From the NCBI GenBank assembly GCA_009726095.1, contig WLMZ01000028.1, positions 1 through 33,750 of the forward strand: 33,750 bases of DNA, given 5' to 3'. Position numbers and translations under genes: made by a program. Positions within the stretch are counted from its first letter, which is position 1. Every line of letters starts with the position of its first letter. A model generated the notes under the pieces. The model made no database searches. It worked only from the letters and a program-made list of their open reading frames with translations, and was not told where the DNA came from. The stretch comes from Actinomycetota bacterium. GTDB taxonomy: Bacteria > Actinomycetota > Acidimicrobiia > Acidimicrobiales > Ilumatobacteraceae. Below, piece by piece: positions 1-33,750 of the stretch.

Positions 1-1
1 A

Positions 2-1009
2 CTGTTCGCGCGCCTCGGGCCGCACCCTCGGTCACTCATCGCCGAAGCAACCGCCGACGGAGAGCTGTTCGAATACTGGGTCCACGAGGCCAGCCATGTA
101 CCCACCCAGCACTACCACCTGCACCGCTGGCGAATGTCGGGCGAGCACGGCTGGGGCATGTTCGCCCGGCTGCACGAGCGTCGGCCCGACTTCGTGCACG
201 AGGTGCTCGATCGGGTGGCCGCCAACGGGCCGGTGGTGGCCGGCGACTTCAACGCCCGCGTCGGGCCGAAGGGCACCTGGTGGGACTGGGACGACGCCAA
301 GATTGCCCTCGAGCACCTGTTCTTCACGGGCAAGGTCGCGGGTCGGCGACGCTCCAATGACTTCGCCCGACTGTACGACATTGCCGATCGGTGGATCCCC
401 GACGATGCGTTGAACCGCGAGGCACCCTCCGAACGTGACGCCCGCAAGGAACTGTTGGTGCTCGCTGCCCGACATCACGGTGTGGGCACGCTCGGCGATC
501 TCACCGACTACCACCGTCAGAAGAATGCGCCGTGCAAACCGCTGGTGGCCGAACTCGTCGAGGAGGGCCGCCTGGTTGCGGTGCAGGTGCAGGGCTGGAA
601 ACCACCGGCCTACCTGCACCCCGAGGCGCGTCGGCCACGACGCGTCAATGGGCGGGCCCTGCTCAGCCCGTTCGACTCGCTGGTCTTCAACCGCGAACGC
701 ACCGAGCGCGTCTTCGGCTTCCGATATCGCATCGAGATCTACGTGCCCGAGCCCAAGCGGGTCTACGGCTACTACGTGCTGCCGTTCCTGCTCGGCGACG
801 AACTGATCGGTCGGGTTGACCTCAAGGCCGACCGCCACAACAGCGCCCTGTTGGTGCAGGGGTCCTACGCCGAGCCCGGTGTACCCGACGAGATCATCGT
901 GCCCGAACTCGCCGACGAGCTTCGCCTCATGGCCCGCTGGCTCGAACTCGATTCCGTGGTGGTGAAGCCGCGCGGCGATCTGGCCCGCTCGTTGGCTGCC
1001 GCGTTCTGA
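2..1009 (+). CDS. YcaQ/AlkX-like winged-helix DNA glycosylase (5' partial)
   Basis: This is the C-terminal 335 residues of a winged-helix protein of the YcaQ/AlkX (HTH_42) family, whose members remove bulky alkylated bases and help unhook interstrand DNA crosslinks. The frame is open from base 2, so the true start lies before the window; the in-frame ATG at 134 is internal, because conserved family sequence (LFEYWVHEASHVP) is encoded upstream of it. Family hallmarks visible are WWDWDDAKIALEHLFFTG, the segment LLSPFDSLVFNRERTERVFGF, and YYVLPFLLGDELIGRVDLKADR near the C-terminus. The catalytic QxD motif of characterised YcaQ lies in the N-terminal part, which is missing here, so activity cannot be judged. 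The next gene starts 59 bases downstream. Family assignment is confident; substrate is not. Confidence 0.88.
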   Translation: MFARLGPHPRSLIAEATADGELFEYWVHEASHVPTQHYHLHRWRMSGEHGWGMFARLHERRPDFVHEVLDRVAANGPVVAGDFNARVGPKGTWWDWDDAKIALEHLFFTGKVAGRRRSNDFARLYDIADRWIPDDALNREAPSERDARKELLVLAARHHGVGTLGDLTDYHRQKNAPCKPLVAELVEEGRLVAVQVQGWKPPAYLHPEARRPRRVNGRALLSPFDSLVFNRERTERVFGFRYRIEIYVPEPKRVYGYYVLPFLLGDELIGRVDLKADRHNSALLVQGSYAEPGVPDEIIVPELADELRLMARWLELDSVVVKPRGDLARSLAAAF

Positions 1010-1068
1010 TCGTCGATCCCGAACGCAATGCCCACACCGGCACAGGGCGGGTCACTACGCTGGCCTCG

Positions 1069-2277
1069 ATGTCTGCCGATTCGCGCGAGAGCACCGGACC
1101 CGTTGAGCCGGACTCCGAAGGCGGGCAACGTCGCCCCACCTGGGTCAGCACCATGCCGGCGTGGGTGTGGAAGGCCGTGGCCATCTTCTGGTTGGGGTAT
1201 CTGGTCACGTTGGCCACCAAGTTCATGTTCGATCGACTGACCGAACTGATGGTGCTGCTGCTCATCTCGATGTTCCTTGCACTCGCGATCGAGCCCGGGG
1301 TCAACCGCTTGTCGCAGCGCGGGTGGCGTCGTGGAACCTCCACCACCCTGATCCTGCTGGGCGTGTTCGTCTTCACGGTGGTGTTCGTGGTCGCGATCGC
1401 ATCGTTGGTCGGTGGCCAGATTGCCGATCTACTCAACGACACACCCAAAACCATCACCAAGGTGGTCGGCTTCCTCAACCGCCACTTCAGTACACACATC
1501 GATGCGAAGAAGGTGATTGCCAGCACCGAGGATCCCAACGGTTCGTTCCAGCGGTTCATCAAGTCGCAGCGTGCCAAGGTGTTCGAGGTGTCGGTCGCCG
1601 CACTCGATGCATTGCTACAACTGTTCTCGGTGCTGCTCTTCACCTTCTATTTGGTGGCCGATGGGCCACGGATGCGTCGCAGCATCTGTAGCCGGTTCCG
1701 CCCCGAGCGCCAAGAACGCGTGCTCAACGTCTGGGAGCTCGCGATCAGCAAGACGGGCGGCTACCTGTACTCACGTGCGTTGCTCGCAGCGCTGTCGGCC
1801 TTCTTCCACTGGGTCCTGTTCCAGTCACTGGGCACCACGGCCCCGGTCGCGATGGCGTTGTGGGTCGGCCTGATCAGCCAGTTCCTCCCCGTGGTGGGCA
1901 CCTACTTAGCAGGTGCCCTCCCGATCCTGCTCGCGTTGGTCGATTCGCCCGGCAAGGCGTTGGTCATGCTCGCCTTCGTGGTGCTGTACCAACAGGTCGA
2001 GAACTACCTCTTCCTCCCACGCATCACGGCACGCACCATGGAACTGCACCCGGCGCTCGCGTTCGGCGCAGCGTTGGCGGGCGGCGCAGTGCTCGGTCCG
2101 GTCGGCGCCATCCTCGCGCTTCCGGCTGCTGCGATGGGCCAGGCGGTGGTCGGCGAATGGGGCACCCGCCATGAGGTCATCGACGTGCCCTTGACCCGGC
2201 TGTCGCACCCGAGCATGAAGGTCAAGAAGGCGGCGCGAAAGAAGGGCGACACGCAGGATTCCGATGAATCCGACTGA
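1069..2277 (+). CDS. AI-2E family (PerM/YdiK-type) integral membrane transporter
   Basis: A 402-residue polytopic membrane protein with the layout of the AI-2E/PerM family (PF01594): a paired hydrophobic N-terminal region (about residues 30-65), a third segment (about 82-110), a long soluble loop (about 115-185), and a hydrophobic C-terminal half. The C-terminal half contains the typical GLISQFLPVVGTYLAG and the segment VENYLFLPRITARTMELHPA. Members transport small molecules or ions across the inner membrane; only some have been linked to autoinducer-2, and some act as Na+/H+ antiporters, so the substrate is unknown. The C-terminal tail is Lys/Arg-rich and cytosolic by charge. The 3' end overlaps the asparaginase gene by 14 bases, which suggests coupled translation. 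No strong Shine-Dalgarno precedes the ATG. Confidence 0.85.
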   Translation: MSADSRESTGPVEPDSEGGQRRPTWVSTMPAWVWKAVAIFWLGYLVTLATKFMFDRLTELMVLLLISMFLALAIEPGVNRLSQRGWRRGTSTTLILLGVFVFTVVFVVAIASLVGGQIADLLNDTPKTITKVVGFLNRHFSTHIDAKKVIASTEDPNGSFQRFIKSQRAKVFEVSVAALDALLQLFSVLLFTFYLVADGPRMRRSICSRFRPERQERVLNVWELAISKTGGYLYSRALLAALSAFFHWVLFQSLGTTAPVAMALWVGLISQFLPVVGTYLAGALPILLALVDSPGKALVMLAFVVLYQQVENYLFLPRITARTMELHPALAFGAALAGGAVLGPVGAILALPAAAMGQAVVGEWGTRHEVIDVPLTRLSHPSMKVKKAARKKGDTQDSDESD

Positions 2278-3241
2278 GGTCTATGTGCCGGTGGCGCTCA
2301 CCACGCGTTCGGGTTTCCCGGAGTCGGTTCACTTCGGCGCGGTCGTGGCGCTCGATCGCGATGGGTCGATCGCGTTCAGTGCCGGCGACCCAACGGTGGG
2401 GATGTACCCGCGGTCGTCCAACAAGCCGATGCAGGCGGCTGCCATGGTGAGCGCGGGTCTGTCGCTGCCGCCCGATCTGCTGGCCCTTGTATGTGCCAGC
2501 CACGACGGTACGGTCATGCATCTCGACGCGGCCCGAGGCATCCTTGCCCATGCGGGTCTTGACGAGTCGGCGCTGATGAACACGCTGGATCTTCCGCTCG
2601 ACCCGTCGGCAGCCGAGGCGGTGTTGCGCTCGGGCGGGGGTCGTTCAGCGTTGCAGATGAACTGCAGCGGAAAGCACAGCGGCATGCTGGCCACCTGCGT
2701 GATCAATGGGTGGCCCCTCGCGTCGTATCTCGATGCGTCGCATCCATTGCAGGTGCACATCACCGAGTCGTTGCCGGCGCTCATCGGCGAGCGGGTCGCC
2801 CACATCGGCGTCGATGGGTGCGGTGCGCCCGCTCACGTGCTGTCACTGCTCGGCCTTGCGCGTGGGTTCCGCAACATCGCCACCGGAGCGGCCGGTGCAG
2901 CCGGAACAGACGTCTACGAAGCGATGACGGCGAATCCCACCATGGTCGGCGGCTCGCGGCGCGATGTCACTCGCCTCATGCAGCACGTCCCCGGTCTGGT
3001 CGCCAAGGACGGCGCCGACGGTGTGTTTGCCGCAGCGTTGCCGGATGGTCGTGCCGTTGCGCTGAAGATCTCCGATGGCGCCAACCGCGCCCGGCCCCCC
3101 GTGATGCTGGCCGCATTGCAGGCACTGGGCATCGATGTCTCCAACGCTGCTCCGTTGCTGCACGAATACGTGCGCGGCCATGGCCAGGTGGTCGGCGAGG
3201 TGACCGCCATCAACGGTTTGTTCGGAGCGTCGCATGGCTGA
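2264..3241 (+). CDS. L-asparaginase II (Rhizobium etli type)
   Basis: A 325-residue member of the asparaginase II family (PF06089), which hydrolyses L-asparagine to aspartate and ammonia and is unrelated to E. coli AnsA/AnsB. Residues matching those described for R. etli ReAV are visible: a Ser-x-x-Lys pair (Ser51/Lys54 in PRSSNKPMQA), Ser79 in CASHDG, Cys134 and Lys137 in NCSGKHSGM, Cys187 in DGCGAP, and a downstream Lys (Lys268 in ALKISDG is the best candidate). The three Cys/Lys positions correspond to the ReAV metal site. There is no signal peptide, so it acts in the cytosol. It starts inside the preceding transporter gene after an AGGA Shine-Dalgarno and overlaps the next gene by 8 bases. 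Pairing with a transporter could mean amide uptake and breakdown, which is inference. Confidence 0.9.
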   Translation: MNPTEVYVPVALTTRSGFPESVHFGAVVALDRDGSIAFSAGDPTVGMYPRSSNKPMQAAAMVSAGLSLPPDLLALVCASHDGTVMHLDAARGILAHAGLDESALMNTLDLPLDPSAAEAVLRSGGGRSALQMNCSGKHSGMLATCVINGWPLASYLDASHPLQVHITESLPALIGERVAHIGVDGCGAPAHVLSLLGLARGFRNIATGAAGAAGTDVYEAMTANPTMVGGSRRDVTRLMQHVPGLVAKDGADGVFAAALPDGRAVALKISDGANRARPPVMLAALQALGIDVSNAAPLLHEYVRGHGQVVGEVTAINGLFGASHG

Positions 3242-4157
3242 GATTCCGTTCGCTGCTCCACTCGACGACGTTCGCTACGGCGTGGCCGAACAGGTTTCGC
3301 CGCTGATCAGACGGGTGATTGCCAACAATCCCGGCAAGTACAGTTACCGGGGTACGGGCACCTACATCGTCGGCCACGGGGATGTTGCGGTCATCGATCC
3401 CGGGCCAGCACTGGACGAGCACCGCGAGGCGTTGACCAGTGCGCTGGCCGGCGAACGGGTGCGCGCGATCCTCATCACGCACTGCCATAGCGATCACTCG
3501 CCGTTGGCAGCGTGGTTACGCGAGACCACCGGCGCGCCGACGATCGCGTTCGGCCCGCATGGCGCCGTGGACACAACCGACGACGAGGAGTCCGACGTCA
3601 AGGTGGAGGAGTCCATCGACCTTGCCTTCGTCCCCGATGTCCGGGCGGTTGATGGCAGTCTGGTTGCGTGTGCGCGCGGGTGGACCATGCGCGCCGTGCA
3701 CACACCGGGACATACCTCGAACCATCTGTGCTTCGCGCTCGACCAGGAAGGCGCCCTTTTCACCGGCGACCACGTGATGGGGTGGAGCACCACGGTGGTG
3801 TCGCCTCCTGACGGCGACATGCGCGCCTACATGCACTCGCTGCGCAAGGTTGCGGCGCGTCATGACCGCATCCTGTGGCCCACGCACGGCAACCCCGTCA
3901 CTGATCCGGCACCATTCCTTGATGCCTACCTGACCCACCGGCTCGAGCGCGAGCAGCAGGTGCTCACCCAGGTACGAGACGGCGTCGCCTCGATCGAGGC
4001 GATGGTCAAGGTGCTCTACGCCAACGTGCGCGAAGAACTGCACAAGCCGGCGGGTCGCAGCGTGCTGTCGCATCTCGTGAAGCTGGTCGACGACGAACTC
4101 GTCATCGTTGACGGAGGGGCTGCTCCCTCGCTGAAGGCGTCGTTTCTTCCGGCCTAG
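3234..4157 (+). CDS. MBL-fold metallo-hydrolase, LACTB2-like
   Basis: A 307-residue metallo-beta-lactamase-fold hydrolase. The metal-binding signature is complete: THCHSDHS (His83, His85, Asp87, His88), His160 in HTPGHTSNH, Asp179 in FTGDHVMG and His218 in WPTHGNP. The C-terminal 60 residues look like the small winged-helix extension of the LACTB2/glyoxalase-like group (LYANVREELHKPAGRSVLSH). Animal LACTB2 is an endoribonuclease, but most bacterial relatives have no assigned substrate; the sequence supports a binuclear zinc hydrolase and no more. The ATG follows a GGAG and overlaps the asparaginase stop region by 8 bases, so genes 2 to 4 of the window probably form one transcript. Its 3' end faces the convergent winged-helix gene across 37 bases that contain a short direct repeat (tgttcacag twice) but no clear terminator hairpin. 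Confidence 0.87.
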   Translation: MAEIPFAAPLDDVRYGVAEQVSPLIRRVIANNPGKYSYRGTGTYIVGHGDVAVIDPGPALDEHREALTSALAGERVRAILITHCHSDHSPLAAWLRETTGAPTIAFGPHGAVDTTDDEESDVKVEESIDLAFVPDVRAVDGSLVACARGWTMRAVHTPGHTSNHLCFALDQEGALFTGDHVMGWSTTVVSPPDGDMRAYMHSLRKVAARHDRILWPTHGNPVTDPAPFLDAYLTHRLEREQQVLTQVRDGVASIEAMVKVLYANVREELHKPAGRSVLSHLVKLVDDELVIVDGGAAPSLKASFLPA

Positions 4158-4194
4158 GAAACTCGGGTTCGGCCCATGGTGTTCACAGTCGTGT

Positions 4195-4851
4195 TCACAG
4201 AGGAGAGGCGTCGTTGGCGCTGCGCCAGCGGTGGCGAGGGTCCGGTGCCAGGCCAGCGTGCACGATGTAGCGGCGCGGCCCCGTGCGATCCGCGAACTTC
4301 GCAAGGAGAGCATGCAGCTCTCCCGTGAACTCCAGCACTTCCTGCGACGTGAGATGAAAGGTCATCCAGCCATCGGCGTAGGGGCGAGCGCGGGTGGCGC
4401 CGTCGGACTCGATCATCTCGATCGACGTACCGAACTCGCCGCTGCCTGAGAAGGCGAGCGAGAACGCCTTGGTGTCCTCGATCGCCTCGTCGAGACCGTC
4501 GAAGAAGCGGCGCAGCATGCGCATCCGGCCCTCGTCGAGCAAGGCCACCCGGCTGTCGAAGGGAATCTTGGCGTAGGCAACGGTGAGTTGTCGGGCTGGC
4601 GCGCGGTAACGCGGCATCGGCATACCGGCGCGTTGTTCGTCGCCGAGATGCACAAGCAGGCCGACGCGCACGAACCGTGGGATCCAGTACGCCACGGTTG
4701 ATGTCGGCCGCCCCAGGGCGGCGGCGGCGGATGACAGCGTGTGGGCGTCGCGCATGAAGGGCAGCAGATAGCGCAGAGAACGCAGGTTGGCGAGCATCGA
4801 GATGGCGGCGGGCGACGTGATCTCGCGTGTGGCGGGCCACGGTTTGGGCAT
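4195..4851 (-). CDS. Winged-helix (ArsR-like) transcriptional regulator
   Basis: A 218-residue protein with an N-terminal winged helix-turn-helix (about residues 10-75: a helix pair followed by LSSAAAALGRPTSTVAYWIPRF and a wing) and a C-terminal domain of about 130 residues that I do not recognise, possibly for ligand binding or dimerisation. The ATG at 4851 was chosen because AGAGGAG precedes it by five bases; an in-frame TTG six codons upstream lacks a site. It is divergent from the MFS exporter gene with a 62-base gap, an arrangement typical of a regulator controlling an efflux pump, so it may sense the pump's substrate. Effector and operator are unknown. ArsR-type is the best fit, but a PadR- or MarR-like label is also possible. 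Confidence 0.7.
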   Translation of the reverse strand: MPKPWPATREITSPAAISMLANLRSLRYLLPFMRDAHTLSSAAAALGRPTSTVAYWIPRFVRVGLLVHLGDEQRAGMPMPRYRAPARQLTVAYAKIPFDSRVALLDEGRMRMLRRFFDGLDEAIEDTKAFSLAFSGSGEFGTSIEMIESDGATRARPYADGWMTFHLTSQEVLEFTGELHALLAKFADRTGPRRYIVHAGLAPDPRHRWRSANDASPL

Positions 4852-4862
4852 GGGGGCTCCTC

Positions 4863-4892
4863 TTGCCAATCTGCATCTAGCTTTCGTATGAG
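4863..4892 (+). promoter_or_regulatory. Possible sigma70-type promoter for the MFS gene
   Basis: TTGCCA (4863-4868) and TATGAG (4887-4892) are separated by 18 bases, five and four matches to the consensus hexamers. They lie in the short divergent gap upstream of the MFS start at 4914. The match is modest and could be chance; no clear Shine-Dalgarno lies between it and the ATG. Confidence 0.3.
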
Positions 4893-4913
4893 ACGAGGCC
4901 GACGATAGCCCAC

Positions 4914-6068
4914 ATGATCCTTCGCCTGTATCGCAACTTCCGCCTCATCTGGATCGGCCAGGTCGTCTCTGTGATCGGCGACGGCATGCAGAGCGTGGCG
5001 CTGCTCTGGTGGGCCCGTCGCACTGGCGGCAATGCGCTGTTGGCTGCCGTAGCAGCGTCGATGATCGTGCCGTTCGTGATCTGCGCGCCGTTCGGCGGGT
5101 GGCTTGCCGACAGGTACGACCGCCGGCACCTGCTCATCGCCGCTGATCTCCAACGTGTCGTTGTCACCGCGACGCTGGCAGTGCTCGCGATCCGTCACCA
5201 CGCGTCTCCCGTGCTGATCTGTGCGTTGGTCGCACTGTCGTCGATGGCCACGGCCGTGTTCGATCCCACGTATTCCACCGTGGTGCCGAGCCTCATCGAA
5301 AGCGAGCATCGTGCCGCTGCCAACGGTCTGAACATGGCCAACTCGGCCGTGGGGGGCCTGATCGGACCTCTGCTCGGCGGGTTGATGATCAGCGTGTTCG
5401 ATGTCGGCAACGTGATGCTGGTGAACGCCGCAACGTTTGCCTGGTCGGCTGCTTTCATCGTGTGTGCCCGGATCCCTCGCCCGGCAGGGGCGACGCCACA
5501 GGCCCGCGAGCGGCACTCCACCCGTGGTGCCATCGCCTCGGTGGTGCGCGAACCACAACTGCGCCGCCTGGTGGGCCTGGCGTCGGTGCTCAACATGGTC
5601 GCTGCGCCCGTACCGTTGCTGATCGTCGCACTGGCTGTGGATCGCTTCCATGTCGGGCCGGGAGCATATGGAGCGCTGGAGATCACGGTGTCCGCAGGCG
5701 TGTTGGTGGGTGCGTTGCTGGCCGGCAAATTCGCGAAGGGCGCGATTTCGCTGCCGATGTTGCTCATCGGTGGGTGCCTCGCCTCCGCCGGTCTGTTGCC
5801 GATCGTCGGCACCGGGGTCGCCTTCCTGATCGGCGGCGTGGCCATTGCCATTGCCAATACGTCGCTGCTCACCACGCTGCAGGGTGTCGTGGCGCCGGAA
5901 GTGCAGGGGCGGGTGTTCGGCGTGGTGGGCGCACTGGGCGAAGGCCTGCGGCCAGTAGGCCTGGCGCTCGGCGCGCCGCTCCTTGCGATCGTCGGTGTGA
6001 GTTGGGCGTTCATCGTGGTCGGCGGACTGGTGATCGTTACCACATTGCTGTTGGGTCCCCGACGGTGA
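4914..6068 (+). CDS. Major facilitator superfamily exporter (MFS_3/EntS-like)
   Basis: A 384-residue 12-segment transporter. The N-terminal half carries the classic MFS loop 2-3 signature GGWLADRYDRRHLL (about residues 61-74), preceded by LYRNFRLIWIGQVVSVIGDGM, typical of the MFS_3/EntS group of drug or siderophore exporters. Segments continue to the C-terminus with GVVGALGEGLRPVGLALGAPLL. It should export a small hydrophobic compound by proton antiport; the compound is unknown. The divergent winged-helix gene is a plausible local regulator. The next gene (SRPBCC) starts 34 bases downstream and may share the transcript. Start choice: first ATG in frame, with no good Shine-Dalgarno, so a slightly different start is possible. 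Confidence 0.87.
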   Translation: MILRLYRNFRLIWIGQVVSVIGDGMQSVALLWWARRTGGNALLAAVAASMIVPFVICAPFGGWLADRYDRRHLLIAADLQRVVVTATLAVLAIRHHASPVLICALVALSSMATAVFDPTYSTVVPSLIESEHRAAANGLNMANSAVGGLIGPLLGGLMISVFDVGNVMLVNAATFAWSAAFIVCARIPRPAGATPQARERHSTRGAIASVVREPQLRRLVGLASVLNMVAAPVPLLIVALAVDRFHVGPGAYGALEITVSAGVLVGALLAGKFAKGAISLPMLLIGGCLASAGLLPIVGTGVAFLIGGVAIAIANTSLLTTLQGVVAPEVQGRVFGVVGALGEGLRPVGLALGAPLLAIVGVSWAFIVVGGLVIVTTLLLGPRR

Positions 6069-6102
6069 AGACTGAGGCGCACGTTTCATCCCAGGGGGAA
6101 TC

Positions 6103-6555
6103 ATGGTCACAGGTACCGCAAGCGTCACGATCGATCGTTCGCCGATGGAGGTGTTCGCGGCCGTCTCCGACATCACCCGTACGGGTGAGTGGAGCCCCGA
6201 GTGCACCGCCGGCCGGTGGGTCGGCGGAGCAACCGGACCGGTGGTCGGGGCGAAGTTCGAGGGTGACAACAAGGTGGTCGTCGCAGGGATCACGATGAAG
6301 AAATGGACCACCACTTCGGAGGTCACGGCGTGTGTGCCTGGCGAACTGTTCGAGTTCGTCGTCGAGGGCTACACGACCTGGCGTTACGAGCTGGCCCCTG
6401 TCGGTACCGGCACCACCGTGACCGAGTCGTTCAGCTTCGATGCCTCGAAGGGCCTGCAGGGATTCATCTACGAGAAGGTGCTGCGCCGGTCGCGTTCGAT
6501 GACGAAGGGCATGCAGCGCACCCTCGAACGGCTCAAGGCGAGCTTGTCGTCGTAG
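6103..6555 (+). CDS. SRPBCC-fold protein (polyketide cyclase/dehydrase-like)
   Basis: A 150-residue single-domain protein of the START/SRPBCC superfamily: an N-terminal strand and helix (VTIDRSPMEVFAAVSDITRTGEWSP), a run of beta strands, and a long C-terminal helix ending in KGMQRTLERLKASL. Such proteins bind hydrophobic ligands in a deep cavity; some are cyclases or lipid carriers, and most are unassigned. AGGGGG precedes the ATG. Its last 23 bases overlap the 3' end of the convergent GT39 gene, so transcripts from the two strands would be complementary there. The location after an MFS exporter suggests a role with the exported compound, which is inference. Confidence 0.82.
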   Translation: MVTGTASVTIDRSPMEVFAAVSDITRTGEWSPECTAGRWVGGATGPVVGAKFEGDNKVVVAGITMKKWTTTSEVTACVPGELFEFVVEGYTTWRYELAPVGTGTTVTESFSFDASKGLQGFIYEKVLRRSRSMTKGMQRTLERLKASLSS

Positions 6556-8935
6556 CAGCGCCCGGTCGCTGAGCTGGTTGCTGGCCCGGTTGCTGGCCCG
6601 GTTGCTGGCCGGCGCCGCCCGCTGGCCCACCTGCGGGCAGGTACTGGGCGCACGCCTGCATCGCCTCCTGCACAGCCGGGTCGGCGAAGTTCGGCGGTCC
6701 ACCCTGCAGCGCGGAGGCATCAATGCCCTGGGCCACCATGCATTCCTGCAACGCGGCCATGTCGACGCCGCCGGGACCGTTACCGGTGGGCCGCGTGCCG
6801 GTGCCGGTGCCGGTACCTGTGCCGGTCGTTGTCGAGGCGGGCGCGTTCTTCGCCGCTTCCAGAATGGCGTCGGCCTTGCCGGCGCAGTCGTAGATCACCG
6901 CGGTGCTCGTGCCGTCACCCACCGACGACAGGTCCACGACCGTGCACGCCGATGCAACCCACGTGGTCACGCCAGAGCCGCCAGCAAACCCGCCGGGTGC
7001 GCCGCCACCAGGGCCACCGGGGCCACCGCTCGAACCGCTCACGTAGCGCAGTTGGCCCGTTCGGACCAGGCCGGCAAGGCGTTCGGCCGACATCGCGTTG
7101 TCGCTGCCGCTGAAGCCGCCCATCGACATCACTCGGTAGCCCTCGATGATCGGGGTGTCGGCCTGCATCGAACTGCCGACGGCGAGGATCCATGTCTCGG
7201 TGGTCGTGCTGGCCTGCAGATAGTCGAGCACGCTGGTGTCGATTCCGCCAGCACCGAATCCGCCGCCAGGAGCACCCGCACCGCCATCGCCGCCAGTGCC
7301 CGGGAGGCCGCCGCCCGGGAGGCCGCCGCCCGGGAGGCCGCCGCCCGGGTAGCCGCCGCCCGGGAAGCCGCCGCCCGGGAAGCCGCCGCCCGGGAAGCCG
7401 CCGCCGTTGCTCATCACCGCAGGGCGAGCGTCAGGGAAGGTTGCGGTCTGCGCATGTGTCAACCCGCTGCCGATCCACATCGCCGGGGCAATGAGCCCGG
7501 CTGCCAGGCCGGCGCCGATCGTGACGTAGCGCCACCTGGTCATCGATTCGCTGAAGGCCCACAGCACCAGCGCGATGGCCACCAGCGCAAGCGCAACCGG
7601 CGCGACGATGCGCAGCCAGGAGAAGGCGTCGACCCGGCGCAGCAGGATCAGCTCGACGACCGCAGTGCCGACCACCGCGGCAGCTGCCATGAGCCGTGCA
7701 GGTCGGCCGCCGCGCAACACCTGGGCGATGCCGATGCCCACGAGCGCTGCCATCGCCGGTGCCAGCGCAGAGACGTAGTAGTTGTGGAAGATGCCCTTCG
7801 AGTAGGCGAACAGCAGATACGTCAACACCGCCCACACCCCGAACAACGCCAGCGAACCGGTCTGGGGATCACGTCGGCGGCGCCGCACGGCCGTGAGGAT
7901 GCCGGCGATCAGCGACACGCCGACGATCACCGACAACCACATCACCTGATCGCCCATGCCCATGTTGAACAGGCGCCCGATGCCCGGCGTGCCACCGAAC
8001 TGATCGACGCCGCCCGCGCCCGCGAACCCTCCACCACCACCTGCCCCACCGCCCGGTGCGCCGCCGCCCTCGTTGCCGAAGACCCGACCGAAGCCGTTGT
8101 AGCCGAAGACCAGGTTCCAGGCGCTGCCGTCGGTGCTCCCACCGACGAACGGGCTGTTGGGGCTGAGATCCATGAGCGCAACCCACGCACCGCTGACGGC
8201 CACGAACGCTGCACCGATCAAGCCGATGTGAGCGGCGTGACGACGCCACGAGACGCTGACGCCGAACAGGACGGCCAGACCGAGGGCGGGAAGGATGACC
8301 GCGGCAGCGAGCATCTTCGTGAGGAATCCGAGCCCGACCAACGCGCCCGCTGCGGCTGACCAGCGCAACGTGTTGGTGGCGACGGCTCGCTCGGTGGCCC
8401 ATGCAGCGGCAACGAGCATCAGCACCAGGATCGCATCGGGATTGCTCGATCGGGCGACGGCAAACATCATCGGTGTCAGCGCCAGTGCGACACCCGCTGC
8501 GATGCCGGCAGTGCGGCCCCATACCCGCCGCACGGTGATCGTCAACAGCCAGACGGCGAGGGCTCCGGCGACGGCCGATGGAAGCAGCAGGCTCCACGAG
8601 CTGTACCCGAAGACCTTGGCCGACGCTGCCTGGACCCACAACGCGAACGGCGGCTTGTCGGGGGTGATGAAACCGCCCGCGTCGTAGCTGCCGTAGATGA
8701 AGTTGTGCCAGCTGCTGGTCATCGACCGTGCAGCCGCGGCGTAGTACGCGTTGCCGTACCCGTTGATCGAGAGATTCCACGCGTTCAACACCAGCGCGGC
8801 GATTGCGATAGCCGCTTCGATCAGCCGCCCGCGGCCGCTCAGCGCCGGCGGTACGGGGTCGAGCGACTCGGGGCGTCCGGTCGTCCCGGCGGAAACGTTC
8901 GGCTCGGCGGCGATGGTGAGTGTGTCTTCAGACAT
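6533..8935 (-). CDS. GT39-type integral membrane glycosyltransferase (ArnT/YkcB-like)
   Basis: An 800-residue GT-C glycosyltransferase of the PMT/ArnT class, which transfers a sugar from a polyprenyl-phosphate carrier to an acceptor outside the membrane. After a short cytosolic tail, the first membrane segment (about 35-55) is followed by the periplasmic loop with the conserved YDAGGFITPDKPPFALW. Membrane segments alternate up to about residue 490, with a Gly-rich loop near 287-315. Then come seven Pro-Gly-Gly-Gly-aromatic/Leu pentapeptides and a soluble domain (about 565-685) with MGGFSGSDNAMS, as in the C-terminal domain of YkcA/YkcB-like proteins. The C-terminus carries a Gly-Thr run and a small two-Cys module. 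The GT2-GtrA gene is divergent and probably supplies its sugar donor. The 3' end overlaps the SRPBCC gene by 23 bases. Acceptor and sugar are unknown. Confidence 0.88.
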   Translation of the reverse strand: MSEDTLTIAAEPNVSAGTTGRPESLDPVPPALSGRGRLIEAAIAIAALVLNAWNLSINGYGNAYYAAAARSMTSSWHNFIYGSYDAGGFITPDKPPFALWVQAASAKVFGYSSWSLLLPSAVAGALAVWLLTITVRRVWGRTAGIAAGVALALTPMMFAVARSSNPDAILVLMLVAAAWATERAVATNTLRWSAAAGALVGLGFLTKMLAAAVILPALGLAVLFGVSVSWRRHAAHIGLIGAAFVAVSGAWVALMDLSPNSPFVGGSTDGSAWNLVFGYNGFGRVFGNEGGGAPGGGAGGGGGFAGAGGVDQFGGTPGIGRLFNMGMGDQVMWLSVIVGVSLIAGILTAVRRRRRDPQTGSLALFGVWAVLTYLLFAYSKGIFHNYYVSALAPAMAALVGIGIAQVLRGGRPARLMAAAAVVGTAVVELILLRRVDAFSWLRIVAPVALALVAIALVLWAFSESMTRWRYVTIGAGLAAGLIAPAMWIGSGLTHAQTATFPDARPAVMSNGGGFPGGGFPGGGFPGGGYPGGGLPGGGLPGGGLPGTGGDGGAGAPGGGFGAGGIDTSVLDYLQASTTTETWILAVGSSMQADTPIIEGYRVMSMGGFSGSDNAMSAERLAGLVRTGQLRYVSGSSGGPGGPGGGAPGGFAGGSGVTTWVASACTVVDLSSVGDGTSTAVIYDCAGKADAILEAAKNAPASTTTGTGTGTGTGTRPTGNGPGGVDMAALQECMVAQGIDASALQGGPPNFADPAVQEAMQACAQYLPAGGPAGGAGQQPGQQPGQQPAQRPGAATTTSSP
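7301..7405 (-). repeat. Seven tandem 15-bp repeats coding PGGG-X pentapeptides
   Basis: Seven head-to-tail 15-base units (plus-strand consensus cgggaggccgccgcc) run without interruption inside the GT39 gene. Only bases 5 and 6 of the unit vary, giving Leu, Tyr or Phe as the fifth residue. Three Leu units, one Tyr unit and three Phe units lie in blocks along the plus strand. The unit is a multiple of three, so gain or loss of copies keeps the frame. Confidence 0.95.
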
Positions 8936-8980
8936 GGGCTACATCGTGGCAGTGGCCGCTTCGGGCCGGCTGTGAACCAT

Positions 8981-9028
8981 CTTCGGGTTTGCTGGGAGTG
9001 CTGGCGGATGTTCCCAGCAAACCCGAAG
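8981..9028. repeat. Perfect 17-bp inverted repeat between divergent glycosyltransferase genes
   Basis: The arms cttcgggtttgctggga (8981-8997) and tcccagcaaacccgaag (9012-9028) are exactly complementary, with a 14-base loop. The repeat lies 46 bases from the GT39 start and 45 bases from the GT2-GtrA start. It lies upstream of both genes, so it is not a conventional terminator for either. It could be an operator for a dimeric regulator, an attenuator hairpin in a leader, or a mobile hairpin element. No T-run follows it. Confidence 0.85.
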
Positions 9029-9072
9029 GTTGCTCCCACACAAATCCAAGGTGCATCACGCACCATGCTGAC

Positions 9073-10263
9073 ATGACCAGCACCACCGTGGAGCCACCGA
9101 CCACCGACCAGGTGCCGACCACCCCTCCGACGCATGTGGCACCCGTGATCGACATCGTGGTTCCTGTGTACAACGAGGAAGCCTCATTGGAGTCGAGCAT
9201 CGCAGCGCTGCACTCCTACCTCGCGGATGGGTTTCCGTTCACGTGGCGGGTGACCATCGTGGACAATGCCTCCACCGACCGCACGTGGCTGATCGCCAAT
9301 GTGATCGCCGGGCAGGTCCCCGGCGTACGCGCCATCCATCTCGAGGAGAAGGGTCGCGGGCGAGCGCTGCGTCATGCGTGGACCGACAACGACTCCACCG
9401 TGGTCGCCTACATGGACGTGGATCTGTCAACGGGACTCGATGCGTTGCTGCCCCTGGTGGCCCCGCTCGTGAGCGGGCACTCCGACATCGCCATCGGCTC
9501 ACGGCTTGCAACCGGCGCGCAGGTGGCGCGTGGTCCGCAGCGGGAGTTCATCTCGCGTAGCTACAACGCGGTGCTGCACCTCGTGTTCGGCAACCGCTTT
9601 CGCGATGCGCAGTGCGGTTTCAAGGCGATACGTTCGAGCGTGGCTCAGCGCCTGCTGCCGCAGGTACAGGACAACGCATGGTTCTTCGACACGGAACTGC
9701 TGCTGCTGGCCGAGCACAATGGCCTGCGGGTTCATGAGGTGCCGGTCACGTGGATCGACGATCCCGACAGTCGCGTGCAGGTGGCGCGGACTGCGTTCGA
9801 CGACCTCCGCGGCGTGGCGCGTGTGGCGCGGCGGTTCTGGACCGGGAAGGGTCGGATCGATCTCGGTGACGATGCCCGCCCCGGGCTCGACGATGACTTC
9901 GGCCGTCAGATCGTCACCTTCGCCAAGGTCGGCGTGCTCAGCACCGTGGTGTCGCTGCTGCTGTTCCTCCTGTGGCGTGGTGCCGTGGGGGCGGTGTGGG
10001 CGAACCTGTTCGCAGTGAGCGCGACGGCGCTGGCGAACACATGGGCAAATCGCCGATACACGTTCGGGTACCGCGACGACCGCGGTCGCAGCCGCCACTA
10101 TCTGGGTGGGTTGGTGATCTCGGTGGCCGGGCTGGGGCTGTCCAGCCTGGCGCTGGCCAACGTGACCGGGAGCCTCGCCCAGATCCTCGTGCTGCTGCTG
10201 AGCTGGGGGTTGGTCACAGTTGCCCGATTCGGCCTGCTGCGACGCTGGGTCTTCCGACCGTAG
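9073..10263 (+). CDS. GT2 polyprenyl-phosphate glycosyltransferase fused to GtrA
   Basis: A 396-residue fusion. Residues 25-250 form a GT2 domain of the dolichol-phosphate-mannose synthase type: DIVVPVYNEEASLE at the N-terminus, DNASTDRTW, the metal-binding DVD (115-117) and the segment GFKAIR (182-187). Residues 278-396 form a GtrA domain with four membrane segments, a class thought to flip polyprenyl-phosphate sugars across the membrane. The ATG at 9073 was chosen because it directly precedes the Thr/Pro-rich leader to the GT2 fold; no strong Shine-Dalgarno is seen. The protein would make a polyprenyl-phosphate hexose and deliver it to the outer face, where the divergent GT39 enzyme could use it. 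The response regulator gene starts 13 bases after its stop, so they are likely cotranscribed. Confidence 0.88.
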   Translation: MTSTTVEPPTTDQVPTTPPTHVAPVIDIVVPVYNEEASLESSIAALHSYLADGFPFTWRVTIVDNASTDRTWLIANVIAGQVPGVRAIHLEEKGRGRALRHAWTDNDSTVVAYMDVDLSTGLDALLPLVAPLVSGHSDIAIGSRLATGAQVARGPQREFISRSYNAVLHLVFGNRFRDAQCGFKAIRSSVAQRLLPQVQDNAWFFDTELLLLAEHNGLRVHEVPVTWIDDPDSRVQVARTAFDDLRGVARVARRFWTGKGRIDLGDDARPGLDDDFGRQIVTFAKVGVLSTVVSLLLFLLWRGAVGAVWANLFAVSATALANTWANRRYTFGYRDDRGRSRHYLGGLVISVAGLGLSSLALANVTGSLAQILVLLLSWGLVTVARFGLLRRWVFRP

Positions 10264-10276
10264 GATGGGCAGCGAC

Positions 10277-10975
10277 ATGGCTGGAACGTCGGATCGACCA
10301 CCGCGTGTCCTCGTCGTCGACGACGAGGACAACATCTCCTTCCTCGTCGCCTCGGCCCTGCGCCTGGACGGCATCGAGACCACGATCAGCAGCAACGGCC
10401 ACGACGCACTTGCCAGGGTGGCCTCCGTTCGGCCCGACATGATCGTGCTCGATGTGATGATGCCGGGTATCGATGGCTTCGAAGTGCTGCGCCGCCTGCG
10501 CGCCGACGGCTCGCAGATCCCGGTGATGTTCCTGACGGCGCGGGATGGCGTCGATGATCGCGTCCGTGGTCTCACGGGTGGCGGCGATGATTACATGATC
10601 AAGCCGTTCGCCATTGCCGAGCTGGTCGCGCGAGTGCGCGTGATCCTGCGCCGCGTCGGTCTTGCCGACAAAGATCGTGTGCTGCGCGTCAGCGATCTCG
10701 AACTCGATCACGATGCCCACCGTGTCACCAAGGCCGGATCGGTCGTGGCGTTGTCGCCCACCGAGTACAAGTTGCTGCATTACCTGCTGGTCAACACCGG
10801 GCGCGTCGTCACCCGCGCGCAGATCCTCGATCATGTCTGGGAGTACGACTTCGACGGTGATGCCTCGGTGGTCGAGACCTTCATGAGCTACCTGCGCCGC
10901 AAGGTGGACCAGAGCGAACCGAAGCTCATCCACACGGTTCGAGGCGTCGGCTACTGCCTGCGGGTCGACGGATGA
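10277..10975 (+). CDS. OmpR/PhoB-type response regulator
   Basis: A 232-residue regulator. The receiver domain (about 9-122) has the acidic pair Asp15/Asp16 in VVDDEDN, the phospho-acceptor Asp59 in VLDVMMPG, Thr87 and Lys109 in MIKPF. A winged-helix trans_reg_C domain (about 134-230) ends in LIHTVRGVGYCLRV, the usual OmpR-family terminus. The ATG at 10277 has AGGATGGG upstream at a usable distance; an in-frame ATG at 10265 lacks one. The gene overlaps its kinase by ATGA, so the pair is translationally coupled. The link to the upstream glycosyltransferase gene suggests that it controls, or responds to, envelope state. Binding site not identified. Confidence 0.93.
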   Translation: MAGTSDRPPRVLVVDDEDNISFLVASALRLDGIETTISSNGHDALARVASVRPDMIVLDVMMPGIDGFEVLRRLRADGSQIPVMFLTARDGVDDRVRGLTGGGDDYMIKPFAIAELVARVRVILRRVGLADKDRVLRVSDLELDHDAHRVTKAGSVVALSPTEYKLLHYLLVNTGRVVTRAQILDHVWEYDFDGDASVVETFMSYLRRKVDQSEPKLIHTVRGVGYCLRVDG

Positions 10976-12471
10976 AGCTGCGTTCGCGTCTGTACATCGG
11001 CCTGGCCGCAGTTGCGCTCACGTTTGCCGTTGCCGGCTTTCTGGTGGCCAATACCCAGCGGCGGTACCTCACCCAACAGGTCGATCAACAGCTCCGCAGT
11101 GCCATGCCGTTTGCCATCGGTATCGTCTCGCGTGGCACGGGTGATGTCGGAGGCTTTGGCGGTTCCGGTGGGGCGGGACCCGGCGGCATCGTGCCACCTG
11201 ACAACACCAACCTGTCCGAACTCTTCGTCGGACATCTCGACGCCGACGGCACCCTGACTGCGGTGGTCGCCCCACAGTTGAGTGCCGGCGAACCCATCGT
11301 GTCTGTGGCCCGGGCCGCCGCTGCACCACCTGGGCCGACGATGGCTCCGTTCACGACCGACGGCAAGGGCACCGACAGCCGGTTCCGTGTGGTCGTGGTG
11401 CAGCGGCCCGGCACCACCGGGTGGGAGGTCATCGCATTGCCCCTCACCCGCGCTGACGCGGCCTACCGTCGCCTGCTGCTGGCGAGTGGACTCGGTGGTC
11501 TGGTGGTGCTCGGCGCCATCGGATTGACCGCTGTGTGGGTGGTGCGTCTCGGGGTGAAGCCGATCAACGACATGACCGAAGCGGCCGACGCAATCACCGC
11601 TGGCGACGATGAACGCCGCATCGCGCACTATCCCGCCGGCACCGAGGCCGGACGTCTGGCGCGTGCGCTCAACACGATGCTCGACGAACGTCAGGCTGCT
11701 GACGAACGCCTGCGCCAGTTCGTGACCGATGCATCGCACGAGCTGCGCACCCCGCTCACGTCGATTCGCGGGTACAGCGATCTCTATGCCCAGGGTGGGC
11801 TGCAGGATGGCGCCGCGCTCGATGATGCCATGCGACGGGTGTCGGCGGAGGCACATCGGATGGGACTCATCGTCGACGATCTGCTCCTCTTGGCCAAGCT
11901 CGACCAGGGTCGGGCACTCAGCACCGACGACATCGATCTGGCCCCACTGGTCGACGATGCCGCGCGCGATGCGCGGGCGGTGCAACCCGGGCGCCAGCTC
12001 ACGGTGTCCGTCGCCGGGCCGTTGCCCGTGGTGGGCGATGCGTTGCGACTGCAACAGGTGCTGGCCGCGCTGCTCTACAACGCGCTGGTGCACACACCCG
12101 TCGAGACGCCCATCGAACTCCATGCGCAGTCATCGAACGATCTGGTCACGATCGATCTCATCGACCACGGCCCGGGCATGGACGCGGAGACCCAACTGCA
12201 CGCCTTCGAGCGCTTCTATCGCGGTGACTCGTCGCGTTCGCGCCACAGTGGTGGCTCGGGTCTCGGCCTGTCGATCGCGAAATCGATCGTCGAGGCCCAT
12301 GGCGGCAGGATCACCCTGGACGCCACGCCGGGTCCGAGGCCGGATCAGGGGTGCCGGTTCCGAATCACCTTGCCCGAACGTCGCATGCCTGAACGGCACC
12401 TGCCAGAACGGCACATCGCTACCGATGACGTTGTGAGCGAGCGCGCGGTGACGGGCGACCGCTCAGCGTGA
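10972..12471 (+). CDS. Sensor histidine kinase
   Basis: A 499-residue membrane kinase partnered with the preceding response regulator. Membrane segment 1 spans about 9-26, followed by an extracytoplasmic sensor region (27-166) with a Gly-rich patch (57-72), membrane segment 2 (about 168-190) and HAMP (about 192-245). The HisKA box SHELRTPLTS carries the phosphorylated His256. The ATPase domain shows Asn370 in the N-box (YNALVHTP), DHGPGM (398-403) and GGSGLGLSI (427-435). A charged C-terminal tail of about 30 residues after the ATPase contains PERHLPERH, an imperfect duplication with no known role. The sensor region resembles no ligand-binding fold I can name. ATGA overlap with the regulator. 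Confidence 0.93.
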   Translation: MKLRSRLYIGLAAVALTFAVAGFLVANTQRRYLTQQVDQQLRSAMPFAIGIVSRGTGDVGGFGGSGGAGPGGIVPPDNTNLSELFVGHLDADGTLTAVVAPQLSAGEPIVSVARAAAAPPGPTMAPFTTDGKGTDSRFRVVVVQRPGTTGWEVIALPLTRADAAYRRLLLASGLGGLVVLGAIGLTAVWVVRLGVKPINDMTEAADAITAGDDERRIAHYPAGTEAGRLARALNTMLDERQAADERLRQFVTDASHELRTPLTSIRGYSDLYAQGGLQDGAALDDAMRRVSAEAHRMGLIVDDLLLLAKLDQGRALSTDDIDLAPLVDDAARDARAVQPGRQLTVSVAGPLPVVGDALRLQQVLAALLYNALVHTPVETPIELHAQSSNDLVTIDLIDHGPGMDAETQLHAFERFYRGDSSRSRHSGGSGLGLSIAKSIVEAHGGRITLDATPGPRPDQGCRFRITLPERRMPERHLPERHIATDDVVSERAVTGDRSA

Positions 12472-12529
12472 CTATGCTTCGCTGAAATGCAGTGTCGGGC
12501 GACGCCCCGGCCCGCTCGAAGGGGTGGTC

Positions 12530-13192
12530 ATGCTGAAGGCCAAATGGTTCCTGTTGGGTGTGCTGCCGCTGGCTGTCGGCGTGGCATCGTGCAGTAGCGG
12601 TGGTGACTCGTCGGCCAAGACCACCACCACGATTGCATCCACCACCTCCACCCTCGACCTCTCGTTGGTCGGCGGGAGCACCACCACCGCGGTGCCCGCC
12701 GAAGTCACCACGACCACGGTCGTCTCTGGCCTGGCGACCGCGACGAACTGGGAGGTCGTGGTGGGCATCTTCCCCACCAAGCTCGAGGCGCAGACCCAGA
12801 TCGACAAGCTCACAGCAGCGAAGTTCGCCGGCTTCACGATCAAGACCCTCACCTCTACCTTTGCCGTGGTGAAGGTGGGCTTCACCGGCGCAGAGGCGTC
12901 GGCGTTGATGAAGCAGATCAACACTGCGGGTGTCGGCACGGCAACCGTGTTCCAGCTCATCGACCCCACGGCCACCAACTTCGAGGTCGTGCAGGGCATC
13001 TATGTCACCGAGGCCGACGCTCAGGCACAGATCGACAAGCTCACTGCAGCGAAGTTCACCGACTTCACGATCAAGCCGGTCACCGGCAAGTTCGCAGTGG
13101 TCAAGGCTGGTCTCACCAGCGCCGAGGCCTCGGCGTTGGTGAAGCAGGTCGATGCCGCGGGCCTCGGCCCGTCGCGCGTGAAGCAACTCTGA
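12530..13192 (+). CDS. Lipoprotein with two SPOR-like repeats
   Basis: A 220-residue exported protein. The N-terminus has a positively charged start, a hydrophobic stretch and a lipobox-like VASC, so the mature protein should be lipidated on a Cys at about residue 20. A Thr-rich linker (about 30-70) leads to two tandem domains of about 70 residues that resemble SPOR/sporulation-related repeats (strand-helix-strand-strand, with WEVVVGIFPTKLEAQTQIDK and FEVVQGIYVTEADAQAQIDK at equivalent places). SPOR domains bind denuded peptidoglycan. The ATG at 12530 was chosen because GAAGGGG precedes it by five bases. It lies 58 bases after the histidine kinase and may belong to that operon. Only four bases separate its stop from the convergent hydratase gene. 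The SPOR assignment is by pattern, so moderately sure. Confidence 0.7.
   Translation: MLKAKWFLLGVLPLAVGVASCSSGGDSSAKTTTTIASTTSTLDLSLVGGSTTTAVPAEVTTTTVVSGLATATNWEVVVGIFPTKLEAQTQIDKLTAAKFAGFTIKTLTSTFAVVKVGFTGAEASALMKQINTAGVGTATVFQLIDPTATNFEVVQGIYVTEADAQAQIDKLTAAKFTDFTIKPVTGKFAVVKAGLTSAEASALVKQVDAAGLGPSRVKQL
12797..12844 (+). repeat. Direct repeat copy 1 in the SPOR-like gene
   Basis: A 48-base segment encoding QIDKLTAAKFAGFTIK is repeated at 13028-13075 with three mismatches. The spacing of 231 bases is an exact multiple of three and marks the length of the duplicated domain. Confidence 0.9.
13028..13075 (+). repeat. Direct repeat copy 2 in the SPOR-like gene
   Basis: Second copy of the 48-base segment at 12797-12844, with three mismatches, encoding QIDKLTAAKFTDFTIK. 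The high base-level identity suggests a recent duplication or gene conversion within the gene. Confidence 0.9.
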
Positions 13193-13196
13193 CGGC

Positions 13197-13955
13197 TCAG
13201 CGCACCCAGGGCGCCGGGCGCTTCTCCAGATAGGCGGCCATGCCTTCGCGTGCCGCATCGCTGGCGAACAGGTTGGCCGATAACTCTGCTGTCCAGGTGA
13301 AGGCGTCGTCTTCGCTGAGCGTGGGTACGACCGCGAGTAATTGTTTGCTGGCCGCGATTGCGCCCGGCTCACCGGCCAGAAGATCGCTGACGATCAGGTC
13401 GATCTCGGCATCGAGTTGGTCTGCTGGAACGGCGCTGTTGATCAGGCCCATGCGGGCTGCCTCGGCGGCGGAGAACCTGTTGCCGCGCAGGAACGTTGAT
13501 CGCGCATCGGCGGGGTGCATCTTGGGGAGGCAGATCACCGAGATCATTGCTGGCGCCACGCCCACGCGCACCTCGGTGAACCCGAACTTGGCGTGATCGA
13601 CAGCGACTGAGATGTCCATCGCCGCCATCAGGCCCATGCCGCCTGCCACGCAGTGCCCGGCGATGCGTCCCACGTACGGCTTGGGCGAATGGCGGAAGCG
13701 ACCAAAGATCGATCGCGGGTCGAGGTTGCCCGCTTTCGGGTCACCCGAGGAGCGTTCGGACAGGTTGGCCCCGGCACAGAACACCGTGCCAGCGTTGGTG
13801 AGCACCACGACGCGCACCTCGGGGTCGTTGTCGGCGAAATCGAGCGCGGGTATCAGCTCGCTGGTGAGTTGGGCGCTCAGCGAGTTACGCCGCTCGATGT
13901 CGGCCAGTGTGATGGTCATCACGCCGTTGTGCAGTGTGGTTTCGATGACTGACAT
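13197..13955 (-). CDS. Enoyl-CoA hydratase/isomerase family, LiuC/AtuE-like
   Basis: A 252-residue crotonase-fold protein and the last gene of the carboxylase operon. The oxyanion-hole regions are AGANLS (61-66) and AGGMGL (104-109). At the place of rat mitochondrial hydratase Glu144 there is Gly108, while the Glu164 equivalent is kept as Glu128 in FGFTEVRVGVAPAMIS. This TEVR-x-G-x-x-PA-x-IS pattern with the first Glu lost is what I recall for bacterial methylglutaconyl-CoA and isohexenylglutaconyl-CoA hydratases (LiuC, AtuE). These act just after methylcrotonyl- or geranyl-CoA carboxylase, which fits the neighbours. The ATG at 13955 has GGAGG five bases upstream and shares one base with the preceding stop (TGATG). 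The alternative is a generic enoyl-CoA isomerase. Confidence 0.82.
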   Translation of the reverse strand: MSVIETTLHNGVMTITLADIERRNSLSAQLTSELIPALDFADNDPEVRVVVLTNAGTVFCAGANLSERSSGDPKAGNLDPRSIFGRFRHSPKPYVGRIAGHCVAGGMGLMAAMDISVAVDHAKFGFTEVRVGVAPAMISVICLPKMHPADARSTFLRGNRFSAAEAARMGLINSAVPADQLDAEIDLIVSDLLAGEPGAIAASKQLLAVVPTLSEDDAFTWTAELSANLFASDAAREGMAAYLEKRPAPWVR

Positions 13956-14746
13956 CACGACCTCCGTGGTTCGGGAACATTGGTGGCGCCACCAGCAAAG
14001 GCCTGCGCCCGGAGCAGCCAATGCCGCCCAATTTCGCTGCACTGCAGGTCGGTGTCGTCGACGTGACGGCGTTGGGTGACGACCAGGCAGAAGTCCTCGG
14101 CCGACCCGCGCACGGTATCGGCCGCATCGTCGGGCCCCCAGGTCCACAACTCGCCCGATGGGCTGTTGAGCTCAAGGCGCATGTCGCCAGTGGGCGCCTC
14201 CTGGCCGCGCACCGTGTATGACCAGCCGCGGGTGATGAAACCCAACTGGGCGATGTGGCGCAACCGATCGGTGGGCTCGCGATGGCCACCGACCGTGTCG
14301 ATGATGTCGGTGCCGTGTGCCCACACCTCCATCAGCCGCGCAGTGAGGAACGACTTCGCTCCCATTGATGGGCCGTACCACGCAATGCGGGTGGTGTCCG
14401 AGAGCGTTGCGGCAGCCTCGGCGAGGAGGCGTCGATTCGCACGCCAGGCAGCGAGCTGCTGCGCCGGGGCGAGCGCGCGGAAGGCCCCGAGCGTGAAGTC
14501 GTCGCCGCCGTCGCTACCCGCCGACGCGAACAGCGACTCCACGCCGGCGCGGAACGCGTCGGGATCGGTGATGGCCAGTGCGGCCGTGCCGTCGAAGTAG
14601 GTGAGGTGACCGATCTGGTCGGCCACGTTCCACCCGGGGCTCGGCGTGGGCAACGACCATTGGTCGTTGCCGAGGCCGGCGACGATGTCGTCGAGCGCCT
14701 GCTGTTCGGCCACGAGATCGGCCCTCAATCCGTCGAGTTCAGCCAT
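13955..14746 (-). CDS. TIGR03084-type DinB-like metal-binding protein
   Basis: A 263-residue protein of the DinB/maleylpyruvate-isomerase N-terminal fold. It has the four-helix-bundle pattern PSPGWNVADQIGHLTYFD with His47 and a second metal motif EVWAHGTDI (Glu140, His144). The C-terminal part (about 175-263) is a small beta-rich domain like that in mycothiol-dependent enzymes. Relatives labelled TIGR03084 have unknown function and, from memory, occur beside acyl-CoA metabolism genes in actinobacteria, as here. A thiol-cofactor or isomerase role is possible but not shown. The start has AAGGAG six bases upstream and overlaps the TetR stop region by 8 bases. Its stop overlaps the hydratase start by one base. 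Confidence 0.78.
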   Translation of the reverse strand: MAELDGLRADLVAEQQALDDIVAGLGNDQWSLPTPSPGWNVADQIGHLTYFDGTAALAITDPDAFRAGVESLFASAGSDGGDDFTLGAFRALAPAQQLAAWRANRRLLAEAAATLSDTTRIAWYGPSMGAKSFLTARLMEVWAHGTDIIDTVGGHREPTDRLRHIAQLGFITRGWSYTVRGQEAPTGDMRLELNSPSGELWTWGPDDAADTVRGSAEDFCLVVTQRRHVDDTDLQCSEIGRHWLLRAQAFAGGATNVPEPRRS

Positions 14747-15497
14747 GTCTGCTCCTTGGGGTGCGCCGGTTCGGTTCGGTTGTCTTCGCTGTGTGTGTCT
14801 TCGTCAGGCGTGCCTTCGCCGTTACCCGCATACCGCTGAGCATGATGTTCAGCAACGAGTCTGCTGCCTGCTTGGGTGATGACCGCAGCGTGGGCATGAC
14901 CTCGGGCCGCGACAGGTCGCGAGCCATGCCTGCCATCACACGCGCCGCGGCGGCGGTATCGATGTCGATGATCTCGCCTCGTTCGACCGCAAGGTCCAGC
15001 AGGCTGCGGGTGACAGCAACCAGGTAGTCGGCGTGGAAATCGCCGAGTCGTTGTGCTGACGGGACCGTGTCGAGATCGCGGGCGAAGGGTTGGGTCATGC
15101 CGTTGACTGCCTCGGTGGCTGCGTGTAGGTAGGCGTGCAGCGCATCGAGCGGGGCCATGTGCGGCGTGATTGCATCCATCGCGCTGCGCCCCACCTTCCA
15201 GAGGTTGCGGTCGACCACGGCCAGCACGAGCTCGTCGCGGCTCGGCGCCAGGCCGTACAGCGTGCGCAGCGAGCAGTTCGCCTGTGCGGCGATCTCTGCC
15301 ATCGTGAGGTCAGCGAAGCCGGAATCGAAGAGGTGGCCGAGTTGGTCGAGGATCTCGCGCTGGCGTTCGGTGAGGCGGCGCTCGCGGTCGTGGTCGATGA
15401 CCGCGCGCGGTGGCTTCACGGATCGGAGCCGCTGCTGCAGTTCGGTGGGCTCGGCCGAGACCATGTCGTTGGCGATGACGGCGGCGGTCATGCTCAT
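14739..15497 (-). CDS. TetR family transcriptional regulator
   Basis: A 252-residue TetR-type regulator. The helix-turn-helix lies at about residues 62-86 (ADLTMAEIAAQANCSLRTLY), preceded by the helix RQREILDQLGHLFDSGF; the C-terminal two thirds is helical and should bind a ligand, probably an acyl-CoA in this setting. The N-terminus is extended by about 40 residues relative to typical TetR proteins, and the C-terminus ends in a basic Thr/Arg-rich tail. The ATG at 15497 forms an ATGA overlap with the AtuA gene. The gene sits in the middle of the operon it may control, giving autoregulation; the best candidate operator is the inverted repeat at 20862-20879. Confidence 0.88.
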   Translation of the reverse strand: MSMTAAVIANDMVSAEPTELQQRLRSVKPPRAVIDHDRERRLTERQREILDQLGHLFDSGFADLTMAEIAAQANCSLRTLYGLAPSRDELVLAVVDRNLWKVGRSAMDAITPHMAPLDALHAYLHAATEAVNGMTQPFARDLDTVPSAQRLGDFHADYLVAVTRSLLDLAVERGEIIDIDTAAAARVMAGMARDLSRPEVMPTLRSSPKQAADSLLNIMLSGMRVTAKARLTKTHTAKTTEPNRRTPRSRHG

Positions 15498-17254
15498 TCC
15501 AGGAGCGCCGCGGGGATGTCGACCACTCGGCTGCGCAGCCATTCGCCGAGGCTCTTGGCCTGGGCATCTTGGCGTGTAGACGCGGCAACGCCCTCTTGCA
15601 GCAGGTCGTGGATCACGAAGTTCAGCGAACGCAGGGCGGGTAGGCGATACCGATCGACCACCAACGGGGCCGTCTCGGGCAGCAGGCGCTGCAGTGTCTC
15701 GGTGGTGAGGAACTCGTCGAGCCAGGCCCAGGCCTGATCGGTGCGGGCGAACACGCCCAGGTTGGCATTGCCGCCCTTGTCGCCCGAGCGGGCACCGTAC
15801 AGCCGGCCGAGCGGCACGGCCATCGTGTGTCCACCCGGTATCGCTGCCGATGGGCCCGCTAGGCCGACGACGGTGACGTCATCATCGGGAGCGACGGAAT
15901 CGACGACAGTCCGTTCGCCGCCGAGGATCACCACGTGCTGGGGCACCAGCCCGGCGGGCACCAACGCTGGACGGTAGACGCCGTAGGCATTGCCTCCCGC
16001 TGGGCCGCCACTGACGCCGAACATGCCGGGGATCGTTGCAAGTGCAATTTCTGTGACTGCGTTGGCGACGGCGCGGCCGACCTTGCGTTCATCGGGATCC
16101 TTCAGCGTGATGCGCCACAGGGCAACTGCTTCTTCGTTGCTGGCAGGATCGATCTTGTCGGTGCGCACCACGCGGGTCGTGACGCTGGCAAAATCGCCTG
16201 GGCCGTATGGGCACGCCACCCAGAACGCGTCCTCGACCAACTGGGCCTTGGCGTCGATGTCGAGACCGGTCAGGGCGACGGCCATGTCGTTGCGGAACCC
16301 ACCGACCTCGTTCATGGCCACCTTCAATGTGGGTGGCGGCGGCTCACCTTTGGTGCCACTGATGCGCACACGATCGCGTGTGAGCTGTTCGAGCTGGATG
16401 GTGTCGAAGCGGGCGGAGACATCGGGGCCGAGGTAGGAGGGGCTGGCGATCTCGTAGAGCAACTGCGAGGTGACGGTGCCGATGGACACCTCGCCGCCGG
16501 TGCCGTCGTGTTTGCCGATGACGCACGACCCGTCGGCTGCGATCTCGGCCCATGGAAAGCCGACCCGGGTCATGCCGGGCACCTCGGTGAAGAACGAGTA
16601 GTTGCCGCCGGTGGCCTGCGCTCCGCATTCCACCACATGCCCGGCAACGACAGCGCCAGCCAGAGCGTCCCAGTCGTTGCGTGCCCAGCCGTGGTGCCAT
16701 GCGGCGGGTCCGCACACCACCGCAGCGTCTGTGACGCGGCCGGTGATGACGATGTCGGCACCACGGTTCAGCGCGTCGACGATGCCCCAGCAGCCCAGGT
16801 AGGCGTTGGCGGTGATGAACCGTGACGTGTCGCCGATGGCCTCACCCGTCTCGAAGTGGGCCAGGTCCACACCGGCTGCAACCAACTCGTCGAGACGGGG
16901 CAGCAGGTTGTCGCCGTTGACGTACGCAATGGTGGGTGACAGGCCCAGCTTGGCGGCCACCTCGGCAACGGCCTCGGCGCAGCCGTCGGGGTCGAGCCCG
17001 CCGGCGTTGGTGACGACCTTGATCCCCCGGTCGAGGCAGGTGCCCATCACCTGCTCCATCTGCTTCACGAAGCTGCTCGCATAGCCGCCACCGGGCCGCT
17101 TCGCCTGCGTGCGGGCCAGGATCAGCATGGTCAGTTCGGCCAGCCAATCACCGGTGAGCACATCGATGGGGCCGCCCTCGACCATCTCGCGGGCGGCCGA
17201 CAGGCGATCGCCGTAGAACCCCGAGCAATTGGCAATACGGATCGGCTTCGTCAT
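15494..17254 (-). CDS. AtuA-family protein (DUF1446 plus AtuA-like C-terminal domain)
   Basis: A 586-residue protein of the acyclic terpene utilisation AtuA family. Residues about 5-440 form the DUF1446 domain (MTKPIRIANCSGFYGDR at the start, then GDWLAELTM, VTNAGGLDPDG and ADIVITGRVTDAA). Residues about 475-575 form the AtuA-like ferredoxin-fold domain, marked by LYGARSGDKGGNANLGVF. In some organisms the two domains are separate genes; here they are fused. Pseudomonas AtuA belongs to the citronellol/geraniol cluster but its reaction is unknown, so no reaction is assigned. It sits directly after the carboxylase alpha subunit with an ATGA overlap, indicating work on the same acyl-CoA pathway. 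The start is fixed by the overlap and by family alignment. Confidence 0.87.
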   Translation of the reverse strand: MTKPIRIANCSGFYGDRLSAAREMVEGGPIDVLTGDWLAELTMLILARTQAKRPGGGYASSFVKQMEQVMGTCLDRGIKVVTNAGGLDPDGCAEAVAEVAAKLGLSPTIAYVNGDNLLPRLDELVAAGVDLAHFETGEAIGDTSRFITANAYLGCWGIVDALNRGADIVITGRVTDAAVVCGPAAWHHGWARNDWDALAGAVVAGHVVECGAQATGGNYSFFTEVPGMTRVGFPWAEIAADGSCVIGKHDGTGGEVSIGTVTSQLLYEIASPSYLGPDVSARFDTIQLEQLTRDRVRISGTKGEPPPPTLKVAMNEVGGFRNDMAVALTGLDIDAKAQLVEDAFWVACPYGPGDFASVTTRVVRTDKIDPASNEEAVALWRITLKDPDERKVGRAVANAVTEIALATIPGMFGVSGGPAGGNAYGVYRPALVPAGLVPQHVVILGGERTVVDSVAPDDDVTVVGLAGPSAAIPGGHTMAVPLGRLYGARSGDKGGNANLGVFARTDQAWAWLDEFLTTETLQRLLPETAPLVVDRYRLPALRSLNFVIHDLLQEGVAASTRQDAQAKSLGEWLRSRVVDIPAALLE

Positions 17255-19206
17255 TGCGGGCCTCCTGGAGAACCGTCGGTGTCGTCGGGTTCGAGCATCA
17301 GCAACACGGCACCGTTGCCGACCTGTTGACCGGCGCCGACGAACACCTCGGTGATGATGCCATCGGCGGGCGCAGTGATGTGATGCTCCATCTTCATGGC
17401 CTCCATCACCACCAGCGTGGTGCCGGCGGAGACGTGGTCGCCTACGGCGACGCGCACATCGAGCACGGTGCCGGGCATGGGGGCAGTGAGCCCACCGGTT
17501 GGCAGCTCGGACCCGGGCACCTCGAAGCGCGGCACGATGTGGAAATCGATGGTGCCGCGCGGTGTCTGCACGAAGATGCGATCGGCAGCGCGGGTGATGC
17601 GCAGCGTTGACCTGCGGCCGTCCACCTCGACATCGATATCGGCGGGAGAGCGGCGATGGATGAGCGCACTGCCGCTGCCATCGATGGCGAACGAACCGTC
17701 TCGTCGAGATCGGTAGGCGATGTCGACGATGCGATCGCCGTGACGCAGAGCGGTGTGCTGAGCTGGAAGCCGCGCGTTGCGCCACCCGCTGGGCAGCTGT
17801 GCCAATACCGGCGCGTGGGCACGGTTCTCTCCCTGAATCCATAGCGCCGCAGCAACGCCGGCGCGATGCAGATCGGCGTCGTTGAGGGTCAGCTTGAGAG
17901 CCGGGCGGACCCGCTCGATGAAGTCGGTGGTGGTGTCACCGGCGATGAAGTTGGGGTGGCGCAGCGTGGCCGCCAGGAAGTCGCGGTTGGTGGTGACGCC
18001 GCCGAGATGCAGTCGCTCGAGTGCCAGTGCCAGCAGGCCGGCGGCCTCGGTGCGCGTCGGCGCATGGGCGATGACCTTGGCGAGCATCGGGTCGAACGTG
18101 ACGCTGACCACCGAGCCCTGCTGCACGCCCGATTCCCAGCGCACCACCGGAGTGGGGGCGGGGGCGAACGCCGACAGCGTGCCCGTGGCCGGGAGGAAGC
18201 CGGCATCGGGGTCTTCTGCACACAGCCGTGCCTCGATGGCGTGACCGGAGAAGGTGATGTCGGATTGCGCGTATCCCAGCGGTTCGCCCGCAGCGATGCG
18301 GATCTGCTCGCGCACCAGATCGATACCCGTGACCTCTTCGGTGACGGGATGTTCCACCTGCAGGCGGGTGTTGACCTCGAGGAAGAAGAACTCGCGGGTG
18401 GCGTCATCGACCAGGAACTCAACGGTGCCCGCCGACTGGTAGCCCATGGAGCGCCCCAGTTGCAGGGCGGCCTCGCCCATCGCCGTGCGCATGGCGTCGT
18501 CGACCACCGGTGAGGGCGACTCCTCGATGAGCTTTTGGTGACGGCGCTGGATGCTGCACTCGCGCTCGCCGAGGTGCACCAGATTGCCGTGGGCATCGCC
18601 GAGGATCTGGATCTCGATGTGACGCGACGATGCCACGTAGCGTTCGAGGAACACGGTGTCGTTGCCGAAACCGCTGAGGGCTTCGCGACGCGCCGATGCG
18701 ACGGCTTCGTCGAGTTCGGCAGCGGTGGCCACGATGCGCATGCCCTTGCCACCGCCACCAGCCGACGCTTTGACCAACAGCGGGTAGCCAACGGCGGCTG
18801 CGCCGTCTGGAGTGTCGGCGGACGGCAACGTGGGCACACCCGCCGCAACGGCCAGACGCTTTGCGGCCAGCTTGTCTCCCATAGATGCAATGGCTTCGGG
18901 GGGTGGCCCGATCCAGGTGAGCCCGGCAGCCACCACGTCGGCAGCGAAGCCAGCGTTCTCGGACAGGAACCCATAGCCGGGATGAATGGCCTCGGCGCCG
19001 GCGGTCACGGCCGCAGCGATGATGGCGGCACCGTCGAGGTAGCCGGTGGCCAGCCGCACGGCTTCGTCGGCTTCGGACACGAACGGTGCGGCTGCATCGG
19101 AATCGACGTACACGGCAACGGTGCGAATACCCATGTCGTGCGCCGAGCGCATGATGCGCCGGGCGATCTCGCCGCGGTTGGCAATGAGGATGGTGGAGAA
19201 GCTCAC
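17251..19206 (-). CDS. Acyl-CoA carboxylase alpha subunit (biotin carboxylase + BCCP)
   Basis: A 651-residue biotin-dependent subunit that carboxylates biotin using ATP and bicarbonate and carries it to the beta subunit. The biotin carboxylase domain (about 1-445) shows ILIANRGEIARRI, the ATP-grasp glycine loop KASAGGGGKGM, ECSIQRRHQKLIEE and FLEVNTRLQVEHPVTE. A linker region (about 450-570) precedes the biotinyl domain (about 575-640), where EAMKMEHH carries the biotinylated lysine, about Lys605. Length and layout match methylcrotonyl-, geranyl- and actinobacterial acyl-CoA carboxylases; the substrate is set by the beta subunit. The start is a GTG inside a GTGA overlap with the beta gene; the frame is open far upstream but only because it runs antisense in another frame to that gene. 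Confidence 0.92.
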   Translation of the reverse strand: MSFSTILIANRGEIARRIMRSAHDMGIRTVAVYVDSDAAAPFVSEADEAVRLATGYLDGAAIIAAAVTAGAEAIHPGYGFLSENAGFAADVVAAGLTWIGPPPEAIASMGDKLAAKRLAVAAGVPTLPSADTPDGAAAVGYPLLVKASAGGGGKGMRIVATAAELDEAVASARREALSGFGNDTVFLERYVASSRHIEIQILGDAHGNLVHLGERECSIQRRHQKLIEESPSPVVDDAMRTAMGEAALQLGRSMGYQSAGTVEFLVDDATREFFFLEVNTRLQVEHPVTEEVTGIDLVREQIRIAAGEPLGYAQSDITFSGHAIEARLCAEDPDAGFLPATGTLSAFAPAPTPVVRWESGVQQGSVVSVTFDPMLAKVIAHAPTRTEAAGLLALALERLHLGGVTTNRDFLAATLRHPNFIAGDTTTDFIERVRPALKLTLNDADLHRAGVAAALWIQGENRAHAPVLAQLPSGWRNARLPAQHTALRHGDRIVDIAYRSRRDGSFAIDGSGSALIHRRSPADIDVEVDGRRSTLRITRAADRIFVQTPRGTIDFHIVPRFEVPGSELPTGGLTAPMPGTVLDVRVAVGDHVSAGTTLVVMEAMKMEHHITAPADGIITEVFVGAGQQVGNGAVLLMLEPDDTDGSPGGPQ

Positions 19207-20846
19207 AGCCGGAACACTCCGTATCCCTCGGCACCGGCGATAGCTCGGTTGCGTACCACCGACAGGCACATGCCCAGTACGGTGCGCGTGTCGCGCGGGT
19301 CGATGATGCCGTCGTCGCTGATTGCACCGGTGGCCACCAGTGCCAGCGAGCCCTTCTCCTGGATGGCCTCGACCATCTCGATGATCTTGCGGTCTTCGTC
19401 CTCGTCGAAGGGCAGACCCTGTCGGGCGGCCTGCCCACGGCGCACCATCGACATCACGCCGGCGATCTGCTTGGGGCCCATCACGGCGATCTTGGCGGTG
19501 GGCCACAGGAACGTGAACCGGTTGCCGAACGCCCGGCCCGACATGCCGTAGGTGCCGGCGCCGTACGACGATCCGATGGTGACGGTGAGGTGCGGAACGG
19601 TGGAGTTGGTGACGGCGTTGAGCATCTGCGACCCCTTCTTGATGATGCCGTCGGCCTCGAAGTCGCGGCCCACCATGTAGCCGGTGATGTTCTGCATGAA
19701 CACCAGCGGCACGTCGATCTGGTTGCACAGCTGGATGAAGTGCGTGGCCTTCTCGGCCGAGCGGGGGTAGATGACGCCGTTGTTGCCGATGATGCCCACG
19801 GGGTAGCCGTGGATGCTGGCCCACCCGCACACGATGCTGGCTCCATACCGCGGCTTGAACTCCTCGAAGCGGGAGCCATCGACCACCCGGGCGATGACAT
19901 CGCGCACATCCACGGGCGAGCGCAGGTCGCGGCTGACCAGACCGAGCAACTCGTCGGGGTCGTGTACGGGCTCGTCGGGCGCCAGGCTGGGCTCGGGGCC
20001 GGGCTTGCGCCAGTTGAGGTGCGACACGACCTCGCGGCACAGCCTGATGGCGTCCATCTCGTCCTCGGCGAAGTAGTCGCCCAGACCCGATACCTCGGCG
20101 TGCATCTGTGCGCCGCCGAGCGTCTCGTCGTCGGACTCCTCGCCCGTGGCCATCTTCACCAGCGGCGGACCCGCGAGAAAGATCTTCGACTGCTCCTTGA
20201 CCACGATGTTGTAGTCGCTGAGTCCCGGCTGGTACGCGCCGCCAGCGGTGGACGAACCGAACACGACGCACACGGTGGGGATGCGCATCTTTGACAACTC
20301 GATGAGCTCGTAGAAGAAGCGGCCGCTCTCGGCGAAGTGATCGGTCTGCACACGCCGGCCCCCACCACCGTCGGTCTCGACGCGTAGATCGGCGCCGGCG
20401 GACTCGACGAAGCTCACGTAGGGCATGCGGTTGTCGCGTGCGATCTCGAGCGCACGCATCCATTTCTTGGCCACATACGGCGTGAGCGCACCACCGAGCA
20501 CGGACGGGTCGTTGGCCAAGATGACGCACTCGGTGCCGGCGATCACGCCGATACCCACCACCGCACCGCCACCCATCGCGTAGTCGCTGTCGTACGCCGC
20601 GAGGGCGCTGATCTCGAAGAAGGGCGAGTCGGGGTCGAGTACGTTGGCGATGCGCTCGCGCACCGGCAGCTTGCCGCGAGCGCGCATGCGGTCCATTGCC
20701 TTCGGACCGCCGCCGGCCTCGGCCTGGTCGAGCAGGGCATCGATGACATCGAGCTGTTCGAGGATGTCGGCACGGTTCTGCTGGAACTGCTCGGATTGGG
20801 TGTCGAGCTTCGATCGCAGCGGCGGAGCCAGCAGGGTTCGGTCCAT
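19203..20846 (-). CDS. Acyl-CoA carboxylase beta subunit (carboxyltransferase, MCC/GCC-like)
   Basis: A 547-residue carboxyltransferase that moves CO2 from biotin to an acyl-CoA. The N-domain shows LPVRERIANVLDPDSPF, a Gly-Gly-rich loop, FGSSTAGGAYQPGLSDYN and GGAQMHAEVSG; the C-domain shows YPVGIIGNNGVI, QNITGYMVGRDFE and GAGTYGMSGRAFGNRF. The full-length two-domain architecture and QNITGYMVG favour the methylcrotonyl/geranyl-CoA branch over propionyl-CoA. The loop after WPTAKIAVMG is PKQIAG instead of the common GEQAA, so this may be a separate subgroup with a different acyl group. It is the first gene of a six-gene operon. The ATG at 20846 was chosen because a strong promoter places the transcript start on it. 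Confidence 0.9.
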   Translation of the reverse strand: MDRTLLAPPLRSKLDTQSEQFQQNRADILEQLDVIDALLDQAEAGGGPKAMDRMRARGKLPVRERIANVLDPDSPFFEISALAAYDSDYAMGGGAVVGIGVIAGTECVILANDPSVLGGALTPYVAKKWMRALEIARDNRMPYVSFVESAGADLRVETDGGGGRRVQTDHFAESGRFFYELIELSKMRIPTVCVVFGSSTAGGAYQPGLSDYNIVVKEQSKIFLAGPPLVKMATGEESDDETLGGAQMHAEVSGLGDYFAEDEMDAIRLCREVVSHLNWRKPGPEPSLAPDEPVHDPDELLGLVSRDLRSPVDVRDVIARVVDGSRFEEFKPRYGASIVCGWASIHGYPVGIIGNNGVIYPRSAEKATHFIQLCNQIDVPLVFMQNITGYMVGRDFEADGIIKKGSQMLNAVTNSTVPHLTVTIGSSYGAGTYGMSGRAFGNRFTFLWPTAKIAVMGPKQIAGVMSMVRRGQAARQGLPFDEDEDRKIIEMVEAIQEKGSLALVATGAISDDGIIDPRDTRTVLGMCLSVVRNRAIAGAEGYGVFRL

Positions 20847-20882
20847 CCGCTGATAATAGGTACGGTAATTTGTGACCGTCAA
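20844..20882 (-). promoter_or_regulatory. Strong sigma70-type promoter giving a leaderless carboxylase operon mRNA
   Basis: On the minus strand TTGACG (20882-20877) is followed after 18 bases by TATTAT (20858-20853). Only six bases lie between the -10 box and the ATG at 20846, so the expected +1 is the A of the start codon. There is no room for a Shine-Dalgarno in such a transcript. Both hexamers match the consensus at five of six positions, which stands out in DNA this GC-rich. Confidence 0.65.
20862..20879. promoter_or_regulatory. Candidate TetR operator ACGGT-N8-ACCGT
   Basis: A perfect 5-bp inverted repeat with an 8-base spacer lies within the spacer and -35 box of the carboxylase promoter, so a bound dimer would block RNA polymerase. 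It is in the shared region with the divergent nitronate monooxygenase-like gene and might control both. Linking it to the TetR gene at 14739-15497 is inference from position and symmetry. Confidence 0.4.
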
Positions 20883-20940
20883 TGTAGTCCTGACAACATG
20901 ACCCCAAGGGCCCTATGGCCGTACAGGAGGCGATTGCACC

Positions 20941-22086
20941 ATGAAGACCGCCATCACCGACATGCTCGGAATCGATGTACCCATTCTTGCGTTCACGCAC
21001 TGCCGCGATGTCGTCGCTGCCGTGTCGAAGGCCGGCGGTATGGGGGTGCTCGGTGCCGTGGCGCATTCACCCGCCCAGCTCGAGATCGACCTGGAGTGGA
21101 TCGAGAACGAGATCGGCGATCGCCCCTATGGCATCGATCTGATCGTGCCCGCCAAGTACGCCGGCAGTGACGCCGGCGGCTACACACTCGACGACATTCG
21201 TGGGCTCATCCCGGCCGAGCACATCGCTTTTGTCGACGACATCCTGCGCCGCTACGACGTGCCCACGCTCAGCGATGGCGACGGTGGGGGCCGCGGCGGT
21301 GTGATTGGCGGCGGTGGCGCCGTGCCGTTCTCGGCCAACCAGGCCGACCCGCTGTTGGAGATCGCGCTGGCCCGTCGGCCATCGTTGGTGGTGAACGCCC
21401 TTGGCCCGCCGCCTGCGCACATGATCGATCGCGTCAAAGAAGAAGGCCGGCTGCTGGGCGCCCTTGCCGGCAAGGCCCAGCATGCACAGCGCCACGTCAA
21501 CGTCGGCGTCGACATCATCATCGCCCAGGGCGCCGAGGCCGGTGGCCACACCGGCGAGGTCGGCACGATGGTGCTCATCCCCGAGATCGTCGATGCTGTC
21601 GCACCGGTTCCGGTGCTCGGGGCGGGCGGCATCGGCCGCGGCCGGCAGATGGCTGCTGCAATGGCGCTCGGGGCGCAGGGCGTGTGGTGCGGTTCGGTGT
21701 GGCTCACCACCGAGGAAGCCGAAACGCATCCGGTGGTGAAGCGCAAGTTCCTCGAGGCAACGTCATCGGACACCGTGCGGTCGCGTTCACGCACCGGCAA
21801 GCCGGCCCGGCAGTTGCGCACTGCCTGGACCGACGAATGGGACAACCCCGACAACCCCAAGCCGTTGGGCATGCCCATGCAGCCCATCTTGGTGGGTGAG
21901 GCCCTGGCGCGCATCGACCGTGCGGCCCATCGGTCGGGTAGTGGCGCCGAGCAGTTGACCAACTACTTCGTCGGCCAGATCGTGGGCTCGATGAACGTCA
22001 GCAAAACCGCCGCGCAGGTGGTCTACGACATGATCGACGAGTTCATCGAAGCGGTGCAGACACTGGGTCATCAGCTCGAGAGCTGA
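20941..22086 (+). CDS. Nitronate monooxygenase-like FMN enzyme
   Basis: A 381-residue TIM-barrel flavoprotein of the nitronate monooxygenase/2-nitropropane dioxygenase family. Visible are the N-terminal strand and loop (IDVPILAFTHCRDVVAAVSKAGGMGVLG), AQGAEAGGHTGEVG with the usual active-site His203, and the FMN phosphate loop GAGGIGRGRQMAAAMALGAQGV (about 227-248). Family enzymes oxidise nitronates or act as flavin-dependent oxidoreductases on other substrates; many genomic copies have no assigned reaction. A Gly-rich insertion (about 112-128) is uncommon. AGGAGG lies ten bases before the ATG. The gene is divergent from the carboxylase operon across 94 bases that hold the candidate operator, so joint control is likely, though not shown. 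Its stop lies 32 bases from the convergent isomerase-like gene; that gap contains a direct repeat (tcgccggg twice) and no clear terminator. Confidence 0.85.
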   Translation: MKTAITDMLGIDVPILAFTHCRDVVAAVSKAGGMGVLGAVAHSPAQLEIDLEWIENEIGDRPYGIDLIVPAKYAGSDAGGYTLDDIRGLIPAEHIAFVDDILRRYDVPTLSDGDGGGRGGVIGGGGAVPFSANQADPLLEIALARRPSLVVNALGPPPAHMIDRVKEEGRLLGALAGKAQHAQRHVNVGVDIIIAQGAEAGGHTGEVGTMVLIPEIVDAVAPVPVLGAGGIGRGRQMAAAMALGAQGVWCGSVWLTTEEAETHPVVKRKFLEATSSDTVRSRSRTGKPARQLRTAWTDEWDNPDNPKPLGMPMQPILVGEALARIDRAAHRSGSGAEQLTNYFVGQIVGSMNVSKTAAQVVYDMIDEFIEAVQTLGHQLES

Positions 22087-22118
22087 GTCGCCGGGAGCTG
22101 AATCGCCGGGCGCTGATT

Positions 22119-23342
22119 TCAGGCACTCGTGCCGAACGCGAGCCGCCACCACTGCTCGATGCGTTCGCGGTGGCGGCCGTGGAACAACACCAGGTGGTTG
22201 CCGAGCGGTGCCTCCAACAAGGTGTCGGCGCGTTTGCCTTCCAGGCGCAGGGTCACCTGTGTGCGGCACAGGTCGTTGGCTGTTCCGGTGGATTCGATCT
22301 CGGCTTCGGCGATCCACAGGCGATTCAGGGCCGGCCCACCGAGGCGCATCACGGTCACCCAGCCAGGTGCGAACGTGCCGCGTAGCCCGATGCCAAGGCC
22401 GGATTCGAAATGCGTGTGCAACTCCACGGCGTCCACCAGCGAAGGGGCCACCGTGCAGTGCGCCAGCAGCACCCGGTCGGTGTCGGTGTCGACGTGTGCG
22501 GGATTGCCCATCCAACTCGGCTGACCGAACAGGGCACGCACCAACAGCATCGCTACCGTGCTGGCGACGTCACCCTCGCAGCCGGCCACGATTCCTGTGT
22601 CGTTCAGCTCGGCCAGCGCCACGCAACCAGACGTGGTCAGCTCGGTTAGGAAGTCGAAGCAGCGCACCGTGACGGCATCGACGTGTGCCTGCTCGATCGT
22701 TTGCAGCAACGCCGGGTGCAACGCAGCGGCGCGCATCAACTCCGCCGTCGGCTCCGTGCGTGGCGCGAAACGCACGGCGACGGCCCGCGACGGCGCGGCA
22801 GCGGCGCCAGCGTGCGCGTCGATGGTGCCGCCGATGTCGATGGGCACCAGCTCGACGCCCCAGCGTTCGCGTAGCAGTTCTGCGTCGGGAACGCTGGCGA
22901 CGAGCCAGTCCGACGGCGCGCCCACCAGCCCGAGCCGGGTGGCGTGCAGGCGGTGGATCGCGATGACGTCGGCAATGCTGGCGGCCAGCCGCTCGGTGTG
23001 GCCCGTCTCTACCTGCACGATGCGTCCCCTTCGCCCGTCCATCTGCAGGCGGGCCAACGCCTCGAGCGCGGCCGGCAGGCTGTTGTGCAGGGGATGTGCG
23101 AGCAGCAGGACGGGCTCGAACGGCGCCACGGCGCGGCGGCGGGCGGCCAGGTCGAGGATCGCTGATTCGGTGCCGCCGGTGGCGACCAGGATCGCCAGCG
23201 GACGCTCGGGGTCGTCCTCTGGTTGACCGGCCCGGATGCCACCGAGATCGTGGAGCGTGGCGCGTGCGTCGGCTGTGACACGATCGATCGTCGCAGCGTC
23301 GTGCAGCGGGGAGGCAACCTGCAGATATTCGAATGTGCTCAT
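22119..23342 (-). CDS. L-fucose/arabinose isomerase-like protein (COG2407 type)
   Basis: A 407-residue protein resembling the fucose isomerase-like group. The clearest segment is [30 protein letters not shown] followed by [11 protein letters not shown], a pattern shared with COG2407 proteins, plus a C-terminal GNHLVLFHG. The N-terminal half is Rossmann-like with [10 protein letters not shown] and [15 protein letters not shown]. Family enzymes interconvert aldoses and ketoses with a divalent metal, but many members have no known substrate, and I cannot identify one here. The ATG at 23342 was preferred to the earlier MM pair at 23363/23360 because the protein begins with conserved-looking sequence there; this start is uncertain. 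It is convergent with the nitronate monooxygenase-like gene and divergent from the monooxygenase gene, so neither neighbour shares its transcript. Confidence 0.68.
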
Positions 23343-23478
23343 GGGCCCACTGCACCCCATCACCGCGGGCGCCGCCAGAGGCCAAGGTCATCGGGCCCCG
23401 CGTGGTGCGAAGCCGGCTGTTCGTAGTAAGAACGCAACGTCGGGCAGTGGCCCGAGACCGAGGATGCAAGGCAGAGCG

Positions 23479-25335
23479 ATGTCGACAGACCAGCAGCAGA
23501 CACCCATTGATGCAGACGCCCTTCGCCGCAAGTACCGCGAGGAACGCGACAAGCGGTTGCGTGTCGATGGCAACGACCAGTATCTCGAGGTGGCCGGTGA
23601 CTTCGCCCGGTACCTGGTGGACCCCTACATCGAGCCGTTCGAACGCGAGCCGTTGAGCGACGATGTCGAGGTCGTCATCATCGGTGGCGGCTTCGGTGGC
23701 CTGCTTGCCGGAGCACGCCTTCGCCAGGCGGGCGTGGCCGACATCCGCGTCATCGAAAAAGGTGGCGACTTCGGCGGCACCTGGTACTGGAACCGTTACC
23801 CCGGCGCAGCATGCGACGTGGAGTCCTACATCTATCTGCCGCTGCTCGAGGAGATCGGGTACATCCCCGAACAGAAGTACTCGAACGCCCCCGAGATCCT
23901 GGCGCATAGCCAGGCCATCGGCCGCCACTTCGACCTCTATTCGAACGCGTGCTTCCAGACCGAGGTCACCGGGTTGCGATGGGACGATGCCGCTGGGCGG
24001 TGGATCATCTCGACCAACCGTGGTGACCAGATGCGCGCCCGCTTCGTGTGTATGGCCAATGGCCCGCTGCACCGCCCGAAACTGCCGGCGATCCCCGGCG
24101 TCGAACTGTTCCAGGGTCACACGTTCCACACCAGCCGCTGGGATTATGACTACACCGGCGGTACCTCGTTGGGTGGCCTGTCGGGTCTGGGTCACAAGCG
24201 CGTCGGCATCATCGGCACCGGGGCGACGGCGGTGCAGTGCATTCCGCATCTGGCCGAGGGCAGCGAGCACCTGTACGTGTTCCAGCGCACGCCCTCATCC
24301 ATCGACGTACGTAACAATCAGCCGACATCGCCCGAGTGGGCCGACACGCTCGAACCGGGTTGGCAGAAGCGCCGCATGGAGAACTTCAACACGCTCGTGT
24401 CCGGCGGCTTCCAGGCCGAGGATCTGGTGAACGACGGTTGGACCGACATCATCGGCAAGCTGCTGATCATGGTGCGCCGCGAGTCGGCCGATCTCAGCCC
24501 CGAGGGCCTCAGCAACACGATGGAGCTCGCCGACTTCGAGAAGATGGAGCAGATCCGCTCGCGTGTCGACACCATCGTGTCCGATCCGGCCACGGCCGAG
24601 GCGCTCAAGCCCTATTACCGCCAGTTCTGCAAGCGTCCGTGCTTTCACGACGGCTACCTGTCGGCGTTCAACCGTGACAACGTCACGCTCGTCGACACGC
24701 AGGGCCGAGGTGTCGAACGCATCACCGCGACCGGTGTGGTGGTGGATGGCGTCGAGTACGAACTCGACTGCCTCGTCTACGCCACCGGGTTCGAGGTGGG
24801 TACCGACTACACGCGTCGGTCGGGTTACGAGCTCATCGGGCGCGACGGCATCACCTTGACCGAGAAGTGGGCCGACGGTGCCGCCACGCTGCACGGCATG
24901 CACAGCCGTGGGTTCCCGAACTGCTTCATCTTCAGCAACATCCAGGCCGGATTCACCGTCAACTTCCCGCACATGCTCGACGAGCAGAGCAAGCACCTCG
25001 CCTACATCCTGCGTCATGCGATGGACAACGACATCCAGGTGATCGAGGCGTCAGACGATGCCGAGTCGGCATGGGTGCAGAGAATCCTCGATCTGTCGCA
25101 GAACAACCAGAAGTTCCTCGAGGCGTGCACGCCTGGCTACTACAACAACGAAGGCAAGCCCGAGGCGCGCAGCGCGCGCAACGGCAGCTACGGCGGTGGT
25201 GGTGTGGCCTTCATCGCGCTGCTGGAGAACTGGCGTGCCGACGGCGCGCTTCAGGGCCTCGAACTGACCCACGAACCCGACGAGCGTTCGCAGCGAGAAG
25301 AGGGCATCCGGGCCCGCCGCAGCATTGCGAGGTAG
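23479..25335 (+). CDS. Flavin-containing (Baeyer-Villiger-type) monooxygenase
   Basis: A 618-residue class B flavoprotein monooxygenase that should use FAD, NADPH and O2 to insert oxygen into a ketone or oxidise a related substrate. The FAD Rossmann motif is at 67-74 (VIIGGGFGG), followed by [18 protein letters not shown]. The Baeyer-Villiger fingerprint FxGxxxHxxxWD is intact as [12 protein letters not shown] (211-222), and the NADPH motif [10 protein letters not shown] follows at about 244-253. The N-terminal extension of about 60 residues and overall length suit the larger cyclopentadecanone/steroid-type group. The ATG at 23479 was chosen because upstream sequence in this frame is low-complexity and shared with the divergent promoter region. 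The substrate is unknown; terpenoid or cyclic ketones would fit the neighbouring acyl-CoA operon but this is inference. Confidence 0.9.
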
Positions 25336-25387
25336 CGTCCACGCCTGCGCTCGGATCCGTCGGCGCGAATGGGCGCCAGGGGCCACG

Positions 25388-28300
25388 ATGTACTTTTCCC
25401 AAACCAGCCGTTGGACCAGCGGCGGCCGGCTTGCCGTACTGCTCGCCGCGGTGCTGTCGATGTTTGCCGGAGTGTTGGCGGTCGGCGCGGCGCCGGTCGC
25501 AGCCGTCCCCCCGTTCGGCCCGGCCTTAACACACGTGCTCAACGCCGGAGGGGGCCAGAACGCAAGTGATGGCATCGAGTGGCGCCTCGACGGTGGGCAA
25601 CTGCAGGTACATCGCTACACCCCCGCATACAGCTCCGGCACCTGCGATACGACCAGCTGTGTCCTGACCCCTCACGCAGCCCAGCCGGGGGCGGCGCAGT
25701 TGTACGACCCAGTCGTCGACCCAGCCGCTGTCTCCTCACCCCAGTTGACCAATGGTTGGTTCCTCGCCATTATGGGCGACCCGAACGACCTCTACACCAC
25801 CACCCTAGTGGGCCAGCCAGCGTTCGGCGCCATACCTGATGCCACGCTGTTGCCGATCTGCGATTGGACTGCATCGCCGGCGACGTGCGTTAACCGGGCG
25901 CCGTGGAGGTCGGTCGTGACCACTGGCGGGTCCGTGACGGCAGATCAAGCGGGCAGCGCATCGCACTCGATCACCAGCGTGATGACCTATACCCCTGCCC
26001 CGGGTCAAGACTTCGTGATGACCGTGACCATGACCTACGTCGGGCTCGGCCAACGCGCCAACGTGACCGTCTCGGTCACTGCGCCTGCGGACAACACCGC
26101 AACGATGAAGGTCTACAACCTGTTCGACTCGTACCTGTTGGGCGACGATTCGGGCGCAGGTTTCTACGACGCAACAACCGATTCCAATCACCCACAGGTC
26201 GGCGTACAGAAGTACCTCCCCGACGGCACCCGGGTCATCGAGGCAATGCAGAACAACGGCCCGCTGTGGGACGGCTATGTGTCGAGCGAATTCCTGTGCG
26301 GCTTCGTCGGCGTATCCGATCTGGATGTGCCCGTCGCGTGCGGTGGATCCCTCTCGCCGGTGGCGGGGGGAGCGATGTTCCTCGGCGGCGATTTGTACAC
26401 CGGCGAAGCCGCGTTGAACCGCAACCCCACGACGGACAACGGTTTCGGCGCGATGTGGAAGTTGCCGGTCACTGGAACAGACCCGGTCAAGCCCATCGAC
26501 TACGACCTGAACTTCTCGATCGACCAGGTGTCGAGCGGCAACGTGTTCATCGGCGGCCGGTACTGGGACGGTAGCGCCTCGACCGATTCGACCGACCCCA
26601 CCTCCGGAACGGCCGAAAGCTGTAGCAACACCCCATACCACTCGATCTTCGCGGCGGCATCCACCAGCGCGGCCAACGGCGACGGAGCATCGTCTGCCCA
26701 GCCGGGCGACACCGTCTACATCTGCCCCGGCACCTACCGGGAGTCGCGTCAGATCAGCTACCCGGCCAACGTGAGCTTCGTGGGCGTCAACCTCGACGGC
26801 ACGCCAGCCACGGGCATACAACGACCCGTCATCGAGCGCGCGGCGAACCCCGACAGCGCGGGACCGTTGTTCGCGTCGGCCAAGACAGCGTTGCCGCAGG
26901 GCACCACGGCATTTCGGGGCCTCATCCTGCAGAACGGCTACTCGGCATCGGAGCCGGGAGCAATGATCAGCCTCGGGCCGCTCGATGCGGACACCATGCT
27001 GGCGGTTGTCGACTGCGACTTCCTGAACAACACAGCGTCGTCGGGTGGAGCGATCTCCACCGATGGCGCAGGGGTCGTGGTCACCGACTCGGTGTTCGCC
27101 GGCAACACCGCAACGAGGGAAGCCGATTTCGTCACATCGCGAGGTGGCGGAGCGATCCTGTCCACAAACGGCACGGTCACCGTGAACAACTCCTCGTTCA
27201 CCGCAAACTTCGCGCAGGACGATGGCGGGGCGATCAGCGCCGCAACCGTCGCGGCAAACGATTCCACCTTCGAATCCAACAGGTCGCGTGAGGGCGGAGC
27301 GCTCGCGTCCTTCTCAGCCATCGTTCGCCGATCGAGCTTCAAGGCCAACGTCGCCCGTGGGGACGGCGGTGCCATCTCGACGAACATCGGCGACCTCGCC
27401 GACTCCACGTTCACCAGTAACTCCACTGAGGTCAGCGAGAATTTCGGTGGAGCGGTCGCTGCCTACGGAAATGCGACCGGGGCGCCAACGGTGCGCCACG
27501 CCGTGACTGCAACTTCGGATCCGGTGGTGGGAACAACGCTGGCCATCGCTGGCAGCACCTTCAGCGGCAACAGTTCCACGCTGCTCGGCGGAGCGGTGTA
27601 CGTCGCCACCGGCCCAACCACGATCGTGGGTTCCACGTTCGCCAGCAACTCGGTCGATCGTGCTTCGGGTGGTGTGGGCGGTGCTGTCTATTCGACCGAC
27701 CAGATTGCGATCACGTCCAGCACGTTTGTCGCCAACACCGCCTATATAGGTGGAGCGGTCCTGAGCGCCTTCTCCCCCGCTCTGCCGTGTAGCTGTTCGA
27801 CCGAGTTGGCGTCGGTGACGGCCATCAACTCCACTTTTTCGGCCAACACCGCCGACACCGGCGGAGCCATCTCGGGCTGGGTGACCGCAGCGACGTACTC
27901 CACATTCGCGGACAACGTCGCCGATTCCTTCGGTGGGGCCATCAACGCGGATCAAGGTCTCCGGCTGGCCAACTCGTTGTTCTCGACAAACGCCGTGAGC
28001 CCGGCCTGTGGATCGCCGGTCACCGGTGCAGGCCCCAACAGCAGCTGTGCTCAAACCCTCAACCCGCCTGTGAACACCGGTTCGTGCAGCACCACTTCCC
28101 CGCAACTCGTCTACGACCTGGGTGGCAACATCACCGACGATGCCAGCTGCGCGTATCAGCCCTCCAGCGGTTCGCCCTCCAAGCCCACCGCGTTGAGCAC
28201 GGCGGTCGACATGCATCTCGGCGTGCTGGCCAACAACCCGGCGTCGGCGGGAACCCAGACCATCTCGATCGACACGACCAGCACGGCATACAGCGCGGCC

Positions 28301-31300
28301 GACTGCACGGCGGCCCCCGACATTCTCACGGACCAGAACGGCGTGTCACGCCCCCGTGGCGGCGGTTGTGAGGCAGGTGCGTTCGAGGTCTTCGAAGCGC
28401 TGGCCGGCCCCGGCGCGGTCTACATCGTTGGCCGCGGCTTCGATAGCACCAGCGGTGTGGAACAGCCCACGCCTGACCTCGGGCACCTCATCACCAGTTG
28501 TGACAACACCCCATATCACCTGATCGGCGATGCAACGCACGCGGCCGTCGATGGCGACACCGTGCACGTCTGTCCCGGTACCTACACCGAGCCGACGATC
28601 CAGGTGTCCGCCGACGATGTCACCATCGAGGGCGACATGGTGCTAGACCCGACTTCCGGGCCGCAGTTGCAGGCCCACATCGACGCGTTGCAGGACAATA
28701 TCGATGCCGGCCCGGCGGGCCATGGGCTGATCGCCGTTGCTCCTTCCGTGACGACGTTCACGCTCGACACCATTGAGCTGACACATGGGCGTGCCGTTGA
28801 CGGCGGCGCCGTCTATGCCCCGGGTTCGCTGGTCGTGGTCAAGGACTCGGCCTTCTCCGGGAATCAGGCGTCCGTTCATGGTGGAGCTGTGTACGCCAGA
28901 GACGTTGAGACCTCCTCGCGAACCGGGTTCAGCGAGAGCGGGATTCCCGTGGCTTTCTACGCGAATGTTGCATTGGCCGGCTCTGAGTTCGACGCATACG
29001 ACGCGATGGCAGGCGGCGGTGCGATCTTCGCCACCCGCAGCGTGCACGCAACCGACACCGTCTTCGCTTACAACGGAACCACCGGGTCTGGAGGCGCCAT
29101 CGACGCACCAGACGTCGAAGCCACCCGCACGGCCTTTGGTCTCAACAGCACCTACGAGGGTTTTGGCGGTGCCATCGTCAGCCCTGCAGCGTTTGGCAGG
29201 GTTGTATTGGTGGACTCGGCGATGGCGCTCAACGGCCTCGGCTATCTCACCACACCTCTTCCGATGCAGCTTCTTTCGCCGCAGCAGACCTCGGTCGGGG
29301 GTGGCATCGCTGCCATGGGCGCCGGCAGCACTGTGAGCCTGCAGCGCACGTCCGTGTTCGTCAACTTCGCAGGAACCGGTGGAGGGATCTACTCGAACGG
29401 CGGCTCGGTGCAGGTGACCAACACCAGCTTCGTATCGAACCATGGTGACAGCGCCGGTGGAGCGATCCATTTGGGCTCCGGCACACTCGACATCCTGCAC
29501 TCGTCGTTCTACAGCAACAGCTCTCTCGATGGCTCGTCGGTCTGGATGCCTGGTCTCCGTGCCCCGAGTGCAGCGGGTGCAACGACATCGACCGTCACGA
29601 ACTCGATCTTTGCCGATGTGGACGGTGATGGCGTTGCCCTGAGTGGTACCTGCAATGCAGGGGAACTCGCCGACGGCGGAGGCAACTTCACCACGGATGG
29701 CAGTTGCCCCGGAGAGCCGGCGTCGGTGGAAGCGCTCGGACTTGTGGTGCCAGATCCGCTCCCATTCGGGAGCCCGAACCTGGTGCCCTCCGGAATCTTT
29801 CCCGGTCTCCCTTTCGATGCCGTCGTTGCCCCCAGCGCTGGCAGTGTTGCCTTCGACGCCATTGCGCCTGATCTTGCGGGTGCTTGCGCAGTGAGCGTTG
29901 ACGAACGTGGCGTGGCCCGCCCGCAGGGCGCCAAGTGCGATGCCGGGGCCTACGAACACCAACCGGCGAGCGGACCCAACAGCGTGTACATCGAAAGTGA
30001 CGGTGGCTCGTGTGTAGCCCCCACCTACACCTCGATCACCGACGCAGTGGCTGGTGCCGTTACCGACGACATCATCCATGTGTGTACCGGCACCTATCGC
30101 GAGCCCACCATCGTGGTGCCTGCGTCGAAGAACAACCTCACCATCCTCGGTGAGGACTACACGCCGACCAACAAGCCCACCACGTCGCCCAAGGTGCCCT
30201 TGGACCCCAGCGTGATCATCGACGGTGAGCAGATTGAAGCCGATGCGACGAGTCGTCATCAGATCTTCGATGCCACCGGCCTGACCATCTCGTTCAAGAA
30301 CGTCACGTTGCGCAATGGGTCCAGCGACAGTAATGGCGGTGGCGTGACGGCCGCAGAGGTCATCGGCGAGGACTGTGTGTTCCGGCACAACGTTGCACCC
30401 GGTGGTGGTGCAGTGTTCGTCACGGCCAGCCTGATCGAATCGATCCCTGCTGCGGTCACGATGACCAACTGCGACTTCACCGACAATGGGTTCAGCCCTA
30501 CCGCAGACACCTTCGATGGCGGTGCGATCTACGCCGACGGCGGTCTGGTCACGTTGACGGATTCGAGGTTCACCGGGAACTCGGCGATCAATCACACCTC
30601 GGTGGATCGCCCGGTTGGCGAGAATGGCGCAAGCCCGGCCAACGAGGGTGCGGGCGGAGCAGTGCTCGCAGCCCACATCGAATCAGACGGCAGCACGTTC
30701 GACTCGAACATTGCAGCGTTCCATGGCGGAGCCCTGCTGGCTGAGACTGTGAACGTGCGCACGAGCACGTTCACAGCGAACACGGCTCTCGTCGATGGTT
30801 CTGGTTACGGCGGTGCCATCTGGGGTAGCTACATCTCGGTAACCGAGAGCACCTTCAGTGCAAACCAGGCCGACGGCGGCGGCGCCATCGGCGCTGTCGA
30901 CGGCGCAGCGCCGATCCTGGCTCCTGCTCCGGCAGATCCCGTGTTGGTCGCAGACGTACGCATTGACTCGAGCACCTTCGAGGGCAACACCGCCACCGCA
31001 TACGGCGGAGCGGTGTACAACACCTCGGGCACCGTCGAGTCGTACAACTCCACCTTCTCGGCGAATACCGCAGGCTTGAACGGTGGTGGCGTGATGTCCG
31101 CCGGACCGCTCACGTTGCTGAACAACACCTTCGATGCCAACACAGCGGTCAACGATGGTGGCGTGTACGCCACGTCGGCGGCAGTGACCGTTGGCAACAA
31201 CATCTTTTCGTTCGAGGGTGGTTCACGCGACCGGCCCACGCCCGGCAATGGTTGTTCGGATTGGACGGTCAACCCCACCGATCTCGGTGGCAACTTCACC

Positions 31301-33750
31301 AGCGATTGGTGGTGCCCCGGTACCGAGATCTCCGTGAACCGCATGGGTTTGAAGCCCTTGGCTGACAACGGCGGACCGACCGAGACCATCGGGCTGCAAC
31401 GCTGGAGCTCGGCAGTGGACCATGGCGACGACGCAACATGCCAGGGCGACGACGTCAACGGCACCGACCAGCGTGGTGTGCTGCGACCGGTCGGCGCGCA
31501 GTGCGATTCGGGCGCTGTGGAGTTCGCTGCCCTGACGTCGGACCCGACCACAACGGCGACGTTGGCGAGCGAGACCGAGATCGTGGTGGGTGACACCATC
31601 AGCGACACCGCCACCGTCACGCCTTCGCTGCAGACCCGCCCCGTGCATGGCGGGCGCCTGAATCCTGCGCCCGCACCAACCGGCATGGTGGAGTGGTTCT
31701 ACTGCTTCGATGCCGCCACCGCACCGAGCTCGTGCGACCCAAGCACCGGCACCGCAATCGGTGATCTCGTCGAGCTCGATGTCAACGGCGAAGCCGTTCT
31801 GACCGACTGGGAGCCGACCGATGGAGTTGGCTTCTACATGTTCCACGCTGTGTATCGCGGTGACGACAACTGGGCCGCGTCGTTCGACGACGGAACCGAC
31901 GAGTCGTTCGAGGTCGTCAAGCGGGTCACGGTCACCGCCGACGATGCGTCGGCCACCTACGGAACCGCGGCGGGCCCGTTCACCTACACGTCCGATGGCT
32001 TCGACCCGGGTGACGATTTCACCACGCCGCCGACGTGCAGCGTGTTTGACACCGACGACGCCGACTACCTCACCCCGTTGACCGCCGATGCGACACTGGC
32101 GCCAGGCGACTACGTGATTCATTGCGCTGACGGGGTTGCCCCGGCCGGATACAAGATCAAGTACGTCGACGCGACCTTGACTGTCTCGAAGAAGAAGCTG
32201 AGGATCGAGGTCGAGCACTCGGACATCACCTATGGCGACTCGAGCACGAACCTGAACATCGACATCGACATCGAGGGTTGGGCGCGTGCCGATAAGCCGG
32301 CACATGATGACGACGGCGAGGATCACGGCTACATGGACGGCTTCGTGCCGCCGGACTGCGATCTCCACTACACGCCGACCACGCCGGTCGGCTCGGTCGA
32401 CGTCACCTGCACCGGTGGGTCATCAGACTTCTACGAGATCCCCTCCGGGGTGATCGGTTCCTATGTCATCAAGCCGGCCAAGCTCACGGTGACTGCTGAC
32501 CCCAAGACCGCTGTGTACGGCGGTCCTGCTCCGACCTACACCTACACGGTGACCGGATTCAGAAACGGTGAGACCGAATCCGGTGGAACCATGGCCAGTG
32601 GGTATGTGGCGCCGACGTGTTCATCGAGCTACTCCGGTGGCCCGACTGCGCCGGCACTGCTCGACCCGATCAGCGCGTCACCCAGCGGTCCGAAGATCAC
32701 GTGCTCGGGTGGTTCGGCCACGAACTACACCTTCGAGTACAAGTACGCGCTGTTGACCTTGGCCAAGGCAGTACTCGTGGTGACACCGGATGCGAAGTCG
32801 GTTGTCTACGGTGGTGCTGCGCCTACCTACACCTTCAGCGTGACCGGGTTCGTGCCAGGTCAGACGGCGGGTACGGCGGCGGGTTATTCGGCGCCGAAGT
32901 GCACGTCGTCGTACACGACTTCGACGGCGGTGGGTTCGCCGGTGAACATCACGTGCTCGGGTGGCTCGGCGACGAACTACTCGTTCACCACCAGTGCCAC
33001 TGCGGCGCTGACGGTGACCCAGGCCGCGTTGGTCGTCACGCCTGATGCGAAGAGCGTGGCGTACGGCGCAGTGGTTGGTGCGTACACGTTCAAGCTGTCG
33101 GGTCTGAAGAACAACGAGCCAGTTCCAGGGGCGGGGTACGTGGCCCCGGTCTGTTCCTCGTCGTATTCGACAACGTCGCCGGCGGGAACCCCGTTGACGA
33201 TTTCGTGCTCGGGTGGTTCGTCCACGAACTACACGTTCGGCACATCGCCGACGGCGGTGTTGACCGTGACCAAGGCCGTGTTGACGGTGACGCCTGATGC
33301 GAAGAGCGTTTCCTACGGTGGTTCTGTGCCGTCGTACACCTCGGTCGTGTCGGGTTTCCGTCCCGGTGACTCGGCTGCCACTGCAGCGGGATACGTCGCA
33401 CCGGTGTGCGTGTCGCCGTACACGTCGTTCACCTCAGTCGGGTATGTGACGATCACGTGCTCGGGTGGTTCGGCCACCAATTACACCTTCAGTTTCCAGA
33501 CGGCGAAGGTCACGGTGAACAAGGCTGTTCTCGTGGTGACGCCGGATGCGAAGTCGGTTGTCTACGGCGGTGCTGCACCCACGTACACGTTCGGTGTGGC
33601 CGGGTTCGTGCCCGGTCAGACGGCGGGTACGGCGGGTGGATATGTGGCACCGAAGTGCACGTCGTCGTACACGACGTCGACGGCTGCAGGTGCCCTGGTC
33701 AACATCACGTGCTCGGGTGGTTCGGCGACGAACTATTCGTTCACCACAAC
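25388..33750 (+). CDS. Giant secreted beta-helix/MBG-repeat surface protein (3' partial)
   Basis: One open frame of 2,787 complete codons runs to the window end without a stop. Residues 1-39 form a signal peptide (Arg-rich start, long hydrophobic core, APVAA at the cut site). Residues about 45-380 form a domain I do not recognise. Three right-handed beta-helix modules follow (about 385-1001, 1008-1524 and 1529-2046), each opening with a VYI...CPGTYRE-type segment and closing with a D-x-RG-x-x-RP-x-G-x-x-CD/E-x-GA-x-E motif. Inside them the repeats alternate FxxN and GGA(I/V), as in chlamydial Pmp and other surface adhesins. An Ig-like segment (about 2047-2177) leads to at least seven MBG-like repeats. 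AGGGG lies six bases before the ATG. The protein is likely a cell-surface adhesin or stalk; anchor and end lie outside the window. Confidence 0.9.
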   Translation, partial: MYFSQTSRWTSGGRLAVLLAAVLSMFAGVLAVGAAPVAAVPPFGPALTHVLNAGGGQNASDGIEWRLDGGQLQVHRYTPAYSSGTCDTTSCVLTPHAAQPGAAQLYDPVVDPAAVSSPQLTNGWFLAIMGDPNDLYTTTLVGQPAFGAIPDATLLPICDWTASPATCVNRAPWRSVVTTGGSVTADQAGSASHSITSVMTYTPAPGQDFVMTVTMTYVGLGQRANVTVSVTAPADNTATMKVYNLFDSYLLGDDSGAGFYDATTDSNHPQVGVQKYLPDGTRVIEAMQNNGPLWDGYVSSEFLCGFVGVSDLDVPVACGGSLSPVAGGAMFLGGDLYTGEAALNRNPTTDNGFGAMWKLPVTGTDPVKPIDYDLNFSIDQVSSGNVFIGGRYWDGSASTDSTDPTSGTAESCSNTPYHSIFAAASTSAANGDGASSAQPGDTVYICPGTYRESRQISYPANVSFVGVNLDGTPATGIQRPVIERAANPDSAGPLFASAKTALPQGTTAFRGLILQNGYSASEPGAMISLGPLDADTMLAVVDCDFLNNTASSGGAISTDGAGVVVTDSVFAGNTATREADFVTSRGGGAILSTNGTVTVNNSSFTANFAQDDGGAISAATVAANDSTFESNRSREGGALASFSAIVRRSSFKANVARGDGGAISTNIGDLADSTFTSNSTEVSENFGGAVAAYGNATGAPTVRHAVTATSDPVVGTTLAIAGSTFSGNSSTLLGGAVYVATGPTTIVGSTFASNSVDRASGGVGGAVYSTDQIAITSSTFVANTAYIGGAVLSAFSPALPCSCSTELASVTAINSTFSANTADTGGAISGWVTAATYSTFADNVADSFGGAINADQGLRLANSLFSTNAVSPACGSPVTGAGPNSSCAQTLNPPVNTGSCSTTSPQLVYDLGGNITDDASCAYQPSSGSPSKPTALSTAVDMHLGVLANNPASAGTQTISIDTTSTAYSAADCTAAPDILTDQNGVSRPRGGGCEAGAFEVFEALAGPGAVYIVGRGFDSTSGVEQPTPDLGHLITSCDNTPYHLIGDATHAAVDGDTVHVCPGTYTEPTIQVSADDVTIEGDMVLDPTSGPQLQAHIDALQDNIDAGPAGHGLIAVAPSVTTFTLDTIELTHGRAVDGGAVYAPGSLVVVKDSAFSGNQASVHGGAVYARDVETSSRTGFSESGIPVAFYANVALAGSEFDAYDAMAGGGAIFATRSVHATDTVFAYNGTTGSGGAIDAPDVEATRTAFGLNSTYEGFGGAIVSPAAFGRVVLVDSAMALNGLGYLTTPLPMQLLSPQQTSVGGGIAAMGAGSTVSLQRTSVFVNFAGTGGGIYSNGGSVQVTNTSFVSNHGDSAGGAIHLGSGTLDILHSSFYSNSSLDGSSVWMPGLRAPSAAGATTSTVTNSIFADVDGDGVALSGTCNAGELADGGGNFTTDGSCPGEPASVEALGLVVPDPLPFGSPNLVPSGIFPGLPFDAVVAPSAGSVAFDAIAPDLAGACAVSVDERGVARPQGAKCDAGAYEHQPASGPNSVYIESDGGSCVAPTYTSITDAVAGAVTDDIIHVCTGTYREPTIVVPASKNNLTILGEDYTPTNKPTTSPKVPLDPSVIIDGEQIEADATSRHQIFDATGLTISFKNVTLRNGSSDSNGGGVTAAEVIGEDCVFRHNVAPGGGAVFVTASLIESIPAAVTMTNCDFTDNGFSPTADTFDGGAIYADGGLVTLTDSRFTGNSAINHTSVDRPVGENGASPANEGAGGAVLAAHIESDGSTFDSNIAAFHGGALLAETVNVRTSTFTANTALVDGSGYGGAIWGSYISVTESTFSANQADGGGAIGAVDGAAPILAPAPADPVLVADVRIDSSTFEGNTATAYGGAVYNTSGTVESYNSTFSANTAGLNGGGVMSAGPLTLLNNTFDANTAVNDGGVYATSAAVTVGNNIFSFEGGSRDRPTPGNGCSDWTVNPTDLGGNFTSDWWCPGTEISVNRMGLKPLADNGGPTETIGLQRWSSAVDHGDDATCQGDDVNGTDQRGVLRPVGAQCDSGAVEFAALTSDPTTTATLASETEIVVGDTISDTATVTPSLQTRPVHGGRLNPAPAPTGMVEWFYCFDAATAPSSCDPSTGTAIGDLVELDVNGEAVLTDWEPTDGVGFYMFHAVYRGDDNWAASFDDGTDESFEVVKRVTVTADDASATYGTAAGPFTYTSDGFDPGDDFTTPPTCSVFDTDDADYLTPLTADATLAPGDYVIHCADGVAPAGYKIKYVDATLTVSKKKLRIEVEHSDITYGDSSTNLNIDIDIEGWARADKPAHDDDGEDHGYMDGFVPPDCDLHYTPTTPVGSVDVTCTGGSSDFYEIPSGVIGSYVIKPAKLTVTADPKTAVYGGPAPTYTYTVTGFRNGETESGGTMASGYVAPTCSSSYSGGPTAPALLDPISASPSGPKITCSGGSATNYTFEYKYALLTLAKAVLVVTPDAKSVVYGGAAPTYTFSVTGFVPGQTAGTAAGYSAPKCTSSYTTSTAVGSPVNITCSGGSATNYSFTTSATAALTVTQAALVVTPDAKSVAYGAVVGAYTFKLSGLKNNEPVPGAGYVAPVCSSSYSTTSPAGTPLTISCSGGSSTNYTFGTSPTAVLTVTKAVLTVTPDAKSVSYGGSVPSYTSVVSGFRPGDSAATAAGYVAPVCVSPYTSFTSVGYVTITCSGGSATNYTFSFQTAKVTVNKAVLVVTPDAKSVVYGGAAPTYTFGVAGFVPGQTAGTAGGYVAPKCTSSYTTSTAAGALVNITCSGGSATNYSFTT
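26540..28390 (+). repeat. Beta-helix module 1 of the giant protein
   Basis: About 617 residues with twelve FxxN turns counted by eye (for example STFSGNSSTLLGGAV and STFVANTAYIGGAV). It opens with NVFIGGRYWDG and CPGTYRESRQ, and ends with GVSRPRGGGCEAGAFE. Each turn pairs a (S/T)xFxxN with a GGA(I/V/L) step, the signature of PMP-type beta-helix coils. Confidence 0.8.
28409..29959 (+). repeat. Beta-helix module 2 of the giant protein
   Basis: About 517 residues opening with AVYIVGRGF and CPGTYTEPT, and closing with GVARPQGAKCDAGAYE. It has fewer and less regular FxxN coils than module 1 (for example SAFSGNQASVHGGAV, then degenerate coils such as SEFDAYDAMAGGGAI). Confidence 0.78.
29972..31525 (+). 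repeat. Beta-helix module 3 of the giant protein
   Basis: About 518 residues opening with SVYIESDGG and CTGTYREPT, and closing with GVLRPVGAQCDSGAVEF. About ten coils are visible (for example STFDSNIAAFHGGAL and STFEGNTATAYGGAV). Confidence 0.78.
31919..33750 (+). repeat. At least seven MBG-like repeats of the giant protein
   Basis: Units begin near 31919, 32189, 32477, 32762, 33017, 33269 and 33518, about 250-290 bases each, and continue past the window. The first two are divergent. The later ones share a (L/V)VTPDAKSVxYGG start, a GYxAPxC segment and ITCSGGSATNYTF. The pattern resembles the MBG family of extracellular repeats, with two Cys added in most units. Confidence 0.82.

Follow-up and report, generated by a model that had tools for sequence, protein, structure and literature searches.

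A very large, probably exported protein with three tandem Pmp-type β-helix modules and an MBG tail in an uncultured actinomycete

Related surface proteins

Pmp-type repeat proteins with signal sequences are known from the Gram-positive actinomycete Salinispora, where about 30 copies per genome have been read as type V autotransporter-like pores (PMC3314556). Adhesion of chlamydial Pmp21 to human cells depends on the presence of at least two FxxN/GGA motifs (PMC2997323). Searches of the literature on MBG, choice-of-anchor, and Ilumatobacteraceae β-helix proteins returned nothing relevant.

The giant protein described here resembles both systems in part. It is likened by description to the Salinispora proteins, with which it has Pmp-type repeats and a signal sequence in common; it differs from their reading as pores in that its host lacks outer-membrane machinery and no barrel is seen. 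With Pmp21 it shares a signal peptide and passenger FxxN/GGA(I,L,V) doublets (PMC2997323). However, chlamydial Pmps carry a C-terminal outer-membrane barrel, whereas the giant protein has an MBG tail and choice_anch_Q domains and belongs to a host without Omp85. It is probably a very large Sec-exported rod-and-tail protein of a monoderm actinomycete, an adhesin or a scaffold outside the cell with a binding or adhesive function, and not an autotransporter. Its domains, motif excess, predicted β-helix, fold matches to adhesins, signal peptide, the absence of Omp85, and tail-sharing relatives all favor this reading. The arrangement is unusual; all recognized parts come from known families, and the head is in neither family library used. 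The protein is a further case of Pmp-type β-helix modules in a host that has no autotransporter route.

Table 1. Features of the giant protein in the window
Feature	Position	Strand	Evidence
Sec-type signal peptide, residues 1-40	25388..25507	+	basic n-region, hydrophobic core, no lipobox
Orphan head, residues 41-405 (~365 residues), probably β-rich	25508..26602	+	no family match
Rod module 1: Pmp-type β-helix and choice_anch_Q (28208-28390)	26603..28402	+	choice_anch_Q 41.8 bits
Rod module 2: Pmp-type β-helix and choice_anch_Q (29825-29962)	28535..29962	+	choice_anch_Q 42.8 bits; FxxN/GG(A/G)(I/V) spacing
Rod module 3: Pmp-type β-helix and choice_anch_Q (31346-31525)	29975..31525	+	choice_anch_Q 67.8 bits; predicted β-helix
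Ig-like domain, Big_3_5-like	31550..31912	+	E 4.7e-6, 27.5 bits, under curated cut-off of 35.5
MBG tail, seven repeats, the last cut by the contig end	31913..33748	+	six PF18676 repeats and one recognized by eye
PF18676 (MBG_2) stretches	31925-32182, 32483-32758, 32774-32995, 33029-33250, 33281-33514, 33530-33745	+	profile match

Gene and contig

The window, which is the whole stretch of DNA analyzed, is the entire 33,750-base contig C113 of a 191-contig genome that is 88% complete. A single frame of over 2,787 codons, noted in the preliminary description, is confirmed: 25388-33750 (+), which starts with an ATG, contains no stop codon before the contig runs out and counts 2,787 codons. GC3 is 0.72 to 0.83 in each 600-base slice of this frame and similar in the neighboring genes, and AGGGG, a Shine-Dalgarno-like string, lies immediately 5' of the ATG; therefore, the whole frame very probably codes for protein. 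Long minus-strand ORFs within it would be shadows, as expected at 64% GC. Searches for Rfam families and tRNAs found no matches.

The frame breaks off inside an MBG repeat. Since the window is the whole contig, the truncation comes from the assembly rather than from the choice of window. MBG repeats 4 and 7 have 198 of 228 bases in common, and near-duplicate repeats at the contig end are a plausible cause of the break. A contig that stops inside such a repeat might also suggest that the frame itself was made by an assembly error. The uniform coding composition and the unbroken frame argue against this, as does a relative on another assembly (L099, below) in which the rod and the MBG repeats lie in a single frame. 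Together with the autotransporter reading considered below, assembly error makes up an extremely unlikely explanation.

The search for the C terminus, proposed earlier, covered all MBG-bearing contigs of the bin and found none that continues the giant gene. Contig C187, whose open 5' end made it a candidate, starts with Fn3-like sequence that duplicates the end of C62; it was therefore placed with a C62-type protein and not with the window. The two overlapping stretches (C62:1-2000 and C187:13290-13834; L093 and L011) encode Fn3 and MBG sequence that is nearly identical, though not identical, over about 180 residues at the contig ends, which points to either paralogues or a mixture of strains in the bin. 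In the C62 protein, this sequence is preceded by BspA-like (FNQPLxxWNT) repeats.

Signal peptide and head

The signal peptide is borne out by its basic n-region and by a hydrophobic core at residue 15 with a mean KD of 2.52 over 19 residues, compared to at most 1.54 elsewhere in the protein; no lipobox is seen.

The head, already termed unrecognized in the preliminary description, has kept that status. It matches no family in Pfam or NCBIfam, and no credible homologue was found in 60 relatives, in 298 genomes of the order, or in a GTDB pattern scan. Three weak matches among the 298 genomes (E 0.004 to 0.007) were judged to be due to chance: two have internal stops, and one is in an unrelated-looking, repeat-rich exported protein. 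Single-sequence fold prediction of the head gave a pLDDT of 33, too low to be informative. The head might be a binding domain not described before, mounted on three tandem β-helix/choice_anch_Q units and an MBG tail, in a monoderm lineage whose MBG-tailed proteins exchange their fronts and have no recognized anchor. This would imply an unrecognized form of surface retention, for example through that tail; such a combination is a tentative and rather doubtful proposal.

Rod modules

The three modules each start with a C..(T/P).Y..I..A...(G)D.(V/I)(H/Y)(V/I)C.GTY.E-type stretch, continue with coils of ~23 to 30 residues that bear FxxN and GGA(I,V) motifs, and end in a choice_anch_Q domain. Module 1 contains 12 FxxN and 11 GGA(I/L/V) motifs. 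Residues 481 to 2060 contain 27 FxxN and 24 GGA(ILV) motifs, against 3.2 and 0.6 in shuffled sequences, and 21 FxxN-(4-14)-GGA doublets, against 0.01 (maximum of 1 in 1,000 shuffles). Profile searches for the Chlam_PMP and MBG families, suggested at the outset, matched both: Pfam Chlam_PMP at 7.8e-23 and MBG_2 at 3e-54. The NCBIfam POMP_repeat model also matches (3.7e-17).

Module 3, the one module for which a fold was predicted, came out as a parallel β-helix when predicted from four aligned rows, which comprised the modules of the window and a single relative. Most 10-residue blocks have a pLDDT of 75 to 94 over model residues 10 to 400, loops excepted. The three β-helix modules with FxxN/GGA coils of the preliminary description thus stand, on the motif excess, the Chlam_PMP match, and this predicted fold.

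VIA-align places module 3 onto many solved right-handed β-helices (Z 20 to 27). The matches include alginate epimerases, phage tailspikes, and many polysaccharide-active enzymes, with AlgE6 at the top (Z 26.7), as well as the surface adhesins PfbA (Z 22.1), pertactin (Z 21.5), and L. reuteri SRRP (Z 20.9); such matches are evidence of fold and not of function, and the best of them are enzymes. One of the β-helices might still be the catalytic unit of a polysaccharide lyase or epimerase, given that AlgE6, AlgE4, RbmB, AlgG, and PL6 lyases are the top structural matches. However, identity in those alignments is just 9 to 16%, phage tailspikes, NosD, and adhesins match almost equally well, and no enzyme family is matched by sequence, which leaves an enzymatic role quite unlikely. 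PfbA (3zpp) and SRRP (5ny0), like the modules here, are exported right-handed β-helices of Gram-positive bacteria, at ~13 to 15% identity.

The choice_anch_Q model (NF041518) scores 117.5 bits over its three stretches (curated cut-off, 25). Its name refers to anchoring, and yet it recurs here at three internal positions, each time at the end of a β-helix; thus, this domain need not mark a C-terminal anchor. It might serve as a closing cap, as its position suggests, although its own predicted structure has low confidence (pLDDT about 30).

Ig-like domain and MBG tail

The Ig-like piece reported earlier is upheld by a Big_3_5 match with a low E value, although its bit score lies under the curated cut-off (Table 1). 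The MBG repeats of the proposed stalk are confirmed, with an MBG_2 (PF18676) score of 181.9 bits over six scored repeats, above the curated cut-off. A divergent repeat, the second (residues 2270 to 2361), was recognized by eye. Each repeat contains two Cys residues (14 overall), which suggests that each might form one disulfide.

Host envelope and export

The host is an uncultured monoderm actinomycete, probably of the Ilumatobacteraceae. The Omp85 domain (PF01103) is absent from all 21 genomes searched (the host and 20 relatives), and the control was positive in 7 of 14, so that an autotransporter route is very unlikely; the expectation that this actinobacterium lacks such a route held up. 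The Chlam_PMP and POMP_repeat matches are what would favor a type V autotransporter, a chlamydial Pmp proper. Because the search for Omp85, needed in this class to insert the barrel into an outer membrane, came out negative, the giant protein is not assigned to it. The class also has a C-terminal β-barrel ending in Phe; none is recognized in the relatives with known ends. The presence of Pmp coils in an actinobacterium, presented at first as a surprise, is no longer one, given the Salinispora report (PMC3314556) and choice_anch_Q domains in 19 of 61 genomes.

Another reading is anchoring by sortase, with an LPxTG tail past the contig end. The genome encodes four sortase domains, and the order of head, rods, and tail would suit a wall adhesin. 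However, no LPxTG motif was found near ORF ends at the two sortase loci examined, no such signal is seen in any relative with a known MBG end, and the only LPxTG-like string in the giant protein is internal (LPVTG, residue 359). A sortase-anchored wall protein is accordingly an unlikely alternative. The wall-anchoring regions that PfbA and SRRP possess have no counterpart in the sequenced part of the giant protein.

Relatives with MBG tails

Three relatives with known stop codons share the MBG tail with the giant protein. C24, from the same genome (1,330-residue frame), contains Gly_rich_2 domains and five scored MBG repeats, together with an Ig-like piece that resembles the window's, and ends in TASLAVR*. 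C122, also from this genome (1,846-residue frame), carries Gly_rich_2, one β-helix/choice_anch_Q module, and additional Gly-rich stretches, and its MBG end terminates in KKPSKPPQPRIN*. L099 (G030:C51; apparently WLJO01000055.1, from the MAG Actinomycetota UFOp-RH-15aug16-100), a relative from the same family, has a 2,250-residue frame that combines Gly_rich_2 with a single rod, a homologue of module 3, and with five scored MBG repeats; it ends in TGTLTVR*. Module 3 is 43% identical to the L099 module and 31% identical to that of C122. These proteins have a Gly_rich_2 front and at most one rod, whereas the giant protein has an orphan head and three rods, a tandem arrangement not seen in the relatives examined. 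Across this set, the tail is thus constant and the front interchangeable.

All three proteins stop at or just after the MBG repeats, without an LPxTG motif, a membrane segment, or a recognized barrel at their ends. Therefore, the stalk displayed away from the wall, which the preliminary description read from the order of head, rods, and stalk, is unproven: its MBG repeats are borne out, and an anchor is missing from these nearest relatives. The same ends are consistent with a matrix or sheath component that is released and never anchored, in which tail-tail contacts with paralogues would build an extracellular matrix. The giant protein's own C terminus lies beyond the contig end, and the four sortase domains make anchoring possible, so this explanation is a real possibility that falls short of being probable. 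With relatives that end without an anchor, release would be at least as likely as attachment to the wall.

Under the preferred reading, a Sec-exported rod-and-tail protein, the chain would pass through Sec and then fold on the far side of the membrane, giving three stiff rods and, after them, a flexible, disulfide-stabilized tail. The head, the solvent faces of the rods, or both might attach to glycans or surfaces in the way that other β-helix adhesins do, with the MBG tail acting as a spacer. Adhesion is plausible by analogy, with the adhesive role of the FxxN/GGA motifs resting on chlamydial proteins and human cells, another setting than the present host.

A second type of end, with a β-looking C-terminal domain after the MBG repeats, is found in C187 and in G001:C57 from the same genus. 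The latter (L044:7579-16947) is a striking fusion, a 3,123-residue frame that includes a short β-helix/choice_anch_Q-like part, pentapeptide repeats, a C25-type peptidase domain, YDG and MBG_2 repeats, and the β-looking C-terminal domain.

MBG_2 is present in 2 of the 9 genomes of the genus, and the choice_anch_Q count given above is of matches over the cut-off; these genes form a patchy, accessory set. Across the phylum, Chlam_PMP is found in at least 6 of 296 genomes, an underestimate, as the 19-position model gave just one match in the giant protein itself. MBG-tailed relatives with swapped fronts and no visible anchor pose a tractable question of cell-surface architecture in uncultured Acidimicrobiia-type actinomycetes.

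Other genes on the contig

An FAD-dependent monooxygenase-like gene at 23236-25335 (+), in the same orientation as the giant gene, ends 52 bases upstream of it. A search of 24800-25700 for sigma-70-like promoters found none, so the two genes are possibly cotranscribed. A biotin carboxylase/biotin carrier protein (in a 1,271-residue frame) adjoins an AtuA-type acyclic terpene utilization protein (782 residues) at 15494-21066 (-), in what looks like an Atu-type catabolic cluster. The contig also carries surface glycosylation genes, a divergent pair at 6533-10263 that encodes a PMT_2/YkcB-like mannosyltransferase and a GT2-GtrA polyprenyl glycosyltransferase.

Follow-up and report, generated by a model that had tools for sequence, protein, structure and literature searches.

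Periscope Proteins, defined in the accessible text of PMC8201768 with SasG, Rib, Sgo_0707 and CdrA as examples, are large bacterial surface proteins with tandem arrays of folded domains. CdrA has MBG_2 repeats, and the same work created the Pfam families MBG_2 and YDG. According to that text the number of MBG_2 repeats in CdrA varies between strains, length varies most where the identity of the repeats is highest, and alike neighbouring domains are thought to risk misfolding. These proteins are also the subject of a review (PMC9704523, in the part available). The growth of domain repeats is treated by Bjorklund, Ekman and Elofsson 2006 (PMC1553488): in its available sections, they mostly grow by duplication of several domains and neighbours are less alike in some families. 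A literature search, not aimed at the present lineage, found no paper on such MBG arrays in it.

The array that we describe resembles those of Periscope Proteins in being a tandem array of folded domains in a large surface protein. However, Periscope repeats are highly alike in DNA, whereas neighbouring units in our array have an identity of 39–66% and its best pair, with 86–87%, is not adjacent: the high-identity feature is absent. With multi-domain duplication, as far as the available sections of PMC1553488 describe it, our array has in common that non-neighbouring units can exceed neighbours in similarity; it differs by having one alike pair, without the off-diagonal partners of a block.

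The giant gene and its MBG array

The window analysed is the entire contig C113, with 33,750 bases, from a draft genome of 3.5 Mb in 191 contigs (87.8% complete). Its last quarter is a single open frame which begins at 25325 and runs off the contig end. The ATG at 25388 is the more likely start; a hydrophobic signal-like stretch follows it, both being judged by eye. The product is probably a very large, secreted surface protein. Its features are the following:

25325..33750, plus strand: giant open reading frame, 5' part; 2808 aa up to the contig end, 3055 aa when joined to contig C177
28853..31525, plus strand: region bounded by the top-scoring matches to POMP, Chlam_PMP and choice-of-anchor Q; further matches to these families are not placed
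31919..32191, plus strand: MBG unit X (PF18676, 50.9 bits)
32192..32476, plus strand: divergent MBG-like unit Y, found with a profile built here and absent from the PF18676 matches
32477..32767, plus strand: MBG unit Z (PF18676, 45.6 bits)
32768..33022, plus strand: MBG unit A, first of the similar pair (PF18676, 48.4 bits)
33023..33274, plus strand: MBG unit B (PF18676, 36.2 bits)
33275..33523, plus strand: MBG unit C (PF18676, 45.2 bits)
33524..33750, plus strand: MBG unit A2, truncated at the contig end (PF18676, 43.6 bits), with about 28 more bases on C177
33716..33750, plus strand: exact overlap of 35 bases with the end of C177 (14725-14759, minus strand), which carries the frame on to a stop

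The N-terminal part of the protein has Chlamydia-type PMP/POMP repeats and choice-of-anchor Q matches, and its end has MBG_2 units (PF18676, E 3.3e-54 over the whole protein). The N-terminal matches are to Pfam PF02415 (E 9.8e-23) and to NCBIfam NF041518 (E 2.2e-34) and TIGR01376 (E 4.5e-17). The stretch 28853..31525 is presumably of the beta-helix type. Neither Pfam nor NCBIfam recognised a cell-wall anchor in the C-terminal 258 aa; Big_3_5 gives only a sub-threshold match (24.9 of 35.5 bits) and GEVED a still weaker one.

The array consists of seven units, X, Y, Z, A, B, C and A2, from 31919 to about 33778 once C177 is joined; a preliminary description had counted four. Six of the seven lie above the curated cut-off of PF18676 (25 bits), with 36.2–50.9 bits in the genome search, and Y is recognised through its own profile. 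Neighbouring units from Z to A2 have a base identity of 63–66%. A structural model of unit A, derived from 22 units, is all-beta with seven strands (mean pLDDT 91.9). Sequence comparison of A-B-C with solved structures gave nothing better than E 0.089, and Foldseek found no solved structure for the unit A model at E 0.001 or better. Because of this lack of a match, the reading as a beta-sandwich is drawn from the secondary structure and from the general statement in the accessible text of PMC8201768 that most such repeat families are Ig-like. The array would work as a spacer stalk.

The overlap sequence, with up to 3 mismatches allowed, is present in the genome at only these two contig ends. 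In the joined sequence (reverse complement of C177) A2 is completed much like A, and about 240 residues follow up to the stop. There is no further MBG unit after A2 on this join, nor any trace of a second B or C (B', C'), so that the repeating A-B-C order expected beyond the window does not appear: the array ends at A2. The C-terminal part is similar to the end of an MBG/YDG protein from another species of the genus (genome G001), with 42% identity over query residues 1-255 and 33% over 860 aligned positions including the array; this likeness supports the join. A collapse of repeats in the assembly, which had been named as a possible objection, has probably not affected the stretch between A and A2; since the contig breaks within A2, however, extra units may be hidden there and the count of seven is provisional.

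Likeness, extent and age of the pair A and A2

Units A and A2 are identical in 70 of 78 aligned residues and 204 of 234 bases (87%), while the remaining 20 of the 21 unit pairs do not exceed 65% of residues; the second-best pair is C-A2 (49/76). The preliminary description had counted seven differences in 74 residues between the units starting at 32762 and 33518, and this count is right: we find 8/77, or 7/76 without the first residue. It was also right that the two units in between are clearly more divergent (A-B 47/84 residues, A-C 53/83), and adjacent units are not equally similar in the full comparison. The identity of long stretches at base level was somewhat overstated: the longest identical run is 26 bases inside the unit and, in the whole compared stretch, 27 bases in the tails of Z and C. 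The two copies differ at 35 of 255 bases, with 23 of the changes at third codon positions; the 35 are evenly spread (KS p 0.87), as expected of one copied piece. Four-fold sites in the unit alignment are identical in 37/53 cases for A-A2, 13/30 for A-B and 19/38 for A-C. Since silent sites are also alike, the likeness is due to shared descent, and constraint on the protein does not suffice to explain it. In a tree of 42 units A and A2 form a supported pair (99/91). It is thus well supported that they share ancestry through recombination within the gene. The direction of copying is not distinguished by the last unit of G001, from which A and A2 are equally distant (51/80 and 50/80).

At an offset of 756 bases, every block of 60 bases from 32780 to 33019 has 52–53 identities, and the next two blocks fall to 12–13/60. 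The two blocks before 32780 have 40/60; this value stems largely from a motif which, by eye, recurs in other units. The partners at a distance of three units are not raised: Z-C has an identity of 0.61 and Y-B of 0.41, to be compared with 0.63 for Z-A and 0.45 for Y-A. Z-C ranks at the 60th percentile when set against the array's other pairs, and the best-diagonal permutation test gives p 0.72. The end of the identity at 33019, together with the ordinary values of Z-C and Y-B, leaves no sign of a three-unit block: what A and A2 have in common spans a single unit (about 32762-33019), with both ends near unit borders. Z and C also have their 27-base identical tail directly before the copied unit; the tract could start slightly upstream, and the intervening divergent bases would then need an explanation.

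In order to date the copy we took as reference the silent sites of a gene in the window that looks by eye like a carboxylase. A and A2 are identical at 40/58 four-fold sites (0.69); the carboxylase-like gene and its closest relative in G001 are identical at 200/291 (0.687), a rough clock, as it is a single housekeeping-type gene with its own codon bias. The same gene gave 165/277 with G002, 160/277 with G008 and 134/238 with G007. Judged by these sites the copy looks old, with an age close to that of the divergence of two species in the genus. The silent-site identity of A and A2 is at the level found between species, so the pair is no sign of change at the strain level. By the yardstick of this one gene, it gives no ground for the earlier expectation that strains probably differ in copy number.

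Relatives and other MBG arrays

We found no full orthologue of the giant gene in the sampled genomes, and no orthologous array which shows the state before the copy. The N-terminal 638 aa have matches in 7 of 221 genomes of the family, its own included; the other six are weak and cover at most 115 query residues (best E 2.8e-7). The C-terminal part has matches in 2 of 61 genomes, again with its own. At the matching place in G001 (16.7 kb) the carboxylase-, dioxygenase- and monooxygenase-like neighbours (named by eye) are present, but nothing there matches the giant gene at E 1e-5. The same three neighbours and the same absence at E 1e-5 are found in G002, where the contig ends too soon after them to tell.

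Among eight other genomes of the genus, one per species, PF18676 matches are found in G001 only, with a different architecture. The MBG/YDG protein of G001 (contig C57) has a homologous C-terminal domain and MBG units, but its N-terminal half is unlike, it has YDG domains and its three MBG units lie apart from one another; for this last reason it is not an orthologous array. No YDG domain was found in the genome of the window at the search threshold, yet the control gave no signal either.

Unit order can be followed in other arrays. Contig C24 of the same genome and genome G030, from another genus, have five full units which correspond one-to-one in order, all of them reciprocal best matches with 55–67% identity; four of the five pairs are strongly supported in the tree and the fifth has 97/79. 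Genomes G180 and G185, two species of one genus, are different. They have a common backbone, in which G180 units 3, 7, 8, 9 and 12 pair reciprocally with G185 units 3, 6, 7, 8 and 11. G180 units 1, 2, 4, 5, 6, 10 and 11 are all nearest to G185 unit 4, only unit 2 reciprocally, and these seven are 73–93% alike among themselves at base level. One unit type has thus been copied into several slots, some of them distant, within the family. Positional partners of G180 and G185 are identical at only 8/38 to 14/41 four-fold sites: the two species are far apart and therefore the multiplication need not be recent. The comparison of G209 with G218 gives no information, since G218 is truncated at the end of its contig and the matrix is not clearly colinear.

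In MBG arrays it is common for the most alike pair to be non-adjacent. We surveyed 38 chosen sources, mostly rich in units; 13 of them yielded 14 runs of at least 4 contiguous units, after removal of anything shorter and of partial units that covered fewer than 45 profile columns. The most alike pair is adjacent in 4 of the 14 arrays, against 4.1 expected by permutation without an order effect; the arrays include that of the window, and those of C24 and G030 (C51) are orthologous, so that not all are independent. The best pair is therefore non-adjacent in 10 of 14, no more than chance placement. Neither is adjacent similarity depleted over these arrays (mean of adjacent minus all pairs +0.005, permutation p 0.27). 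Selection for unlike neighbours was considered and rejected for the same reason.

Some arrays have block-like periods: C187, in the same genome, has lag 3 (pairs 2-5, 1-4, 3-6), L049 has lag 2 (3-5, 2-4), and L050 has lag 6 (7-13, 6-12) and lag 4 (3-7, 2-6). None of these attains significance when the best diagonal is tested by permutation (p 0.13 to 0.63); among the 14 arrays only G180 reaches 0.05 (0.049, lag 9, two pairs). With placement at chance level and block-like arrays elsewhere, a non-adjacent best pair alone cannot separate block duplication from single-unit copying. Nor does such a pair on its own point to a recent block duplication or to copy-number change between strains. As unit order carries almost no similarity signal in the arrays examined, one first needs to know how far the shared segment reaches and how old it is by its silent sites. 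The likeness of A and A2 is true but ordinary within the MBG family, and to derive from it block duplication and strain variation is to overreach.

Origin of the pair

It is somewhat probable that a single unit was copied once into a non-adjacent slot of the MBG_2 stalk array by recombination within the gene. One unit would have been converted by another, or an equivalent unequal exchange would have taken place, with both ends of the copied tract near unit borders; the copies would then have diverged to about the level found between species of the genus. The multiplication of one unit type in G180 makes such a single-unit copy in C113 plausible, without proving conversion. When ten pairs were searched for conversion tracts with a run test, A-A2 had p 0.02 and B-C 0.005, which is unconvincing after correction. 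We infer that conversion, and not the duplication of a block with later loss, made the pair. The preliminary description had proposed duplication of a three-unit block or gene conversion: recombination within the gene is well supported by our results, the block is not, given a similarity limited to one unit and no B-C after A2.

It is possible, but we consider it doubtful, that an A-B-C block was duplicated and that B' and C' were later deleted, leaving A2 beside the C-terminal domain. The spacing of 756 bases corresponds to three unit lengths, periods of two, three, four and six units are seen in C187, L049 and L050, and in other families duplication of several domains is commoner than that of single ones, according to the available sections of PMC1553488. 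Two events are required, however; B' and C' have left no trace after A2, upstream, Z-C and Y-B have no excess of similarity, and the periods in the other arrays are themselves not significant.

A reading in which array length is still actively changing from strain to strain, like that of Periscope Proteins, with further copies concealed by the contig break, seems quite improbable. The break does fall inside A2, and in a selection of 36 contigs with MBG units, 10 have one lying no more than 300 bases from an end, when 2.0 are expected; this limit was set post hoc, the 36 include five contigs of the same genome (three among the ten), and the matches are divided as 10/24 in own and family contigs and 0/12 in the added class contigs. 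The strain variation of MBG_2 repeat number in CdrA of Pseudomonas aeruginosa (PMC8201768, accessible text) and the unit type multiplied in G180 relative to G185 point in the same direction. Yet that source places the greatest variation at the highest identity, and A-A2 has just 86–87%, its neighbours from Z to A2 63–66%. Silent sites make the copy old, the C24 array has kept five full units in one order over two genera, and the 35-base overlap joins in frame the only two contig ends which have it. An assembly artefact, with one unit placed twice or a chimera, is hardly credible: the draft has 191 contigs and a break within the array, but the 35 differences in 255 bases, the lack of any identical run above 27 bases, near flanks included, and the different flanks of the units (the ends of Z and C on the left, B and the C-terminal domain on the right) all argue against it.

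Returning to the copying of a single unit, one might extend it to the whole lineage, an idea which we find rather unlikely: its MBG stalk arrays would evolve mainly by unit-for-unit conversion between non-adjacent slots, with units renewed, neighbours unlike and the number often fixed, a slow alternative to Periscope length variation. If such conversion were general, stalk proteins could exchange sequence while their neighbouring units stay unlike.

MBG arrays at contig ends

A contig end lies within 300 bases of the MBG array in 10 of 36 selected MBG-bearing contigs, versus 2.0 expected; both the choice of these 36 contigs and the 300-base limit were fixed post hoc, with the data already seen. 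All ten are found among the 24 contigs of the window's genome and its family, versus none of the 12 contigs added from the class. Counts of MBG units are unreliable in assemblies which have arrays placed in this way.

In the window's own genome there is also an MBG gene different from that of the window, with one stretch present on two contigs, C62 and C187. It was found by comparing 400 bases of each contig end:

C62, 142–400, and the right end of C187: shared MBG stretch, 259 bases, 90.7% base identity

The array is interrupted by the end of one contig and the start of the other. The shared stretch may correspond either to two strains within the assembly or to two paralogues.

Long arrays and domain order in other genomes

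A Limnohabitans MAG has 30 MBG units in a single frame of 4342 amino acids, open throughout a stretch of 13,026 bases. Two of its units, six slots apart, have no base difference, and the units which precede them are 95% alike: by their sequences, these two pairs appear to derive from a recent block duplication.

In another species of the window's genus (contig C57 of G001) YDG and MBG domains are found in one protein, where they follow its N-terminal half. It has a C-terminal domain in common with the giant protein of the window, whereas its N-terminal half is unrelated; the comparison indicates a common end, with domains shuffled around it.

A short-period repeat in the window

Minus-strand frame 6533–8935 contains a tandem repeat, which encodes a glycine-rich run:

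7298–7405: tandem repeat, period 15, 96% matches

Judged by eye, this gene looks like a membrane glycosyltransferase.
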